A stretch of DNA of 64,000 nt, taken from Curvibacter microcysteis. Its GTDB lineage: Bacteria; Pseudomonadota; Gammaproteobacteria; Burkholderiales; Burkholderiaceae_C. This document shows, piece by piece, positions 1 through 64,000 of this stretch. Under the pieces are notes generated by a model. The model ran no database searches. It was not told where the DNA came from and saw nothing but the letters and a program-made list of their open reading frames with translations. A program made the position numbers and the translations under genes. Numbering within the stretch: position 1 is the first letter of the stretch; every line of letters begins with the position of its first letter. The stretch covers positions 682,001-746,000 of the forward strand of contig NZ_JAQSIO010000002.1 in assembly GCF_028649455.1 (NCBI RefSeq), written 5' to 3'.

Positions 1-1
1 T

Positions 2-529
2 GGCCTGGGCAAGCTGCTGGAAACCCGCCAGATCAAGAAAATGATCTCCAGCTACGTGGGCGAAAACAAAGAGTTCGAGCGCCAATACCTGGCCGGCGAA
101 CTGGCTCTGGAGTTCACCCCCCAGGGCACGCTGGCTGAAAAGCTGCGCGCGGGCGGCGCGGGCATCCCAGCCTTCTTCACCAAGACCGGTGTGGGCACCG
201 TGGTGGCAGACGGCAAGGAACTGCGTGAATTCGACGGCGAAACCTACGTCATGGAACGCTCACTGGTGCCCGACGTGGCCCTGGTCAAGGCCGATGTGGC
301 CGACAAGGCCGGCAACCTGCGCTTCCGCTACACCGCGCGCAACTTCAACCCGGCGGTGGCCATGGCGGGCAAGCTGTGCATCGTGGAAGTCGAAAAAATC
401 GTCGAAGTGGGTGAAATCGCCCCGGACGATGTGCACCTGCCGGGCATTTATGTGCACCGCCTGGTGCTCAACGCCACGCCTGAGAAACGCATCGAAAAAC
501 GCACCATCACCGAAAAGGCAGGAGTCTGA
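2..529 (+). CDS. scoA: 3-oxoacid CoA-transferase subunit A (5' end outside window)
   Basis: The alpha subunit of a heteromeric succinyl-CoA:3-ketoacid (or acetate:acetoacetate) CoA-transferase moves CoA from succinyl-CoA or acetyl-CoA onto acetoacetate or 3-oxoadipate. The reading frame is open from base 2, so about 175 C-terminal residues are visible. The glycine-rich [16 protein letters not shown] segment and the downstream [16 protein letters not shown] block are typical of this family. It is followed after 2 bases by the beta subunit, and the two are surely co-translated. Ketone-body, PHB-derived acetoacetate or 3-oxoadipate use are all possible; sequence alone does not separate scoA, atoD and pcaI. 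The phasin further along the window makes a role in PHB turnover plausible but this is inference. Confidence 0.9.
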
Positions 530-531
530 TC

Positions 532-1170
532 ATGTCCTGGAATCAAGACCAAATGGCGGCCCGTGCCGCGCACGAACTGCAAGACGGTTTCTACGTCAAC
601 CTGGGCATCGGCATTCCGACCCTGGTGGCCAACCATGTGCCCTCGAACATCGAGGTGTGGCTGCAATCTGAAAACGGCATGATGGGCATCGGCCCCTTCC
701 CGACCGAGGACGAGGTCGATGCCGACCTGATCAACGCCGGCAAGCAAACCGTGACCACCATCAAGGGCTCGTCCATCTTTGGCAGCCATGACAGCTTTGC
801 CATGATCCGTGGCGGCAAGATCAACCTGTCCATCCTGGGCGCCATGCAGGTCAGCGAAAAGGGTGACCTGGCCAACTGGATGATCCCGGGCAAGATGGTC
901 AAGGGCATGGGCGGCGCCATGGATTTGGTGGCCGGCGTCAAGCGTGTGATCGTGCTGATGGAACACGTGGCCAAGAAGAAAGACGGCACCGAAGACCTGA
1001 AGATCCTGCCCCAGTGCACGCTGCCCCTGACGGGCGTGGGCGTGGTGGACCGCATCATCACCGACCTGGCCGTCATGGACGTGACGCCCGAAGGCCTCAA
1101 GGTGGTCGAACTGGCCCCGGGCGTGACGCGCGAATTCCTGCAGTCCAAGACCGGCGTGACGCTGATCTGA
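532..1170 (+). CDS. scoB: 3-oxoacid CoA-transferase subunit B
   Basis: The beta subunit of the CoA-transferase carries the catalytic glutamate that forms the enzyme-CoA thioester. The [11 protein letters not shown] motif near residue 45 contains that glutamate. The [13 protein letters not shown] block near the N-terminus and the [12 protein letters not shown] end match full-length family members (212 aa). A GGAG ribosome site lies in the last codons of scoA, about 8 bases before the ATG, so translation is coupled. A hairpin terminator follows at 1204-1237, making this the last gene of its operon. Confidence 0.93.
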
Positions 1171-1203
1171 GGCCGACGCAGGCTGATTGAGTTGACACAG
1201 CAA

Positions 1204-1237
1204 GCCGCCCACCCCTTTGTGGGGCAGGCGGCCTTTT
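1204..1237 (+). terminator. Rho-independent terminator after scoAB
   Basis: GCCGCCCACCCC and GGGGCAGGCGGC form a 12-base stem with two internal mismatches and a short TTTGT loop, followed directly by four T residues. It is 34 bases after the scoB stop. Confidence 0.8.
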
Positions 1238-1293
1238 CAGATGGCGGGCTGGTCCCGCCATTTTTTTGGGGGACAGGGGATGGCCAATGAACC

Positions 1294-1322
1294 TTGACCC
1301 GCATCTACGATGTCTTGAGAAT
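1294..1322 (+). promoter_or_regulatory. Candidate sigma-70 promoter of the IPTL-like gene
   Basis: TTGACC at 1294-1299 and GAGAAT at 1317-1322 are separated by 17 bases, upstream of the gene that begins near 1399. The -35 is good (5 of 6) and the -10 moderate. Inference from consensus match only. Confidence 0.4.
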
Positions 1323-1398
1323 GCCGTGTCATGGTTGCCGGCGAGTCCATTTTGACCACCGCCGCGCGATCCATTCAGAATGAAACGGGTTGCGCTCT

Positions 1399-1908
1399 AT
1401 GCACAGTCGATGGATGGGGGAATTCACCTGGGGGTGGGAACGTTTTCTAAAGTGCGCTCTCTGGGGCTGCTTAGCGGCACCGCTGCTGGCCCAGGCGCAG
1501 ACGGTCTTGAATTCGGGGGCCACGCTGCCGATTGCGGTGCAGACGGGGCAGTCCTTCAGCCAGACCTTCCGAGGCACCGGCACCATTGACAATGCCTACA
1601 CCCTGAACGGCACGCTACCGCCGGGCTTGTCACTCACGACGGTGACTGCGCCACCGCCGAACGCTGGCAACCATGACATGGTGCTCTCGGGCGTGGCCAC
1701 CGCACCCGGGGGGTACACCTTCAATGTGGACATCGCGGCCCAGAATTTCTCCGCAGCGGTCAACTACAGCAGCACCTTGGTGGTGACCGTGTCACGCCCG
1801 CCTGCGCTGGCCGTGCCATGGACCAGCCCGTTGGTGTTGCTCTTGATGGCGCTCGTTACGGCCGGCTTGGGGGGCTGGGAGCTGCGGGCCCGTCGCGCCG
1901 CGGCCTGA
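1399..1908 (+). CDS. Secreted Ig-like protein with IPTL-CTERM-like C-terminal tail
   Basis: A small exported protein of about 169 aa. The N-terminus has a hydrophobic stretch ending LLAQAQ, which looks like a signal peptide. The middle holds a putative Ig-fold segment with the LPPGLSL ... GVATAPGGYTFNV pattern typical of He_PIG domains. The C-terminus has VPWTSP, a hydrophobic helix LVLLLMALVTAGLGG, and a basic end (WELRARR). This tripartite tail resembles IPTL-CTERM/PEP-CTERM sorting signals processed by exosortase-like enzymes, though the IPTL tetrapeptide itself is replaced. The start is uncertain: TTG at 1390, ATG at 1399 and ATG at 1414 are all in frame. Its function is unknown; surface anchoring or extracellular matrix is a guess. 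Confidence 0.65.
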   Translation: MHSRWMGEFTWGWERFLKCALWGCLAAPLLAQAQTVLNSGATLPIAVQTGQSFSQTFRGTGTIDNAYTLNGTLPPGLSLTTVTAPPPNAGNHDMVLSGVATAPGGYTFNVDIAAQNFSAAVNYSSTLVVTVSRPPALAVPWTSPLVLLLMALVTAGLGGWELRARRAAA

Positions 1909-1956
1909 ACGCCAGTCAACTGGGCGCCGGCCGCACCGATCCGCGGCCTCTGGGGC

Positions 1957-3831
1957 TCACAACTCGATCTTGGACCCCATCTCGACCACCAGGTTGTTGG
2001 GCAACTTCAGGAAGTCGGCTGCGCCGCTGGCGCTGTGGTGCATCTGCGAGAACAGCTTTTGTCGCCACAGGCTCATGCCGCGCTCGAAGCTGGGAACCAC
2101 GGTGTCGCGGGACAGGAAGTAGCTGGTGCTCATGGGGTCGAGCAGGTCTTGCAAGGCGCTCGACTGGGCCAGGGCACGCGGCACATCAGGCTCGTCCATG
2201 AAGCCGAAGCGCACGCTCACGCTCCAGCTGTCGTGGCCCAGCTCGGTGACCAGGGCCTGTTCGCTCAGAGGGATGCGCGGCTGGTCCTGGTTTTGCACAT
2301 TCAGGAACAGGTTGTGCCGGTGCAAGACCTTGTTGTGCTTGAGGTTGTGCAACAAGGCGCTGGGCACGGTGCCGGGCGCTGCACTCAGGAACACCGCCGT
2401 GCCTTCGACACGCAGCGGCGGGTTGGCTCGGACCGACTCCAAAAAGGAGGGCAGGTCCAGCGCATCCGATCGCACCCGCTCCAGCAGCAGGTGGCGCCCT
2501 TGCTTCCAGCTCGACAGGATCAGGTAGAGGGCCAAGGCCATCAGCAGCGGGAACCAGCCGCCTTCGGCAATCTTGAGCAGGTTGGACGAGAAGAAGGCGA
2601 TGTCCACCATCAGGAACAGCGAGGTGGCCGCCAGGCACAGCGGCAGCGGCAGCTTCCAGCCATAGCGGATGACGAAGAAGGTCAGCACGGTGGTGATCAC
2701 CATCACCAGGCTGACCGAGATGCCATAGGCCGCAGCCAGTGCGCCTGAGCTGCGAAACGCCACCACCGCCAGCACCACCCCGGCCAGCAGGGCCCAGTTG
2801 ACGGCGGGCACGTAGATCTGGCCGGATTCACGCTCCGAGGTGTGGCGAATGGCCAGGCGCGGCAGGTAGCCCAACTGGATGGTCTGCTTGGCGGCCGAGA
2901 ACGCACCCGAGATCAGCGCCTGTGACGCAATCACCGTGGCCAGCGTGGCCAGCCCCACCATGGGCACCATGGCCCAGTCCGGCATCATGCGGAAGAAGGG
3001 GTTTTCGGCTGCTGCCGGGTTGCTCAGCACCAGCGCACCCTGGCCGAAGTAGTTCAGCGTCAGGCTGGGCAGCACCAGGATGAACCAGGCCAGCCGGATG
3101 GGGCGGGCGCCAAAATGGCCCATGTCGGCATACAGGGCCTCGGCCCCGGTCACGCACAGAAACACGGCCCCCAGGGTGATGAAGGCGATTTGCTGGTGGG
3201 CCCAGGCAAAGTGCAAGGCATGGTGGGGCGACAGGGCGGCCAGCACCTCGGGGTGTTGGGCGATGTGGGGCACGCCGGCCAGGCCAATGCAGACAAACCA
3301 GCCCACCATGGCCACGCCAAAGAAGCGTCCCAGGCGGGCGGTGCCAAAGCGCTGTGCCAAAAACAGGCTCAGCAACACCGCCAGCGAAATCGGCATGACA
3401 TACGGGCTGGCGCGTGGGGTGATGACCTCCAGCCCCTCCACCGCCGACAGCACCGACACCGCGGGCGTGATCACGCCATCGCCAAAAAACAGGGCCACAC
3501 CGAACACGCCCACGCTCATCAGGGCGGCGCGCAGGCGAGGGCGGTCTTGCACCGATTGCGAGGCCAGGGCCAGCAAGGCCATCAGCCCGCCTTCGCCGTG
3601 GTTGTCGGCGCGCATGATCAAGGCCACGTACTTCAGGGACACGATCACGCTCAGCGTCCAGAAGAACAGCGACAGAATGCCCACCACGTTGTCGGTGGTG
3701 AGCTCGACGTGGCCGCTGGCAAAGACCTCTTTGAAGGCGTAAAGCGGCGAGGTGCCGATGTCGCCGTAGACGACACCGATGGCGCCCAAGGTCAGGGCGG
3801 CGAGGGAAGAGCGATGAGCAGCATGTGCCAT
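1957..3831 (-). CDS. kup: Kup-type potassium uptake permease
   Basis: A low-affinity K+/H+ symporter in the inner membrane. The 624-aa length is normal for Kup. The N-terminal [17 protein letters not shown] motif, about twelve hydrophobic segments over the first 430 residues and a soluble C-terminal domain are all present. It ends 48 bases from the convergent IPTL-like gene. The start ATG at 3831 has no clear Shine-Dalgarno. Its upstream gap (3832-3918) carries a tandem repeat that also occurs before kdpD, so control by the neighbouring KdpDE-like pair is likely. Confidence 0.95.
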
Positions 3832-3874
3832 GGGAGGCCTGCGTTATTGAACACGGGCCCATGGTGCCGCCCCG

Positions 3875-3896
3875 GGCATCAGGATCGCATAAGGAT
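3875..3896 (-). promoter_or_regulatory. Tandem repeat upstream of kup, probable KdpE-type operator
   Basis: The + strand reads GGCATCAGGATCGCAT followed by AAGGA, that is two 11-base units (CATCAGGATCG, CATAAGGATGC) head to tail. The first 16 bases recur exactly at 6242-6257 before kdpD. Head-to-tail sites with one-turn spacing are usual for OmpR-family regulators such as KdpE. It lies 44-65 bases upstream of the kup start. Confidence 0.6.
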
Positions 3897-3918
3897 GCGG
3901 TGGGTCCTGCCCTGGTCT

Positions 3919-4626
3919 TCAGGCGGGCCCGGGCTCGCTGAGCCGGTAGCCCACGCCCGGCTCGGTCAGCAGGCACTGGGGCTGGGCGGGGTCGGCCTCG
4001 AGCTTGGCGCGCAACTGGCCCATGTACAGGCGCAGGTAGTGGGTGTGCTCGCTGTATTCGGGCCCCCAGACATCGGTCAGCAGTTGCCGGTGCGTGACCA
4101 CCTGGCCTGCACTGCGCACCAGGCGCGCCAACAACTTGAATTCGGTCGGGGTGAGGTGAACTTCGCTGCCCTCGCGCAGCACGCTGTGGCGGGCCAGGTC
4201 GACGTCCAGGCTGGCCAGGCTGTAGCGCGTGACGGCGGCGCTGACGCTGCGCCCCCGGTGGCGCCAGGCCACGCGCATGCGGGCCAGCAGCTCTTCGATG
4301 CTGAAGGGTTTGACCAGGTAGTCGTCAGCGCCTTGGTCCAGCAGACGGACTTTCTCTCCCTCGATCTGGCGCGCCGAAATCAGCAGCACCGGCACCTGGC
4401 TGTGGGCGCGCAGTTCGGCCAGGAAGGCCGAGCCGTCGCCATCGGGCAGGCCCAGGTCGAGCAGCACCAGGTCCAGGCCGGCGTCGGCGGGGCTGTGTTG
4501 CCACAGGGCGCGGGCATCGGCCAGGCTCAGGGCGGCCGCGACTCGGTAGCCTTCCAGCAGCAAGGCCTGGCGCAGCGTGGCGCGCAGTTCTTTGTCGTCT
4601 TCGACCAGCAACACGCCCAGGCTCAT
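3919..4626 (-). CDS. kdpE: KdpE-like OmpR-family response regulator
   Basis: A 235-aa response regulator. The receiver domain has the acidic pair at E9/D10, phospho-acceptor D57 in LVLLDLGLPDGDG and K107 in LVKPF. The C-terminal winged helix carries the HLTPTEFKLLARLV and VGYRL signatures of OmpR-type DNA binding. I chose the ATG at 4626 because an AGGAGG site lies 7 bases upstream and the receiver domain begins there; the longer open frame upstream is shadow sequence inside kdpD. The ATG overlaps the kdpD stop as ATGA. The downstream neighbour is kup, not kdpFABC, so it most likely regulates kup. Confidence 0.88.
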   Translation of the reverse strand: MSLGVLLVEDDKELRATLRQALLLEGYRVAAALSLADARALWQHSPADAGLDLVLLDLGLPDGDGSAFLAELRAHSQVPVLLISARQIEGEKVRLLDQGADDYLVKPFSIEELLARMRVAWRHRGRSVSAAVTRYSLASLDVDLARHSVLREGSEVHLTPTEFKLLARLVRSAGQVVTHRQLLTDVWGPEYSEHTHYLRLYMGQLRAKLEADPAQPQCLLTEPGVGYRLSEPGPA

Positions 4627-6221
4627 GCGGTGTCCTCCTGTGGGCGTGCCGGCGCGGGCACGGGTGGCAAGTCGCCTTCCAGGGCTTCGGGCTGGGCGCT
4701 GGGTTGGGTTTCCAGTGGAAAGCGGCACTCGATGCTGGCGCCGCCGCGTTGGCGCTGGCGCACCGTGATCTGCCCGCCGTGGGCCAGCACGATGGCCCGG
4801 CACAGGGCCAGGCCCAGGCCGGCGCCGCGTTGGCTGGGGCGTTGCGGGTCTTGGGGTGAGGCAGGACCGCGTTCGAAGGCCTGGAACAGGCGTTCGCGTT
4901 GGGCGCTGGGGATGCCGGGCCCCCGGTCCGCCACCGCCAGCAACAATTCTGACTCCAGGCGACGGGCCACGATTTCGATCGCAGGCCCCGAACCAGCGTA
5001 GCGCACCGCGTTGTCCACCAGGTTGTTGAGCAGCTGCACCAGCAGGGTGGCGTTGCAGCGCAGCAGGGGCAGACCGGCTTCAATGCGCAGGCCCATGCGA
5101 ACCCCGGGGTAGCGGCTGCGTGCGCGCGCCACGGCCGAGCCCACCAGCTCCTCCAGCGACTCCCAGTCGCGCTGCAAGCGGGCGTGGGGGGCATCCAGTC
5201 GCGCCAGTTGCAAGGTGTTGTCGGTCAAGGTGCTGAGCTGTTCCACCTCGTCGACGATGGTGCCTGCCAAGGCGTTGGCCTGGGTTGGCGACAACTTGCC
5301 CCATTGGTGGCGCAGGGTGCTGGCCGCCCCCAGGATGGTGGCCAGAGGGGTGCGGTAGTCGTGCGAGATGGCTGCCAGCAAGGTGTTGCGCAGTTGCTGG
5401 GCCTGCGCGGCTTCGCTGCTGCGTTGGGCGCGCTGCTCGGTTTGGCGCCGCTCCAGTTGAAGCCCTGCTTGGTCGCACAGGGCCTGGGCGGTGCTGCGTT
5501 GCAGGGGGCTCAAGCTCAGGCCAGGGGGCAGGCGCAGCAAGGCGGCGCCATGGCATTGCGTGGCACCGCGCAGCGGCAGGGCCAGCTGGACTTGCGACTG
5601 GCCTTGCTGCAGGCCCTGTTCAAGGGGGCTGGCGCTGCGCTGGCACTCCTGCAGCAGGGCCCGGTCTTCCGCGCTGGGCTCGCCCCAGTCGCAGTGCAGC
5701 AGGGGGGCCTGCGGCGGGGCCTCGGCCTGGTGGGCCAGGGACCAGGCCAGCTCGCCTTGGCTGAGGCTGCGCAAGGCGCTGGCCAGGAAGGCCGCGCCTT
5801 CGGCCGGTGTCGCCTGGCGCAGCTGCTCGTTCACTTGGTGCAGCAGTTGGGCACTTTGGGCCGCCGCCCGGGCTTGTTCGGCGACTTGGCGCTGCCGGCC
5901 TGTGAGCCAAGCCACCATGCTGCCCACGGCCAGCATCGTCAGCAACAGCCACAGGTGCTGGCGCAAGTCCACCGAAAACGTGCCCCGGGGCGGCACAAAC
6001 TGCCAGTTGAAGGCCAGCACAGCCAAGGCGCAGCAGGCCAGCGACTCCAGCGCGCTGAGCCACAGCCCGCACAGGGCCGAGGCCAACACCAGCAACAAGG
6101 CCAGATTGGCCAGTTCGGCCTGCGGGTCCAGCGCCGTCATCAGGGCCCAGGCCAAGGCCCAGACTGCCATGACCGCCAACTTGCTGCGGACCGCTTGGGG
6201 ACATGAGGCCAAAGTGAACAT
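4623..6221 (-). CDS. kdpD: KdpD-like sensor histidine kinase without the N-terminal KdpD/USP domains
   Basis: A membrane sensor kinase of 532 aa, against about 890 in E. coli KdpD. It begins directly with the DUF4118 four-helix membrane domain (about residues 12-110), which contains the KdpD-type FVPPRGTFSVD loop near residue 75. A coiled or GAF-like region follows, then the HisKA box with H287 in AAISHDYRTPL, and an ATPase domain with N, G1 (DRGPGIP) and G2 (GAGLGLALC) boxes. The cytoplasmic KdpD sensor and USP domains that read K+ and c-di-AMP are absent. It is coupled to kdpE by an ATGA overlap. A TAGTAT -10-like box at 6231-6236 lies only 9 bases before the ATG, and no Shine-Dalgarno is seen. 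Confidence 0.88.
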   Translation of the reverse strand: MFTLASCPQAVRSKLAVMAVWALAWALMTALDPQAELANLALLLVLASALCGLWLSALESLACCALAVLAFNWQFVPPRGTFSVDLRQHLWLLLTMLAVGSMVAWLTGRQRQVAEQARAAAQSAQLLHQVNEQLRQATPAEGAAFLASALRSLSQGELAWSLAHQAEAPPQAPLLHCDWGEPSAEDRALLQECQRSASPLEQGLQQGQSQVQLALPLRGATQCHGAALLRLPPGLSLSPLQRSTAQALCDQAGLQLERRQTEQRAQRSSEAAQAQQLRNTLLAAISHDYRTPLATILGAASTLRHQWGKLSPTQANALAGTIVDEVEQLSTLTDNTLQLARLDAPHARLQRDWESLEELVGSAVARARSRYPGVRMGLRIEAGLPLLRCNATLLVQLLNNLVDNAVRYAGSGPAIEIVARRLESELLLAVADRGPGIPSAQRERLFQAFERGPASPQDPQRPSQRGAGLGLALCRAIVLAHGGQITVRQRQRGGASIECRFPLETQPSAQPEALEGDLPPVPAPARPQEDTA

Positions 6222-6241
6222 GGGGCGACGATACTACGGGC

Positions 6242-6264
6242 GGCATCAGGATCGCATCAGGAAC
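6242..6264 (-). promoter_or_regulatory. Tandem repeat upstream of kdpDE, probable autoregulatory operator
   Basis: The + strand shows CATCAGGATCG and CATCAGGAACG in tandem (10 of 11 bases identical), preceded by GG. The GGCATCAGGATCGCAT core is identical to that before kup at 3875-3890. It lies 21-43 bases before the kdpD ATG and would cover the -35 region of the TAGTAT promoter. Confidence 0.6.
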
Positions 6265-6307
6265 GCGGGCCTCGGTGCCAGGTCAAACGGTCTTTCAGGA
6301 GCCCCGC

Positions 6308-6922
6308 ATGAGCGCAGAGTCAATTTCTCAGGACAGAACCCCCACCGGCGCGTGGACAGCGCCCGTGGTGTTGGTGCTGGCCTCGGGCCGAGGGGAGCGC
6401 TTCAAGGCCTCCGGCGCCCAAGTGCACAAGCTCCAAGCCTTGCTGGGCGGTCGCCCGGTTCTGGAGCGCACCTTGGACGCGGTTCGGGCCAGTGGCTTGC
6501 CCTGGCACGTGGAGGACGCGGGCCACCCTGGCATGGGTGACTCGATCGCGGCGGCGGTGCGCGCCACCGCCCAGGCCCCAGGCTGGTTGGTGCTGCCGGC
6601 CGATTTGCCCCTGGTGCGGCCGGACAGCCTGGTCCAGGTGGCCCAGGCCCTGGCACAGGGGCGTGGCACGGTGGTCATGCCGCTTCACCAGGGCGAGCGC
6701 GGCCACCCAGTGGGCTTTGCGGCTGGGTGTCGAGACGATTTGTTGGCCCTGAGCGGGGAGGGCGGTGCCGCCTCGGTGCTGCGCCAGCAGGCGGCGGCGC
6801 AGCGCTGGTCATTGACCCTGGACGACCCCGGCGTGGTGACTGACATCGACACCCTGGAAGACCTGGCGCGGGCCGAAGTCTTGGGACAGCGCCTGGGCTA
6901 TTGGGGGGGCGACAGCGCTTGA
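6308..6922 (+). CDS. MocA/MobA-like nucleotidyltransferase
   Basis: A 204-aa NTP-transferase of the molybdenum-cofactor cytidylyltransferase type. The nucleotide-binding loop VLASGRGERF lies near residue 25, followed by HKLQALLGGRPVLERTL. The metal-binding VLPADLPLV block and the late DIDTLEDL motif are also present. In this family CTP or GTP is attached to molybdopterin. The start ATG at 6308 has a CAGGAG site 6 bases upstream. It is transcribed away from kdpD, and no xanthine-dehydrogenase-type genes are in the window, so the cofactor target is inferred from family only. Confidence 0.8.
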   Translation: MSAESISQDRTPTGAWTAPVVLVLASGRGERFKASGAQVHKLQALLGGRPVLERTLDAVRASGLPWHVEDAGHPGMGDSIAAAVRATAQAPGWLVLPADLPLVRPDSLVQVAQALAQGRGTVVMPLHQGERGHPVGFAAGCRDDLLALSGEGGAASVLRQQAAAQRWSLTLDDPGVVTDIDTLEDLARAEVLGQRLGYWGGDSA

Positions 6923-6991
6923 CGGGGCCGCGCACCTGGGTTGGCGCGCCAGGCGGTTGCAGGCATGGTCACTCCAGTCGGGTCCGTCAGG

Positions 6992-7603
6992 TCAGTCGGC
7001 AGCGGCGCGCGGCGCCAGGCTCAGCAGGCGGGACAGGCTGCGGTCGTGGATGCCCAGCTTCAGCAATTGGTCATGGGTTTGCTGCACGTAGTCCAGGGTG
7101 GTGCCGAACTGGCCGCAGGCCTGGGCGAAGATGCGTCGGTAGTCCTGCTCGCTGAGAACGCCCGTGTGGCTGGGGCTGCGGCGCGACAGGGTGAAAGCCA
7201 GGGCGGAGACCACGCCCTCACCGGTGCGGCAGGGCAGCCACCTCGGCTCGTACACCGCCGTCATCATCTCGCGCCGCCACAGGCGCTCCAGCGCCGTGTC
7301 GGCTTCTTGTTGGGGAATGCGGAACGCGACGCCTTGGCAGCTGCCACCGGACAACATGCCAAACACCAAACCGGGGCATTCGGGTGTGCCGCGGTTGATG
7401 CGGCTCCACATTTTGAGGGCCCGGTGCCAGCCATGCACCCGGGCGGGGCGTTGTTCGGCAAAGCCGAACTCGGGGCGCCAGATGAGCGAGCCGTAGGCAA
7501 ACACCCACAGATCGCTGCGGCCACCCCACTCTTGGCGTGTGCGCTCCAGCAAGGGGGCGGGGTCACGCAAGGGGCGCAGGGCCGGGTTCGTCAACTCGCT
7601 CAT
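6992..7603 (-). CDS. chaC: ChaC-like glutathione-specific gamma-glutamylcyclotransferase
   Basis: A cytosolic enzyme of about 203 aa that cleaves glutathione to 5-oxoproline and Cys-Gly. The FAYGSLIWRPEF motif is the substrate-binding YGSL loop of the gamma-glutamylcyclotransferase fold. The RVHGWHRAL and WRREM segments are typical of ChaC. The start is set at MSELTN (7603), because the extra residues of the longer frame (to 7663) look like leader DNA. It is divergent from the cyclase/AAA gene across an AT-rich gap. Confidence 0.85.
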   Translation of the reverse strand: MSELTNPALRPLRDPAPLLERTRQEWGGRSDLWVFAYGSLIWRPEFGFAEQRPARVHGWHRALKMWSRINRGTPECPGLVFGMLSGGSCQGVAFRIPQQEADTALERLWRREMMTAVYEPRWLPCRTGEGVVSALAFTLSRRSPSHTGVLSEQDYRRIFAQACGQFGTTLDYVQQTHDQLLKLGIHDRSLSRLLSLAPRAAAD

Positions 7604-7734
7604 GGTGATGAATTTACCCTTTCCTGGGGGCTGAAAATCTCGGTGTCCAGAAAAACCAAGCAATCTTCAGGCCTGATTCGCTATTGCTTTATCAATTGTG
7701 ATATTTTCAGCAGTTAAGACTCGCCACCCCTTGC

Positions 7735-10700
7735 ATGAACCGCTACCACCCAGACGCTGCCTCTGCCATGCGCTGCCCCATCTGCGCTGAGGGCGTGGCC
7801 GCGACCCACCGATTTTGCTCGGCCTGCGGTGCGCGACTCGGGGCTGTCGAGGCGGATCAGGCGGTGGAGAAACGCTACATCACCGTGCTGTTTTGCGACC
7901 TGGTGGACTCCACCGCGCTGGCCGGTGCCGTGGATGCCGAAGACTTGCGGGAGATCTTTCAGGCCTACCAAGCCAGTTGTCTGGACATCGTGGCGCAGTT
8001 TGACGGCCATGTGGCCCAGGTGCTGGGCGACGGGCTCCTGGTTTATTTCGGCTACCCACGGGCGCAAGAAGCGGCTGCGGCCCGCGCCCTCCACACCGCG
8101 CGCGGCATTGTCGCGATGCTGCCGCGGCTCAGCGCGCGCCTGCGTCACCTCACCACCCTGGCCCTGCAGGTTCGCATTGGCATCCACACCGGCATGGTGG
8201 TGGTGGGGGATGTGGGCAGCGGTGAGCGGCGCGAGCGCCTGGCCATTGGCGAGGTGCCGCACATTGCGGCCCGCTTGCAGGCCTGTGCCCAGGCCAATGA
8301 AGTGGTGGTGTCCGAGGCGACCCGGCGGGCCATTCGAGAAGACCAGAACTGGCAGGCGCTGGGGCCTTTGAATCTGCGCGGCGTGACCCACCCCGTGGTG
8401 GCCCATCGCTTGTCGCCCGAGCCTTGGGCCGCCAGCCGCTCAGTGCCGGGTTGGCACCCGACGCTCACGGGGCGACCTGCTGACCGGGCCTTGTTGGAGC
8501 AGGCCTGGCGCCAGGTACAGGCCGGCCTCTTGGCCCCGCCATGCCCTGACGCTTGCCGCTCGGTGCTCATCACCGGTGAGCCTGGCCTGGGCAAATCCCA
8601 TTTGCTGATGGGGCTGTGCCGGCGGGTGCAGGCCCAGGGCGCGCGCGCCTGGGTGTGGCGCTGTTCACCGCACCACCAGGCCAGCGAATGGCATGCGGTG
8701 CTGGAGGGGTTGGAGGCCGACCTGGGCCTGAGCCAGGCCACGGGTGCCGAGCAGCGCCATGCTGTTTGGTGCGCGCAACGCCCTGCAGGCTGGGCCCCGG
8801 ATGGCGAGGATGCCCGCCTGCTGGCCCGCTTGCTGCGCGCTGAAGACCCGGCCCAGTCCGGGCAATGGACCTGGCCCGCCGCCGTGCTCAAGCAGCGCAG
8901 CGAAGCCGCTTTGCTGCGTGGCCTGCGCGCCTGGTCGGCTCAGCAGCCCTTGCTGCTGGCGTTGGAGGACTTGCACTGGGCGGACCCCTCGACCCTGGCC
9001 CTGGCGCGGGCCCTGCAAGAGGACCCCGGTCCGGCCTGCTTGCTGGTGTTGACCCAGCGCCCGCCCACCGAGCCGCCGCCGGCGCTACCGGCCAGCACCC
9101 AGTCCGTGGTCTTGGACCGCCTGAAGCCCGAAGAGGCCGAGGCTTTGCTGCTGCAGTGCACCGAAGGCAAGCCTTTGCCGCCCGAGGTGCAGCGCCGCAT
9201 CCTGGAGAACACCGACGGCGTTCCCTTGTTCATCGAGGAATTCACCCGCACCGTGCTGGAGTCCGATCTGCTCAAGGAAACCGCCCAGGGTTATGAATTG
9301 CGCGGCCCCTTACCGACGGCCCTGATCCCGGACAACCTGCGGGATTCGCTGTCGACCCGTTTGGACCGGCTGGAGGCTGGGCGGGCCGTGGCGCGCCGGG
9401 CCTCCGTCATCGGGCGGCGTTTCGAACGGGCCTTGCTCCAGGCCTTGTGCGGCAATGACCCGGCGCTGGTCCAGCAAGGCTTGAACGAACTGCTGGCGGC
9501 AGGCCTGGTGCGGCCCCTGGATGAATCGGGCCAGCGCTATGAGTTCAAGCACGCCCTGGTGCAGGCCGCGGCCTACGACACCTTGCTGCGCCGCGACCAT
9601 CACCTGCTGCACGGCTTGCTGGCCAACGAACTGGCCCGCCAGCAGCCGGAGCTGCTGCAGCGCCAACCCGAGCTGCTGGCCCACCACCACACCGAAGCCC
9701 AGCAGTGGGCGCCCGCCGTGCAGCTGTGGTTGCGGGCCGGGCAGCACGCGCTGTCGCGCTCGGCCAACCTGGAGGCGCTGTCGCACCTGCGCGCCGGCCT
9801 GGCCTTGATCCGCCACCTGCCGCCTGACGAGGGCGCTCGGCTGGAACTCAGCCTGCTGGGCTTGATGGCGCCGGCCCTCAAGGTGACGCGCGGCTTCACG
9901 GCGCCCGAGCTGGAAGCGCTGTACGCGCGGGTTGAGGCCTTGTGCCAGGTGCTGCCCGACCGGCCCGAGATGTTCGTGGCCCTCAATGGCCTGTGGGGCT
10001 ACCGCCAGGTCAAGGGCCAGCAGCAGGGCTTGATCGCGCTGGCGCAGCAGAACCTGGCCTTTGTGGAGCGGGCCGGCACGCCCACCATGCTGGCGCAGGC
10101 GGTGTTTTCGGTCGGGGTGTCGCAACTCTGGTCGGGCCAGTTCCGACAAGCCAATGACAGCTTGTGGCGCGCCGTGCAGGTCTATGACCCGGTGCGCGAC
10201 GCCCACACCGCCCAGGTCTACGGCTCCGACCCCCGGGTGGCCGCCGAGTGTTACCGGTCCTATGCCTTGTTTGCCATGGGCCTGGCCGATCAGGCCGAAG
10301 CGGCGATCGAGCGCGCTGCCGACTGGGCCCAGCGCCTGGACCACCCCTTCAGCCGGACCTGGGGCGTGGTGTTTCGCAGTGGCTTCGATGTCATGCGGCA
10401 CGAGCCGCACCGGGTGCTGGCCGAGGTGGACCGCCACATCGCCCACTGCCGCGAGGTCGGCCATGTCTTTTGGTTGGCCACCACCTTGGCCACCCGGGCC
10501 TGGGCCTGGGCCATGACCGGCCGCCGCCAAGAGGGCATCGAGGGACTGCGGGCTGCGCTGGCCTTTCAGGCCTCGATTGGGGCGGGCGTGATCCAGCCCC
10601 AGTGGCGGTGCAAGCTGGCCGAGGCCTTGATGCTGGACGGCCAACTGGAACAGGCCGAGCTTGAAATCGACTCCGCCCTGGCGACCAGCCTGGCCCATGA

Positions 10701-11013
10701 AGACCTGTTTGGCCGCAGCGACATCTTGCGCGTGCGCGGTGAAATCGCCTGGCGGCGCCACCCCGATCAACCCGACCTGGCACACGCGCGCCTGCAAGAG
10801 GCCCTGGCCATGGCCCAGCAACTGGACTACAAACCCTGGGCCTTGCGCATTGCCACCAGCTTGTGGCGCCTGGCGGACGCGCACGGCACGCCCCGCCCGC
10901 CCTTGCCGGAACTGCTGGCCGAGCTGCACGAGGGGCAGGGCAGTTGGGCCCTGCGCGATGCCCGCGCGGCCTTGCGATCAACCCACGCCGCGCTGAGCCA
11001 GCCGCCGGCCTGA
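7735..11013 (+). CDS. Zinc-ribbon, class III nucleotide cyclase, AAA ATPase and TPR fusion protein
   Basis: A 1092-aa multidomain protein. Residues 14-31 form a zinc ribbon (CPIC and CSAC). Residues 45-225 are a class III cyclase domain with metal-binding D55 (FCDLVDST) and D99 (LGDGLLVYFG). An AAA domain follows with Walker A GEPGLGKS at 281-288 and Walker B LLLALEDLHWAD at 405-416. The rest is helical and TPR-like. The catalytic stretch reads GEVPHIAARLQ: R180 is kept, but the usual transition-state Asn is His176. Such proteins usually act as large regulators or cyclases; the signal and product are unknown. It is preceded by a roughly 130-bp AT-rich divergent promoter region. An in-frame ATG at 7768 is an alternative start. 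Confidence 0.85.
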   Translation: MNRYHPDAASAMRCPICAEGVAATHRFCSACGARLGAVEADQAVEKRYITVLFCDLVDSTALAGAVDAEDLREIFQAYQASCLDIVAQFDGHVAQVLGDGLLVYFGYPRAQEAAAARALHTARGIVAMLPRLSARLRHLTTLALQVRIGIHTGMVVVGDVGSGERRERLAIGEVPHIAARLQACAQANEVVVSEATRRAIREDQNWQALGPLNLRGVTHPVVAHRLSPEPWAASRSVPGWHPTLTGRPADRALLEQAWRQVQAGLLAPPCPDACRSVLITGEPGLGKSHLLMGLCRRVQAQGARAWVWRCSPHHQASEWHAVLEGLEADLGLSQATGAEQRHAVWCAQRPAGWAPDGEDARLLARLLRAEDPAQSGQWTWPAAVLKQRSEAALLRGLRAWSAQQPLLLALEDLHWADPSTLALARALQEDPGPACLLVLTQRPPTEPPPALPASTQSVVLDRLKPEEAEALLLQCTEGKPLPPEVQRRILENTDGVPLFIEEFTRTVLESDLLKETAQGYELRGPLPTALIPDNLRDSLSTRLDRLEAGRAVARRASVIGRRFERALLQALCGNDPALVQQGLNELLAAGLVRPLDESGQRYEFKHALVQAAAYDTLLRRDHHLLHGLLANELARQQPELLQRQPELLAHHHTEAQQWAPAVQLWLRAGQHALSRSANLEALSHLRAGLALIRHLPPDEGARLELSLLGLMAPALKVTRGFTAPELEALYARVEALCQVLPDRPEMFVALNGLWGYRQVKGQQQGLIALAQQNLAFVERAGTPTMLAQAVFSVGVSQLWSGQFRQANDSLWRAVQVYDPVRDAHTAQVYGSDPRVAAECYRSYALFAMGLADQAEAAIERAADWAQRLDHPFSRTWGVVFRSGFDVMRHEPHRVLAEVDRHIAHCREVGHVFWLATTLATRAWAWAMTGRRQEGIEGLRAALAFQASIGAGVIQPQWRCKLAEALMLDGQLEQAELEIDSALATSLAHEDLFGRSDILRVRGEIAWRRHPDQPDLAHARLQEALAMAQQLDYKPWALRIATSLWRLADAHGTPRPPLPELLAELHEGQGSWALRDARAALRSTHAALSQPPA

Positions 11014-11044
11014 TGCACGAAGGGGGCGCCGTGCCATGCCCCGT

Positions 11045-11058
11045 CACGGTGCACCGTG
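11045..11058. repeat. Perfect 14-bp palindrome in the gap before the deaminase gene
   Basis: CACGGTGCACCGTG is a perfect inverted repeat in the 163-bp gap between the cyclase gene and the deaminase gene (11014-11176). A dimeric regulator site is possible, but no regulator can be assigned. Nothing else is evident in this gap. Confidence 0.4.
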
Positions 11059-11176
11059 GCACAGGAAATGCTTCGATGGTCCAGCCCTGCTGGAGCGCCC
11101 GCCACCCCGGGCGGCGGCCCAGCTTTCTTTGTCCATTTGCCGTGTGCCTTGGCGGCGCGCGGCCCAGAAAGTTTGC

Positions 11177-11737
11177 ATGTCGACCTTGGCCCCTGTGACC
11201 CCGCTTTCTGCGCCTGACGCGCTGGCCTCTTCGGACCTGGGGCTGCCCACCGAAGTGCCTCTGGACGAGCGCGATGGCCGCTACCTGCGTGCGGCCATCG
11301 CCTTGGCGGACCGGGGGCGCTCCCGGGGCAACCGGCCTTTTGGCGCTGTGCTGGTGTCGCCCGAGGACGAGGTGCTGGGCGAGGCCTGGTGCAACACCAG
11401 CGAAACCGGCGACTGCACGGGCCACGCCGAAACCGGCCTGGTGCGCGAAGTCAGTCCGCGCTATTCGCGCGAGCAACTGGCCCAGGCCACGCTGTACAGC
11501 TCGGGCGAGCCCTGCGTGATGTGCGCGGGCGCCATCTTCTGGTCCAACGTGCGGCGGGTGGTCTATGGCATCGACGCCCAACGCCTGCGCGCCTTCCGCG
11601 GCGAGCGCCTGGACCAGCGCGATGCCGAGCTCTCTTGCCGCGATGTGTTCGCCGCCTCGCCTTACCCGATTGAGTGCATCGGCCCGGCCCTGGTCGAAGA
11701 GGCCAGCCAGTCCCACCGGGGCGCCTGGAAGCTGTGA
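11177..11737 (+). CDS. Nucleoside/nucleobase deaminase (CDA-fold)
   Basis: A 186-aa zinc-dependent deaminase of the cytidine/guanine/tRNA-adenosine deaminase superfamily. Zinc ligands are H83 (with catalytic E85 in HAE) and C113/C116 in the PCVMC motif. NRPFGAVLV near residue 52 is the substrate-binding strand seen in guanine deaminase and TadA relatives. The C-terminus (FAASPYPIECIGP) favours a free-base deaminase over TadA. The ATG at 11177 was chosen because the family domain begins shortly after it. The stop overlaps the next ATG (TGATG), coupling it to the RutR-like regulator and placing it in the heterocycle cluster. Confidence 0.82.
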   Translation: MSTLAPVTPLSAPDALASSDLGLPTEVPLDERDGRYLRAAIALADRGRSRGNRPFGAVLVSPEDEVLGEAWCNTSETGDCTGHAETGLVREVSPRYSREQLAQATLYSSGEPCVMCAGAIFWSNVRRVVYGIDAQRLRAFRGERLDQRDAELSCRDVFAASPYPIECIGPALVEEASQSHRGAWKL

Positions 11738-12471
11738 TGGGCGCGGTGGACCCGTCTCTGCCGGCGGCTGTTCAAGCTGAGGGGGCTGCCGAGGGCGGGG
11801 CGCCCGTCAACCGCCTGCGCGCGGGCCGGGAGCGCACCCTGGCAGCCATCCGAGCCGCTGCCATTGTGGAATTCAGTCAGCACGGCTTCAAGGGCGCCTC
11901 CACCCAGGCGATTGCCGAGCGCGCAGGCCTGACCAAGCCCCAATTGCATTACTACATCCGCGGCAAGGACGAGCTCTACGAAGAGCTGCTGGGCGCCGTG
12001 CTGCAAGGCTGGAGCAGCGCCTTTGTGTTTGACGCGCCGCGTGAAGGTTTGCCCGCCGAGCCGCGCCAGGTGCTGGCCGAGTACGTGCGGCGCAAGCTGG
12101 ATTACGCGCTGGACCACCCGGGCCTGTCGCGCATCTTCACGGGCGAGGTGCTCAGCGGCGGCCCCAAGCTCGGCCGCTATTGGCCCGAGGCGCGGCGCTC
12201 CACCCAGCGCAAGGTGGAGGTCATTGAAGGCTGGATCGCCCAGGGCCTGGTGCGTCCCCTGGACGCGCGCGTGCTGCTGATGCAGATCTGGGGCATGACC
12301 CAGCACTATGCCGACTATGGCGTGCAAGTGCGCGTGATGCTGGGTCTGCCCCCGGATGCGCCACTGGACCGTGCACCGATTGCGCTGCAAATCACCAACT
12401 TCGTGCTGCTGGGCTGTGGCCTGGCACCACTTCAGGACATGCCGCCAGCGCCGGGCCCGGTTGGAAGGTGA
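11737..12471 (+). CDS. TetR-family regulator of the RutR type
   Basis: A 244-aa repressor. The N-terminal helix-turn-helix reads STQAIAERAGLTKPQLHYY near residues 50-70. The C-terminal ligand domain has the RutR hallmarks EYVRRKLDYALDHP, EVLSGGPKL and IWGMTQHYADY, which I recall as close to E. coli RutR, the uracil/thymine-responsive regulator. The start ATG overlaps the deaminase stop by one base. An operator like the RutR box lies 40 bases after its stop at 12511-12526, before the next operon. Its own upstream deaminase may be in the same regulon. The ligand is probably a pyrimidine-like ring (inference). Confidence 0.85.
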   Translation: MGAVDPSLPAAVQAEGAAEGGAPVNRLRAGRERTLAAIRAAAIVEFSQHGFKGASTQAIAERAGLTKPQLHYYIRGKDELYEELLGAVLQGWSSAFVFDAPREGLPAEPRQVLAEYVRRKLDYALDHPGLSRIFTGEVLSGGPKLGRYWPEARRSTQRKVEVIEGWIAQGLVRPLDARVLLMQIWGMTQHYADYGVQVRVMLGLPPDAPLDRAPIALQITNFVLLGCGLAPLQDMPPAPGPVGR

Positions 12472-12488
12472 TCCAGGGCCTGGGGCCC

Positions 12489-12504
12489 TGGCACAGCGTT
12501 TGCA
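12489..12504 (+). promoter_or_regulatory. Sigma-54 (-24/-12) promoter of the catabolic operon
   Basis: TGGCACAGCGTTTGCA matches the RpoN consensus TGGCAC-N5-TTGCA at every defined base, with ten bases between the GG and GC. The predicted start is near 12515, about 80 bases before the reductase ATG at 12595. Sigma-54 dependence implies an NtrC-like activator and nitrogen control. Confidence 0.8.
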
Positions 12505-12510
12505 AGCAGT

Positions 12511-12526
12511 TTGACCGATCGATCAA
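12511..12526. promoter_or_regulatory. RutR-type operator
   Basis: TTGACCGATCGATCAA is a 16-bp near-palindrome resembling the E. coli RutR box (TTGACC, four bases, GGTCAA). A further half-site TGGTCAA lies at 12533-12539. It sits on the predicted +1 of the sigma-54 promoter, where a bound repressor would block transcription. Confidence 0.7.
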
Positions 12527-12594
12527 ATCAATTGGTCAAGAAAGCGGCGCAGTGCTGCGCTTGACCCTTCCGACCCAGCGAAAGGGCCCGAGTG

Positions 12595-13182
12595 ATGCGG
12601 ATCTTGGTGATTTACTGCCACCCTGTGGAAACCAGCTACAACGCGGCTTTGCACCAGCAGGTGCTGCAAAGCCTGCGTCAGGCTGGCCACGAGGTGGACG
12701 ACTGCGACCTGTACGCTGAAGGCTTCAACCCGGTCTTGTCCCGTGAAGAGCGCCTGGGCTACCACGAGGTGCCCGGCAACCGCCTGCCCGTGCAAGGCTA
12801 TGTGGACCGCCTGTTGTGGGCCGAGGGCCTGGTGTTCTGCTTCCCCACCTGGTGTTTTGGCCTGCCCGCCATGTTGAAGGGCTTTTTTGACCGGGTGCTG
12901 ATGCCCGGCGTGGCCTTTGACATCAGCGATCCGCAAAACGTCAAACCCTCGCTGACCCACATCAAGCGCATCTCGGCCGTGGTCACCTATGGCCGCCCGC
13001 GCTGGACCGCCTGGTTCATGGGCGACCCGCCGCGCAAGGTCATCACACGCTACCTGCGCCTGTTGACCGGCGGCAGTGCCCGCGTCAGCTACCACGCGCA
13101 CTACCACATGAACGTGGCCACCCCGCAAAGCCTGGACGCCTTCAAGTCCCGGGTTGGCTTGGCCATGGGGCGGCTGGCATGA
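12595..13182 (+). CDS. NAD(P)H-dependent flavodoxin-fold oxidoreductase (NQO1/MdaB-like)
   Basis: A 195-aa protein of the NAD(P)H:quinone oxidoreductase family. It begins with the flavin-phosphate loop ILVIYCHPVETSYNAAL. The FCFPTWCFGLPAMLKGFFDRVL block is the isoalloxazine and quinone pocket. It is the first gene of the operon. An AAGGG ribosome site lies about 8 bases before the ATG at 12595; a GTG at 12592 is less likely. It ends in an ATGA overlap with the amidohydrolase. In this context it could supply reduced flavin or reduce a ring or quinoid intermediate (inference). Confidence 0.8.
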   Translation: MRILVIYCHPVETSYNAALHQQVLQSLRQAGHEVDDCDLYAEGFNPVLSREERLGYHEVPGNRLPVQGYVDRLLWAEGLVFCFPTWCFGLPAMLKGFFDRVLMPGVAFDISDPQNVKPSLTHIKRISAVVTYGRPRWTAWFMGDPPRKVITRYLRLLTGGSARVSYHAHYHMNVATPQSLDAFKSRVGLAMGRLA

Positions 13183-14486
13183 GCGCGCTCGCCCCCCCTT
13201 GGAGTCCTATCCCCGAGGGCCTGGCCCGCGCCCGTTTGCCCGCCTGGGCCCTGCCGGCCGACTGGCCGCGTGAGGGCCTGGTGCCCGCGCTGGCCGATGT
13301 GCAGCTGGCCCAGGGCCGCGTCCACCGCGTCAGCCCCGCGGGCTTGGCCCCGCTGGCGGGCCCGGTGTGGGACCTGGCGGGCGCCCCGGTGCTGCCCGGC
13401 CTGGTCGACGCCCACACCCACCTGGACAAGGCCTTCACCCTGCCGCGCATGGGCGAGGTGCAGCCCGGCTTGCTGGGCGCCATCGACGCCATGATGCAGG
13501 ACCGCCGCCATTGGACCTCGGAGGACGTGCGCGAACGCGCCAGCCAAGGCCTGCGCTGGGCCCACGAGGCCGGCGTGGTGCAGCTGCGCAGCCATTGCGA
13601 CTGGTGGGAACCCCAGACCACGCCCGTGGCCTGGCCGGTGTTGCGCGAACTGGCCCAGGAGTGGCAGGGCCGCCTGCAGCTGGAGCGCGTCAGCCTGATC
13701 CCTTTGCACCTTTACGCCCAGCGTGACACTGCGATGGCGCTGGCGGCCCAAGTGGCGGCCAGTGGCCCGGGTGCTTGCCTGGGCGGCTTCGTGCACAGCA
13801 GCAACTGGGACCCGCAGGCCTTGCGCCACCTGCTGGAGGCCGCGCGCCACCACGACCTGGACGTGGACCTGCATGTGGACGAAGAGCTCAACCCGCGCGC
13901 CCAGGGCCTGTGGCATGTGGCGCGCCTGGTCAAGGCGCTGGGCCTGCGCACCCGTGTGGTTTGCGGCCACACCTGTGCGTTGGCGGCCCAGCCTGAGGCC
14001 GAGGCCCTGGCCACCCTGGACGCGGTGGCCGAGGCCGGCCTGACCTTGGTCAGCCTGCCCATCACCAATTTGCTGCTGCAGGACGCGGTCACCGGGCGCA
14101 CCCCGCGCTCGCGCGGGCTCACCCTGGTCAAGGAGGCGCGGGACCGTGGCATCCCGGTGCTGCTGGCCAGCGACAACGTGCAAGACCCGTTTTGCCCCAG
14201 TGGCAGCTTTGACCCGCTGGAGGCCTTTGGCGTGGGCGTGGCCATGGGCCAGTTGGGCCAGGCTTTTGATCAGTGGAGCGACAGCCTGTGCCGGCGCGAC
14301 GCGCTGGCCCGACCCGGCAGCGCGCCGCCCGCCCCATTCAGCGCGGGCAGCCCGGCGGATGTGCTGATCTTCCCGCAGGCCAATGCCTGGGGCTTCCCGT
14401 CGCGCACCCAGCCTCGCGTGGTGCTGCGCCAGGGGCAGCCGCTGGCCCCAATCCCCCAGCCTTCATTTGCATCGGAGTCCGCATGA
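13179..14486 (+). CDS. Cytosine/creatinine deaminase-like amidohydrolase (CodA family)
   Basis: A 435-aa metal-dependent amidohydrolase. Metal and catalytic residues are H79/H81 (DAHTHLDK), H232 with E235 (HVDE), H264 (CGHTCAL) and D332 (SDNVQDPF). The spacing H232-E235-H264-D332 nearly reproduces E. coli CodA (H214-E217-H246-D313). CodA-type enzymes deaminate cytosine, isocytosine, creatinine or related ring amidines. It overlaps the reductase before it and the RidA-fold gene after it by 4 bases each, so all are tightly coupled. The exact substrate is unknown. Confidence 0.82.
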   Translation: MSALAPPWSPIPEGLARARLPAWALPADWPREGLVPALADVQLAQGRVHRVSPAGLAPLAGPVWDLAGAPVLPGLVDAHTHLDKAFTLPRMGEVQPGLLGAIDAMMQDRRHWTSEDVRERASQGLRWAHEAGVVQLRSHCDWWEPQTTPVAWPVLRELAQEWQGRLQLERVSLIPLHLYAQRDTAMALAAQVAASGPGACLGGFVHSSNWDPQALRHLLEAARHHDLDVDLHVDEELNPRAQGLWHVARLVKALGLRTRVVCGHTCALAAQPEAEALATLDAVAEAGLTLVSLPITNLLLQDAVTGRTPRSRGLTLVKEARDRGIPVLLASDNVQDPFCPSGSFDPLEAFGVGVAMGQLGQAFDQWSDSLCRRDALARPGSAPPAPFSAGSPADVLIFPQANAWGFPSRTQPRVVLRQGQPLAPIPQPSFASESA

Positions 14487-14953
14487 ATTCCCCGGCCGCT
14501 TCGCTCCCCACCATCGCCCAGCCCCTGGCGCGCTACGCGGCCTGGCGCCGCGCCGGGGATTTGGTGTTCCTGTCAGGCGTGATCGCGGTTGACCCCGCCG
14601 CCCAGCGCATCGTGCAAGGCTATGGCGACATCCCCGACGCTGCGGCGGACCTGATTGGGCGCACGGGTGAGTTCTCCAGTGATTTCAAGGACGGTCCCAT
14701 CTTGGCCCAGAGCTGGTATGTGCTGGACCGTGTGCGACTGACCATTGAGGCCGCCGGCGGCCAGATGAGCGACGTCTTCAAGCTGGTGCAGTACTTCAAG
14801 AACCTGGACCACTTCCCGCACTACAGCCGGGTGCGCAAGCTGTTCTTCCCGGGCGAGCCGCCGGCGTCCACGGTGGTCGAGGTCAGCGCCATGCTGCCCA
14901 GCGCCGACATCCTGATCGAGGTCGAAGCCACGGCCTACCTGCCGCTGCGCTGA
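14483..14953 (+). CDS. RidA-fold (YjgF/YER057c/UK114) protein lacking the catalytic arginine
   Basis: A 156-aa protein with the RidA core: GDLVFLSGVIAVD, an ESWYVLDRVR-like helix (AQSWYVLDRVRLTIEAAG) and the end strand STVVEVSAMLPSADILIEV. Canonical RidA is about 130 aa; here an extra stretch of about 35 residues follows the first strand (residues 38-72). Where imine deaminases have Arg (E. coli R105 in PARS), this protein has S129 in PPAST. It therefore probably does not act as a standard enamine/imine deaminase. RutC of the Rut pathway is also RidA-like, so a role in the same catabolic route is likely. The ATG overlaps the amidohydrolase stop. Confidence 0.8.
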   Translation: MNSPAASLPTIAQPLARYAAWRRAGDLVFLSGVIAVDPAAQRIVQGYGDIPDAAADLIGRTGEFSSDFKDGPILAQSWYVLDRVRLTIEAAGGQMSDVFKLVQYFKNLDHFPHYSRVRKLFFPGEPPASTVVEVSAMLPSADILIEVEATAYLPLR

Positions 14954-14997
14954 ACAGCGACCTTGGCCCTCCGATCCACCCCGCGAAAGCCCAACCT

Positions 14998-15858
14998 ATG
15001 CTGCACGGCTACAACCCGCCCCAACGCTTTTTGCCTTACCTGAGCTGGCGCGAGATCGTCGAACTGCCCGACCGCGCCAACACCGTCATCGTGCTGCCGA
15101 CGGGGGCGACCGAGCAACACGGCCCGCACCTGCCGTGTGCGGTGGACACGGTGATCGCCGCCGGTGTGGTTGGCCACGCCCTGGCGGCCTTGCCCGCCTC
15201 GGTGCCGGCGTATGCGATGGCGCCCATCACCTACGGCAAGAGCGAGGAACACCTGAACTTTCCAGGCACCATGACGCTCAGCGGCGAGACCCTGCTCGCC
15301 ACCATGAACGAGATCGGCGAGTCGGTCTACCGCGCGGGCTTTCGCAAGCTGCTGATCGTCAACGGCCATGGCGGCCAGCCCCAGGTCATGGAGATGGCGG
15401 CGCGCGAGCTTCGCTTGCGTCACGGCGACTTCATCGTCGTGCCCAGCTTCACCTGGCGCGTGCCCCATGTGGCGGGGCAGTACCTGTCCGAGCGCGAGAA
15501 AAAGCTCGCCATGCACGCCGGCCACGCCGAGACGGCGCTGATGCTGGCCTTGGCGCCCGACACGGTGCACATGGCGCACGCCGTGACCAACTACCCGCCC
15601 GAGTTCCCCTCCCGCCTGTTGTCGCCCGATGGGCGCCCCGCCTGCGCCTGGAGTGCGCGCGACTTCGGACCCAGCGGCATCATCGGCGACCCCTTGCCGG
15701 CCACGGCCGAGCAGGGCCAGGCCATCCTCGAATCGCTGGCCCAGAGCTGGGCCCAGGCCATCACCGAGCTGCACGAGCTGCACTGGGCTCCGCGTGCCGA
15801 AGCCACCTGGGGCCGGGGCCAATTCAGCGGCCATGTCGAAGGCAGGGCCCCGGGCTGA
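14998..15858 (+). CDS. Creatininase-family amidohydrolase
   Basis: A 286-aa metal-dependent amide-ring hydrolase. Metal ligands are visible as E39 and H41 (TGATEQHGPHLP), D50 (VDT), H124 (NGHGGQ) and E178 in HAGHAETALML. The family opens cyclic or linear amides: creatinine to creatine, deformylation of pyrimidines, and related reactions. It lies 44 bases after the RidA-fold gene in the same operon. Together with a CodA-type deaminase it suggests stepwise hydrolysis of a nitrogen ring; creatinine itself is one candidate. Confidence 0.85.
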   Translation: MLHGYNPPQRFLPYLSWREIVELPDRANTVIVLPTGATEQHGPHLPCAVDTVIAAGVVGHALAALPASVPAYAMAPITYGKSEEHLNFPGTMTLSGETLLATMNEIGESVYRAGFRKLLIVNGHGGQPQVMEMAARELRLRHGDFIVVPSFTWRVPHVAGQYLSEREKKLAMHAGHAETALMLALAPDTVHMAHAVTNYPPEFPSRLLSPDGRPACAWSARDFGPSGIIGDPLPATAEQGQAILESLAQSWAQAITELHELHWAPRAEATWGRGQFSGHVEGRAPG

Positions 15859-15905
15859 GCCTGGCCTGAGTCCTGCGGACCGACTGCCGAAAACGAAGCT
15901 GACTT

Positions 15906-15921
15906 TGGCACGCCCTTTGCC
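15906..15921 (+). promoter_or_regulatory. Sigma-54 (-24/-12) promoter of the transporter operon
   Basis: TGGCACGCCCTTTGCC matches TGGCAC-N5-TTGCA except for the last base, with correct GG-N10-GC spacing. The start would fall near 15932, 28 bases before the binding-protein ATG. It is the second RpoN promoter in the cluster. Confidence 0.75.
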
Positions 15922-15959
15922 TTGAGACGAATCCATCCACCCACCCCCGGAGTTCTGCC

Positions 15960-16988
15960 ATGACCCACTCTGCTGTTTCCCCCCGCGCCCTGACTCGCCT
16001 GACGGCCGCCTGGCGGCCCGTGGCCCTGGCCGCTTGCGCCCTGGCGGCCCTGGCGGGCAGCACGACGGCCCGCGCCGACGAGCCTTTTGTCTACATGACC
16101 AACTGGTACGCCCAGGCCGAGCACGGTGGCTTCTACCAAGCCCTGGCCACGGGCTTGTACAAGAAGGCGGGTCTGGACGTCAGCCTCAAGATGGGCGGCC
16201 CGCAGGTCAATGTGGTGCAGATCATGGCCGCCGGCCAGGCCGACTGCGTGATGGGCTCCAGCGATTTGCAAATGGTGCAGATTCGCGAAGGCGGCGTGCC
16301 CGTGACCACGGTGGCGGCCATGTTCCAGAAAGACCCCCAGGTGCTGATCGGCCACGAGGACGTGAAGAAGTTTGAAGACCTCAAGGGCAAGACCATCCTG
16401 ATTGCGGGTTCGGCGCAAAAGGGCTTTTGGCCCTGGCTCAAGGCCAAGTACGGCTTCACCGACGCCCAGACCCGGCCCTACACCTTCAACATCCAGCCCT
16501 TTGTGGCCGACAAGAACTCGGCCCAGCAGGGCTACCTGACCTCGGAACCCTTTGCCATCCAGAAGGCGGGCGTCAAAGCGACGACCTTGATGTTCAGCGA
16601 CCACGGCTTCCCGGCCTACGCCACCACCGTGTCCTGCATGGACAAGACGGTCAAGGACCGCAAGAAGGCCGTGGCCGCCTTCGTCAAAGCCTCGGCCGAG
16701 GGCTGGAAGAGCTACCTGGCCGACCCCGCCCCGGGCAATGCCTTGATCAAGAAGGACAACCCGCAGATGAGCGACGAGCAACTGGCCTACAGCGTGGCCA
16801 AGCTCAAGGAGACCGGCATGATCGGCGGCGGCGACGCGGCCAGCCAGGGCATCGGTGTCATGACCGACGCGCGCATCAAGGCCAGTTACGACTTCCTGGT
16901 CAGCACCAAGCTGATCGACCCGGCCAAGGTCAAGCCCACCGAGGCCTACAGCACTGAGTTCGTGAAAGACCTCAAGGTCCTGCCCTGA
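15960..16988 (+). CDS. ABC transporter substrate-binding protein, NMT1/THI5-like
   Basis: A 342-aa periplasmic binding protein. A signal peptide covers about residues 1-37, with an AxA-type site (TTARADEP). The mature start FVYMTNWYAQAEHGGFYQAL and the GQADCVMGSSDLQMVQ block are typical of the NMT1/ThiY/SsuA group, which binds pyrimidines, formylaminopyrimidine, sulfonates or aromatic acids. A GGAG ribosome site lies just upstream. It begins the transporter operon behind the second sigma-54 promoter, so it probably captures the substrate of the adjacent catabolic enzymes. Confidence 0.85.
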   Translation: MTHSAVSPRALTRLTAAWRPVALAACALAALAGSTTARADEPFVYMTNWYAQAEHGGFYQALATGLYKKAGLDVSLKMGGPQVNVVQIMAAGQADCVMGSSDLQMVQIREGGVPVTTVAAMFQKDPQVLIGHEDVKKFEDLKGKTILIAGSAQKGFWPWLKAKYGFTDAQTRPYTFNIQPFVADKNSAQQGYLTSEPFAIQKAGVKATTLMFSDHGFPAYATTVSCMDKTVKDRKKAVAAFVKASAEGWKSYLADPAPGNALIKKDNPQMSDEQLAYSVAKLKETGMIGGGDAASQGIGVMTDARIKASYDFLVSTKLIDPAKVKPTEAYSTEFVKDLKVLP

Positions 16989-17072
16989 CGCCTGGCCTGC
17001 GCCGCGCCCTGCGCCCCGGTGGGCGAGGGCAGGGCGCTGCTCCATGACCTCCTTGTCCCTGAAAGCCCTGGC

Positions 17073-17912
17073 ATGAGTCCTGACACCTTGCAGCCCGCTG
17101 CCGCCGCCACCCGCTCGCCTTCGGCGGGTGATGAGGTGCCTGCGGTCGACATCCTGTCGGCCGAGAAGACCTATCCCAATGGCACGCGGGCCCTGCTGCC
17201 CGTGGACCTGAGCCTGCGCGAGGGCGAGTTCGTCACCTTGCTCGGTCCCTCGGGCTGCGGCAAGAGCACATTGCTGAAGATGATTGCCGGCCTGCTCGAG
17301 CCCAGCGACGGCCGCCTGTTGCTGTGGCGCAAGCCCGTGGCTGAACTGGCCCAGACCGGGCGCAAGATGGCCTTCGTGTTCCAGTCGCCCACGCTCATGC
17401 CCTGGGCCACGGTGCGCAGCAATGTGCGCCTGCCCCTGGACCTGGCGGGTGTGCCGCGCGCCGAGGCCGAGGCCCGGGTCAGCGAGGTGTTGGCCCTGGT
17501 GGGCTTGGCCAAGTTTGACCAGGCCCTGCCGCGCGCGCTGTCGGGCGGCATGCAGATGCGGGTGTCGATCGCCCGCGGCCTGGTCACCGAGCCCGACCTG
17601 CTGCTGATGGACGAGCCCTTTGGCGCCCTCGACGAAATCACGCGCCACAAGCTGGACGCTGAGCTGCTGGAGTTGTGGCGCAAGAAAAAGCTCACGGTGA
17701 TCTTCGTCACCCACTCCATCCACGAGGCGGTGTTCCTGTCCAGCCGGGTGGTGATGATGGCGGCCCGCCCGGGCCGGGTGGTGGAGCAGTTCCAGATCGA
17801 CGAACCCCACCCCCGCACCGCCGACTTTTTGGTGAGCCCGCAGTTCGCCGTCCACGCGCGCCAGTTGCAAGACAGCCTGCTGCGCGCCAGTCACGAGGAG
17901 GACCACCCATGA
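17073..17912 (+). CDS. ABC transporter ATP-binding protein (SsuB/TauB/ThiZ type)
   Basis: A 279-aa ATPase with Walker A GPSGCGKS, Q-loop FVFQSPTLMPWATV, signature LSGGMQMRVSIARGL, Walker B LLLMDEPFGALDE and switch His in FVTHSIHEAVFL. It energises the NMT1-type importer. The ATG at 17073 is preferred; a GTG at 17019 is also in frame. Its stop overlaps the permease start as ATGA. Confidence 0.9.
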   Translation: MSPDTLQPAAAATRSPSAGDEVPAVDILSAEKTYPNGTRALLPVDLSLREGEFVTLLGPSGCGKSTLLKMIAGLLEPSDGRLLLWRKPVAELAQTGRKMAFVFQSPTLMPWATVRSNVRLPLDLAGVPRAEAEARVSEVLALVGLAKFDQALPRALSGGMQMRVSIARGLVTEPDLLLMDEPFGALDEITRHKLDAELLELWRKKKLTVIFVTHSIHEAVFLSSRVVMMAARPGRVVEQFQIDEPHPRTADFLVSPQFAVHARQLQDSLLRASHEEDHP

Positions 17913-18727
17913 GCCGCCCAGCCGCTCCCGCGTGGTTGCACCGGCCCCAGGTGCAGCGCGTGGTTTACCCCGTCTTGGTGGGGGTGTTTTTGCTCGCTCT
18001 CTGGCAGGGCTTGGTGACGGGGCTGGAGTTGCCCCCTTACCTGGTGCCCAGCCCGGTGCTGATGTTCAAGACCCTGGTCAACGACGCTCCCACCCTGGGC
18101 CTGGCCCTGTGGGTCACGGTCAAGGTCACCTTGCTGGCCTTTGTGCTGGCCACGGTGGTGGGGGTGTTGATCTCCTTTGTGTTTGTGCAGAGCCAGCGCA
18201 TCGAGACGGCGCTGTTCCCTTACGCGGTGCTGTTGCAGGTCACGCCGATTGTGGCGGTGGCGCCCTTGATCATCATCTGGGTGCGCGACGCCACGCTGTC
18301 CATGGTGATCTGCGCGGCCCTGGTGGCCTTGTTTCCGATCATCAGCAACACCACCCTGGGCCTGCGCAGCGTGGAGCCCGACCTGCAAGCCTACTTCCAG
18401 CTGAACCGCGCGACGCGCTGGCAGTCGCTGGTGCGCCTGCGCATCCCCAGCGCCTTGCCTTACTTTTTCGGTGGCCTGCGCATCTCCAGCGGCCTGGCCT
18501 TGATTGGCGCGGTGGTGGCCGAGTTCGTGGCGGGCACGGGCGGCGCAGGGGCGGGTCTGGCCTACCAAATTCTGCAGGCCGGCTTTCAGCTCAACATCCC
18601 GCGCATGTTTGCGGCGCTGCTGCTGATTTCGTTCACAGGTGTGGCCTTGTTCGCCCTGATGTCCTGGCTCAGCCGCTGGGCCCTGGGCGGTTGGCACGCC
18701 AGCGAGACCTCGCGTGAGGGCGGCTGA
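17909..18727 (+). CDS. ABC transporter permease (SsuC/ThiX type)
   Basis: A 272-aa integral membrane protein with about six hydrophobic helices and the cytoplasmic coupling region around AYFQLNRATRWQSLVRLRIPSALPYFFGGLR. It pairs with the ATPase before it (ATGA overlap). No ribosome site beyond the GAGGAGG in the end of the ATPase gene is needed. Confidence 0.9.
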   Translation: MSRPAAPAWLHRPQVQRVVYPVLVGVFLLALWQGLVTGLELPPYLVPSPVLMFKTLVNDAPTLGLALWVTVKVTLLAFVLATVVGVLISFVFVQSQRIETALFPYAVLLQVTPIVAVAPLIIIWVRDATLSMVICAALVALFPIISNTTLGLRSVEPDLQAYFQLNRATRWQSLVRLRIPSALPYFFGGLRISSGLALIGAVVAEFVAGTGGAGAGLAYQILQAGFQLNIPRMFAALLLISFTGVALFALMSWLSRWALGGWHASETSREGG

Positions 18728-18779
18728 GCCCCCTTCGGATCCTTATGAGTTGCCCCTTTTTGATGGCTGGAGAGAGACC

Positions 18780-20135
18780 ATGACCGCTTGCACCGTGGCC
18801 GCCACCGAGCTGCCCCAACACCTGCCGATGATCGACTGGATCACCGACCCCTCCCGCGTGGCCCGCCTGTCGCAGGACTTTGCCTGGTTCAGCCCGGTGC
18901 TCAAGCGCGATTTGCAGGGCAAGGTGGGCGAGGTGGTGGCGCGCCCGCGCACCGAGGAGGAGATTCGCCAGGTGGTGGGCCTGTGCGCCCGGGAGGGCGT
19001 GCCCATCACCGTGCGCGGCAGTGGGACCGGCAACTACGGCCAGTGCACGCCACTGGAAGGCGGCGTGGTCCTTGATTTGAGTGCGTACAACAGCTTTCTC
19101 TGGTGCCGGGGCCAGGTCGGCCGGGCCCAGGCCGGGATCCGCTTGGCTGACTTTGACGAGCGTTGTCGCCCCCAGGGGCAGGAGTTGCGCTGGCTGCCGT
19201 CCACCTTCCGCAGCGCCACCCTGGGGGGGCTGTTTGGCGGCGGCTTTGGCGGCGCGGGCTCCATCACCTACGGCCCACTGGCGGCGCCTGGCAATGTGCT
19301 GGGCGTGAAGGTGATGTCCGTCGAGCCGGAGCCCCAGGTGCTGGAGCTGCGCGGCGCCGAGGCCATGTTGCTGCACCACACCTATGGCGCCAATGGCATC
19401 GTGCTGGAGTTGGAAGTGGCCTTGGCCCCTGCCACACCCTGGCTGGAGTGCCTGGTCGAGTTGGATGACTTCGAGGCCGCTCTGCAGCTGGCCAGTGAGT
19501 TCGGTGCCGCCCCCGGTCTGCTGAAAAAGGAGGTGTGCTTTTTGGGCGCGCCGATCGCGGACTACTTCACCGCCTTGGCCGAGCACCTGACGCCAGGCGC
19601 CCATGTGTTGCTGTTGGTGCTGGCCCCCGAAGCCGAGTCCACCTTGCAGGAGATGGTGGCACGCCATGGCGGCCGCCTGTGCTACCGAAAAAGTGCCGAC
19701 GAAGTGGCCGCCAGTCACCGCACCCTGCTGGAATACACCTGGAACCACACCACGCTGCATGCGCTCAAGGTGGACAAGGGCCTGACCTACATCCAAAGCG
19801 GTTTTGACCCTCAGCGCTACCAGGCTCAGGTGCTGGCGCTCGAACAGGCGCTGGCCGGCGAGGTGTTGATGCACCTGGAGTTCCTGCGCACCAAAGAGGG
19901 GGCTTTCACCTGCAGCGGTTTGCAGATCATCCGCTACAGCAGCGAGGCGCGGCTCAACGAGATCATGCAGACCTACCGCGACCAAGGCGTCTTCATCAAC
20001 AACCCCCACGTCTACGTGGTGGAGGACGGCAAACAAGCTGGGCAACTGGCGCCGGGCGTATTGGCCATGAAGCGGCGTTTTGACCCCCAGGGCTTGCTCA
20101 ACCCAGGCAAGCTGCGCAGCTGGATGAGCGCCTGA
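18780..20135 (+). CDS. FAD-linked (PCMH/VAO-type) oxidase
   Basis: A 451-aa FAD-binding oxidoreductase. The FAD pyrophosphate loop is seen in ITVRGSGTGNYGQCTP, with a second block TLGGLFGGGFGGAGSITYGPL. The C-terminal cap ends in RFDPQGLLNPGKL, as in glycolate oxidase GlcD and D-lactate dehydrogenase relatives. A GGAGAG site lies 6 bases before the ATG at 18780. It begins 52 bases after the permease and is probably in the same operon, providing an oxidative step for the heterocycle route. Substrate unknown. Confidence 0.8.
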   Translation: MTACTVAATELPQHLPMIDWITDPSRVARLSQDFAWFSPVLKRDLQGKVGEVVARPRTEEEIRQVVGLCAREGVPITVRGSGTGNYGQCTPLEGGVVLDLSAYNSFLWCRGQVGRAQAGIRLADFDERCRPQGQELRWLPSTFRSATLGGLFGGGFGGAGSITYGPLAAPGNVLGVKVMSVEPEPQVLELRGAEAMLLHHTYGANGIVLELEVALAPATPWLECLVELDDFEAALQLASEFGAAPGLLKKEVCFLGAPIADYFTALAEHLTPGAHVLLLVLAPEAESTLQEMVARHGGRLCYRKSADEVAASHRTLLEYTWNHTTLHALKVDKGLTYIQSGFDPQRYQAQVLALEQALAGEVLMHLEFLRTKEGAFTCSGLQIIRYSSEARLNEIMQTYRDQGVFINNPHVYVVEDGKQAGQLAPGVLAMKRRFDPQGLLNPGKLRSWMSA

Positions 20136-20171
20136 GGGCTTGGCTGGGGCGCTTTGTCAAAGCCGCCTAGC

Positions 20172-20927
20172 TCACAAGCGCGGCAGCACGCAGGCCAGGG
20201 TCAGGCCCAGCGAGGCGCTGAAGATGCCGACGCCCAGCGCTCGGCGCCGATTCATCTGGACCCACAAGACCAGGCCAGACAGCGACAGAAAGATCATGCT
20301 GCCGGCCAGGGCATCCACCAGAAGGATCCAGGGCACGCTCATCCCTGTGCCCTTGTGCAGGTTGTTCAGCGTGGCCAGCACACCGTTGTGGGTCGTGGTC
20401 ACGCCGACCGATCGGTTGCCTTGCCAGTATTCGACCTGCACCAGGGCATGGGGGCCGCCGAAGTTGAACTGCCAACGCTCGGGTTGACGCAGCACCGGGG
20501 CAGAGCCAGGGGCGCTTTTGTCGGTCCAGGGCACGGGACGACTGGGGTCCACCCGCACCGTGTTCGGTCCCTTGTCGAGCCCCAGCGCGGTTTGGAGCCA
20601 TTGCGCCATCTCGTCCTGGGTGGTCGGAGCAGGCTCAGGCAGGGTGAGCTGGGATTGTTCGCGCACCTGGGCCACCGGCGGCAGCTTGAGCACCGCGCGG
20701 TGGTTCAGCCAAATGCCACTGAGCCCGAACACCAAGCCCAGCACCGCGCCCCAGAGACCGATCCACCCGTGCGTTTTGCGCGTCCACTGCACAAAGCTGG
20801 CATAGCGAGAACGTGTTGAAGTGGCCGAGGTCCGCACTGGGGTCTGAGGGGCGGACGCCGTGACTGGGGCCGAGGCGGGCGAGTGGGGCAAGCCCGTGGT
20901 GGTGGCCGATCGGATGGCGGTGTTCAT
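20172..20927 (-). CDS. PepSY-associated membrane protein
   Basis: A protein of about 251 aa with one helix near residues 60-80 (WIGLWGAVLGLVFGLSGIWLN), a periplasmic loop, and C-terminal helices after NLHKGTGMSVPWILLVDALAGS. These are hallmarks of the PepSY-associated TM family, often linked to siderophore or ferric-iron reduction. The ATG at 20927 is preferred over a TTG at 20954. A Fur box lies upstream at 21033-21050, so iron repression is expected. It has no TonB receptor next to it. Confidence 0.8.
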   Translation of the reverse strand: MNTAIRSATTTGLPHSPASAPVTASAPQTPVRTSATSTRSRYASFVQWTRKTHGWIGLWGAVLGLVFGLSGIWLNHRAVLKLPPVAQVREQSQLTLPEPAPTTQDEMAQWLQTALGLDKGPNTVRVDPSRPVPWTDKSAPGSAPVLRQPERWQFNFGGPHALVQVEYWQGNRSVGVTTTHNGVLATLNNLHKGTGMSVPWILLVDALAGSMIFLSLSGLVLWVQMNRRRALGVGIFSASLGLTLACVLPRL

Positions 20928-21032
20928 GGTGTGGGCAGTTCGCAGCGGGGGCAACAGGCCATGAAAAGCGGGCGAGCGCCTTCAGTGCTGGGGCCCTCAA
21001 GGGCGCAGAGGTGGAGAGTGTTATAAATTTTA

Positions 21033-21050
21033 AATGAGAATTAATCTCAT
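21033..21050. promoter_or_regulatory. Fur box
   Basis: AATGAGAATTAATCTCAT contains TGAGAAT and AATCTCA in 7-1-7 form, close to the AATGAGAAT...ATTCTCATT Fur boxes of many Gram-negative bacteria. It lies about 105 bases before the PepSY gene start in a locally AT-rich stretch. Confidence 0.7.
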
Positions 21051-21184
21051 ATATTTTCTGATGTCAAGTCCCCGTCTCGGCTTGGTAAAGATCCGCTGGG
21101 CCTGTGGTCCTGTCACCGGAGCCCGGCCTGAACCCCTGATTGGGGCCGGTTCATGACCTCCAGATGACCTGCCTCAAAAAATAT

Positions 21185-21201
21185 TTGTTGCAGCGCAACA
21201 A
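21185..21201. promoter_or_regulatory. Upstream palindrome of the phasin promoter (PhaR-like operator)
   Basis: TTGTTGC and GCAACAA form a perfect 7-3-7 inverted repeat just upstream of the predicted -35. Phasin genes are normally controlled by PhaR, which binds TGC/GCA-rich palindromes; assignment to PhaR is inference. Confidence 0.55.
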
Positions 21202-21208
21202 AAAACAC

Positions 21209-21236
21209 TTGCAAAGCTTTTGGGTGGCCCTAAGAT
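21209..21236 (+). promoter_or_regulatory. Predicted sigma-70 promoter of phaP
   Basis: TTGCAA at 21209-21214 and TAAGAT at 21231-21236 are separated by 16 bases. The start site would be near 21243, about 70 bases before the phasin ATG. Confidence 0.6.
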
Positions 21237-21243
21237 AGGCTCT

Positions 21244-21260
21244 ATGCTGCACTGCAACAT
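21244..21260. promoter_or_regulatory. Second palindrome at the phasin transcription start
   Basis: ATGCTGCACTGCAACAT is a 17-bp near-palindrome (one mismatched pair) containing the same TGC...GCAACA half-site as 21185-21201. It covers the expected +1, so two copies flank the promoter. Confidence 0.5.
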
Positions 21261-21313
21261 CTCTCGGCAAGAGGGTTGGCGCAACGGCCCCTTTTTTAAC
21301 TCAGGAGCTTTTC

Positions 21314-21859
21314 ATGACCCAATTCAACGCCGACCAATTCGTTGCCGCCAACAAGGCTGCTGTGGCTGACTTCAGCGCGCTGGCCGTTACCGCCTTCGCT
21401 GGTTTCGAAAAGCTGGCTGAGTTCAACCTGGCCACCGCCAAGAACGCCCTGAGCGACTCGCTGGAGTCCCTGCAAGCCGTCACCGCGGCCAAGACCCCGC
21501 AAGACCTGCTGGCTGTGCAAGCCGCCCTGGTCCAGCCCGCAGCTGAAAAGCTGGCTGCCTACAGCCGCACTGTCTACCAAATCAGCAGCGAAACCGGTGC
21601 TGAACTGAGCAAGTCCACCGAAGCCAAGCTGGCCGAAGCCCAAAAGACCGTCTCCAGCGCCTTCGACGGCCTGCTGAAGAACGCCCCGGCTGGCAGCGAA
21701 GCCTTTGTGGCCGCTTTCAAGAGCGCTGTGAGCACCGGCCAGCAAGTGCTGGAATCGGCTCAAGCTTCGGCCAAGCAAGCGCTGGCCCAAGCTGAAGCCA
21801 ACGTGGCCACCGCCACCGACGCCGCTGTCAAGGCCGCCAAGACCGCTGCCAAGAAGTAA
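21314..21859 (+). CDS. phaP: Phasin, PHA granule-associated protein
   Basis: A 181-aa amphipathic helical protein that coats polyhydroxyalkanoate granules. The N-terminus (FVAANKAAVADFSALAVTAF, FNLATAKNALSDSLESLQAV) is the phasin_2 domain, and the C-terminus is an Ala/Lys-rich tail ending KAAKTAAKK. Codon use is very uniform, as in highly expressed genes. An AGGAG site lies 9 bases before the ATG. It is monocistronic, with its own promoter, paired palindromes and a terminator at 21896. Confidence 0.93.
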   Translation: MTQFNADQFVAANKAAVADFSALAVTAFAGFEKLAEFNLATAKNALSDSLESLQAVTAAKTPQDLLAVQAALVQPAAEKLAAYSRTVYQISSETGAELSKSTEAKLAEAQKTVSSAFDGLLKNAPAGSEAFVAAFKSAVSTGQQVLESAQASAKQALAQAEANVATATDAAVKAAKTAAKK

Positions 21860-21895
21860 ATCGCCTCAGGGCCAGGCCCTGATGACGACGACCTC

Positions 21896-21918
21896 AAGCC
21901 CCGCCGATGCGGGGCTTT
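21896..21918 (+). terminator. Rho-independent terminator after phaP
   Basis: AAGCCCCGC and GCGGGGCTT form a perfect 9-base stem with a CGAT loop, followed by T residues. It separates phaP from the convergent livF. Confidence 0.85.
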
Positions 21919-21973
21919 GTCGTTGGAGACGTTGTTTTTGGGGCCGCATCGGGCGGCGTGCCTGGGACGGGCT

Positions 21974-22693
21974 TCACACGCCGAGGTAGGTCTTCCACAG
22001 GCTGCGGTCACCATCCAGTGCGGCCGAGCTGCCCTGCCAAACGACCCGACCGCGTTCGAGGATGAAGTGCCTGTCCGCCAGCCGCAGCAGACGGTCGACG
22101 TACTTGTCGACCACCAGAATGGTTTGGCCAGCTGCGCGCAACTGGGCCAGGCATTGCCAGATTTCCTCACGGATCACGGGCGCCAGGCCCTCTGTCGCTT
22201 CGTCCAGGATCAGCAGCCGAGGGTTGGTGGACAGGGCGCGGCCAATGGCCAACATCTGTTGCTCGCCGCCTGAGAGCTGGTTGCCCAGGTTCTGCGCACG
22301 TTCTTTGAGGCGCGGAAACAGCTGGTAGATGCGGCTTGCCGTCCAACTGTCGCGTTGGCCGTTGCGCTGGTCGGCAAATGCCACCAGGTGCTCATGGACT
22401 GTCAGATTGGGGAAGCACTGGCGTCCCTCGGGGACCACGGCCATGCCCAGGCGGGCGATGGCATCGGGGCGCAGCCCGTGGATGGGGGTGCCGCCGAAGT
22501 GGATGCTCCCCTGGCGGGGCGTCAGGTCGCCGATGAGGGTCTTGAGGGTGGTGCTCTTGCCCATGCCATTGCGGCCCAGCAGCGTGACCACCTGCCCAGC
22601 CTCGATGCTCAGGTCGATGCCCAGCAGCACCTCGCTGGCACCGTAGCCAGCCTCCAGGCCACGCGCTTGGAGAAGGGGGATGGGGGCAGTCAT
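21974..22693 (-). CDS. livF: Branched-chain/aromatic ABC transporter ATP-binding protein LivF
   Basis: A 239-aa HAAT-type ATPase with Walker A GRNGMGKS, signature LSGGEQQMLAIGRAL and Walker B LLILDEATEGL. The usual LVEQN switch is VVDKY here, a variant also known in some LivF proteins. Its start overlaps the livG stop as ATGA. As last gene of the dioxygenase-livKHMGF string, it probably serves import of the aromatic substrate rather than leucine (inference). Confidence 0.9.
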   Translation of the reverse strand: MTAPIPLLQARGLEAGYGASEVLLGIDLSIEAGQVVTLLGRNGMGKSTTLKTLIGDLTPRQGSIHFGGTPIHGLRPDAIARLGMAVVPEGRQCFPNLTVHEHLVAFADQRNGQRDSWTASRIYQLFPRLKERAQNLGNQLSGGEQQMLAIGRALSTNPRLLILDEATEGLAPVIREEIWQCLAQLRAAGQTILVVDKYVDRLLRLADRHFILERGRVVWQGSSAALDGDRSLWKTYLGV

Positions 22694-23448
22694 GCGGCGG
22701 TCTCCGTGGTTTCCGTGCCCAGGTAGACGGCTTGCACCTGGGCGTGGTTGCGGATGGTCTCGACATCGCCAGAGAGCAGGACCTTGCCGTACACCAGCAC
22801 GGTGATGCGATCCGCCAAGGCGAACACCGCTTTCATGTCGTGTTCGATCAGCAAGATGGCCATGTCCTGGCGCAGTGAATGGATCAGCTCGGTCATGCGC
22901 TCGCTGTCCTCGGGGCCCATGCCGGCCATGGGTTCATCGAGCAACAGCAGCTTGGGCTGCGCCGCCAGCGCCAGGGCCACGTCCAGTTGCCTTTGTGCGC
23001 CGTGGGGCAGGGTGCCAGCGCAGCGTTGCAAGGCGTACGTCAAGCCCACGCGCGCGGCCAGCGCCTGGGCTGCCTCGACCAGGCCAGGGTCGCGACCTCG
23101 ATCGGCCCAGAAGCGAAAACTGCTCCCGGATTGCGCTTGCACGGCCAGCAGCAGGTTGTCGAGCACCGTGGCCTTGGGGAAGATGCTGGTGATCTGGAAG
23201 CAGCGGGACAGGCCAGCCCGGATGCGTGCCTCCATGGGCAGGGTCGTGAGCTTGGCGCCGTCGAGTTCGATCTGGCCTTCGTCGGGCAGCAGCAGGCCTG
23301 AGATCAGGTTCACCAGGGTGGATTTGCCGGCCCCGTTGGGCCCGATCAGGGCGTGAATTTCGTTCGGGTGCACTTCCAGCGCTACGTGGTCGGTGGCGAC
23401 CAGCGCGCCGAAGCGTTTCACCAATCCGTTGACAACAAACAGGCTCAT
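22690..23448 (-). CDS. livG: ABC transporter ATP-binding protein LivG
   Basis: A 252-aa ATPase with Walker A GPNGAGKS, the LivG-type signature LPHGAQRQLDVALAL, Walker B LLLLDEPMAGMG and the switch sequence LIEHDMKAVF. The ATG at 23448 overlaps the livM stop (ATGA). The longer frame upstream is shadow sequence within livM. Confidence 0.92.
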   Translation of the reverse strand: MSLFVVNGLVKRFGALVATDHVALEVHPNEIHALIGPNGAGKSTLVNLISGLLLPDEGQIELDGAKLTTLPMEARIRAGLSRCFQITSIFPKATVLDNLLLAVQAQSGSSFRFWADRGRDPGLVEAAQALAARVGLTYALQRCAGTLPHGAQRQLDVALALAAQPKLLLLDEPMAGMGPEDSERMTELIHSLRQDMAILLIEHDMKAVFALADRITVLVYGKVLLSGDVETIRNHAQVQAVYLGTETTETAA

Positions 23449-24422
23449 GCGATTTCTCCGGGGCTGGCTTGGGCCGCTTTCGAGGGGGTAGGGGCACGCC
23501 AATGCGCGACCACACTGGCCAGGCCTCGAGGCGCCACGAAAACGATCAGGATCAGCAGCAGGCCCAGGGGCAGGTGCCAGAACTCGGTCAGCTGCTTGGC
23601 GCCTTCCTCCAGCCCGATCCACACCATGGCCCCGACCGGCCCCCCCCAGCGCAGGCCGACACCACCAATCACCACCATGACGATGAGCGTGGCGGACTGG
23701 GTCCAATGCATCACCGAGGGGCTGACAAACGCGTTGTGCGACACCAGCAGCGCCCCGGACAGGCCGGCGATCGCGCCCGACAACGCAAACGCTGCCAGCA
23801 TCAGCTTGAACACCGGGTAGCCCATGGCCCGCATGCGGGTTTCGTTGTCACGCAAGCCCATCAAGGCGTGGCCAAAGCGTGAGTGGGTGGCGCGGTTCAG
23901 CCCGAGCATCACCAGAGCCAGCAAGGCGAGCACGACCCAATAGAACGTGGCTTCATCGGTGCTGTCCAGGCCCAGGCCCAATTGGGGGCGGGCGGCCAGG
24001 TTGTAGCCATCGTCTCCGCCATAGGCCCGCAGTGACACGGCCACGTAGTAAAGCATCTGCGCGAAGGCCAGCGTGCTCATGATCAGGTACACCCCCCGCG
24101 TGCGCAGGGCAATCAGGCCGATCAAGGCGGCCACCGCCCCGGCCACCAGCATGGCGGCGGGCCAGAGCAGCCAGGCCGATTCAAAGCCCGCGTCGTACAA
24201 GGCGACCAGCGCGTAGGCCCCCACGCCCACAAAGCCTGCGTGGCCCAGCGCCGCCATGCCGCCAAAGCCGAGGATGAAGTTCAGGCTGGCGGCCGCCAGC
24301 GCCACGATCATGGCGCGGCGCACGAAGCTGACATAGAAGTCCAAGCCCAGTGCCGGGGCCAAGAGGGGAAACAGTGCCAGCAAGGCACAGAGCAGGCAGG
24401 CGAGCCAACGTTCTGATTTCAT
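23445..24422 (-). CDS. livM: ABC transporter permease LivM
   Basis: An inner-membrane permease of 325 aa with about nine hydrophobic helices and the LivM block ASLNFILGFGGMAALGHAGF. I prefer the ATG at 24422, because AAGGA lies 7 bases before it and would abut the ATG at 24428 directly. Confidence 0.9.
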   Translation of the reverse strand: MKSERWLACLLCALLALFPLLAPALGLDFYVSFVRRAMIVALAAASLNFILGFGGMAALGHAGFVGVGAYALVALYDAGFESAWLLWPAAMLVAGAVAALIGLIALRTRGVYLIMSTLAFAQMLYYVAVSLRAYGGDDGYNLAARPQLGLGLDSTDEATFYWVVLALLALVMLGLNRATHSRFGHALMGLRDNETRMRAMGYPVFKLMLAAFALSGAIAGLSGALLVSHNAFVSPSVMHWTQSATLIVMVVIGGVGLRWGGPVGAMVWIGLEEGAKQLTEFWHLPLGLLLILIVFVAPRGLASVVAHWRAPTPSKAAQASPGEIA

Positions 24423-24435
24423 GGACATTTCCTTT

Positions 24436-25356
24436 TCAGCCTCGGGCAGGGAACAAGCCGGCTGGCTTGAACGCCAGGACGCCAGCCATCAGGGCATAGG
24501 TCGCCAGGCCGGCCATGGCCGGCGCCAGGTCGGAGACCAGCGCGGGCGACATGAAACTGCGCAACAGCAGGGGCAAAAATGCGCGGCCCAGGGTGTCGAC
24601 CATGCCGACCACCAGGGCGGCGACAAAGGCACCGCGCACCGACCCGATGCCGCCAATCACCAGCACGACCAATGAGGGGATGAGGATCTCTTCGCCCATG
24701 CCGATCTGCACCGCGGTCAGGGGCCCCATGAGCGCTCCAGCCAGGGCGGCCAGGGCCGCGCCCAGCAGAAACACCATCGAGAACACCTGGCCGACCCGGA
24801 CCCCCATGAACTCCGCCATGCGCCGGTTGGAGGCGCCTGCGCGCACCAGCATGCCCACCCGGGTGTGGTTGACCAGCAGGTACAGGCCCAGGGCCACCAG
24901 CACCCCAGCGCCCAGGATGAGCAGTCGGTAGCTGGGGTACATCAGCCCGGGCAGCAGCTCGACGGGCCCTGACAGCAGGGCCGGCGCGGACGCCATGATG
25001 GGGGCCGCCCCCCAGATCAGCTTGACCAGGTCGTCGGCCACCAAAATGATGCCGAAAGTGGCCAGCACCTGGGCCAGGTGGTCACGTCCGTACAGGCGAC
25101 GCACCAAAAAGACCTCCAGCACCAGGGCCAGCAGCAGCACCACGGCCAGTGCGCTGAGCACGGCGATGAGGAAGGAGCCTGTGCGGGTGTGCACCTGGGC
25201 TGCGACGTAGGCGCCAGCCATGAACAGCGAGCCATGGGCCAGGTTCATGACGTCCATGATGCCGAACACCAGGGTCAAGCCGGCCGCCAAAAGAAACAGC
25301 ATGAAGCCGTAGCCCAGGCCATTGAGCATTTGCTCGATGAAAAGAATCGTGGTCAT
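24436..25356 (-). CDS. livH: ABC transporter permease LivH
   Basis: A 306-aa permease with the LivH start MLNGLGYGFMLFLLAAGLTLVFGIMDVMNLAHGS and a glycine-rich VLVIGGIGSVRGAF loop. It lies 13 bases upstream of livM and 25 bases after the binding-protein gene, in one operon. Confidence 0.92.
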   Translation of the reverse strand: MTTILFIEQMLNGLGYGFMLFLLAAGLTLVFGIMDVMNLAHGSLFMAGAYVAAQVHTRTGSFLIAVLSALAVVLLLALVLEVFLVRRLYGRDHLAQVLATFGIILVADDLVKLIWGAAPIMASAPALLSGPVELLPGLMYPSYRLLILGAGVLVALGLYLLVNHTRVGMLVRAGASNRRMAEFMGVRVGQVFSMVFLLGAALAALAGALMGPLTAVQIGMGEEILIPSLVVLVIGGIGSVRGAFVAALVVGMVDTLGRAFLPLLLRSFMSPALVSDLAPAMAGLATYALMAGVLAFKPAGLFPARG

Positions 25357-25381
25357 GTTGTGCGCCTTGGTCTCAGGACAC

Positions 25382-26581
25382 TCACTTCATCTTGCACAGG
25401 TCGTGGTAAGCGTCGCGGTGCCCCTTGAGCGCCGTGGCCAAGGTCTTGTTGGTGATCTGTCCTTGGGCGTTTTTGCCGATCACCCGCAGGTAGTAGTCCT
25501 GCACCGGGAAGTTGTTGTTGTCGTACTTGAACGGGCCTCGCACCGATTCAAAGTTGGCGGCCTTCAAGGCTTTGAGCACGGCGGGCTTGTCGTTCACCTG
25601 GCCCTTGACGTCGCGCACGGCGGCGTCCATGGCCAGGATGGCGTCGTACGCTTGTGCGGCGTAGAAGGTGGGGTAGCGGTTGTAGGCCTTGCGGAACTCG
25701 CTCACAAACTTCTGGTTGGCCGCCGCTGGCAGGTCGTGCGACCACTGCGAGGTGCTGAACAAGCCCAGCATCGGCTCACCCACGGCGGCGATGGTGTCTT
25801 CGTCGGCCGAGGCGGGGCTGGTCACCAAGACCGTGTCCTTGGACAGGCCTGAGGCCACAAACTGCTTGATGAAGTTGATGCCCATGGCCCCGGGCAGGAA
25901 GAAATACACCGCGGCCGGCTTGCTGGCACGCACCTCGGCGAGCTCGGCCGCGTAGTCCAGCTGGCCAACCTTGCTGTAGACCTCTGCCACGACCTCACCC
26001 TTGTAGCGGCGCTTGAAGCCCGTCAGGTGGTCGCGCCCGGCGGGGTAGTTGGGGGCAATGATGAAGGCGTTCTTGTAGCCTTTGTCGGTGGCGTGCTGGC
26101 CGGCAGCTTCGTCCCAGGTGTCGTTTTGGTAGCTCAGACCAAAGAAATAGGGGTTGCACTGCGCGCCGGCATATTGGCTGGGGCCGGGGTTGCTGGTGAT
26201 GAAGGGCACCTTGGCCGCGAACAAGGCCGGGCCCACGGCCAAGGCCACGTTGGAGGGGGTCGGCCCGGTGAAGAAGCTGATCTTGCTTTGCTGGATCAAG
26301 CGGTCCACGGCCTGCTTGGCTTGGTCGGGGCTGCCAGCGGTGTCCACCTGGATGAACTCAGCGGGGTAGCCACCCAGTTGGTTGCCCAGCAGCTTGGTGG
26401 CCAGGTTCACCGCATCGCGGGCTTCTGCACCGCCGGTGGCAAACGGGCCGGACAGGTCGAGCGCCAGGCCGACTTTGATGGTTTCTGCCGCGTGCACGGC
26501 CGTCCCGCCACTGCAGGCACAGGCCACGAGGATGGCCAGACGTCCCAACGCTGAAACTGGGGAAAGAAAGGGAGAGGGCAT
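25382..26581 (-). CDS. ABC transporter substrate-binding protein, LivK-like
   Basis: A 399-aa periplasmic type I binding protein. The signal peptide ends VHAAETIKVGLALDLSGPFA. The YNRYPTFYAAQAYDAILAMDAA segment is typical of the HAAT group that binds amino acids, amides or aromatic acids. The ATG at 26581 follows an AAGGAG site by 7 bases. It is 56 bases behind the ferredoxin gene, so transporter and dioxygenase appear to form one transcription unit. Likely ligand: the aromatic acid oxidised by the dioxygenase (inference). Confidence 0.88.
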   Translation of the reverse strand: MPSPFLSPVSALGRLAILVACACSGGTAVHAAETIKVGLALDLSGPFATGGAEARDAVNLATKLLGNQLGGYPAEFIQVDTAGSPDQAKQAVDRLIQQSKISFFTGPTPSNVALAVGPALFAAKVPFITSNPGPSQYAGAQCNPYFFGLSYQNDTWDEAAGQHATDKGYKNAFIIAPNYPAGRDHLTGFKRRYKGEVVAEVYSKVGQLDYAAELAEVRASKPAAVYFFLPGAMGINFIKQFVASGLSKDTVLVTSPASADEDTIAAVGEPMLGLFSTSQWSHDLPAAANQKFVSEFRKAYNRYPTFYAAQAYDAILAMDAAVRDVKGQVNDKPAVLKALKAANFESVRGPFKYDNNNFPVQDYYLRVIGKNAQGQITNKTLATALKGHRDAYHDLCKMK

Positions 26582-26637
26582 GCGAACGCTCCTTGGGTGG
26601 AAATGAAGGCAGAAAGAACAAAGATCGGCGGACGGGT

Positions 26638-26991
26638 TCAGTGGCAAGCCTGGGTCGCGGGCGCCACGGCCACTTCGACCCGGCCGGCCACGACGCGCAC
26701 CGGGAAGGCGCGCACCGCTTCGGTCACCGGGGCCTTGCAGGGCGCACCGGTGCGCAGGTCAAAAGTGCCCTGGTGCAGCGGGCATTCGACGCAGCCATCC
26801 TCGACCCAGCCGTCGGACAGCTTGGCCGCGCCATGGGTGCAGAGGTCGTACAGGGCGAACAGCTCTTCGCCCTGGCGGAACACCGCGATGGGCAGGCCGT
26901 CGGCCACCACGGGCCAGGCTGCGCCATCGGGGAAGTCATCGGGTTCGCCGACGTCGTGCCAGGCGGTTGGGGCGGTGTTTTCGGTGCTCAT
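26638..26991 (-). CDS. Rieske-type ferredoxin of the ring-hydroxylating dioxygenase
   Basis: A 117-aa [2Fe-2S] ferredoxin with Rieske ligands C51/H53 (CTHG) and C70/H73 (CPLHQG). An extra Cys lies at C67. It passes electrons from a reductase to the oxygenase alpha subunit. A GAGGAG site lies 7 bases before the ATG. No ferredoxin reductase gene follows, so that component must come from elsewhere. Confidence 0.9.
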   Translation of the reverse strand: MSTENTAPTAWHDVGEPDDFPDGAAWPVVADGLPIAVFRQGEELFALYDLCTHGAAKLSDGWVEDGCVECPLHQGTFDLRTGAPCKAPVTEAVRAFPVRVVAGRVEVAVAPATQACH

Positions 26992-27001
26992 GTGGGGCTC
27001 C

Positions 27002-27478
27002 TCAGATGGGTGTGGCCAGCAGGGTTTGCACGCGCAGGGTGTCGAACACCACGCGCTTTTGGCGGTAGCGCCATTCGCCGTCCACGCGCACCAGCTCGTC
27101 GAGGTAGGTGCCGGCTTGGTAGACGTTCGATTCACCGGCCTGACCGGTGATGACCACGACATAGCTCGAGGTGGTGGTGACCACCTCACCGTCCTGCCCG
27201 GTGATGACCAGGCCCGAGGTCATGTGGCGGTAGGTGTGGCCTTCGTAGATGTTGGCGTGGCGCAGCGACAGCACGCGGTCGCGCAGCATCTTGCGGTTGC
27301 GGCAATAGACCACTGGTGCGGGCAGGCCCGCGTCCACGTTTTCCTTCGGGATGATTTCGTAGCGGCAGTCTTCGGTGAAGAACTCGGTCCAGGCCTCGAG
27401 TTGAAGGCTGTCCAGGGCGCTGACGTAGCGGGCTTGCAGTTCGCTCAGTTCCAGCCAGAGTTGCAGTTTGGTGTTCAT
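27002..27478 (-). CDS. Ring-hydroxylating dioxygenase beta (small) subunit
   Basis: A 158-aa structural subunit of an aromatic-ring dioxygenase. The NTF2-like fold is shown by EAWTEFFTEDCRYEIIP, RNRKMLRDRVLSLRHANIYEGH and the late WRYRQKRVVFDTL. The size suits AndAd/NagH-type subunits (about 160 aa). It lies 4 bases after the alpha subunit. Confidence 0.88.
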   Translation of the reverse strand: MNTKLQLWLELSELQARYVSALDSLQLEAWTEFFTEDCRYEIIPKENVDAGLPAPVVYCRNRKMLRDRVLSLRHANIYEGHTYRHMTSGLVITGQDGEVVTTTSSYVVVITGQAGESNVYQAGTYLDELVRVDGEWRYRQKRVVFDTLRVQTLLATPI

Positions 27479-27482
27479 GTGT

Positions 27483-28748
27483 TCAATACCCCATCAATTT
27501 CTGGTAGCCCATCCAGAAGCGGCGGATGAGGTTTTCGGTGATCAAGGTGTCTTGTTGCTCCGGTGCGTCACGCGCCATGTCCAGCACGGAGAGCGCATCG
27601 GCGTCGCGCACCGTGCCGCGCTGCACCAGTTCGGTGGCTTCGGTGTCTTCCATCGAGATGTAGCCGGCAGGCCCCACCAGGTTGGCCTGCAGCAGGCGCA
27701 TTTCGCGCAGCTCGGGGGTGTCGTCGGCGTAGCCAAAGAAATGGAACACCAGCTCGAAGTTGTTGGGCCCTTTGGGCAGCAACTGGCGTGCCACCAGGGT
27801 GTTGTGGATCTGTTGCACCACCAGCTGAGGGAAGATCGGCTGGATGTGGTTGGTGGTGAGCTCGTCGAACTCCTTGATCTGGCCCAGCAGCTCGGGGTCT
27901 TCCAGCGCAAAGCCGTCGTTCATCGAGCGGATGTTCTGCGCGTTGTAGGCGGCCGCCGTGTCGCCAGCTTCTTCGATCTTGGTCGCCGTGATGATGCTGT
28001 GCAGGCCGTGCGTGGCGTCCGGGATGGAGCGCGCCTTCATGCCCACCCGAAAGATGTTGAAGGTGGTGTGGAACAGGTGCAGCAGGCTGGCGTGGTAGGG
28101 GTCTTTGACGTTCTCGAGGTAAAGCTTCCAGTTGCTCTTGGAGTACTGGCGCGTGCAGCCCAGGTACTCGATGGGCTTGTGGAACAGGCGATCGATCCAG
28201 GGCCGCATCTCGGCGCCCAGGTAGTCGGGCAGCGGCGGGGTGTCGTCACTGAAGGTGGCGAACATCAAGCCCTTGTAGCTGTCCACGCGCAGCTTGTGCA
28301 GACCATGGCCCTCGGGGCTGAAGTCCTTGGGCATGCCAGCCTGGCCTTTTTGCCCTCGGCGGAAGGGCACGCCTTGCAGCTCGCCTTCGCAGGAGTAGCT
28401 CCATTGGTGGTAGACGCAGGTGTGCGAGGCCGCGTTGCCACGCTTTTCGCGGCACACCACGGCGCCCCGGTGCGCGCAGCGGTTGACCCAGCAGGCCAGG
28501 CCGGTGGCCGTGCGCGTGACCACCACCGGGGTGTCACCCACGAAGGTGCTCTTGAAGTCGTTGACGTTCGGAATCTCGGCTTCCAGGCCCAGAAAGCTCC
28601 AGACCGGACCGCGGTAGATGCGCTCCTGTTCACGCTCGTAGACCTCTTGCGAACTGAACACGCGGTAAGGCACGCGTGAGCCGTCCTGCTGGGGAAAGAA
28701 CACCGGGCGGCCCAGGGGCGGCGGGGCACTGATGACTTGTTCGGACAT
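27483..28748 (-). CDS. Ring-hydroxylating dioxygenase alpha subunit (anthranilate/salicylate type)
   Basis: A 421-aa catalytic subunit. Rieske ligands are C91/H93 (CAHRG) and C111/H114 (CVYHQW). The mononuclear iron site is D216-PYH219 with H224 (NVKDPYHASLLHLFH). Size and gene order (alpha, beta, ferredoxin, AraC regulator nearby) resemble three-component anthranilate 1,2-dioxygenase AndA, salicylate 5-hydroxylase NagGH and 2-halobenzoate dioxygenase; the exact substrate cannot be read. An AGGAG site lies 6 bases before the ATG. The linked Liv-type importer supports an aromatic acid as substrate. Confidence 0.88.
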   Translation of the reverse strand: MSEQVISAPPPLGRPVFFPQQDGSRVPYRVFSSQEVYEREQERIYRGPVWSFLGLEAEIPNVNDFKSTFVGDTPVVVTRTATGLACWVNRCAHRGAVVCREKRGNAASHTCVYHQWSYSCEGELQGVPFRRGQKGQAGMPKDFSPEGHGLHKLRVDSYKGLMFATFSDDTPPLPDYLGAEMRPWIDRLFHKPIEYLGCTRQYSKSNWKLYLENVKDPYHASLLHLFHTTFNIFRVGMKARSIPDATHGLHSIITATKIEEAGDTAAAYNAQNIRSMNDGFALEDPELLGQIKEFDELTTNHIQPIFPQLVVQQIHNTLVARQLLPKGPNNFELVFHFFGYADDTPELREMRLLQANLVGPAGYISMEDTEATELVQRGTVRDADALSVLDMARDAPEQQDTLITENLIRRFWMGYQKLMGY

Positions 28749-28835
28749 GGGGGCTCCTGTAGAAAATCGCTGGAACCCAGTCTAGGAAGCGCTCTTGCCA
28801 GCCGCTATCCACTAAAGGCAAAGCGCCGCGTCAGC

Positions 28836-28914
28836 TTGTCCGCTTCCGGAAGGCCTTGCCTGAAACGGATGCTGCACCCACCCAAGGAGGTGGTCGGTTG
28901 CCGAAAACGGACAG
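28836..28914. promoter_or_regulatory. Divergent pair of related 14-mers, possible AraC/XylS sites
   Basis: TTGTCCGCTTCCGG (+, 28836-28849) and CTGTCCGTTTTCGG (reverse complement of 28901-28914) agree at 11 of 14 bases in inverted orientation. The pair lies between the AraC-family gene and the dioxygenase, where its operator would be expected; the second copy overlaps no coding sequence. Confidence 0.35.
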
Positions 28915-28954
28915 GCAGCCAGCGAGCACCCCGAGGCCTGGCACAGGCCTCACC

Positions 28955-29977
28955 TCAGGGCCGACGCGGGCCGGTTTCGCTCGGCAGCTCGCCGAAGCGC
29001 TCACGGTAATAGGCGGAAAAGCGGCCCAGGTGGCCAAATCCATACTCGAGCGCACACGCTGTGACGCTGGCGTTGGCATGGCTTTGCAAGTGCGCACGCA
29101 CGGCATCGAGGCGCATGGCGCGCAGCAGGTCCATGGGCGAAGCGCCCCGGTGTCGCTGGCACAGCATGGTCAGCGTGCGGATGCTCACCCCCGCGGCTTG
29201 AGCCAGGTCGATGAGCGCGATGGGGGCGGCCAAACGCCGTCGCATGTAGGCCTCCATGGCGTCCAGCCGGGCGTAGGCCGATGACTCGCTGAGCGTGATC
29301 GCGGGCCGGGCCCCGCTGGGGCTGGTGTCCGTGGCCGGGGCCGTGCCCAGTCCCGAATGCGAGCGCAGGAACAGCGCCACATTGCGCTCGAAATGGTCCA
29401 CCCAGGCCGAATGGGCCTGACTGCCATGGGGCAAGGCCGTGGTGTGGACCAGGGACTGAACCAGTGAGCGCCAGGGGCCCTCGTGTGGCGCGGACATGAG
29501 GGCGGCCGCGGGCAGGTCCAGCTCGTCAGGACTGGCCCCATCGCACTCCCGCAACAGGCTGTGGGGCACTTTCAGAATGAACTGTTCGCAGCCGCGCTCC
29601 CAAGCCATGCGCAGGCTTCGGCGTGGCGCGATCAGGGCCGTGCGGCCTGGTGGAATGGACACCCGCACGCCGTCGGCCTCGATGTCGGCGCTGCCTCGCA
29701 GCGAGAGATGCACCAAAGCAAAGTCCTGGAACGGCCGGGGCCGGACTTCGACTTCAGCCCCGTAGCGCAGCACGAACATCTCCATGCGCCGCATGCCGGC
29801 CTTGTACATGGCGGTGTCCACCGCCCCGTGGCGCCAGCGCAGGTCGTGGTCCGACAGCTCTCGGGCCACTTGGTCGTGCGAATCCACTGGCGCATCCGAG
29901 CGGAACAGGCAGTGCTGGTAGAGGTGGCTCAGATCGAGCGAGCCAGCGGGCGGCAGGGGGGCAGACTGGGTGGGCAT
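28955..29977 (-). CDS. AraC/XylS-family regulator, AndR-like
   Basis: A 340-aa activator. The N-terminal domain is cupin-like, and the C-terminal double helix-turn-helix spans about residues 240-335 (LAQAAGVSIRTLTMLCQRHRG and ACALEYGFGHLGRFSAYYRERFGE). It is codirectional with and 206 bases upstream of the dioxygenase genes, as for AndR-type regulators, so it likely activates them in response to the aromatic substrate. The gap between it and edd (29978-30258) contains a HexR-like box and no other gene. Confidence 0.85.
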   Translation of the reverse strand: MPTQSAPLPPAGSLDLSHLYQHCLFRSDAPVDSHDQVARELSDHDLRWRHGAVDTAMYKAGMRRMEMFVLRYGAEVEVRPRPFQDFALVHLSLRGSADIEADGVRVSIPPGRTALIAPRRSLRMAWERGCEQFILKVPHSLLRECDGASPDELDLPAAALMSAPHEGPWRSLVQSLVHTTALPHGSQAHSAWVDHFERNVALFLRSHSGLGTAPATDTSPSGARPAITLSESSAYARLDAMEAYMRRRLAAPIALIDLAQAAGVSIRTLTMLCQRHRGASPMDLLRAMRLDAVRAHLQSHANASVTACALEYGFGHLGRFSAYYRERFGELPSETGPRRP

Positions 29978-30237
29978 CGCGGGTGGGCTGCTTCAGCATC
30001 AGGAGATGCCTGTGCTGTTGGGTGGTTCAGGGTCAACGCGCAAGATGCATGCCACAACGTCCCTATTTCCCAGAGGGAATCAGGGCCTTGTCTCTGGGTT
30101 GGTGGAGGGGCTTCGGGGCTGTCTGGCCGCACCCAGCAGCCGGGTGGCCTCCTCGGGGCCGGGCCCACAGACAAGTTCGTACCCGTTCTGTAACCTGCGG
30201 GTGGGCTGCCTGCAGCGGTTCGCGGTTACCATAGATC

Positions 30238-30252
30238 TGTAATTTTGTTACA
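30238..30252. promoter_or_regulatory. HexR-like operator before edd-eda
   Basis: TGTAATTTTGTTACA is a palindrome with perfect 5-base arms (TGTAA, TTACA). It agrees at 12 of 15 positions with the HexR box TGTAATTAAATTACA of other proteobacteria. It lies 6 bases before the edd ATG. HexR itself is not in the window. Confidence 0.6.
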
Positions 30253-30258
30253 TACCAC

Positions 30259-32082
30259 ATGACACTCCACCCCACGGTTGACGCGGTGACCCGCCGCATT
30301 CGCGAACGCAGCGGCCCCACCCGCAGCGCTTACCTTCAGCAAATCGATCAAGCGGCCCGCCGCACCCGGGGCCCGGACCGCATGGGCTGCGCCAACGTGG
30401 CCCATGCTTTTGCGGGCGTGCCCAGCGACGACCGCTTTCGCATCGTGGCCGAGAAGGCGCCCAACATCGGCATCGTCACCGCCTACAACGACATGCTGTC
30501 GGCCCATGCGCCGTTCCAGCACTACCCCGACCTGATCAAGACCGAAGCGCGCCGCCTGGGCGCCACGGCCCAGGTGGCGGGGGGCGTGCCCGCCATGTGC
30601 GACGGCGTGACCCAGGGCACCGAGGGCATGGAGCTGAGCCTGTTCAGCCGCGATGTGATCGCCATGGCCACGGCCGTGGCCCTGAGCCATGACATGTTCG
30701 ACGCCACCTTGATGCTGGGCGTGTGCGACAAGATCGTGCCGGGCCTGCTGATTGGCGCGCTGCAGTTCGGCCACCTGCCCACGGTGTTTGTGCCGGCCGG
30801 CCCCATGACTTCGGGCCTGTCCAATGGCGACAAGGCCAAGGTGCGCGAACAGGCGGCCCAGGGCCTGGTCGGGCGTGATGCCTTGCTGGAGGCCGAGATC
30901 AAGGCCTACCACGGCGAAGGCACCTGCACTTTTTACGGCACGGCCAACAGCAACCAGATGCTGCTCGAAGCCATGGGCCTGCATGTGCCCGGCACGGCCT
31001 TCGTCAACCCGGGCCAGACCCTGCGCGCGGAACTCACCCGCGAAGCCACGCGAACCGTGCTGGACATCACCCGCGCGCGCCGCTATGCCCCCATTGGCCA
31101 GGTGGTGGATGAGCGCTGCATCGTCAACGCCATGGTGGCCTTGCTGGCCACCGGGGGGTCCACCAACCACCTGATCCATTGGGTGGCCGTGGCCCGTGCC
31201 GCGGGCATTGTGATCGACTGGGATGATTTTTCGGCCCTGTCCGATGTGGTGCCCTTGCTGACCCGTGTCTACCCCAACGGCAGCGCCGACGTGAACCAGT
31301 TCCAGGCCGCAGGCGGCCCCGGCTTTGTGATCCGCGAACTGCTGGATGCCGGGCTGATGCATGAAGACGTGCTGACCGTGCGCAGCGCCGGTCTGCGCGA
31401 GTACACCCGCATCCCGGTGGCGGCCGCCGACGGCACCACGCTGAGCTGGCAAGACAGTGGCGAGAGCGGCGACCTCAACGTGGTGCGTCCGGCCAGCCAG
31501 CCCTTCAGTGCCACGGGGGGCCTCAAGCTGCTCAAGGGCCCGCTGGGCCGCAGCGTCATCAAGGTCTCGGCCGTGCCTGAAGACCGCCATGTGGTGCAGG
31601 CGCCGGCCCGGGTGTTTGACTCGCAGGAAGGCTTGCAAGCCGCCTTCAAGGCCGGCGAGCTGGACCGCGACGTGGTGTGCATCGTGCGCTGGCAAGGTCC
31701 GCGCGCCAATGGCATGCCCGAGCTGCACAAGCTCACCCCGCCCCTGGCGGTGCTGCAGGGCAAGGGCTACAAGGTGGCCTTGGTGACCGATGGCCGCATG
31801 AGCGGTGCTTCGGGCAAGGTGCCCGCGGCCATCCACGTCTCGCCCGAAGCCCTGGCGGGTGGCCCGCTGGCCAAGGTACAAGACGGTGATATCGTGCGCA
31901 TCGACGCCGTGGCTGGCACCCTGGAGGTGCTGGTCGACGCCGCCGAGTGGGCCGCGCGCCCGCTGGCCCAGATGTCCCCCGAGCTGCAGGCCGCCAACGC
32001 GGCAGGCTGCGGCCGCGAACTGTTTACCGGCATGCGTCGCCATGCCCTGACCGCTGAAGAAGGAGCCTGCACATGGCTGTGA
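30259..32082 (+). CDS. edd: 6-phosphogluconate dehydratase (Entner-Doudoroff)
   Basis: A 607-aa iron-sulfur dehydratase converting 6-phosphogluconate to 2-keto-3-deoxy-6-phosphogluconate. Full family length is present, with [55 protein letters not shown] and the end [21 protein letters not shown]. The conserved Fe-S cysteines are in MCDGVT and GVCDK. No Shine-Dalgarno precedes the ATG. It overlaps eda by 10 bases. Confidence 0.96.
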
Positions 32083-32726
32083 AACCCCTGCCCACCGTTT
32101 TGCGTGCCATCGATGTGATGCTGGACGCGCCTGTGATTCCCGTCATCGTGCTGCACGATGTGGCCCATGCCGTGCCCTTGGCCCGCGCCCTGGTGGCGGG
32201 TGGCATCCGCATGCTGGAAGTGACGCTGCGCACGCCCCAGGCCCTGGCCTGCATCGAGGCGATCGCCCGCGAGGTGCCCGATGCCGTGGCCGGCGCCGGC
32301 ACGCTGCGCAGTGCCGCCGACGCCCAGGCGGCCCTGAACGCCGGTGCCCGCTTTGGTGTCAGCCCGGGCTACACCGCCGCCTTGGGCCAGGCCTGCCGTG
32401 ACTTGAAGTTGCCTTTGCTGCCCGGCGTGGCCACTGGCAGCGAAATCATGGCCGCGATGGAAGACGGCCTGAGCGAGTTGAAGTTTTTCCCGGCCCTGCA
32501 AGCGGGCGGCACCGCCATGCTCAAGGCCTGGCATGGCCCGTTTGGTGACATCCGCTTCTGCCCCACGGGCGGCGTCAGCCCAGGCAATGCGGCGGACTTC
32601 CTGGCCTTGCCCAATGTGGCTTGCGTGGGCGGCTCCTGGCTGACCCCCGCCGATGCCGTGGCCGCAGGTGACTGGGCCCGCATCGAAGCGCTGGCGCGTG
32701 AAGCCAGCCAGTTGAAGCGCGCCTGA
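32073..32726 (+). CDS. eda: KDPG aldolase
   Basis: A 217-aa class I aldolase splitting KDPG into pyruvate and glyceraldehyde-3-phosphate. The Schiff-base lysine is K137 in LKFFPA, and the proton-transfer glutamate is E49 in [13 protein letters not shown] and CPTGGVS phosphate-binding blocks are present. An AAGGAG site lies within the end of edd, 7 bases before the ATG. A strong terminator follows. Confidence 0.95.
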
Positions 32727-32770
32727 ATCCGGACTTCGGCCCCGCCGGGGGCGGTGGCGACCCGCACAAA

Positions 32771-32805
32771 AAACCCGCCCCGGGCTTGGCCTGGGGCGGG
32801 TTTTT
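32771..32805. terminator. Bidirectional terminator between eda and gloA
   Basis: AAACCCGCCCC and GGGGCGGGTTT form an 11-base perfect stem around an 11-base loop, with T runs on the + strand and A runs before it for the opposite strand. It serves the convergent eda and gloA genes. Confidence 0.85.
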
Positions 32806-32837
32806 CATGGCGGGCTGGGTGGGCCGCTGGCGCTGAA

Positions 32838-33248
32838 TCAGCGCAGGCCTTTGCCTTCTTCGTGTTCAGCGCGCTGGATCAGCTCAATCTTGTAGCCATC
32901 AGGGTCCGTGACGAAAGCGATCACCGTGCTGCCGCCCTTGACCGGGCCGGCTTCGCGGGTCACGTTGCCACCGGCGGCCTTGATCTTGGCGCAGGCCGCA
33001 GCGGCGTCGGGCACGCCCAAGGCGATGTGGCCGTAGGCGGTACCCAGTTCGTAACTCTCCACCCCCCAGTTGTAGGTCAGCTCCAACTCGGCGTGCTCGG
33101 GGTTCTTGCCGTAGCCCAAAAAGGCCAGCGAGTACTTGTACTCGGTGTTCTCCGAGGTGCGCAGCAGTTGCATGCCCAGCACCTGGGTGTAGAAGTCGAT
33201 GGAGCGTTGGAGGTTGCCAACGCGAAGCATGGTGTGCAAAAGGCGCAT
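32838..33248 (-). CDS. gloA: Glyoxalase I (lactoylglutathione lyase)
   Basis: A 136-aa enzyme that isomerises the methylglyoxal-glutathione hemithioacetal. From the ATG at 33248, the metal ligands fall at H5, E56, H74 and E122, the same numbering as E. coli GloA. This supports both the start choice and the Ni/Co-dependent bacterial type. [19 protein letters not shown] and [10 protein letters not shown] are the domain ends. Confidence 0.95.
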
Positions 33249-33305
33249 GTCGTGTCCGTGGGGTGTCAAAAATCGAAAACGCTATTTTGCGGCTTGGGGC
33301 GCAGG

Positions 33306-33884
33306 TCAACCGGCGGGCAGGTCAAACACCAGGCAAGTCGTGGTGGCATGGGCGTAGAGCGTGCCGTCGGGGCCCACCAGGCGCGCCTCGGCCGTGGCCA
33401 GTTGGCGCCCACAGTGGATGACCTGGCCGATGGCGCGCACCCGCTGCACCTTGGGTGTGATGGCCTTGACCAGGTTGATGCCCAGCTCGGCCGTGGTGTA
33501 GCCCCGGCCCGGCAACATGCGGGTGTGGATGGCGCAGCCCAGGGCCGAGTCCAGCAAGGTGGCGAACCAGCCGCCATGCACCGTGCCCATGGGGTTGAAG
33601 TGCTGCGGGCCGGGCCGACCCTGGAACACGGCCAGGCCCTCACCGATGTCGATCAGCGAAAAGTCCAGCGTTTGGGCGATGGGCGCGTAGGGCAGTTCGC
33701 CGCGCAGCATGGCCTGCATCATCTCCAGGCCGTTTTTCTGGCCAATTTGCGCGCGGGTGGCCACACCGGGACCGACGCCTTGGCCCAAGCGTTCATGGAC
33801 GGCGGCTTCTTCGGCCAGCCAGCGCTCCAGGTCAGAGGCACGGGGGGCCGCGCTGGGGGAGAGGGTTGCAGTGGTCTGGGTCAT
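33306..33884 (-). CDS. PaaI-type hotdog-fold thioesterase
   Basis: A 192-aa acyl-CoA thioesterase-like protein. The hotdog core reads MGTVHGGWFATLLDSALGCAIHT, then YTTAELGINLVKAI and GRQLATAEARLVGPDGTLYAHATTTCLVF. These are the features of PaaI/YbgC-related thioesterases, with an N-terminal extension of about 60 residues. It is divergent from a MarR gene across a 50-base gap containing a dyad, so MarR control is expected. Confidence 0.82.
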   Translation of the reverse strand: MTQTTATLSPSAAPRASDLERWLAEEAAVHERLGQGVGPGVATRAQIGQKNGLEMMQAMLRGELPYAPIAQTLDFSLIDIGEGLAVFQGRPGPQHFNPMGTVHGGWFATLLDSALGCAIHTRMLPGRGYTTAELGINLVKAITPKVQRVRAIGQVIHCGRQLATAEARLVGPDGTLYAHATTTCLVFDLPAG

Positions 33885-33915
33885 GGGCGTTGCTTGATGA
33901 ATGTGTGGGCAATTA

Positions 33916-33927
33916 TTGCAGCTACAA
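33916..33927. promoter_or_regulatory. MarR-type dyad between thioesterase and marR-like gene
   Basis: TTGCAGCTACAA is a near-palindrome (10 of 12 bases symmetric) extended by CAATT/AATTG flanks. It overlaps a TACAAT -10 box at 33923-33928, 6 bases before the MarR ATG. This is the usual layout for MarR autorepression. Confidence 0.6.
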
Positions 33928-33934
33928 TTGAGCG

Positions 33935-34447
33935 ATGACCAGCACAGTCCCCCGTTCTGATGTCCAACCGGCGACAGCCAAGCCGCAAGGCTGCACCAAC
34001 TTCAAGCTGCGTCGCTTGATGCGCCAGGTGGCCCAGCATTACGACGCGGAGCTGAGCCAGGCGGGTTTGAAAACCACGCAGTACTCGCTGCTGAGTTGTG
34101 TGGACCGGCTCGGTCCCATCCAGCCCTCGGACCTGGCGCGCACCATGGCCATGGACGCGTCCACGTTGACGCGCAACCTGCGGCCCTTGGTGGATGCCGG
34201 CTGGGTCTTGCTGGGGCCTGGTCAAAACGGGCGCAGCCGCCTGGTGCACATCACCGAGGCGGGCCATGCCAAGCGCCAGGAGGCGCAGCGGCGCTGGCGC
34301 AAAGCCCAACTGGGCTTGAATGCCTTGCTGGGCGAATCCACGGTGCTGGCCTTGCATGCCTTGATTGACGACAGCATGCTCAAGTTCGAGGCCGAAGCCA
34401 GCGGTTCGGACGAGGGCGTGGCGAGCCAGGATGTGGCGCCTGCCTGA
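33935..34447 (+). CDS. MarR-family regulator
   Basis: A 170-aa winged-helix regulator. Helices LTRNLRPLVDAGWVLLGPGQNGRSRLVHITEAG form the recognition helix and wing, and QYSLLSCVDRLGPIQPSDLARTMAMD is the upstream part of the HTH. It is divergent from the thioesterase gene. The TACAAT box 6 bases before the ATG and lack of a Shine-Dalgarno suggest a leaderless or near-leaderless transcript. Confidence 0.88.
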   Translation: MTSTVPRSDVQPATAKPQGCTNFKLRRLMRQVAQHYDAELSQAGLKTTQYSLLSCVDRLGPIQPSDLARTMAMDASTLTRNLRPLVDAGWVLLGPGQNGRSRLVHITEAGHAKRQEAQRRWRKAQLGLNALLGESTVLALHALIDDSMLKFEAEASGSDEGVASQDVAPA

Positions 34448-34459
34448 GCCTGGCGGGGG

Positions 34460-34482
34460 CGCCAAGACCGCCTGACTTGGCG
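34460..34482. terminator. Hairpin between convergent marR-like and SDR genes
   Basis: CGCCAAG and CTTGGCG form a 7-base stem with a 9-base loop. The T run is poor, so it may be a weak or mRNA-stabilising terminator. Confidence 0.4.
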
Positions 34483-34490
34483 GCCTTCGC

Positions 34491-35303
34491 TCAGGTGGAC
34501 ACGGTGTAATTGAGCGTCATGCGACCGCCGTCGGCCACCACGATCTCACCCGTCACGTAGCTGGACGCGTCGCTGGCCAGCCAGGCCACCACATCGGCCA
34601 TTTCTTCGGGCGTGCCCAGGCGCTTCATGGGCGTGCGGCTCATGATGCGCTGGCGCGACTCTTCGCTGGTCAACACCGCCTGGGCGGCGAGTTCGGTGGC
34701 GATCGTGCCTGGGGCCACCGCGTTGACGCGGATGCCATGGTCGGCCAGGGCCAGGGCCATCACCCGGGTCAGCTGGTTGATGCCGCCCTTGCTGACGTTG
34801 TAGCTGGCAATGGTGGGAATGGTCAGCACGCCGTTGACCGAACTCATGTTGACGATGGTACCCCGGCTGCGGCCGCTGTCCTCTGGCTGATCGGCCGCGG
34901 CGCGCACCATCTCACGGGCCACGGCCTGGCCGACCAGGAAGGCGCCCTTGAGGTTGACGCGCAGCACGGCATCGAAGTCCGCTTCGCTGACTTCCAGAAA
35001 ATCCGCGGCCTTGAAGATGCCCGCGTTGTTGACCAGGATGTCGATGCGGCCAAAGGCCTGCACGGTCTGGGCCACCAGAGCGTCAACCTGGGCCTTGTCG
35101 CCCACGTCGCAGTGCACGTACAGGGCACCGGTTTCGGCCGCCAGGGCTTGGCCTCGGGCGTCGGCCACGTCGGCGATCACGACCTGGGCGTTTTCGCGCA
35201 CAAAGCGGCGCACACAGGCTTCGCCAATGCCTTGGGAGCCACCGGTGACGATGGCCACGCGGCCTTGCAGGCCGAACGAAATGGGGGAGGGGGCAGATGT
35301 CAT
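34491..35303 (-). CDS. SDR-family sugar/polyol dehydrogenase
   Basis: A 270-aa short-chain dehydrogenase. The NAD-binding motif is TGGSQGIGE, with VNNAG and the catalytic S...YNVSK set (NMSSVNG, YNVSKGG), then PGTIATELA and TGEIVVADGG. It overlaps dgoA by ATGA at the end of the dgoK-dgoA string, so it likely oxidises the aldose (for example D-galactose) or a related sugar that feeds this pathway. The substrate is inferred from context. Confidence 0.82.
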   Translation of the reverse strand: MTSAPSPISFGLQGRVAIVTGGSQGIGEACVRRFVRENAQVVIADVADARGQALAAETGALYVHCDVGDKAQVDALVAQTVQAFGRIDILVNNAGIFKAADFLEVSEADFDAVLRVNLKGAFLVGQAVAREMVRAAADQPEDSGRSRGTIVNMSSVNGVLTIPTIASYNVSKGGINQLTRVMALALADHGIRVNAVAPGTIATELAAQAVLTSEESRQRIMSRTPMKRLGTPEEMADVVAWLASDASSYVTGEIVVADGGRMTLNYTVST

Positions 35304-35953
35304 GCGGTCATGCTACCAGCCCAGGCACTGGCAAAGGCCTGGGCGGCATCGCCCACCGCCTGGGCTGATTTGCCGGGCGCGTACAGGGCCGAACCAATGC
35401 CAAAGCCGCTGGCCCCGGCCGCACGGTAGGCGGCCATGTTGGCCGGCGTGATACCCCCCACGGGCAGCACCGGGATCTCCTTGGGCAGCACCGCACGCAG
35501 GGCCTTGACCACGGTGGGCGGCAGCATCTCGGCAGGGAACAGTTTCAAGCCATGGGCGCCCGCTGCCAAGGCGGCAAAGGCCTCGCTGGGCGTCGCCACG
35601 CCGGGCAGGCAGGCCAGGCCCAGGCGCAGCGCTTCCGCGACCACGGCAGGGTCGAAGTTGGGCGACACCACCAGTTGGCCTCCGGCTGCGTGAAGATCGC
35701 GCACCTGCTGCACGCTCAGCACCGTGCCGGCGCCCACCAGGGCCTGGGGGCATTGCGCGCGCAGCAAGGCAATGCTGTCCAGCGGCTGGGGTGAGTTGAG
35801 CGGCACCTCGATCAGGCCAAAGCCGTGCTTGGTCAAGGCCTGGCCAATGGCCGGGGCTTCGGCCGGTGTCAGCCCGCGCAGGATGGCGACCAGGGGCAGG
35901 CGTTGGAGCTGGGCTTGGAGTGGGGTGGCGGGCTGGGTGAGGGCGGTGCTCAT
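35300..35953 (-). CDS. dgoA: 2-dehydro-3-deoxy-6-phosphogalactonate aldolase
   Basis: A 217-aa class I aldolase paralogous to Eda. E49 (GLIEVPLNSP) and Schiff-base K137 (GLKLFPAEMLPP) fall at the same residue numbers as in the nearby eda product. The PLNSP and LFPAE blocks are the KDPGal-specific versions. It cleaves KDPGal into pyruvate and glyceraldehyde-3-phosphate. The ATG at 35953 is chosen from family length. It is flanked by dgoK (41-base gap) and the SDR gene. Confidence 0.92.
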   Translation of the reverse strand: MSTALTQPATPLQAQLQRLPLVAILRGLTPAEAPAIGQALTKHGFGLIEVPLNSPQPLDSIALLRAQCPQALVGAGTVLSVQQVRDLHAAGGQLVVSPNFDPAVVAEALRLGLACLPGVATPSEAFAALAAGAHGLKLFPAEMLPPTVVKALRAVLPKEIPVLPVGGITPANMAAYRAAGASGFGIGSALYAPGKSAQAVGDAAQAFASAWAGSMTA

Positions 35954-35994
35954 GGTCTTGGGGTGTCGGGGCAAGGGGTTCGAGGGAGAGGGCT

Positions 35995-36918
35995 TCAGGG
36001 GCTTGGCCATTGGCGCGACAGCGCCCACAGGCCGGCCCAGGTGGCTTCCGAGCCCCAGCGCCGGCTGCTCCGACCCAACAGGGCCAGGGCCTGCGCGTAG
36101 CGCTGGGTCAGGCTGGGGGATCCGATCAGCAACAGGGGCGTGTCCGAGGCGGACGTGCTGAAGGCTTGGCCACGCAGTTCTTCGCCAATCACCAGGCCGG
36201 ACAGGTAGCTGGCCAGCGCGTCATCTGGCATGCGGCCCATCAGCTGCAGCGTGCGGGTGCCAAAGGCGGTGTGCAGCAGGCTGGGACCTTGTTGGGCCTG
36301 CTGCACGCCGCGCTCGAAGGCCAACTCGTCAAACACCGCGTCGGGGGGCAGGCTGCGCGCCAGGATGGAGTGCTGGCTCAGCAGGGCGTAGACCTCACCC
36401 GTCATCCAGGTGCTGAAGCCCGTGATCTGGCCGTCCTGCACCGTGGCCCATTTGCTGTGCGTGCCGGGCAGCACCAAGGTCGCGCTGTGCAGCTTGGCCA
36501 GCTGCAAGGCGCCGAAGATCTGCACCTCTTCCCCGCGCATCACGTCGGGCACCTGTTGGGCTTCGGTGCTCACCCCCGGCACGATGCCCACCCGCCAAGG
36601 CAAACCAGGCAGCCAGGCCAGGCCTTGGGCCAGTTGGGCAAAACCCGCCGGGCAGGCGCAGTAAGGGGCTTCCAGCCAGCCCTGGCGGCTGCCGGCCATG
36701 CCACTGATCAGGGTCAGGCTGCCAGGGCGGCGTGCCCAGTCGCCGAAGTGCTGTTCAAACACCGTGGCAAAGCCGCCTGCGGGCACTTGCAGAATGCCTT
36801 GGGCAGCTTGGCGTTCTTCCAGCACCTGTCCTTCAGGGCCGAGCAAGGCCCCGCGCAGGGACGTGGTGCCCCAGTCGATCGCGATCAAGGGGGGCGTGGC
36901 GGTGGCGGTATCGGTCAT
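35995..36918 (-). CDS. dgoK: 2-dehydro-3-deoxygalactonokinase
   Basis: A 307-aa sugar-acid kinase phosphorylating 2-keto-3-deoxygalactonate. The DgoK-type N-terminus IAIDWGTTSLRGALL, the LISGMAGSRQGW block, VLPGTHSKWA and the late FSTSASDTPLLLIGSPSL region all match. It acts directly before DgoA. Confidence 0.92.
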   Translation of the reverse strand: MTDTATATPPLIAIDWGTTSLRGALLGPEGQVLEERQAAQGILQVPAGGFATVFEQHFGDWARRPGSLTLISGMAGSRQGWLEAPYCACPAGFAQLAQGLAWLPGLPWRVGIVPGVSTEAQQVPDVMRGEEVQIFGALQLAKLHSATLVLPGTHSKWATVQDGQITGFSTWMTGEVYALLSQHSILARSLPPDAVFDELAFERGVQQAQQGPSLLHTAFGTRTLQLMGRMPDDALASYLSGLVIGEELRGQAFSTSASDTPLLLIGSPSLTQRYAQALALLGRSSRRWGSEATWAGLWALSRQWPSP

Positions 36919-36983
36919 GGTCGCGGGTCCTGGCCACAGGGCCTCATGGGAGGGGGCTGCCCGGCCCGGTGGGTCGGTGGCGC

Positions 36984-38717
36984 TCAGTGGTTGTCCTTGG
37001 GCACGAAGGAGCCGCGCTTGCCCACCAGGAAATCCAGGTCCACCCCTTCGTCGGCTTGCAGCACATGGTCGACGTAGAGCTTCCAGTAGCCCGAGTTCAG
37101 GGGCGGGGGCGGCGCGGTCCAGCCGCTCAAACGGCGCTGCAGTTCCTCGTCACTGATCCGCAGTTGCAGGCGCCGCTCGGGCACGTTGAGCTCGATCAGG
37201 TCCCCGTTTTGCACGATGGCCAGCGGGCCGCCCGCCGCAGCCTCGGGCGTGGTGTGCAGCACCACCGTGCCATAGGCCGTGCCGCTCATGCGCGCGTCGC
37301 TGATGCGCACCATGTCGGTGATGCCTTTGCGCAGCACCTTGGGCGGCAGCGGCATGTTGCCCACTTCAGCCATGCCGGGGTAGCCCTTGGGGCCGCAGTT
37401 CTTCAGCACCAGGATGCAGTGTTCGTCGACGTCGAGGTTCTCGTCGTCAATGCGGGCGTGGAAGTCGTCGCTGTTCTCAAACACCACAGCGCGGCCGGTG
37501 TGCACCATCAGCGCGGGGGTGGCGGCGCTGGGCTTGATGACGGCGCCGCGCGGGGCCAGGTTGCCGCGCAGGATGGCGATGCCGGCCTTCTCTTTGAAGG
37601 GCTCAGCCACGGTCTTGATCACGCGCGGGTCGTGGTTTTGGGCGTCAGCGATGTTGTCGCCCACGCTGCGCCCGCTCACGGTGATGATGTCGCGGTGCAG
37701 CAGGTGCTGGATTTCCTTCATCACCACGGGCAGACCGCCGGCGTAGCAGAAGTCTTCCATCAGGTGCTCGCCCGAGGGCTGCAGGTTCAGGATGCAGGGC
37801 AGGTCGCTGCCCAGGCGCTCAAAGTCGTCCACGGTGAGTTTCAGGCCCAGGCGTCCCGCGATGGCGATCAGGTGGATCACGGCATTGGTCGAGCCGCCGA
37901 TCGCAGCCAGGGTGCGGATGGCGTTCTCAAACGCCTCCATGGTCAGCACCTGCGAAATGGTCTGGTCGCTGTGCACCATCTCGACAATGCGCCGCCCTGC
38001 GTTGCGGGCCAGCACATTGCGCCGGCCGTCCACGGCCGGGTAGGCCGCGTTGCCGGGCAAGCCAATGCCCAGGGCCTCGACCATGCTGGCCATGGTGCTG
38101 GCCGTGCCCATGGTCATGCAGTGGCCGTGGCTGCGGTGCATGCAGCTCTCGGCCTCAAAGAAGTCAGCCAGCTTGAGGGTGCCAGCGCGCACTTGCTCGC
38201 TCATGCTCCACACGCCGGTGCCAGAGCCCAGTTCCTGGCCGCGCCATTTGCCGTTCAGCATGGGGCCACCACTGACACCGATGGTGGGCAGGTCCACGCT
38301 GGAGGCGCCCATCAGCAGCGAGGGCGTGGTCTTGTCGCAGCCCATGAGCAGCACCACGCCGTCGATGGGGTTGCCGCGGATGCTTTCCTCCACATCCATG
38401 GAGGCCAGATTGCGGTACAGCATGGCGGTGGGGCGCAACAGGGTCTCGCCCAAGGACATGACCGGGAATTCCAGTGGAAAGCCGCCCGCTTCGTACACCC
38501 CGATCTTCACCTGCTCGGCCAGGGTGCGGAAGTGGCTGTTGCAGGGGGTCAGTTCGCTGAAGGTGTTGCAGATGCCAATCACCGGGCGGCCATCGAATTG
38601 ATCATGCGGCACGCCCTTGCCCTTGACCCAGCTGCGGTAGGCAAAGCCGTCCCGGTCCTGGCGTCCAAACCATTGCTGGCTGCGAAGTTCTTCGGGCTTC
38701 TTGCGGGGCAGTGTCAT
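36984..38717 (-). CDS. IlvD/Edd-family sugar-acid dehydratase (arabinonate/galactonate type)
   Basis: A 577-aa Fe-S dehydratase of the L-arabinonate, D-xylonate and D-fuconate/galactonate group. The start RSQQWFGRQDRDGFAYRSW and the motifs GICNTFSELTPCNSHFR, MGCDKTTPSLLMG, GHCMTMGTASTM and RISDARMSGTAYG are seen. Three cysteines suitable for an Fe-S cluster lie in ICNTFSELTPCN, MGCDK and HCMTMG. In this operon it would supply 2-keto-3-deoxygalactonate to DgoK, replacing the enolase-type DgoD. A divergent promoter region with a GntR-like motif separates it from the Bug gene. Confidence 0.88.
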   Translation of the reverse strand: MTLPRKKPEELRSQQWFGRQDRDGFAYRSWVKGKGVPHDQFDGRPVIGICNTFSELTPCNSHFRTLAEQVKIGVYEAGGFPLEFPVMSLGETLLRPTAMLYRNLASMDVEESIRGNPIDGVVLLMGCDKTTPSLLMGASSVDLPTIGVSGGPMLNGKWRGQELGSGTGVWSMSEQVRAGTLKLADFFEAESCMHRSHGHCMTMGTASTMASMVEALGIGLPGNAAYPAVDGRRNVLARNAGRRIVEMVHSDQTISQVLTMEAFENAIRTLAAIGGSTNAVIHLIAIAGRLGLKLTVDDFERLGSDLPCILNLQPSGEHLMEDFCYAGGLPVVMKEIQHLLHRDIITVSGRSVGDNIADAQNHDPRVIKTVAEPFKEKAGIAILRGNLAPRGAVIKPSAATPALMVHTGRAVVFENSDDFHARIDDENLDVDEHCILVLKNCGPKGYPGMAEVGNMPLPPKVLRKGITDMVRISDARMSGTAYGTVVLHTTPEAAAGGPLAIVQNGDLIELNVPERRLQLRISDEELQRRLSGWTAPPPPLNSGYWKLYVDHVLQADEGVDLDFLVGKRGSFVPKDNH

Positions 38718-38780
38718 TCTGGTGTCTCCGTGGTGAGGTGGCTAGGGAAAACGATAGGGCTGTCATTTTTTCTTATTCAT

Positions 38781-38793
38781 ATTATCGTAATAC
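38781..38793. promoter_or_regulatory. Candidate GntR/FadR-type operator in the divergent dehydratase-tctC gap
   Basis: ATTATCGTAATAC matches the reverse complement of the motif at 40938-40952 in its TTATC(A/G)TA core and the following AC. ATTATCGTAAT is itself a near-palindrome. It lies in the AT-rich divergent promoter (38718-38891) between the dehydratase and the Bug gene. Confidence 0.45.
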
Positions 38794-38891
38794 CTTTGGA
38801 GCCGCCACCGAGAACACCCCGTCTCTGGCGTAGAAAAGCAATCACAACTCGCTCGCTTCGATCTGAAGCGGGCATGGGATGGAGACCCCGA

Positions 38892-39869
38892 ATGAGCCCT
38901 GTTGCACCGACCGGCCTGAACCGCCGCCTGGCCTTGAGCGGCACCGCCGCCTTGTTGTTGACCGACTGGGCCCAGGCCGAGCCGGGCTACCCCAACCGCC
39001 CGATCGAGATCGTGGTGCCGGCCTCGGCCGGTGGCGGCACCGATGTGCTGGCGCGGGCGTTTTCGGAGGCGGTGAAGAAGCACCTGCCCCAGCCCATGAC
39101 GGTGAACAACAAGCCGGGCGCCAGCGGCGCCATTGGCATGGGCGATGTGCTGGCCGCCAAGCCCGACGGCTACAAAGTGGGCATGGTCATTGTCGAGTTG
39201 ACCACCGTGCCGCACCTGGGCCTGGCCAAGTTCACCTTCGAGGACTTTGTGCCCATCGCCCGCCTGAACTTTGACCCGGCAGCCATCACCGTGCGTGCCG
39301 AAGCGCCCTGGAACACCATCGAAGAATTCCTCGCCGCTGCCAAGCAAAAGCCCGGTGAGATGAAGGTTGGCAACTCGGGCAATGGCTCGATCTGGCACCT
39401 GGCCGCGGCCGCGCTGGAGGACAAAACCGGCACCCAGTTCACCCATGTGCCCTACCAGGGCGCAGCCCCGGGCGTGGTGGCACTGCTGGGTGGTCACATC
39501 GACGCGGTGGCGGTCAGCCCCGGCGAGGTGTCGGCCCATGTCGCGGCCGGCAAGCTCAAGACCCTGGTCACCATGTCCGAGCAGCGCGTCAAGGGCTTTG
39601 ACAAAGTCCCCACGCTGCGCGAGCGCCAGATCGATCTGGCCATTGGCGCCTGGCGCGGCCTGGCCGTGGCCAAGGGCACGCCGGCCGGGGTGGTGGCCGT
39701 GCTCAAGACCGCCACGGCCAAAGCGGCCGAGGAGCCCGCCTTCCGCCAGTCCCTGGACAAGCTCAACCTGGGTTTTGCCTACGCGGACGCGGACGCCTTC
39801 CGGGCCGTCATGCAGCGCGACCACGAGGGCTTCAAGGTGCTGATTGCCAAACTGGGCATCAAGGCTTGA
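38892..39869 (+). CDS. Bug/TctC-family tripartite tricarboxylate-type binding protein
   Basis: A 325-aa periplasmic binding protein. The signal peptide is LALSGTAALLLTDWAQA, and the mature start YPNRPIEIVVPASAGGGTDVLAR is the Bug signature. Further family motifs are GYKVGMV and HVPYQGAAPGVVALLGGHID. A GGAG lies 7 bases before the ATG at 38892; the open frame upstream of it is shadow. TctA/TctB membrane partners are absent, as is common for Bug proteins in Burkholderiales. Confidence 0.88.
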   Translation: MSPVAPTGLNRRLALSGTAALLLTDWAQAEPGYPNRPIEIVVPASAGGGTDVLARAFSEAVKKHLPQPMTVNNKPGASGAIGMGDVLAAKPDGYKVGMVIVELTTVPHLGLAKFTFEDFVPIARLNFDPAAITVRAEAPWNTIEEFLAAAKQKPGEMKVGNSGNGSIWHLAAAALEDKTGTQFTHVPYQGAAPGVVALLGGHIDAVAVSPGEVSAHVAAGKLKTLVTMSEQRVKGFDKVPTLRERQIDLAIGAWRGLAVAKGTPAGVVAVLKTATAKAAEEPAFRQSLDKLNLGFAYADADAFRAVMQRDHEGFKVLIAKLGIKA

Positions 39870-39911
39870 GTCCGCCCCTTTGTCATTGCCTTTGAGCACG
39901 GAGAGATCCCA

Positions 39912-40859
39912 TTGAGCGCTTATGAAGTCCTGGCGGTGGCCAAGCTGTCGCCCCTGTTGGCCCAACCCTTGTCGCGTGAGTTCGTGGTGCATGAGCGCCT
40001 GCATGAGACCGATCCGGCCCGCCTGGCCGAGGTCGCGCCGCGCATCCGCGCCATCGTGGGCGGCGGCGAGTCGCGTGTCAGCCGTGAACTGATCGCCAGC
40101 CTGCCGGCGTTGGAGATGATCTCCATCATGGGCGTGGGCTACGACGGTGTGGACGTGGCGGCGGCACTGGAGCGGGGCATCCGCGTCAGCCACACGCCCG
40201 ATGTGCTCAACGACGACGTGGCTGACCTGGCCCTGGCGCTGATGCTGTCCGTGTCGCGCCGTTTGGTGCAGGCCGACCAGTTTGTGCGCAGTGGCCAGTG
40301 GGCGCAGGGGCCTTTGCCCTTGGCGCGCAAGTTCTCGGGCTCGCGCCTGGGCCTGGTGGGCATTGGCCGCATCGGTCAGGCCATTGCCCAACGTGCCCAA
40401 GCCTTTGGTTTGTCGGTGGCCTACACGGCACGCAGCGCGCGCGCTGGCCTGCCGTACCGCTACCTGCCCACGCCAGCGGCGCTGGCGGCCGAGGTGGATT
40501 TTCTGGTCGTGATCATCCCAGGGGGCGCGGCCACCCGGCACCTGATCAACGCCGAAGTGCTGCAAGCGCTGGGCCCACAGGGCTACCTGATCAATGTGGC
40601 ACGCGGCTCGGTGGTCGACCAGGACGCCTTGCTGGAGGCCTTGCAAGAAGGGGTGATCGCGGGCGCGGGTTTGGATGTGTTTGCCAACGAGCCTGACGTG
40701 CCCCAGGCCTTATGGAGCCTGCCCCAGGTGGTGCTGACGCCGCACATTGGCAGTGCCACGGGCCAGACCCGCCAAGCCATGGCGGATTTGGCCTTGGCCA
40801 ATTTGCGCGCCCATGCCGCCGGCCAGCCTTTGCCGACCCCGGTGCCGGAGTGCCGCTGA
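39912..40859 (+). CDS. D-isomer-specific 2-hydroxyacid dehydrogenase with a TTG start
   Basis: A 315-aa NAD(P)-dependent dehydrogenase of the hydroxypyruvate/glyoxylate reductase group. The Rossmann loop is LGLVGIGRIGQAIA; catalytic residues are in NVARGSVVDQ (Arg), an E in DVFANEPDVP, and the His in LTPHIGSAT. The start is TTG at 39912, with GGAGA 7 bases upstream; no in-frame ATG lies nearby. It sits 42 bases behind the Bug gene. It could interconvert a 2-keto acid of the sugar-acid pathway. Confidence 0.85.
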   Translation: MSAYEVLAVAKLSPLLAQPLSREFVVHERLHETDPARLAEVAPRIRAIVGGGESRVSRELIASLPALEMISIMGVGYDGVDVAAALERGIRVSHTPDVLNDDVADLALALMLSVSRRLVQADQFVRSGQWAQGPLPLARKFSGSRLGLVGIGRIGQAIAQRAQAFGLSVAYTARSARAGLPYRYLPTPAALAAEVDFLVVIIPGGAATRHLINAEVLQALGPQGYLINVARGSVVDQDALLEALQEGVIAGAGLDVFANEPDVPQALWSLPQVVLTPHIGSATGQTRQAMADLALANLRAHAAGQPLPTPVPECR

Positions 40860-40937
40860 CAGGGCAGGGACCCCGGCGCTGCACTGAGTTTGAAGGGCTT
40901 TTCGAGCCGGGTTTACGCTAGGCTCTGGGCTTTTCAA

Positions 40938-40952
40938 TCGTCATATGATAAC
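40938..40952. promoter_or_regulatory. Candidate autoregulatory operator of the GntR-type gene
   Basis: TCGTCATATGATAAC contains the 8-base palindrome TCATATGA and reads GTTATCATATGACGA on the other strand, related to 38781-38793. It lies immediately before the regulator ATG at 40954 and overlaps a TATGAT -10-like box. Confidence 0.5.
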
Positions 40953-40953
40953 A

Positions 40954-41715
40954 ATGAGCACCTCGTCCAGCATGATCAAAAACGTCCATGGCAACACGGT
41001 AGACCACCTGGGAGAAGCGATTCTTTCGGGTCACTACGCCGTGGGGGCGTCCTTGCCGGCCGAGCCTGTGCTGTGCGAATCGCTGGGCGTGAGCCGGACG
41101 GTCGTGCGCGAGGCCATCAAGTCCCTGGTGGCCAAGGGCTTGATCACCACCGGCCCCAAGGTGGGCACCCGGGTGCAGCCTGCCGAAGAGTGGAACTGGT
41201 TTGACCCCGACGTCATTGGCTGGCAGTCGCGTGCCGGTCTGACCCCTGACTTTTTGCGCGACCTGCAGGACCTGCGCCGCGTGGTCGAGCCCGCCGCTGT
41301 GCGCCTGGCCGCCGAGCGTGCCACCCCCGAAGACCTGGCCGAGCTGGAAACCGCCTATGCCGGGATGAAGCGCGCGGTCGACCTGGGCGGTGACTACATC
41401 ACCCACGACCTGGCCTTTCACCGAGGCCTGCTGCGCGCCGCCCACAACCGCATGCTGGCCCAGATGAGCAAGGCCTTGAACGCCTTGCTGCGCACCAGTT
41501 TTGAAATTTCATCCTCGCGCCCGGACGGCTCCAAGCTGTCCTTGCCCTTGCACCGCGCGGTGCTGGACGCGGTGGTCGCGCACCAGCCCGACGAGGCCGA
41601 ACGCGCCATCCTGACCCTGATCCACGGCGCCAGCGACGACATCGAGCACGTGCTGGGCTCGCGCCAACGCCTGCCCCAACTCAATTTGCCAGCCTCACAA
41701 CTCAAGGGCGCCTGA
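40954..41715 (+). CDS. GntR-family (FadR/FCD) regulator
   Basis: A 253-aa repressor. The winged helix spans about residues 8-75 (LPAEPVLCESLGVSRTVVREAIKSLVAKGLI), and the FCD ligand domain follows with DLQDLRRVVEPAAVRLAA and HDLAFHRGLLRAAHN. Related proteins (DgoR, LgoR, UxuR) respond to sugar acids. ATGs at 40945 and 40972 are alternative starts; the operator overlaps the former. Its position between the Bug operon and the sugar ABC transporter suggests it controls the whole 34.5-47.2 kb cluster. Confidence 0.85.
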   Translation: MSTSSSMIKNVHGNTVDHLGEAILSGHYAVGASLPAEPVLCESLGVSRTVVREAIKSLVAKGLITTGPKVGTRVQPAEEWNWFDPDVIGWQSRAGLTPDFLRDLQDLRRVVEPAAVRLAAERATPEDLAELETAYAGMKRAVDLGGDYITHDLAFHRGLLRAAHNRMLAQMSKALNALLRTSFEISSSRPDGSKLSLPLHRAVLDAVVAHQPDEAERAILTLIHGASDDIEHVLGSRQRLPQLNLPASQLKGA

Positions 41716-41766
41716 GACGCCTGATCTTTCCAAGCTTCCACACCCCTCACAACAGGAGACAAGCCC

Positions 41767-43143
41767 ATGAAGTTCAACAAGGTGCTCACGGCGGCCATGG
41801 TGGCCGCGGGCCTGCTGGCGTCCAGCCAGGCTTTCGCGCAGGAAAAGCTCACCGTCTGGTGGGTCAAGGGTTTCTACAAGTCGGAAGATGACGCGCTGTT
41901 TGCCGCCATCAAGAAGTTCGAAGAGAAGTACAAGGGCGTCAAGGTCGACCTGTCCCAGTACCCCATCCAGGACATGATCCCCAAGACCGTGTCGGCGCTG
42001 GACTCGGGCAACCCGCCTGATGTGGCGTACTCGGATGTGTATGACTTCCAGGTCACAGGCAAATGGGCGCATGAGGGCAAGCTGGAAGACATCAGCAGCG
42101 TGATCAACCCGATCCGCTCGCGCTTTGCGCCCAACACGGTCGAGACCGCGTTCCTGTACAACGACGTCACCAAGACCCGGGCCTACTACGCCTTCCCGAT
42201 CAAGCAGCAGACCATGCACATCGAGTACTGGGTCGACATGCTGGGCGAGGCGGGTTTCAAAGAGGCGGACATCCCCAAGACCTGGAAGGAGTACTGGAGC
42301 TTCTGGTGCGAGAAGGTCCAGCCGGCCTACCGCAAGGCCAGTGGCAACCGCAGCTTTGGCATCGGCATGCCCATGGGCGTGGACTCCAGCGACGCCTTCT
42401 ATTCCTTCCTGACCTTCATGGACGCCTACAACGTGCAGCTGGTCAATGACAGCGGCAAGTTGCTGGTGGACGACCCGGCGGTGCGCACCGGCCTGATCAA
42501 CGCCATGACGGACTACACCACGCCCTACCTCAAGGGCTGCACACCGCCGTCCTCAACCAGCTGGAAGGACCCGGACAACAACGTGGCCTTCCACAACAAG
42601 ACCATTGTCATGACGCACAACGCCACCATTTCGCTGCCCGCGAAGTGGCTGGACGACATGAACAACCCCACGCTCAAGGAAGAGCAGCGCGCCACGGCCA
42701 AGAAGAACTACACCGAGCTGATCCGCACCGCGGGCTTCCCAGCCAAGCCCGATGGCAGCAAGATGGTTTACCGCACGGCGGTCAAGACCGGGGTGATCTT
42801 CAGCCAGGCCAAGAACAAGGCCCGCGCCAAGGACTTTGTGAACTTCCTCATGCAAGAGGAAAACCTCACCCCTTACGTGGAAGGCTCCTTGGGCCGCTGG
42901 TTCCCGGTCACCAAGGCCGCCCAGGCACGCCCCTTCTGGCAGGCCGACGAGCACCGCCGCTCGGTGTTCAACCAGTACGCGGCCGGCACGGTGACGTTTG
43001 AGTTCACCAAGAACTACAAATTCACCATCCTCAACAACGAGAACGTCTGGGCCAAGGCCATGAACCGCATCGTGAGCGAGAAGGTGCCCGTGGACAAGGC
43101 GGTCGACGAGATGATCGAGCGCATCAAGACGGTGGCGCGCTGA
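41767..43143 (+). CDS. Sugar ABC transporter substrate-binding protein
   Basis: A 458-aa periplasmic binding protein of the CUT1 group (UgpB/MalE-like). A signal peptide ends SSQAFAQEKLTVWWV. The FVNFLMQEEN and YVEGSLGRWFPVTK regions are typical of sugar-binding proteins. An AGGAG site precedes the ATG. It starts a four-gene transporter operon with two permeases and an ATPase. Confidence 0.9.
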   Translation: MKFNKVLTAAMVAAGLLASSQAFAQEKLTVWWVKGFYKSEDDALFAAIKKFEEKYKGVKVDLSQYPIQDMIPKTVSALDSGNPPDVAYSDVYDFQVTGKWAHEGKLEDISSVINPIRSRFAPNTVETAFLYNDVTKTRAYYAFPIKQQTMHIEYWVDMLGEAGFKEADIPKTWKEYWSFWCEKVQPAYRKASGNRSFGIGMPMGVDSSDAFYSFLTFMDAYNVQLVNDSGKLLVDDPAVRTGLINAMTDYTTPYLKGCTPPSSTSWKDPDNNVAFHNKTIVMTHNATISLPAKWLDDMNNPTLKEEQRATAKKNYTELIRTAGFPAKPDGSKMVYRTAVKTGVIFSQAKNKARAKDFVNFLMQEENLTPYVEGSLGRWFPVTKAAQARPFWQADEHRRSVFNQYAAGTVTFEFTKNYKFTILNNENVWAKAMNRIVSEKVPVDKAVDEMIERIKTVAR

Positions 43144-43236
43144 GCGGCTGCGGCCCTCGGTCTGTGCTGACCATTGACATCAACCCGCTGCCCAGCCCCG
43201 CTCAGGGGCTGGGCCGGCCTGACAGCGTCTGAGTTC

Positions 43237-44136
43237 ATGTCTACCCACCTTGCTTCCGCCCCTGCCACCTTGACTGACAGCGCTACCAGTGGCGCCGCGC
43301 CCCCTGTGGGGCGGCGCATCGAGTCCTCCTGGGACCGCTGGGGCCTGATCATGGTCCTGCCCTACCTGCTGGTGTTTGCCGTGTTCGTGCTCTACCCCGT
43401 GGGCTATGGCCTGTGGCTGGCGCGGCACCCGCAGAGCTACGTCAAGCTCTTCGAAGACCCGATTTTTTTCCGCAGCACCGTCAACACGGTCATCTTTTTG
43501 ATTGTGGCCATCAACCTCAAGATGGTGGTGGCCCTGGTGCTGTCGGGCTTTTTCATCCAGTCGCGCTGGTGGATCAAGGCCTTGTCGGCCTTGTTCATCC
43601 TGCCCTGGGCCTTGCCTTCCATTCCCACCATTTTGTCGGTGCGCTTCATGCTCAACCCCGAGTGGGGGGTGATCAACAGCCTGATTTTCCGCCTCACCGG
43701 CCTGGACGGGCCCAACTGGCTCAACGACCCCACGCTGGCGCTGAGCTTTTCCATGCTGATGCACATCTGGAAGTCGCTGCCTTTCTGGACCCTGATCCTG
43801 GTGGCCGGTCGCCTGGCCATTCCGGCGGAGCAGTACGAGGCTGCGGCGGTGGACGGGGCCAGCCGCTGGCAGAAGTTCGTCTACATCACCTGGCCCTCGA
43901 TGCGCTCGCTGTTCCTGACCTCGACCATCCTGTCCATGATCTGGACCCTGGGCGACTTCAACAGCGTCTACCTGCTCACCGGCGGCGGCCCGGCCGACCT
44001 GACCCATGTGCTGGCCACGCTGGGCATCCGCTACCTGCGCCTGGACCAGGTGGACCTGTCCATGGCCTCCATCGTGGTGGCCTTGCCCCTGGTGCTGCCC
44101 CTGGTCTGGTTCATGATGAAGAGGTTGTCCAAATGA
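43237..44136 (+). CDS. Sugar ABC transporter permease (UgpA/MalF type)
   Basis: A 299-aa permease with six or more helices and the EAA loop EQYEAAAVDGASRWQKF that docks the ATPase. I chose the ATG at 43237 over an upstream frame start at 43174. It overlaps the second permease by ATGA. Confidence 0.9.
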   Translation: MSTHLASAPATLTDSATSGAAPPVGRRIESSWDRWGLIMVLPYLLVFAVFVLYPVGYGLWLARHPQSYVKLFEDPIFFRSTVNTVIFLIVAINLKMVVALVLSGFFIQSRWWIKALSALFILPWALPSIPTILSVRFMLNPEWGVINSLIFRLTGLDGPNWLNDPTLALSFSMLMHIWKSLPFWTLILVAGRLAIPAEQYEAAAVDGASRWQKFVYITWPSMRSLFLTSTILSMIWTLGDFNSVYLLTGGGPADLTHVLATLGIRYLRLDQVDLSMASIVVALPLVLPLVWFMMKRLSK

Positions 44137-44984
44137 AGCGCCCCTCCATGCGTGCCGTGGCCACCGAGGCCAAACTGCTGCTGATCGGCATCCCCGTGCT
44201 GCTGTGGACCTTGATCCCGGTCTACCACCTGGTGCTGTTCGCCATTTCCCCGCGCGACACCGCCACCTCGGGCCGGCTCTGGCCAAAGGAACCCACGCTG
44301 GAGAACTTCGCCATCGTGTTCCAGCAAAAGCACTTTTACCTGGACCACTTTTGGGCGCAGCTCGGCAACTCGGTGGTGATCGCGCTGAGCGTGGGCTTTT
44401 TGACGCTGGCGGTGTCCACCTGCGCGGCCTTTGCCATCAGCCGGCTGCGCGTGCGTGGTGGGCGCCTGGTGATGAACCTGGCCTTGTTCACCTACTTCAT
44501 CCCGGCGGCTTTCTTGGCCGTGCCCATGTACAAGACCATGGGCAACTATGGGCTGTTGAACAACCAGTGGTCGCTGATCCTGGCCATGGTGACGATTGCC
44601 TCGCCGTACTGCATCTGGGTGCTCAAGCAGGCTTCGGACAAGCTGCCCTACGAGCTGGACGAGGCCGCCAAAATGGACGGCGCCACCGCCTTGCAGCTGT
44701 TCCGCCTGGTGTACCTGCCGCTGATGGTGCCCTCCCTGGTGGCCGTGGGCACCTATGCCTTGTTGCTGGCCTGGAACGAGTACCTCTACGCCTTCTTGTT
44801 GCTGTCCAAGGACAGCGACCTGACCCTGGCCGTGGCCCTGGGCAACTTCCTGTCGGCCGATGACTCGCCCTGGGAGCTGCTGATGGCCACGGGGCTGATC
44901 TACGCGCTGCCCCCGGCGGCCGTGTACTACACCTTCAAGCGCTACATGGTGTCGGGCCTGACGGCTGGCGCCGTCAAGAGCTGA
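44133..44984 (+). CDS. Sugar ABC transporter permease (UgpE/MalG type)
   Basis: A 283-aa permease with the EAA loop ELDEAAKMDGATALQLF and C-terminal FKRYMVSGLTAGAVKS, the MalG-type end. It forms a heterodimer with the preceding permease and is translationally coupled to it. Confidence 0.92.
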   Translation: MKRPSMRAVATEAKLLLIGIPVLLWTLIPVYHLVLFAISPRDTATSGRLWPKEPTLENFAIVFQQKHFYLDHFWAQLGNSVVIALSVGFLTLAVSTCAAFAISRLRVRGGRLVMNLALFTYFIPAAFLAVPMYKTMGNYGLLNNQWSLILAMVTIASPYCIWVLKQASDKLPYELDEAAKMDGATALQLFRLVYLPLMVPSLVAVGTYALLLAWNEYLYAFLLLSKDSDLTLAVALGNFLSADDSPWELLMATGLIYALPPAAVYYTFKRYMVSGLTAGAVKS

Positions 44985-45019
44985 GCTTTCACCCCACTTG
45001 CAAGCACGAGGACGCATTC

Positions 45020-46084
<1,065 letters not shown>

Positions 46085-46118
46085 GTCAGCCCCTTTTTCA
46101 AGCTTCAAGGACCCCACC

Positions 46119-47171
46119 ATGCGCGCTTTGGTTTGCCATGCTCCCCATGACTTGCGACTCGAGGCGCGCAGCGCCGACGCCCCCGGCCCCGGTGAGGTCG
46201 CGGTGCAGGTCGCCTATGGCGGCATTTGCGGCTCGGACCTGCACTACTTCCAGCATGGTGGCTTTGGCACGGTGCGCCTGCAAGAGCCCATGGTGCTGGG
46301 CCATGAGGTGTCGGGCGTGGTCGCGGCCTTGGGCCCTGGCGTACAAGGCCTGACCTTGGGCCAGCGGGTGGCGATTTCACCTTCGCGCCCTTGTGGCCAG
46401 TGCCGCTTCTGTCAGCTGGGCCAGCACAACCACTGCCTGGACATGCGTTTTTACGGCAGCGCCATGCGCTTCCCCCACATCCAGGGCGCCTTCCAGGACT
46501 GGCTGGTGATCTCGGCGGCGCAGGCCCACCCGGTGGGGGCGGGCCTGTCGCTGTCTGAGGCGGCGCTGGCCGAGCCCTTGTCAGTGGGTTTGCACGCGAT
46601 CTCGCGCGCGGGCTCGGTGCTGGGCCAGCAGGTGCTGGTCACGGGTTGTGGCCCCATTGGCTGCTTGCTGATAGGCGGTCTGCGCCGCGCGGGCGCGGCC
46701 CGCATTGTGGCGGCGGACATCGCGGAGGGCCCCTTGGCCTGCGCACGCGCCATGGGGGCCGACGCCACGGTCAACCTGGCCAGCGACACCGAGGGCTTGG
46801 CGCCTTATGCGGTCGACAAGGGCCAGTTTGGGGTGATGTTCGAGGCCTCGGGCAATGCGCGGGCCTTGCAGGCGGGGCTGGCGGTGGTGGCGCCGCGCGG
46901 CGTGATCGTCAGCGTGGGCCTGGGCGGCGACGCCGCCTTGCCGCTGAACACCCTGGTCGCCAAGGAGTTGGAGCTGCGTGGCACCTTCCGCTTCCATGCC
47001 GAGTTCGCCACGGCGGTGGCCTTCCTGAGTCAGGGCTTGATCGACGGGCGCCCCGTCATTTCGCATGTGCTGCAAGCCGATCAGGCCAGCCAGGCCTTTG
47101 CTTTGGCGGCCGACAAAGGCCAGTCCATGAAGGTGCAATTGAGCTTTGCCGGCGCCTGCGCCGAGACCTGA
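46119..47171 (+). CDS. Zinc-dependent L-idonate 5-dehydrogenase-like enzyme
   Basis: A 350-aa medium-chain dehydrogenase. The start VCHAPHDLRLE and GGICGSDLHYFQHGGFGTVRL with LGHEVSG are characteristic of L-idonate 5-dehydrogenase. Structural zinc cysteines lie in PSRPCGQCRFCQLGQHNHC and the NAD loop is VTGCGPIGCLLIGGLRRAG. It would oxidise a sugar acid or polyol imported by the ABC system before it. The last gene of the operon. Confidence 0.85.
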   Translation: MRALVCHAPHDLRLEARSADAPGPGEVAVQVAYGGICGSDLHYFQHGGFGTVRLQEPMVLGHEVSGVVAALGPGVQGLTLGQRVAISPSRPCGQCRFCQLGQHNHCLDMRFYGSAMRFPHIQGAFQDWLVISAAQAHPVGAGLSLSEAALAEPLSVGLHAISRAGSVLGQQVLVTGCGPIGCLLIGGLRRAGAARIVAADIAEGPLACARAMGADATVNLASDTEGLAPYAVDKGQFGVMFEASGNARALQAGLAVVAPRGVIVSVGLGGDAALPLNTLVAKELELRGTFRFHAEFATAVAFLSQGLIDGRPVISHVLQADQASQAFALAADKGQSMKVQLSFAGACAET

Positions 47172-47216
47172 GGCGGCCTGTTGGCCTGAGCTGCCCGTGC
47201 CCACCAGTGGGGCTCA

Positions 47217-47230
47217 GGCCGTGCACGGCC
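47217..47230. repeat. Perfect 14-bp palindrome between idnD-like gene and cupin gene
   Basis: GGCCGTGCACGGCC is a perfect inverted repeat downstream of the dehydrogenase. It may be part of a weak terminator or an operator for the cupin gene; a TACAAT -10-like box follows at 47235-47240. Confidence 0.35.
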
Positions 47231-47295
47231 CTCCTACAATCGCCTGACTTGATGGGCCTTCTTCGGCTTTTTTGTTTTTTTAACGGGTGCTTTGC

Positions 47296-47691
47296 ATGAC
47301 TTCTGAATTCCCTCATTTCACCCGCGTGGTGCTTTACACCGGCGCCGATGGCCGAGCTGGCTTTCGGGAGGAGCTCATGCCGCTGACCGAGGGCAAACCG
47401 GCGGCTCGGCTGAGTCCGTTTGCCGCGGCTCAGGGCTACCAGTTGCGCCACAGCCCGGTGGGCTTTCGCAGCGAATTCCACTGCACGGGCGAGCCGCAGT
47501 GGGTGTTCATCTTGCAGGGGCAGATGGAGATTGGCTTGCAGGGCGGCGTCTCGCGCGTGTTTGGCCCGGGCGAGCATTTCTACTCGGCCGACACCTTGCC
47601 GGCGGGCGCCACCTTCGATGCGGCCGTGCATGGCCATTGGAGCCGCCAGGTCGGTGATGAACCGCTGGTGACCCTGTTCCTGCGCGACTGA
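47296..47691 (+). CDS. Cupin-domain protein
   Basis: A 131-aa small beta-barrel protein. The cupin core reads FHCTGEPQWVFILQGQMEIGLQGG followed by FGPGEHFYSADTLPAGATFD. Metal ligands are reduced compared with active cupins (one clear His plus Glu). The ATG at 47296 is preferred over GTG at 47287. Function unknown. It converges on rhlE. Confidence 0.75.
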   Translation: MTSEFPHFTRVVLYTGADGRAGFREELMPLTEGKPAARLSPFAAAQGYQLRHSPVGFRSEFHCTGEPQWVFILQGQMEIGLQGGVSRVFGPGEHFYSADTLPAGATFDAAVHGHWSRQVGDEPLVTLFLRD

Positions 47692-47760
47692 GGCGCAGGC
47701 ACAGCGCCTGACCCGCGCTGGCCTCCCGTGCAGGGCGGCCAAGGGGTCAGGGCAGGGGGC

Positions 47761-49611
47761 TCAACGCCCGAAGGAACGACCGCCGCCGCCCGAGCGGCCA
47801 CCGCCGCCAAAGCCGCCACCGCCGCCACCACCGGAGCGGCCACCACCACCGCCACCGCCGCCATAACCACCGCCGCCGCCACCGCTGCGGCCGCGGCCAC
47901 CGCGACCGCGTTCGGCCATCATGTCCACGCTGGTGCGCATGGGGTCTGGTTGGCCCACCGGGGTGCTGCGCACAGGCGCGGCACGACCGGTCAGCGTGGC
48001 CAGCGCGGCCGAGGCGTCATGGCGCACACCGGCCTGGCTGTCTTGGCGGTCAAAACCACCCGAACGCGGGCCGCGGTTGCCACCGCCATTGCCGCCACCG
48101 TATCCACCGCCATTGCCAGCACCTTGGCCCGGACCGCGTGCAGGACGCGGACCTTGACCCCGGTGGGCGCCCTCAAAGCCTTGGCCGTCACGGGCCGGCT
48201 TGTTGCGCGGAGCTGGGCCACCACGGCCACCATTGCCGCCACCACCACCATTGCCTTGCGAGGCGCCACGACCGCCGCCACCGCCACCGTTGCCACCGCC
48301 GTTGCCGGCCGGGCCACCGTTGCCGGCCTTGTTGTCGCGGATGCGTTGCATCATTTCAGCGCGGGCTGCCTTGGCCGCTGCGGCCATGACTTCGCGGCTG
48401 GGCGGCTTGCCAGCGCCCCCCCAGATGGTCTGGCGACCCATGGCGATGGGTTCGGCGCGCTCACCAGCTTCGGGGCCGAAACCGTCGATCACGCGCACTT
48501 CGATGGTTTGTTTGGTGAAGCGCTCGATGTCTTGCATGAAGCCTTCTTCGTCCAGGCAGACCAGGCTCACCGCTTCACCGCTGGCGCCGGCACGGCCGGT
48601 GCGGCCGATGCGGTGCACATAGTCTTCGCTGACGTTGGGGATTTCGTAGTTGACGACGTGGGGCAACTCGTCGATGTCGATGCCGCGCGCGGCGATGTCC
48701 GTGGCCACCAGGGCGCGGATGTCACCGGTCTTGAAGCCCTGCAGGGCCTGGGTGCGGGCGCTTTGGCTCTTGTTGCCGTGCAAGGCCATGGCCTTGATGC
48801 CATTCTTGGTCAGGTACTCGGCGACGTTGTTGGCACCGAACTTGGTGCGCGTGAACACCAGCACCTGGCTCCAGTTGTGCTCCTGGATGATGTGGGTCAG
48901 CAAAGCCTTCTTCTTGCCACGGCCCACGGGGTGGATCACCTGGGTGATGCGCTGCACGGTGGTGTTGCGCGGCGTGACCTGGATGCTCTGCGGGTTCTTC
49001 AGCAGGGTGTTGGCCAGGTCGCGGATTTCGTCGCTGAAGGTGGCCGAGAACAGCAGGCTTTGCTTCTCGCGCGGCACCAGGGCCAACACCTTCTTGACGT
49101 CGTGGATGAAGCCCATGTCCAGCATGCGGTCGGCTTCGTCCAGGATCAGGATCTGCACGCTGGACAGGTCCAGGTGGCCTTGCTGTTGCAGGTCCAGCAG
49201 GCGGCCCGGTGTGGCCACCAGGATGTCCACGCCACGCTTGAGGGTGGCGATTTGCGGGTTCATGCCCACGCCGCCAAAGATGACGGCCGAGCTCAGTTGC
49301 AGGTACTTGCCGTAGTCACGGACCGACTCTTCGACCTGGGCGGCCAATTCACGGGTCGGGGTCAGCACCAGGGCGCGAACGCCCACGCCGCCGGTGCGGT
49401 TGGTGGCGCTGCGGCTCATGCTGAGCTTGTGCAGCACGGGCAGGGTGAAGGCGGCGGTCTTGCCGGTGCCGGTTTGGGCGCCAGCCAACAGGTCGTGGCC
49501 TTCGAGCACGGCGGGAATGGCCTGCGCTTGAATCGGGGTGGGGTTTTCGTAGCCTTGTTCGCGAACGGCTTTGAGAATCGCCGGAGCGAGGTTCAGATCA
49601 TCAAAAGTCAT
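47761..49611 (-). CDS. rhlE: DEAD-box RNA helicase RhlE with long Gly/Arg-rich tail
   Basis: A 616-aa ATP-dependent RNA helicase. Core motifs in order are [14 protein letters not shown] (Q), AQTGTGKT (I), PTRELA (Ia), TPGRLLD (Ib), DEAD (II), FSATFS (III) and [10 protein letters not shown] (VI). From about residue 400 onward it has a very long low-complexity tail rich in GG, RGG, GGGGGY and short P/A segments, making up more than a third of the protein. Such tails bind RNA and can drive condensates. The ATG at 49609-49611 begins the Q motif region; the longer frame is leader sequence. Confidence 0.93.
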
Positions 49612-49845
49612 GGTGTGGTGCCCTTGCCGGGCACTGGGGTATCGGCCTGTCCCGGGTGCTTGGAGCACCAGGCCAGTCAAGGCAGATGAGCTTCAGGGTA
49701 GGTCGGACAAAGGCTTGAAAAAAAGCCCTTCCGGCCCGCAGCAGATTGCTGATGTTGCGAGTTACTGGAGACCGCAACGGCAATCATTGTCGCATGAGTC
49801 GATAATCACGGTCTGCATCGCCTTTTTTTTCATTCAAAGTAGAAC
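49612..49845. promoter_or_regulatory. Divergent promoter region of rhlE and ettA
   Basis: A 234-base gap. It holds an inverted repeat GTTGCG (49754-49759) / CGCAAC (49773-49778) and a GATAAT -10-like box at 49801-49806 directed toward ettA. The rhlE side shows a long leader but no clear -35/-10 pair. Confidence 0.4.
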
Positions 49846-51507
<1,662 letters not shown>

Positions 51508-51529
51508 GCTTGAAAAAGCTGGAACAATG

Positions 51530-51577
51530 ACAAGGCTGCAATGCCTTGTTACAAAACGGGGCCTGCGGGCCCCGTTT
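51530..51577 (+). terminator. Two tandem hairpins after ettA
   Basis: ACAAGGC/GCCTTGT (51530-51549, 6-base loop) is followed at once by AAACGGGGCC/GGCCCCGTTT (51554-51577, 4-base loop) and a TTTGTCTT tail. The second is a good intrinsic terminator. Confidence 0.8.
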
Positions 51578-51624
51578 GTCTTGCTGGGTTGTCCAGCCGC
51601 CGTCCTCCTGCCAGAGGTGTTGTC

Positions 51625-54180
51625 ATGAGTTCCCACGCGTCCAGTCCTGTTCCGTCAGCCCTTTACCAAGCCTGTGTGGAGGACGCGCGCCGCGAGGCCC
51701 GCATGCTGATCGAGAAGCTGGTGGACTACACGCGCTACCAATTGCGCGAGCGCGAAGCCTCGCTGCGCCACCCCGGCGAGCGCAACAGCGTGAGCGCGGC
51801 CATTGACCAGCTCAACCGTTGCCAGGCGCAGCTGATCGAGCAGTTCGTGAGCCAGCTCATCCAGGGCTTTGACAGCCCACCGGTGTCTTTGCTGGAGGGG
51901 GGCAAGCGGCAGTCCTTGATGGAGTTGCGCTTTGATCAGCTCGAACTCATGGACGAACACCAGGTGCAAAGCCGGGTCGAGCTGGCCCGCACCCAGCAGA
52001 TGACCTTGCACGCGGTGGAGGGCACCTTGCCCGAGCTCAATGCCCTGACCTGCGCCATGCAGGGCCTGCCCAATGTGATGCCGGACCGCAATCCCTTCCG
52101 GCCCGAGGTCTACCTGCGCGCGCTGCAAGGGGCCATGGAGTCTGCCGGGGTGACCCCCTTGGTGCGCATGGCCTGGACCCAACAGATGTGCACCGTGCTG
52201 GGCAAGGAACTCAACAGCTTTTATGGCTTTTTGAACCACAAGCTGCGCGACCAAGGCGTGCGGCCAGCCGACTACACCGTGGTGCCCGCTGGGGGGCAGA
52301 CCAACCGTCCCTTGTACGTGCCTGAGGTGATCCCCCCGGCCCAGGCCCTGCGCGCGCAAGAAGAGGCCGCCGCATCGACCTGGGAGCGCAAGCGCCCTGC
52401 GCCTGCCGCCCCTCTGCCGTCGGCGCCCCCGCTGACTGGCGGGCTGGCTCCGGTGCCCGCCCAGGCCCCGGCCTCGTTGCCCGCGCTCTACCTTGACGAG
52501 GGCTTGGCCGCGCCCGCCTTGCCCGAGGGCACGGTGCTCACGGTGGACCGCCTGCGCCGGTTGTTGGGCAACGAAGGGGGGGCGGGGCGCCGCCGCGATC
52601 AGGCCGCAGCAGGCGCTGCGCCGCCCGCACTGGCCGCGTCGACACGGCTGGAGGCCTTTGCCCAGCAGTTCGAACGCCAGTTTGAAGTGCGCCAGGAGCA
52701 AGAGGAGGCCCAGCACAGCGACTTCCAAAGCACCTTGCCCGCCGCCTTCGACGCCTTGGACAGCCCGCAAGAGGTTGCTCAGGTGCTGCAACGCGTGGCG
52801 CAGCGCCAGCCCGGCGCGCGTGGCGGCAACGCCCCCATCACCGTGCAGGCCCTGCGCCAGCAATTGCAGCAGCAGGGCCAGGATGTGGGCCAGGTGGTGG
52901 CGCTGGAGGTGGTCACGCTGATGATTGAAAACATCGTGCGCGACCCCCGCCTGTTGGGCGCCTTGCGCCAGGCGGTGCGCGAGCTGGAGCCGGCCCTGGC
53001 CCAACTGGTGGTCAGTGATGTGCGTTTCTTCAGCGACAAAGCCCATCCCGCCCGGCGCCTTCTGGACGCGCTGACCCAGCGCAGCCTGGCGTTTGAATCG
53101 GAGGCTGCGCCGGGTTTTGACGCCTTCATGCAGCCGGTGCGTCGGGTCGTGAAGGTGTTGAGTGCCGCGCCCATTCAGGGGGCGGCGCCCTTCGATGTGG
53201 CCTTGAAGGAGCTGGAGCGGGCCTGGAATGAACACCGAGAAAACGAGCAGCGCCAGCGGGAGCAGGCGGTCAAGGCCTTGATGCATGCCGAGCAGCGCAA
53301 CCTGCTGGCGGGTCGGTTGCGCCAGGAACTCCGGGTTCTGCCGGAGCTGGCCCAGGCGGCGCCCGAGGTGCGCGACTTTTTGCTCGGGCCTTGGACCCAG
53401 GTGATGGCCCAGTCGCGCCTGGGGGAGCGGGCCTCCGAGACCGACCCGGGCCAGTACCGGGCCCTGGTCGGCGACCTGCTGTGGAGCGCCAATCCCGCAC
53501 TGGCCCGGCAAAACCCGGCCCATCTGACGCGCTTGATTCCCTCGCTGTTGGGACGGGTGCGCGAAGGGCTCAAGACCATCGACTACCCCCCGCTGATGAG
53601 CAGCGCCTTCCTGGAAAAACTGATGGTCTTGCACCAGGCGGCCTACCGGCGGCCGGTGGCTGCAGCGCCGGCGCCGGCGCCGATCCCTGAGCAGGTGGTA
53701 TTGGCTCCCCGTGTGCCTGAACCGACCGAGGCGCCTGCCGCAGCCCCGACCCCAGGCCAGGACCCCATGTTCGATGAACATGATTCCGATTGGCTGGCCC
53801 CGAGCGAGGCGCGGGTGTCAGGTTTCATGACCCTGCCGGAGGCCGAGCCCAAGGCCCAGGGCCCGGCGGCGTTGGCGCCTATGGCCTGGGAGGTCGGCGC
53901 CTGGGTGGAATTGCTCAGCGACGGGGTCTGGCGCCGCAGCCAGCTCAGCTGGGCCAGCCCCCATGGCACCCTTTTCCTGTTCACGCGCCCCGATGGCAGC
54001 AGCCAGTCGATGACGCGGCGCATGCGGGACCGGCTGGTCAGCGATGGGCTGTTGCGGGTGCTGGCCGACCAGCCTGTGGTGGCCGGTGCCTTGGACGAGG
54101 TGGCGCGCACCGCTTTGCGCAACACCGTGGCCGAGGAGCGTGACTCGCCCTTGGAGCGCGGCCCCGGCCCGGTGGTCTGA
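51625..54180 (+). CDS. DUF1631-family protein
   Basis: An 851-aa soluble protein largely confined to beta- and gammaproteobacteria. The N-terminus (CVEDARREARMLIEKLVDYTRYQL) and the LNFYGFLNHKLRDQGVRP-like segment near residue 215 fit DUF1631. It has Pro/Ala linkers around residues 240-340 and 675-720, helical central parts, and a C-terminal barrel-like domain (GAWVELLSDGVWRRSQLSWASPHGTLFLF) resembling PilZ-type sheets. The molecular function is unknown. The ATG at 51625 follows an AGAGG. It ends 13 bases from the convergent TAXI gene. Confidence 0.82.
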   Translation: MSSHASSPVPSALYQACVEDARREARMLIEKLVDYTRYQLREREASLRHPGERNSVSAAIDQLNRCQAQLIEQFVSQLIQGFDSPPVSLLEGGKRQSLMELRFDQLELMDEHQVQSRVELARTQQMTLHAVEGTLPELNALTCAMQGLPNVMPDRNPFRPEVYLRALQGAMESAGVTPLVRMAWTQQMCTVLGKELNSFYGFLNHKLRDQGVRPADYTVVPAGGQTNRPLYVPEVIPPAQALRAQEEAAASTWERKRPAPAAPLPSAPPLTGGLAPVPAQAPASLPALYLDEGLAAPALPEGTVLTVDRLRRLLGNEGGAGRRRDQAAAGAAPPALAASTRLEAFAQQFERQFEVRQEQEEAQHSDFQSTLPAAFDALDSPQEVAQVLQRVAQRQPGARGGNAPITVQALRQQLQQQGQDVGQVVALEVVTLMIENIVRDPRLLGALRQAVRELEPALAQLVVSDVRFFSDKAHPARRLLDALTQRSLAFESEAAPGFDAFMQPVRRVVKVLSAAPIQGAAPFDVALKELERAWNEHRENEQRQREQAVKALMHAEQRNLLAGRLRQELRVLPELAQAAPEVRDFLLGPWTQVMAQSRLGERASETDPGQYRALVGDLLWSANPALARQNPAHLTRLIPSLLGRVREGLKTIDYPPLMSSAFLEKLMVLHQAAYRRPVAAAPAPAPIPEQVVLAPRVPEPTEAPAAAPTPGQDPMFDEHDSDWLAPSEARVSGFMTLPEAEPKAQGPAALAPMAWEVGAWVELLSDGVWRRSQLSWASPHGTLFLFTRPDGSSQSMTRRMRDRLVSDGLLRVLADQPVVAGALDEVARTALRNTVAEERDSPLERGPGPVV

Positions 54181-54193
54181 GACTCCGCCCGCC

Positions 54194-55606
54194 TCAGGCC
54201 CCAGGTGGCGCCGGAGGGCTGGCTTCTGTGCCCGCGGCAGGGGCTGGCGGCTGAAGGGGCGGCTGGCTGGCCGGGCCACCCGCCAGGCGCCTGCGCACCC
54301 ACTGCAGGTGGCTGCGCAGGGCGTACAGCTCGTCGGTGTAGGACAGGGGCAGGTGGATTTGCGTGACCTGCTGCTCCACCTCGGCGAGCTCTTGCAACAA
54401 GGCTGCGGGCGTGGCCTCGCCTTGGTCCAGGCGGGCCTCGATGTCGCGCAGCCGGCCGTACCAGCGGAACACCCGCGACCGGACCCGGAAGGTGTAGAGC
54501 GGCGGGATCACCCGGCTCAGCGGCAGCACGATGGCCAGCACCACCCCCAGCGCCAGGCCCATGCGCTGCACCAGATTGGCCAGCCAGAAGGGCAGGTGGC
54601 GCTGCAGCCAGGACGGGCCCTCGGTGTAGGCGCGCTCGGCTTCGCGGCTCAGGGGCAGTTCGTTGTGGTTGAGGTTGGGGAACTCACCCGCGCGGTTGAA
54701 CCAGCCGGCGTTGCCATGCAGGCTGCGCGCGGTCTGGGCAAACAGCTGCTGCAGCGCGGGGTGGGTATCAGCGCGAACCAGCAGCGAGGTGGTGGATGCC
54801 ACCAGGCGCGCATCGCGCGAGGGGATGTCACGCGCCAGGTCGACCACCCCGCGAGGCAGGGTCACCGGCGTCAGGAAGGGAAAGCGGCGCGCATAGGCTT
54901 CGCTCTGCCCAAAAGCCATCAGAAACACGCCGGGCGTTTGGAGCAGCATCTGCACCAGAGGCGATTCAGGGGCGGACGCAAACACCACCGCGTCCAGCTC
55001 GCCCCCCAAAAAGGCCACGGTGGCGGGGGTTTGGGCCAGTTGAGACAGCTTCAAGGCGCTGGGCTCGACGCCATTGGCTTTGAGCAACTGCGTCATGAGC
55101 GCTGGGGCGCCACTGCCCTGGGCGCCCACATTGACCCGCAGGCCACGCAGCTGGGCCAGCGAGGTCAGAGGCCGGTTCGGGCCCACATGGCCGTAGGACG
55201 CGGGGCGGTAGAACACCCACAGCGGCTCCATGAATAGGCTGCCCAGGGATTGCAGCTCCTCGTCGGCTTCGGTGGGGTTGGCCGTGGCCGTGCCGCCTTG
55301 CACAAAGCCCAGGTCGGCTTGGCCCTCGGCCAGCAGTTGCAGGTTGGCGGCCGAACCGTCGGAGGGCAGCAGTTTGACTTCGATGCCCTCGCGCGCCAGC
55401 GCCTCGGCGTAGGCCTTGCCAAAGCGTTCGTAGGCGCTTTGTGCGGGGCCGGTGGCCAGGGTCACCTGGCGCGGCGGCGTCGGGTTGAGCCAGGTGTAGG
55501 CACCCCACAACAAGAGCACGGGCAGCAAGGCGATGGGCCCGGCCGACAGCAGAAGGTCGCGCAGGTTCAGCAGGTAGTAGCGCAGGGTGCGTGAGAGGCT
55601 GGACAT
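54194..55606 (-). CDS. TAXI-family solute-binding protein with C-terminal membrane helix
   Basis: A 470-aa protein. It has an N-terminal membrane anchor (residues 18-40), then a TAXI/TRAP-type binding domain (VTLATGPAQSAYERFGKAYAE, ADLGFVQGGTA, VNVGAQGSGAPALMTQLL, FLGGELDAVVF). A second helix near residue 335 (LALGVVLAIVLPLSRVIPPLY) and a coiled C-terminal domain follow. Classical TAXI proteins are free periplasmic proteins working with TRAP permeases; no DctQM-type genes are here, so it may be a sensor or membrane-bound binding protein. It lies 4 bases after the P1 peptidase gene reading in the same direction. Confidence 0.82.
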   Translation of the reverse strand: MSSLSRTLRYYLLNLRDLLLSAGPIALLPVLLLWGAYTWLNPTPPRQVTLATGPAQSAYERFGKAYAEALAREGIEVKLLPSDGSAANLQLLAEGQADLGFVQGGTATANPTEADEELQSLGSLFMEPLWVFYRPASYGHVGPNRPLTSLAQLRGLRVNVGAQGSGAPALMTQLLKANGVEPSALKLSQLAQTPATVAFLGGELDAVVFASAPESPLVQMLLQTPGVFLMAFGQSEAYARRFPFLTPVTLPRGVVDLARDIPSRDARLVASTTSLLVRADTHPALQQLFAQTARSLHGNAGWFNRAGEFPNLNHNELPLSREAERAYTEGPSWLQRHLPFWLANLVQRMGLALGVVLAIVLPLSRVIPPLYTFRVRSRVFRWYGRLRDIEARLDQGEATPAALLQELAEVEQQVTQIHLPLSYTDELYALRSHLQWVRRRLAGGPASQPPLQPPAPAAGTEASPPAPPGA

Positions 55607-55610
55607 GGGC

Positions 55611-56786
55611 TCAGTCCTTGGCCTGCTGGGCCTGCTGGGCCTTCTGGCGGGTCAAGTCGGGCGCCATGCCGGTGTCGGGGGGTGGCGCCAGGTCCAGTGC
55701 GGCTGGCAGGTGCAGGCCCTCGGCGGTGCGCAGGCCGCGCGCGGCCAGCACGGCGCGCACGGTGGCGCGGGCCATGGCTTCGGCGGCCATGGTGGCCAGC
55801 ACCATCATGCCGGGAGAGTGGTCGGCCCGCCCCGTGGCCAGTGCGAACACGGTGTCGCCGTCGGACAAGGTGTGGACCGGGTTGATGCTGCGGGCCAGGC
55901 CGTCTTGCCCGGCCACGGCCAGGCGCTGGGCCTGGGCCTTGGTCAGCGGGGCATCGGTGGCGATCACGCCCAGGGTGGTGTTGGTGCCGGGCAGCAGGGG
56001 CCTGGGCGGCTCGCCGCGCAACAGGGCGCGGCGCGTGTCCAGCAGGCGGCGCCCATTGGCGGTGCGGGCGCCGGCCAACACACGGCCGGTGTCGGGGTCC
56101 AGCACGTCACCCAGGGCGTTGCAGGCCACCAGCGCGCCCACGGTGACGCCGTCCACCGTGACCGAGGCGGTGCCGATGCCGCCCTTCATGGCGCGGTGGA
56201 TGCCAAAAATCTTGCCCACGGCCGCCCCCGTGCCCGCGCCCACATTGCCTTCGGCCGGGCGGCGCGTGCTGGCAGCTGCGCAGGCCGCGTAGCCAGCGGC
56301 GGCGTCGGGGCGGATGCGCATGTCGCCCACCAGCAGGTCAAACAGCACGGCAGCGGGCACGATGGGCAGGCGGCCGACGCCCACGTTGAAGCCCACGCCT
56401 TGCTCCTCCAGCCAGCGCACCGCGCCGCTGGCGGCGTCCAGGCCCCAGGCGCTGCCACCGGCCAAAACAATGGCGTGCACCTGCTGCACGAGGTTGGACG
56501 GGTCCAGCAGGTCGGTTTCGCGGGTGCCAGGGGCGGCGCCGCGCACGTCGACCCCGGCCACCGCGCCCTCGCGCGCCATCACCACCGTGCAACCGGTGGG
56601 CCGGCGCTCATCGGTGAAGTGGCCGACCTCGATGCCCGGCACGTCGGTGATGCTGCCCGGGCCTCGGCGGCGTGGCGTGCGCTGGGGCTGGGCTGGCCCG
56701 GCGGCCGTGGCCGACTTGGCTGCGGCGGGCTGGGGGGCCTTGCGTTGAGATGTGGCGGGCTGGGCGCGTGGGGTGGCTTGGGGCAT
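55611..56786 (-). CDS. P1-family (DmpA-like) Ntn aminopeptidase
   Basis: A 391-aa self-processing hydrolase of the DmpA/BapA group, which cleaves N-terminal D- or beta-amino-acyl peptides. It has the family start GSITDVPGIEVGHFTD, the LAGGSAWGLDAASG and GNVGAGTGAAVGK blocks, and the autocleavage region GTNTTLGVIATDAPL, where a Thr/Ser becomes the new N-terminal nucleophile. The N-terminal 45 residues are Pro/Ala-rich. The ATG at 56786 is preferred to the longer frame (to 57032), which runs into the oxidase gene. Confidence 0.85.
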   Translation of the reverse strand: MPQATPRAQPATSQRKAPQPAAAKSATAAGPAQPQRTPRRRGPGSITDVPGIEVGHFTDERRPTGCTVVMAREGAVAGVDVRGAAPGTRETDLLDPSNLVQQVHAIVLAGGSAWGLDAASGAVRWLEEQGVGFNVGVGRLPIVPAAVLFDLLVGDMRIRPDAAAGYAACAAASTRRPAEGNVGAGTGAAVGKIFGIHRAMKGGIGTASVTVDGVTVGALVACNALGDVLDPDTGRVLAGARTANGRRLLDTRRALLRGEPPRPLLPGTNTTLGVIATDAPLTKAQAQRLAVAGQDGLARSINPVHTLSDGDTVFALATGRADHSPGMMVLATMAAEAMARATVRAVLAARGLRTAEGLHLPAALDLAPPPDTGMAPDLTRQKAQQAQQAKD

Positions 56787-56904
56787 GGTCGGCGGGGTGA
56801 ACAGGTCGTGACGGGCCAGGGTGGGTGGGGCATGCCCAGCCTTGGGCTGGGGCATGACCCGGATCCTGCCGACGCTGATTATGGGTGCAGCGCCCGCAGG
56901 CGTT

Positions 56905-58374
56905 TCAGTGCTGGTGCGCCCCGGCGCCTGGTTTGCGCACCGAGGGCAGGGTGCTGTCGGGCAAGGCGCCCGCGGGCGTGGCTTCAGGGCTGCTGCTGGG
57001 GTGCTGGTGGCTGTGCATGGCGGCAGCGTCATGGCTTGCGGCAGGTGCGGCCGGGCTGGTGGGCTGGGCCGGGGCCTGGGGGGCCTCGGGCACCGGGCCG
57101 GTCCATTCGCGGGCCAGGGTGCCGGCGGGCGGCTGGTACCAGCCGGGGTCGCTGTGGTCGCCCGGCTTTTGGCCGCGCCGCACCTTGAGCAGGGTGAACA
57201 TGCCCCCCATGTCCAGCGAGCCGTGGGGGCCGCGCCCGCCCATCATGGGCAGGGTGTTCTCGGGCAGGGGCATGCGCATGCTGCCCATTTCGGCCATACC
57301 GCGCTCCCCCATGGCCATGTAGCCCGGCACCAGGTTCTGGATCTTCTCCAGCACGGCGCTTTGGTCGACGCCGATCATGGTGGGCACGTTGTGGCCCATG
57401 GGGCCCATGGTGTGGTGGCTTTTGTGGCAGTGCAGGGCCCAGTCGCCTTCCTCGTCGGCCACGAACTCGATCTGCCGCATCTGGCCCACGCCCACGTCCG
57501 TGGTCACCTCGGGCCAGCGCGCCGTGGGCGGCACCGGTCCGCCGTCGGTGCCGGTGACGGTGAACTCGTGGCCGTGCAAGTGGATGGGGTGGTTGGTCAT
57601 GGTCAGGTTGCCGACGCGGATGCGCACCTTGTCACCAAGCCGCACGTTGAGGCTGTCGATGCCGGGGAAGGTGCGGCTGTTCCAGGTCCAGAGGTTGAAG
57701 TCCAGCATGGTGTTGACCTGGGGCGTGGCGCTGCCGGGCTCGACGTTGTAGGACGCCATCAGGAAGGCGAAGTCCCGGTCCACCTTGGCAATCAGCGGGC
57801 TGGTCTGGCGTGGGTGGGTGATCCACAGGCCCATCAGGCCCATGGCCATCTGGGTCATTTCGTCGGCATGGGGGTGGTACATGAAGGTGCCGGGACGGCG
57901 CGCCACGAACTCATAGACCCAGGTCTTGCCGGGCTCGATGGCGGGCTGGGTCAGGCCGGCCACGCCGTCCATGCCGTTGGGCAGGCGCTGGCCGTGCCAG
58001 TGGACGGTGGTGGGTTCGGGCAGGCGGTTGCTGACGAACAGGCGCACGCGGTCGCCCTCGACCACCTCGATGGTGGGGCCCGGGCTTTGGCCGTTGTAAC
58101 CCCACAGGCGCATTTGCATGCCGGGAGCGATCTCGCGCACCACGGGCTCGGCCACCAGGTGGAATTCCTTCACCCCCTGGTTCAGGCGCCAAGGCAGGGT
58201 CCAACCATTGAGCGTGAGCACGGGGGTGTAGCGTGTGCCTTCGGGCCGCCACGGTGTGCTGCCGCCGACGGGGGGCTGGTGCAGTTCGGGCAGGGCGGCC
58301 AGGGCGCTGCGGGCGACCGCCGCGCTGGCCAGGGTGCCGGCCACGGCACCCGAGAAAAATTGGCGTCTTTGCAT
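56905..58374 (-). CDS. Multicopper oxidase (CopA/CotA-like)
   Basis: A 489-aa periplasmic copper oxidase. A Tat signal (RRQFFSGAVAGTLASAA) opens the protein. Copper motifs are HWHG, HPHAD, HPIHLHG and the type 1/3 cluster HCHKSHHTMGPM near residue 330. A Met/Gly-rich segment follows, and the His-rich C-terminus ends GAGAHQH. It probably oxidises Cu(I) for copper tolerance. The ATG at 58374 lies 2 bases after the TolC gene stop (TGATCATG), so the two are coupled. Confidence 0.9.
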   Translation of the reverse strand: MQRRQFFSGAVAGTLASAAVARSALAALPELHQPPVGGSTPWRPEGTRYTPVLTLNGWTLPWRLNQGVKEFHLVAEPVVREIAPGMQMRLWGYNGQSPGPTIEVVEGDRVRLFVSNRLPEPTTVHWHGQRLPNGMDGVAGLTQPAIEPGKTWVYEFVARRPGTFMYHPHADEMTQMAMGLMGLWITHPRQTSPLIAKVDRDFAFLMASYNVEPGSATPQVNTMLDFNLWTWNSRTFPGIDSLNVRLGDKVRIRVGNLTMTNHPIHLHGHEFTVTGTDGGPVPPTARWPEVTTDVGVGQMRQIEFVADEEGDWALHCHKSHHTMGPMGHNVPTMIGVDQSAVLEKIQNLVPGYMAMGERGMAEMGSMRMPLPENTLPMMGGRGPHGSLDMGGMFTLLKVRRGQKPGDHSDPGWYQPPAGTLAREWTGPVPEAPQAPAQPTSPAAPAASHDAAAMHSHQHPSSSPEATPAGALPDSTLPSVRKPGAGAHQH

Positions 58375-58376
58375 GA

Positions 58377-59888
58377 TCAATGTCCTGGTGTGGGGGCAGC
58401 GCTGGCAGCCGGGGCGTTGCTGCGCAACAGGTTGCCGCTGCTGGCTGGTGAGGTGTTGGCAGTGCCGCTCAGGGCCAGGCGCAGGTCGGTGTCGGCCAGC
58501 CAGAAGTCTCGTCGCGCCTCGATGGCCGCGTTCACGCTGAGGGCGTTTTGCCGCGCCTCGGCCAGCAGCTCCCAGACGCTGCTGAGCATGCCGTTGTAGC
58601 GCAGCAGGGTTTCGTCGGTGATTTGCCGCCGCAGGGGCAGGACCTCGGACTCCAGTTGGCGCGACACGGTCCAGGCACTTTGCCAGTCCTGCCAGCGGCC
58701 CCGCGCTTCGCTGCGCGCCAGCACGGCCACCTCGCGCACGCGGGCCTGGGCGAGGCGGAGTTGGGCCTCGCTGCGGGCCACACGGGCCTGGCCCTGGTCG
58801 AACAAGGGCAGGGGGACTTCGATTTCCACGCTGCGTTTGCTGTCGCGGCTGCCGGGCTGGGTGATGGTGTTGTAGCCCAGACCCAGCTCAAAAGCGCTGA
58901 CATAGCCGGTGACGCGGGTGTAGCCCAGCGAGTCGGCGATGGCCTGGTACTCGCCTTGGGCGGCCCGCACATCCAGGCGCTCGCGCAAGGCTTGGGCCTC
59001 GTAGTCGGCCTCGGGCAGCAGTTCGCTGGGGGGGGCGGGCAGTTGCGCGGGCAGTTGCAGTGCGAGGCCGTCGTTCAGGCCCAGCAGACGGATCAGTTGC
59101 TCTCGGCTGGCTTGGGCCTGCAGGCGGGCGCGGGCACCTTGCACGCGGGCATCCTGGAGCGCGCTTTGCTCGCGCGCTTGTTGCAACCGGCTCCAGTTGC
59201 CAGCCTTGACCATCTGGCGACCCAGTTCGGCGCCGGCTTCGGCGGCCTCCTGCACCTGCAGCCAGTAGCGGGTGGCGTGCTGGGCCGCGACGGCACGCAC
59301 CCAGGCGCGGCGCACCTCGGCGCTCAGGCGCAGCACCTCTTGGGCGGTTTGCAGGCGGGCCTGGGCCAGTTGGCGGTCTTGCCATTGCAGGCGCCAAGGC
59401 AGGGTGACCAGGCTCCAGAGGTCGATGCGCAGCAGGCGCTCGATCTCGGTCTGGCCGCCTTCACGCACCCGCCCCAGGCCCAGGCCGGGGTTGGGCAACA
59501 AGGCCATCTGTTGGCGTTGGGCCGCGGACACGTCCAGCGCCGCCAACTGGGCTTGCAGGCTGGGGCTGTTGAGCAGGGCCAGGCGCACCGCGGTGTCGGC
59601 CTCCAGCGCTTGGGCCAACAGGCTGGCCACGGCCTCGGAGTGCGCCTGGGGGCTCAGTCTTGGCGCGGGCCACTGCGTGGCGGCGGGGCCGCCGTGCTGC
59701 TGGACCAGCTCAGGGACTTGGGGGCTGGCCCCGGGGGGCAGTCCGCTGGCGCAGCCGGTCAGTGTGCCGATCAGCACCAGGGCCAGGGCTGGCCAAGCCA
59801 TCCCGGCTCGGTGCCTGGCGCGAGGAGGGACGCCCAGGGTAGGGCGTGCGGGGTCAAGGTCATCCACCCAGGGACGGGGGAGGTGCAT
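58377..59888 (-). CDS. TolC-family outer-membrane lipoprotein (CusC-like)
   Basis: A 503-aa outer-membrane efflux protein. A lipobox LTGCAS lies near residue 46, with two repeated OEP regions (LQAQLAALDVSAAQRQQMALLPNPGLG and VEIEVPLPLFDQGQARVARSEAQLRLAQARV). The ATG at 59888 has a TGGAG site 7 bases upstream, but an internal ATG at 59801 would give a more typical lipoprotein signal. No RND pump or membrane-fusion partner is nearby. It is cotranscribed with the multicopper oxidase. Confidence 0.85.
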   Translation of the reverse strand: MHLPRPWVDDLDPARPTLGVPPRARHRAGMAWPALALVLIGTLTGCASGLPPGASPQVPELVQQHGGPAATQWPAPRLSPQAHSEAVASLLAQALEADTAVRLALLNSPSLQAQLAALDVSAAQRQQMALLPNPGLGLGRVREGGQTEIERLLRIDLWSLVTLPWRLQWQDRQLAQARLQTAQEVLRLSAEVRRAWVRAVAAQHATRYWLQVQEAAEAGAELGRQMVKAGNWSRLQQAREQSALQDARVQGARARLQAQASREQLIRLLGLNDGLALQLPAQLPAPPSELLPEADYEAQALRERLDVRAAQGEYQAIADSLGYTRVTGYVSAFELGLGYNTITQPGSRDSKRSVEIEVPLPLFDQGQARVARSEAQLRLAQARVREVAVLARSEARGRWQDWQSAWTVSRQLESEVLPLRRQITDETLLRYNGMLSSVWELLAEARQNALSVNAAIEARRDFWLADTDLRLALSGTANTSPASSGNLLRSNAPAASAAPTPGH

Positions 59889-60027
59889 GGAAAGCTCCAA
59901 AGATCAGGGGCGGCCGATGTCAGGCCGATGGGCGCAACCCACCGAGGCCCTTGGGCTTCAGCGGCGGCGCAGGAGGGGGCGCCAAGCGACGCCCCTTCAG
60001 GCTTGGCGCAGGCCAAGCCGTCTGAAG

Positions 60028-60450
60028 TCAGGCGATGGGTGGCTTGAGGCGCGGGTTCAGGCAAGCGCTTTGAAAGCGGCCTTCGGCGCTGGGGGGCGTG
60101 GCAAAGCGCAGTGCTGGCAGCTGTTGGGCGTTGAGCTGGGGGCTGAGCAGGGCCAGGTGGCAGATCTGGCAGGCGGAACAGGCACCACCGTGGGTGGGGT
60201 GGGCGCTGTGGCTGGCGTCGGTCAGCCCAGGCTCAGGGGTGTCGGCCAGCTCATGGCAGGGCGGCGTCACGCCGTGAGTGGCATGGGCCGACATGGGCTT
60301 GGGCTCGGCGTCCAGGAGGTTCAGGCTCAGGGCCGTCGCAGCCCTGATGGGCACAGCGGCCTCACTGGACAGCCCCAGTGCCATGGCGTCGCCCAACCAG
60401 GCTCGCCAGGCGAGCAGCAGGATCAAGGCGATGAGGGCGGGGCGGCGCAT
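60028..60450 (-). CDS. Small Cys/His-rich DUF2946-like protein
   Basis: A 140-aa secreted or membrane-anchored protein with a hydrophobic N-terminus (IALILLLAWRAWLG). Its centre has several His residues and a CSACQICHLA motif near residue 93, as in DUF2946 proteins that occur near copper genes. It may bind metal in the periplasm; function not established. It lies between the TolC gene and the CadA-type ATPase, separated from the former by 140 bases in which I see nothing further. Confidence 0.6.
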   Translation of the reverse strand: MRRPALIALILLLAWRAWLGDAMALGLSSEAAVPIRAATALSLNLLDAEPKPMSAHATHGVTPPCHELADTPEPGLTDASHSAHPTHGGACSACQICHLALLSPQLNAQQLPALRFATPPSAEGRFQSACLNPRLKPPIA

Positions 60451-60491
60451 CGCTCGATGATAAGCCTTCAGCCCGCCGCCCTGTCATGGCT

Positions 60492-62516
60492 TCAGGCCGG
60501 TCTGCGCAGCAGACGCAAGCCATTCATGATCACGATCAAACTGGCGCCCAGGTCAGCAAACACCGCCATCCACAGCGTGCCCAGGCCCGCGATGGCCAGC
60601 GCGGCAAACACCAACTTCAGGCCCAGGGCGATGCTGAGGTTTTGCAGCAGCACCCGGTGCGTGCGCTGCGACAGGCGAATGGTCTCGGCCAGGCGGCGCG
60701 GATCGTCGTTCATCAGCACGATGTCGGCGGCCTGGACCGCCACCCCGGTGCCGACGCCGCCCATGGCAAAGCCCAGCTCGGCGCTGGCCAGGGCCGGCGC
60801 GTCGTTGATGCCGTCGCCCGCCATGCCGACGGGGCCGTGGGTCTGGCGCAGCACGGCCAGGGCGGCCTGTTTGTCCTGCGGCATCAGCTCGGCGCGCCAG
60901 TCGCTCACTCCCGCTTGGCGGGCGATGGCGGCCACCGTGGCGGCGTTGTCGCCGCTGAGCAGCACCGGGTGGACACCGAGTGCGCGCAATTCGGCCACGG
61001 CCTGGGGGCTGTTGGGGCGCAGCGGGTCCGCCACGGCCAGCCAGCCCAACACTTGGCGATCGCAGCTGACCCAGGACAGGCTGCGCGCCTGAGCGCTTTG
61101 CTCGGCGGCCACGCCGTCCAAGGTGGGCGACCAGTCGCAGTGGCTTTGCAGCCAGCGCTGGCTGCCCAGCCGCCAGCAGCGGCCCTGGTCCCACAGTTCC
61201 AGGCCTTGGCCGCTGAGGGTGCTGGGCAGGGCTTGGCCGGTCTGGGTTGGGCCGAGTTGGACGCTCAAGCCTGCGGCGATGGCTTGCGCCACCGGGTGGG
61301 TGGAGGCCCGGGTCAATGCCAAGGCCTGGGGGCGCCAATCGGTGCCCGGCTGCGCGGGCGGGGGCAAGACGTCCCCCTGGGTCACCAGCACGGGCTTGCC
61401 CTGGGTCAGGGTGCCGGTTTTGTCCAGGCCCATCACACGCAGGTGGCGTGCGGCTTCCAGGTGCTGGCCGCCCTTGATCAGGATGCCGCGCCGGGCCGCC
61501 GCCGTGAGGCCGCTGACCAGGGTGACGGGGGTGGAGATCACCAGGGCGCAGGGGCAGGCGATGACCAGCAGCACCAGGGCGCGGTAAAAGGCCTCGGACC
61601 AAGCCCAGCCCACAACCAGGGGCCCCAACAAGGCCACCGCCACAGCCAAGGCCAGCACGCTGGGCGTGTAGATGCGGGCAAAGCGGTCCACCCAACGCTG
61701 CGTGGGCGCGCGCGAGGTTTGCGCGGCCTGCACCGCCTGGACCACCCCGTCCAGCGTGCTTTGCCCCGAAGCCTGGGTCACGCGCAGCTGCAAGGCGGCT
61801 TGCTGGTTCAGGCTGCCGGCCAGCAGGCGGTCGCCAGGCCCTTTGTCCACGGGCAGGCTTTCGCCGGTGAGGGGCGACTCGTCCACGGCGCTGCGGCCTT
61901 GCAACACTTGGCCATCCAGGGGCACCCGCTCACCTGCGGGCAGCAGGACGACCGCCCCGACCGATACCTGGGCCAGGGGCTGCGCCAGCCAGCGACCGTC
62001 TGCTTGCTGGACCTGGGCGGTGGCGGGCACCAGTTGCAGCAGGGCCGAGATGGCGTGCCGCGCACGGTCGGCCGCGCGGTGTTCCAGGGTTTCCGCCAAG
62101 GCGTAGAGGGCCATCACCATGCCGGCCTCAGCCCACTGGCCGATCAGCAGGGCGCCCGCCACGGCCACGGCCATCAGGGCTTCGATGCTGATGCGGCCGT
62201 GGCGCAGCGCTTTCACGCCGCTCCACCACGTGCCCAGCCCCGCCAGGGCGATGGCCATCACGGCCAGGCTTTGCGCCGCCCAAGGGCTGGCCAGCCAGCT
62301 TGGACTGGGGGCCAGCAGGGGAAGCAATTCAGCGCCTGTTGCCGCGATCAGCGCCGCGCCCAGGCGCCAGGGGCCGGGTAGGCCCTGACCATGGTCATGG
62401 TCATGGTCGTGGTCGTGGTCGTGGTCCGCAGGCGCGGCCTGGCAGGGGCCGGGGCATGGTGCGTCCGGTGGTGTTGGTGGGTGGTTCGCATGGGGGGCGT
62501 GGGGCTTGGAAGTCAT
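60492..62516 (-). CDS. cadA: Zn/Cd/Pb-type P1B ATPase without an HMA domain
   Basis: A 674-aa heavy-metal exporter. The membrane core has CPC at 321-323, phosphorylation D365 in DKTGT, TGES at 217-220, HP in STHPVA near 407 and GDGINDAP at 567-574. K634 and D655 in the last helices match Zn/Cd/Pb-selective pumps such as ZntA. The usual N-terminal HMA domain (GMTC-CxxC) is missing; instead residues 21-42 have CPGPC and six His-Asp repeats. It is divergent from a CadR-type gene with a shared operator. Confidence 0.92.
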   Translation of the reverse strand: MTSKPHAPHANHPPTPPDAPCPGPCQAAPADHDHDHDHDHDHGQGLPGPWRLGAALIAATGAELLPLLAPSPSWLASPWAAQSLAVMAIALAGLGTWWSGVKALRHGRISIEALMAVAVAGALLIGQWAEAGMVMALYALAETLEHRAADRARHAISALLQLVPATAQVQQADGRWLAQPLAQVSVGAVVLLPAGERVPLDGQVLQGRSAVDESPLTGESLPVDKGPGDRLLAGSLNQQAALQLRVTQASGQSTLDGVVQAVQAAQTSRAPTQRWVDRFARIYTPSVLALAVAVALLGPLVVGWAWSEAFYRALVLLVIACPCALVISTPVTLVSGLTAAARRGILIKGGQHLEAARHLRVMGLDKTGTLTQGKPVLVTQGDVLPPPAQPGTDWRPQALALTRASTHPVAQAIAAGLSVQLGPTQTGQALPSTLSGQGLELWDQGRCWRLGSQRWLQSHCDWSPTLDGVAAEQSAQARSLSWVSCDRQVLGWLAVADPLRPNSPQAVAELRALGVHPVLLSGDNAATVAAIARQAGVSDWRAELMPQDKQAALAVLRQTHGPVGMAGDGINDAPALASAELGFAMGGVGTGVAVQAADIVLMNDDPRRLAETIRLSQRTHRVLLQNLSIALGLKLVFAALAIAGLGTLWMAVFADLGASLIVIMNGLRLLRRPA
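62391..62426. repeat. Six tandem hexamers encoding the His-Asp tract of the metal ATPase
   Basis: Three copies of ATGGTC then three of GTGGTC read on the + strand, encoding (Asp-His)6 on the other. Unit length keeps the reading frame, so copy-number changes would alter only the metal-binding tail length. Confidence 0.9.
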
Positions 62517-62522
62517 GAAGGC

Positions 62523-62553
62523 ATTGGAAACCCTGAAGTGACTTCAGGGTCAA
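62523..62553 (-). promoter_or_regulatory. CadR-type promoter/operator of the metal ATPase
   Basis: Reading leftward, -35 TTGACC (62548-62553) and -10 TCCAAT (62523-62528) have a 19-base spacer. The spacer region contains a perfect 10-1-10 dyad: ACCCTGAAGT (62530-62539), G, ACTTCAGGGT (62541-62550). This is the MerR/CadR layout. The -10 ends 6 bases before the ATPase ATG, so the transcript may be leaderless. Confidence 0.8.
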
Positions 62554-62591
62554 GGCCTAAGATGCCGTCTTTTTGAGACAAGGCAAAACCC

Positions 62592-63074
62592 ATGTCTTCA
62601 CCAACCCACACCAGTGCACCCGTGTGGCGCATTGGCGAGATTGCCCAGCGCTCCGGGGTGTCGGTGGCCAATGTGCGCTACTACGAACGCGAGGGCTTGC
62701 TGGACCCCGCACCGCGCCGTGACAACCAGTACCGCGTGTACGGCGAGGGCGAATTGCAGCGCCTGCGCTTCATCCGCCTGTGCCGCTCCTTCGACATGTC
62801 GCTGGATGAGGTGCGCACCTTGCTGGCCCTGGACCTCACGCGCGCCGAAGACTGCCAGCGTGCCCAGCAGGCGGTGCAGGCTCATTTGCAGCACGTGCAG
62901 GCCCGCCTGGCCGAGCTGCGCGGTCTGGAAGCCCAGTTGCAGCATTTGGAGGCCCATTGCGCGGGCGAGGGGCCGCGTTGCAGCCTGATCGAGGCCCTCC
63001 ATCAGCAAGCCCGCCAATTGCCGACCGAGCCGCAGATCAGCGGGTTGGGCCGGGGTGTGGGCCGGCACGTTTGA
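62592..63074 (+). CDS. cadR: MerR-family heavy-metal regulator (CadR/PbrR type)
   Basis: A 160-aa activator. The MerR HTH is WRIGEIAQRSGVSVANVRYYEREGLL, followed by the DMSLDEVRTLLAL hinge and a long dimerisation helix. Cysteines C88, C123 and C130 have the 35- and 7-residue spacings of CadR (C77, C112, C119), pointing to Cd/Zn/Pb sensing. A His-rich tail is absent. It controls the divergent ATPase from the dyad at 62530-62550. Confidence 0.9.
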   Translation: MSSPTHTSAPVWRIGEIAQRSGVSVANVRYYEREGLLDPAPRRDNQYRVYGEGELQRLRFIRLCRSFDMSLDEVRTLLALDLTRAEDCQRAQQAVQAHLQHVQARLAELRGLEAQLQHLEAHCAGEGPRCSLIEALHQQARQLPTEPQISGLGRGVGRHV

Positions 63075-63087
63075 TCGGTGGGTCGGC

Positions 63088-63360
63088 TCAGCTCAGCCGT
63101 TGCCGGGCTTTGGCCACCCAGCCGTGCAGGTGATCTGCCAGGTCTTTTTGGCTGAACGAGCAGCTTTCTTCGGTGATCAAAGCGGCGGACTCCAAGCGGT
63201 CCAGCAGTTGGTGCAGCACCGTCTCGAACTGGGGCGGCAAAGCGGCCAGCAACAGGCCCTGGCTTCGGGCGGTTTGGCTGAGGGTCGCGATGCTGATCGC
63301 GCCTTGGCCCCACTGCTGGAGTTGGGATTCAAAAAGTTGGAGTTGATCGTGAGCGCTCAT
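63088..63360 (-). CDS. Small hypothetical protein
   Basis: A protein of about 90 aa (MSAHDQLQLFESQLQQWGQG...), helical, with no recognised domain. An in-frame start at 63474 would give 128 aa; neither has a clear ribosome site, and the longer form would run into the promoter area of the next gene. It converges on cadR. Confidence 0.45.
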   Translation of the reverse strand: MSAHDQLQLFESQLQQWGQGAISIATLSQTARSQGLLLAALPPQFETVLHQLLDRLESAALITEESCSFSQKDLADHLHGWVAKARQRLS

Positions 63361-63563
63361 GAATAGTGCGGGCTGTGTCGGGCTGGCAGGGCCAGCCTGG
63401 GCGGCGTAGGCCATGAGTTGGGACAGATTTTTGACCAAATCAGGGCTGTGACAAGACACAGCCCCTTGGCTCATGGCATGCTAATGGTTTCGGCGCTATT
63501 CCGTTCATCGGAATCGCACACCGGCCATGCTGCCGGGCCGGCCAGGACTCCCGATCTCACACC

Positions 63564-64000
63564 ATGTTGAAACTCATCACCGCCGAGCAACTGCAGCTGG
63601 GCATGTACCTGCATAAATTTGGTGGGTCCTGGTTGAAGCACCCCTTTTGGCGCTCGGCTTTTCTGCTGGAGGACGTCAAAGACCTCAACGCCATTGTGGC
63701 CAGCGGCATCAACGAGATTTGGATTGACATCTCCAAAGGCTGTGATGTCGCACAAGCCGCACAGGCGGGTCAACCCGCCCCAGAGGCCGTGCCAGAAGCA
63801 CCCGCCGTGTTGGTGCCCAAGCGCGTGCCGCCCGCACCCACCAGCATGGGGCAGGAGTTGGTGCACGCCAAAAAGATCCTTTTGCAAAGCCGCGATGCGG
63901 TGACCAGCCTGTTCAACGACGTGCGCATGGGCAAGGCCATTGACGTCAATGGCGCCGCCCCCTTGGTGGAAGAAGTCACCTCTTCGGTGATCCGCAATCC
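63564..64000 (+). CDS. HD-GYP-type phosphodiesterase N-terminus (DUF3391), cut by window end
   Basis: At least 145 residues. The start LITAEQLQLGMYLHKFGGSWLKHPFW and the LLEDVKDLNAIVASGINEIWID segment are characteristic of the DUF3391 domain that precedes HD-GYP c-di-GMP phosphodiesterases. A Pro/Ala linker and a helix leading to the HD domain follow; the catalytic part lies beyond base 64000. Confidence 0.78.
   Translation, partial: MLKLITAEQLQLGMYLHKFGGSWLKHPFWRSAFLLEDVKDLNAIVASGINEIWIDISKGCDVAQAAQAGQPAPEAVPEAPAVLVPKRVPPAPTSMGQELVHAKKILLQSRDAVTSLFNDVRMGKAIDVNGAAPLVEEVTSSVIRN

Follow-up and report, generated by a model that had tools for sequence, protein, structure and literature searches.

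A probable pterin-degradation cluster in Curvibacter

In the literature that we found, of which the available text of PMC9513972 was the only paper of direct use, the opening of the pterin ring by bacteria is hardly known at gene level. According to that text, Variovorax sp. F1 has a 399-aa pterin deaminase that acts on folic and pteroic acid and shares 37% identity with Arad3529, with endoribonuclease genes placed downstream of it by the authors (PMC9513972). The carboxypeptidase and deaminase steps were identified, a cell-free extract left deaminopteroate undegraded, and further degradation of the products was inferred, with the later steps left open in the available text (PMC9513972). In addition, PDB entry 6v42 is titled 'flavin oxygenase with cofactor bound involved in folate catabolism'; no paper on 6v42 was found in the literature, and its function stands on this title.

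Here, a stretch of 64,000 nucleotides from Curvibacter microcysteis (the window) was analyzed. A ten-gene cluster occupies 11162..20135, with all genes on the + strand, and is shared by numerous related bacteria of soil and fresh water. Its features are as follows, with counts referring to 76 related loci.

11162..11737, +: PF00383 nucleoside-deaminase-like gene (dCMP_cyt_deam_1, 68.9 bits, cut-off 25; near codA in 42/76 loci; alternative upstream ATG at 11036)
11737..12471, +: tetR, putative RutR-like TetR repressor (TetR_C_3), with RutR as best relatives (TIGR03613; PDB 6z1b and 3loc)
12489..12504, +: sigma-54 type -24/-12 promoter, TGGCACAGCGTTTGCA, a perfect match to TGGCAC-N5-TTGCW
12511..12539, +: RutR-like operator TTGACC-N17-GGTCAA, directly 3' of the -12 element
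12592..13182, +: flav, flavodoxin-fold NAD(P)H oxidoreductase (Flavodoxin_2, 104.2 bits; 3lcm; 64/76 loci; start at GTG 12592 or ATG 12595)
13179..14486, +: codA, CodA-fold amidohydrolase, proposed pterin deaminase (23–24% identity to E. coli CodA)
14483..14953, +: ridA, RidA-fold protein (3lyb, E = 2.6e-65; 57/76 loci)
14998..15858, +: creatininase-fold amidohydrolase (PF02633, 247.6 bits; 72/76 loci)
15906..15921, +: second sigma-54-like site, TGGCACGCCCTTTGCC, whose 15-base core is perfect and whose last base is C where the pattern has A/T
15960..16988, +: NMT1/THI5-type periplasmic binding protein (PF09084, 107.8 bits; 4nmy, ThiY-type 3ix1, THI5; 72/76 loci)
17073..17912, +: ABC transporter ATPase (71/76 loci; alternative start at GTG 17019)
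17909..18727, +: ABC transporter permease (69/76 loci)
18780..20135, +: FAD_binding_4 flavoenzyme, a relative of 6v42 (67/76 loci; alternative start at GTG 18714)

The 76 loci were obtained from a scan of genome contigs seeded with the CodA-like protein, so every count out of 76 presupposes the presence of this gene. A gene was scored as present when tblastn gave a match on the + strand near codA with at least 40% identity (at least 50% for the deaminase). Nine of the loci are shorter than 10.3 kb and 23 are shorter than 21 kb, so that some gene absences may reflect truncation, and L008 was left out of the counts as an apparent duplicate of the L037 contig. In an order-level sample, a relative was found in 5 of 200 genomes, the source genome included.

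The CodA-like, creatininase, importer and FAD genes are grouped in 67 of the 76 fetched loci, and the synteny that a sequence-only reading of this DNA had proposed as a check is thus conserved. The gene kinds listed in that reading (flavodoxin-fold reductase, CodA-like amidohydrolase, RidA fold, creatininase fold, NMT1 importer and FAD_binding_4 protein) were all recovered, and its view of a catabolic cluster distinct from Rut was supported. The NCBIfam hits of the ten cluster proteins included no model for RutA, RutB, RutD, RutE or RutF. The PF00383 deaminase gene (to 11737) was missing from that list; its stop codon and the start of tetR overlap, and L062, L067 and L074 are among the relatives that carry it immediately before flav.

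A UreD gene starts 83–308 nt 3' of the FAD gene in 20 of the 76 relatives. An Acidovorax ORF between tetR and flav was rejected as a full reductase, being about 100 aa long and matching only the ferredoxin end, and a Rieske-type gene at 26.6–27.0 kb of the window was rejected as a cluster partner because, as read by eye, it is grouped with other aromatic-dioxygenase genes.

Enzymes and the candidate substrate

Among solved structures, 6v42 was the best relative of the FAD enzyme (phmmer E = 6.8e-97, with the second hit at 1.6e-10). Foldseek gave a TM score of 0.92 and 37% identity to 6v42, and the next matches were D-lactate dehydrogenases, with TM scores of about 0.7 and 16–20% identity. Moreover, genes for a creatininase, an NMT1-type ABC importer, a 'cytosine deaminase', an FAD enzyme, an NAD(P)H oxidoreductase and RidA lie together on pRL12 of Rhizobium johnstonii, where the FAD enzyme matches 6v42 at 719 bits, much closer than does the FAD enzyme of the window.

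The metal and acid residues of the CodA-like protein (H79, H81, H232, E235, H264 and D332) are conserved across 20 window-type rows as well as in the other aligned lineages. Against the 'cytosine deaminase' model PRK07583 (cut-off 403 bits), the window protein scored 318.8 bits, the Rhizobium member 699.5 and the Variovorax second set described below 351.7. The creatininase-fold protein reached 104.4 bits against creatininase TIGR04448 (cut-off 235) and also scored under the MftE cut-off, and the RidA-fold protein reached 41.5 bits against the RutC model (cut-off 169).

The sequence-only reading had assigned these enzymes to the deamination and opening of a pyrimidine-, creatinine- or hydantoin-type ring, and the CodA fold, the creatininase fold, the RutR-like repressor and the RidA fold would agree with such a route. 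However, the scores lie under the cut-offs of the cytosine-deaminase, creatininase and RutC models, the relatives point to pterins, and the pyrimidine and creatinine routes known to us have no step for a flavoenzyme of the FAD_binding_4 6v42-type family, which we count against this view. We therefore regard that substrate class as probably wrong and the route as very unlikely. Instead, the flavoenzyme, the deaminase and the related clusters indicate pterins, and the gene content suggests that the cluster is probably an operon for the import and degradation of a pteridine, either a pterin or its deaminated lumazine form. The route had also been called new, which overstates the case for the enzymes: the 6v42 flavin oxygenase and the Variovorax pterin deaminase described in the available text of PMC9513972 are relatives, or very probably so.

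The Variovorax genomes bear on this assignment. A diverged second CodA-like gene was found in 6 of 8 Variovorax genomes searched, and those six keep both versions. This second set occurs in L132–L134 and is complete in L133 and L134; its deaminase, to which the window protein is related, is 398–400 aa long, is followed by RidA and shows 36% identity to the Rhizobium deaminase. Among the window-type loci named as Variovorax, 9 of 11 have no RidA match, and the other two, L038 and L043, have a RidA match after codA, with longer codA frames (444 and 493 aa). Genus, length and RidA neighbour suggest that the second-set gene is probably the counterpart of the deaminase described in the available text of PMC9513972, a link against which the RidA matches of L038 and L043 count. 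The related cluster with this probable counterpart carries the same gene kinds and a RutR-like regulator.

Within the pteridine reading, the cluster might be the folate/pteroate pathway itself, with the substrate of the published Variovorax deaminase. The same gene kinds and the relationship to 6v42 would be consistent with this, and a search of the source genome found no copy of the second-set type. However, the retention of both versions, about 40% identical, in six of the eight Variovorax genomes suggests different substrates, and the window type branches as a separate clade in both trees, which were built from every fourth locus and carried long-branch warnings. We consider folate or pteroate a somewhat unlikely substrate. 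Against the pteridine reading as a whole stand the 36–42% identity of the window enzymes to their pterin-linked relatives, which leaves enough room for a change of substrate, and the deaminopteroate left undegraded by the cell-free extract in PMC9513972.

Purine-type genes lie near some relatives (an 8-oxoguanine-deaminase-like gene near 7 of 76 and the PF00383 deaminase near 42 of 76), so a purine substrate would also fit, and the cluster might act on a purine, in oxidised or methylated form, or degrade a product of purine ring opening. Such a route would account for the PF00383 deaminase, the 8-oxoguanine-deaminase-like PRK12393 proteins and the 2-oxoglutarate oxygenases near relatives. A relative (67%) of these oxygenases is found at C4:526 kb in the source genome, in a stretch whose genes, by eye, resemble those for PuuD/PuuE, for NMT1 importers and for a urea transporter. 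However, a separate purine-type locus already seems to be present in that genome, and the conserved core is the gene set that accompanies the 6v42-type flavoenzyme. The purine route is, in our estimate, unlikely.

Promoter, operator and regulator

The 16-base sigma-54 pattern occurs 17 times in the source genome, compared with once for a reversed control, and 3 copies of its 15-base core lie in the window, where 0.62 would be expected. When up to 2 mismatches were allowed, 59 sites were found against 59.08 expected; these sites are no commoner than chance, and only near-perfect sites therefore carry weight. The perfect core at 27778 sits within a Rieske dioxygenase gene and was treated as chance. 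The element TTGACC-N17-GGTCAA at 12511–12539 was the sole one of its kind found in the window.

A composite rule was applied to 77 regions (the 76 loci and the window), requiring a core with at most 1 mismatch, followed by GACC within 22 nt, all within 1300 nt upstream of codA. The -24/-12 core with a RutR-like operator was present at the operon head in 54 of the 77 regions; the core is perfect in 53 of these, and in 51 the distance from the first base of GACC to that of the GGTC arm is exactly 21 nt. Among the 23 failing regions, L037 does contain a composite, pushed out of range by an insertion; L042, L045, L049, L062 and L064 have a perfect core with a degenerate or missing operator; L077 offers a searchable stretch of just 69 nt; and the remaining 16 are without a perfect core. 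On both strands of the 76 loci (2.79 Mb), 72 perfect cores were found, 50 of them composite, compared with 2 for the reversed control.

As judged from this conservation, the first promoter (12489–12504) is very probably real. The first site might otherwise be a chance match, with the operon transcribed from a sigma-70 promoter under the repressor only; the enterobacterial relatives are without a sigma-54 site, and no activator site at a fixed position upstream of the promoter was found among the relatives. However, 53 perfect cores at the same place in 77 regions, and the excess over the reversed control, make a chance match most improbable. The absence of the promoter in Enterobacterales and in some MAG loci indicates that the gene set can do without it.

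The second site (15906–15921) is not supported as a promoter. A match with at most 1 mismatch between the creatininase and binding-protein genes was found in 0 of 69 relatives; a match with 2 mismatches was present in 11 of 69 (shuffle p 0.007–0.05), the nearest relatives (L012–L015) have 3–4 mismatches at this position, and no RutR-like operator lies alongside. Of the two textbook -24/-12 promoters originally proposed, the first is thus supported and the second is not, and the proposed sigma-54 and RutR-like control of the enzyme operon gains support from the conserved composite of core and operator.

The TetR protein scored 124.6 bits against the RutR model TIGR03613, under the equivalog cut-off of 368. 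W92, W185 and Q189, which we take to correspond to the uracil contacts of RutR, are invariant across an alignment of 48 rows, made up of the window and 47 of the 53 loci that gave a hit (6 rows were dropped). The TetR_C_3 domain together with the conserved W, W and Q marks this putative regulator as RutR-like.

The sequence-only reading took sigma-54 control to imply that the substrate is used as a nitrogen source, which it may be. Both rpoN and ntrC are present in the source genome. NtrC-like dyads (GCACCN5GGTGC, at most 2 mismatches) were found in 41 of 54 regions against 17.1 in shuffles, one recurrent match being tetR coding sequence. In the non-coding gap between tetR and the promoter, 22 of 42 relatives have such a dyad against 4.8 in shuffles, with sequences that vary among loci; the gap in the window is 17 nt, too short for one.

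Proposed mechanism and comparison with known systems

The best reading is a pteridine operon whose transcription would depend on sigma-54 and be blocked by a RutR-like repressor. The operon starts at the conserved sigma-54 type promoter, with the RutR-like operator 3' of it and the repressor gene just upstream, a combination of sigma-54 promoter and directly adjoining TetR-family operator that seems to be an unusual control unit. The repressor would cover the transcription start and leave on binding a lumazine-like ligand, which carries the same dione edge as uracil; transcription would then require an activator together with sigma-54 RNA polymerase. Uptake of the pteridine would be the task of the NMT1/THI5-type ABC importer, and the CodA-fold enzyme would convert pterin to lumazine by removal of its 2-amino group. 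Oxygenation of the ring would fall to the FAD enzyme, with the flavodoxin-fold reductase probably serving it, RidA would hydrolyse the enamine or imine arising from this step, and the creatininase-fold enzyme would open the remaining cyclic amide. Urea released in this way would pass to urease, for which the UreD gene 3' of the FAD gene in 20 of the 76 relatives speaks. In relatives, neighbouring Rieske or 2-oxoglutarate oxygenases may trim the side chain first.

More tentatively, and as a rather doubtful possibility, the cluster may represent a second widespread pteridine-mineralising system, with a substrate distinct from folate/pteroate, which degrades pterins with a side chain, such as neopterin or monapterin, completely under the control of a sigma-54 promoter and, beside it, a lumazine-sensing RutR-like repressor. 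Urea would then arise from the uracil-like half of the ring, and C6 with the three-carbon side chain would yield a four-carbon acid for the tetronate pathway. In Acidovorax, genes of the tetronate pathway lie near the cluster, and in Variovorax they adjoin the related deaminase.

Since the conserved operon combines an importer and a regulated promoter with candidate enzymes for all the later steps, the question of pterin ring opening becomes directly testable. We also suggest that the labels 'cytosine deaminase' and 'creatininase' on such genes mislead.

Compared with the Rut pathway and the RutR regulon, the cluster shares a RutR-like TetR protein and a RidA/RutC fold, and the operator at 12511–12539 resembles what we take to be the RutR motif, of the type TTGACC...GGTCAA. 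In contrast, the window proteins score under the RutR and RutC cut-offs, a sigma-54 type promoter lies beside the operator, and the operator arms are presumably further apart than in the RutR site. The clusters of Klebsiella, Raoultella and Pantoea keep the order codA-ridA-creatininase-ABC-FAD, and the closest solved structure to the window RidA is 3lyb, presumably a Klebsiella protein. They differ in having LysR genes beside the cluster and no sigma-54 site ahead of the operon, and a VanB-type reductase replaces the flavodoxin-fold protein in 3 of the 4 Enterobacterales loci (L080–L083). The pterin deaminase of Variovorax sp. F1 and Arad3529 are CodA-type amidohydrolases like the window protein, although the probable counterpart of the former, linked by genus, length and neighbour, is about 40% identical to it. 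Finally, the window FAD enzyme differs from the 6v42/6v43 flavin oxygenase in its 37% identity and in the separate clade of the window type (trees of every fourth locus, with long-branch warnings), whereas in both sequence and fold this oxygenase is its best match.

Gene content and distribution of the cluster

Pfam and NCBIfam confirmed all ten genes between 11162 and 20135, among them the gene set proposed by the sequence-only reading. In order, they are:

Gene 1 (cluster start, 11162): PF00383 deaminase
Gene 2 (tetR, 11737-12471): RutR-like TetR regulator
Gene 3 (flav, 12592-13182): flavodoxin-fold reductase
Gene 4 (codA, 13179-14486): CodA-fold amidohydrolase
Gene 5: RidA-fold protein
Gene 6: creatininase-fold protein
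Gene 7: NMT1 binding protein
Gene 8: ATPase
Gene 9: permease
Gene 10 (cluster end, 20135): FAD_binding_4 flavoenzyme

None of the ten proteins reached the curated NCBIfam cut-off of the pathway models considered. The scores were 124.6 vs. 368 for the TetR protein (RutR model), 41.5 vs. 169 for the RidA-fold protein (RutC model), 104.4 vs. 235 for the creatininase-fold protein (creatininase model), and 318.8 vs. 403 for the CodA-fold protein (PRK07583 model).

The surroundings were read from the sequence. A 1092-aa protein resembling a class III cyclase domain joined to an ATPase and repeats (7735-11013, +) lies directly 5' of the deaminase–tetR pair, and a MocA/MobA-type nucleotidyltransferase-like gene (6275-6922, +) is close to the cluster. 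The genes at 21974-28487 (-) look like the large subunit, small subunit and ferredoxin of an aromatic ring-hydroxylating dioxygenase, followed by branched-chain amino-acid type ABC importer-like genes.

The host genome comprises 4.82 Mb, with the window at C2:682001-746000. With the CodA-like protein as seed, 76 loci were obtained, mostly from Comamonadaceae, together with Verticiella and Enterobacterales; the closest named locus was that of Curvibacter sp. HBC61 (88% for the CodA-like protein). The gene set sought in these genomes recurred, with CodA, creatininase, the three importer genes and the FAD enzyme together in 67/76 loci. Near codA, creatininase and the binding protein were each found in 72/76 loci, the ATPase in 71, the permease in 69, the FAD enzyme in 67, flav in 64, RidA in 57, TetR in 46, and the PF00383 deaminase in 42. 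The variable neighbours were a ferredoxin-like or VanB-type reductase gene (38/76), 2-oxoglutarate oxygenases (30/76, at least 60% to one of three queries), UreD (20/76, starting 83-308 nt 3' of the FAD match), a VanA-type Rieske oxygenase (12/76), and 8-oxoguanine-deaminase-like proteins (7/76).

Some records call for care. In the CodA tree, the cluster recorded under Pantoea sp. 18069 falls with Acidovorax, making the name or assembly doubtful, and a 5.37-Mb Klebsiella record (CP125156.1) is labelled a plasmid, yet is chromosome-sized. Klebsiella pneumoniae also has the cluster; tblastn detected codA, creatininase and the reductase where the gene table has none.

Promoters, operator and regulators

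The first sigma-54 type site (12489-12504) is a perfect -24/-12 element. The perfect pattern occurs at 17 sites in the genome vs. 1 for the reversed pattern, and the perfect 15-base core occurs three times in the window (0.62 expected), whereas no excess over chance remains once up to two mismatches are tolerated (59 vs. 59.08). Another perfect consensus (27778-27793, -) falls within the coding region for a Rieske ring-hydroxylating dioxygenase (27483-28487, -) and is probably a chance match.

A RutR-like operator, TTGACC-N17-GGTCAA (12511-12539), stands directly downstream of the first site. A composite was scored when a core departing from consensus at no more than one base lay upstream of the same operon and GACC followed within 22 nt. 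This rule was passed in 54/77 regions (76 loci plus the window), which are not 54 independent events because most loci are from related Comamonadaceae. Among these 54, the core was perfect in 53, the TTGC-to-GACC spacing was 7 to 10 nt in 53, and GACC and GGTC started exactly 21 nt apart in 51. Composites accounted for 50 of the 72 perfect cores on both strands of the 76 loci (reversed pattern, 2). Where a ferredoxin-like gene is inserted before flav (Acidovorax, Comamonas and others), the promoter–operator pair stands 5' of the inserted gene. Moreover, an alignment of 15 loci from several genera kept the core in 15/15; the GACC/GGTC arms were intact in every locus except L049 (CACC), with a variable operator middle. 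Rarity, position and conservation thus support the first of the two promoters claimed earlier.

The second claimed promoter (15906-15921) fared differently: its core is perfect, but conservation failed. No site within one mismatch was found between the creatininase and binding-protein genes in any of 69 stretches, the nearest relatives (L012 to L015) included. A two-mismatch site was present in 11/69 (five Variovorax by name; shuffle p 0.007-0.05), and this putative promoter is unproven.

Among solved structures, the TetR protein is closest to RutR. Its W92, W185 and Q189 align with the uracil-contacting W77, W167 and Q171 of RutR, and were invariant in 48 rows (the window and 47 of 53 loci with a match; six rows whose matched stretch translated with a stop were left out). 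A TetR relative (at least 55%) was found in 53/76 loci, 48 of which carry the composite; the other five lack a rule-passing composite, one (L037) having the site further away. In five further loci with the composite, the stretch examined contained no TetR gene. Since the operator lies directly 3' of the -12 element, the repressor should cover the transcription start; induction would therefore need both repressor release and an activator of sigma-54 polymerase.

The genome has rpoN and ntrC. An NtrC-like dyad (at most two mismatches) occurred within 350 nt upstream in 41/54 regions vs. 17.1 in shuffles, but a recurrent match was tetR coding sequence. In the non-coding tetR–promoter gap, the count was 22/42 vs. 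4.8, with dyads differing among loci and related loci counted separately; the gap in the window, 17 nt, is too short for such a dyad. Nitrogen control of the operon is thus no more than a possibility. In some window-type Variovorax clusters (e.g., L052, about 9330-9350), the NtrC-like dyad CACCACTTCGGTGCA abuts the -24 element, nearer than usual for enhancer sites.

A candidate pteridine pathway

Among solved structures, one stands out as a relative of the FAD enzyme: 6v42 (E 6.8e-97), titled 'Crystal structure of the flavin oxygenase with cofactor bound involved in folate catabolism'. The AlphaFold model (mean pLDDT 87.0) matched it with TM 0.92 and 37% identity; the next matches, D-lactate dehydrogenases, reached about 0.7 and 16-20%. 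We consider that the cluster probably encodes a pteridine pathway. The narrower case, that it is the folate or pteroate pathway itself, is conceivable but doubtful. The earlier assignment to a new pyrimidine, creatinine or hydantoin ring-degradation route is probably wrong, and we rate that route as very improbable beside a pteridine pathway.

In the proposed pteridine pathway, the NMT1-type transporter would import a pterin, and the CodA-fold enzyme, whose amidohydrolase metal and acid residues are kept, would deaminate it. The FAD enzyme would oxygenate the product with electrons from the flavodoxin-fold reductase, RidA would clear an enamine or imine, and the creatininase-fold enzyme would open the remaining cyclic amide. 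Urea may then pass to urease, for which the genome holds two alpha matches. Family membership and gene order are direct observations; each of the reactions is inferred.

A purine route is unlikely. Elsewhere in the same genome, C4:503-537 kb reads as a purine-type locus: alongside urea ABC transporter-like genes, it contains NMT1-type binding proteins, a UreD relative and two 2-oxoglutarate oxygenase relatives.

A side-chain clue came from tetronate genes. In a second, diverged Variovorax set (L132-L134), a 2-oxo-tetronate isomerase gene ends just 5' of the deaminase, and genes for 3-oxo-tetronate kinase and L-threonate dehydrogenase also lie upstream. In nine Acidovorax loci, part of this gene group is found a few kb 5' of the window-type cluster, and the three Acidovorax proteins scanned (L025) exceeded their curated cut-offs; the link is weaker in this genus, with an opposite-strand gene standing between. 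The C. microcysteis genome has 3-oxo-tetronate kinase away from the cluster. A four-carbon acid could arise from C6 plus the three-carbon side chain of neopterin-type pterins.

Comparison with a published pterin deaminase and related gene sets

PMC9513972 describes a 399-residue enzyme of Variovorax sp. F1 that deaminates folic and pteroic acid, is 37% identical to Arad3529, and was cloned with the aid of endoribonuclease genes 3' of such genes in V. paradoxus. Among 11 genomes searched, a second CodA-like gene (38-40% identity) was present in 6/8 Variovorax-named genomes and one other (8X), and absent from two Variovorax and two Acidovorax. In the three Variovorax regions examined more widely, it encodes 398 (L132) or 400 residues (L133, L134), is followed directly by RidA, and thus agrees with the published deaminase in genus, length and neighbour. 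The opposite strand carries TetR (RutR-like), reductase, flav and binding-protein genes, where the L132 stretch stops, and in L133 and L134 also those for the FAD enzyme, permease, ATPase and creatininase. In two window-type loci, Variovorax by name (L038, L043), codA is likewise followed by a RidA match, and the codA frames are longer. Window-type and second-set proteins share about 40% identity and form separate clades in trees that carry long-branch warnings.

The same gene kinds occur together on the Rhizobium johnstonii plasmid pRL12: creatininase, NMT1-type ABC importer, 'cytosine deaminase', FAD enzyme, NAD(P)H oxidoreductase and RidA, adjoined by molybdenum aldehyde oxidase genes (L135). 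Its FAD enzyme matches 6v42 with 719 bits, and parts of the gene set are present in Ruegeria and Agrobacterium.
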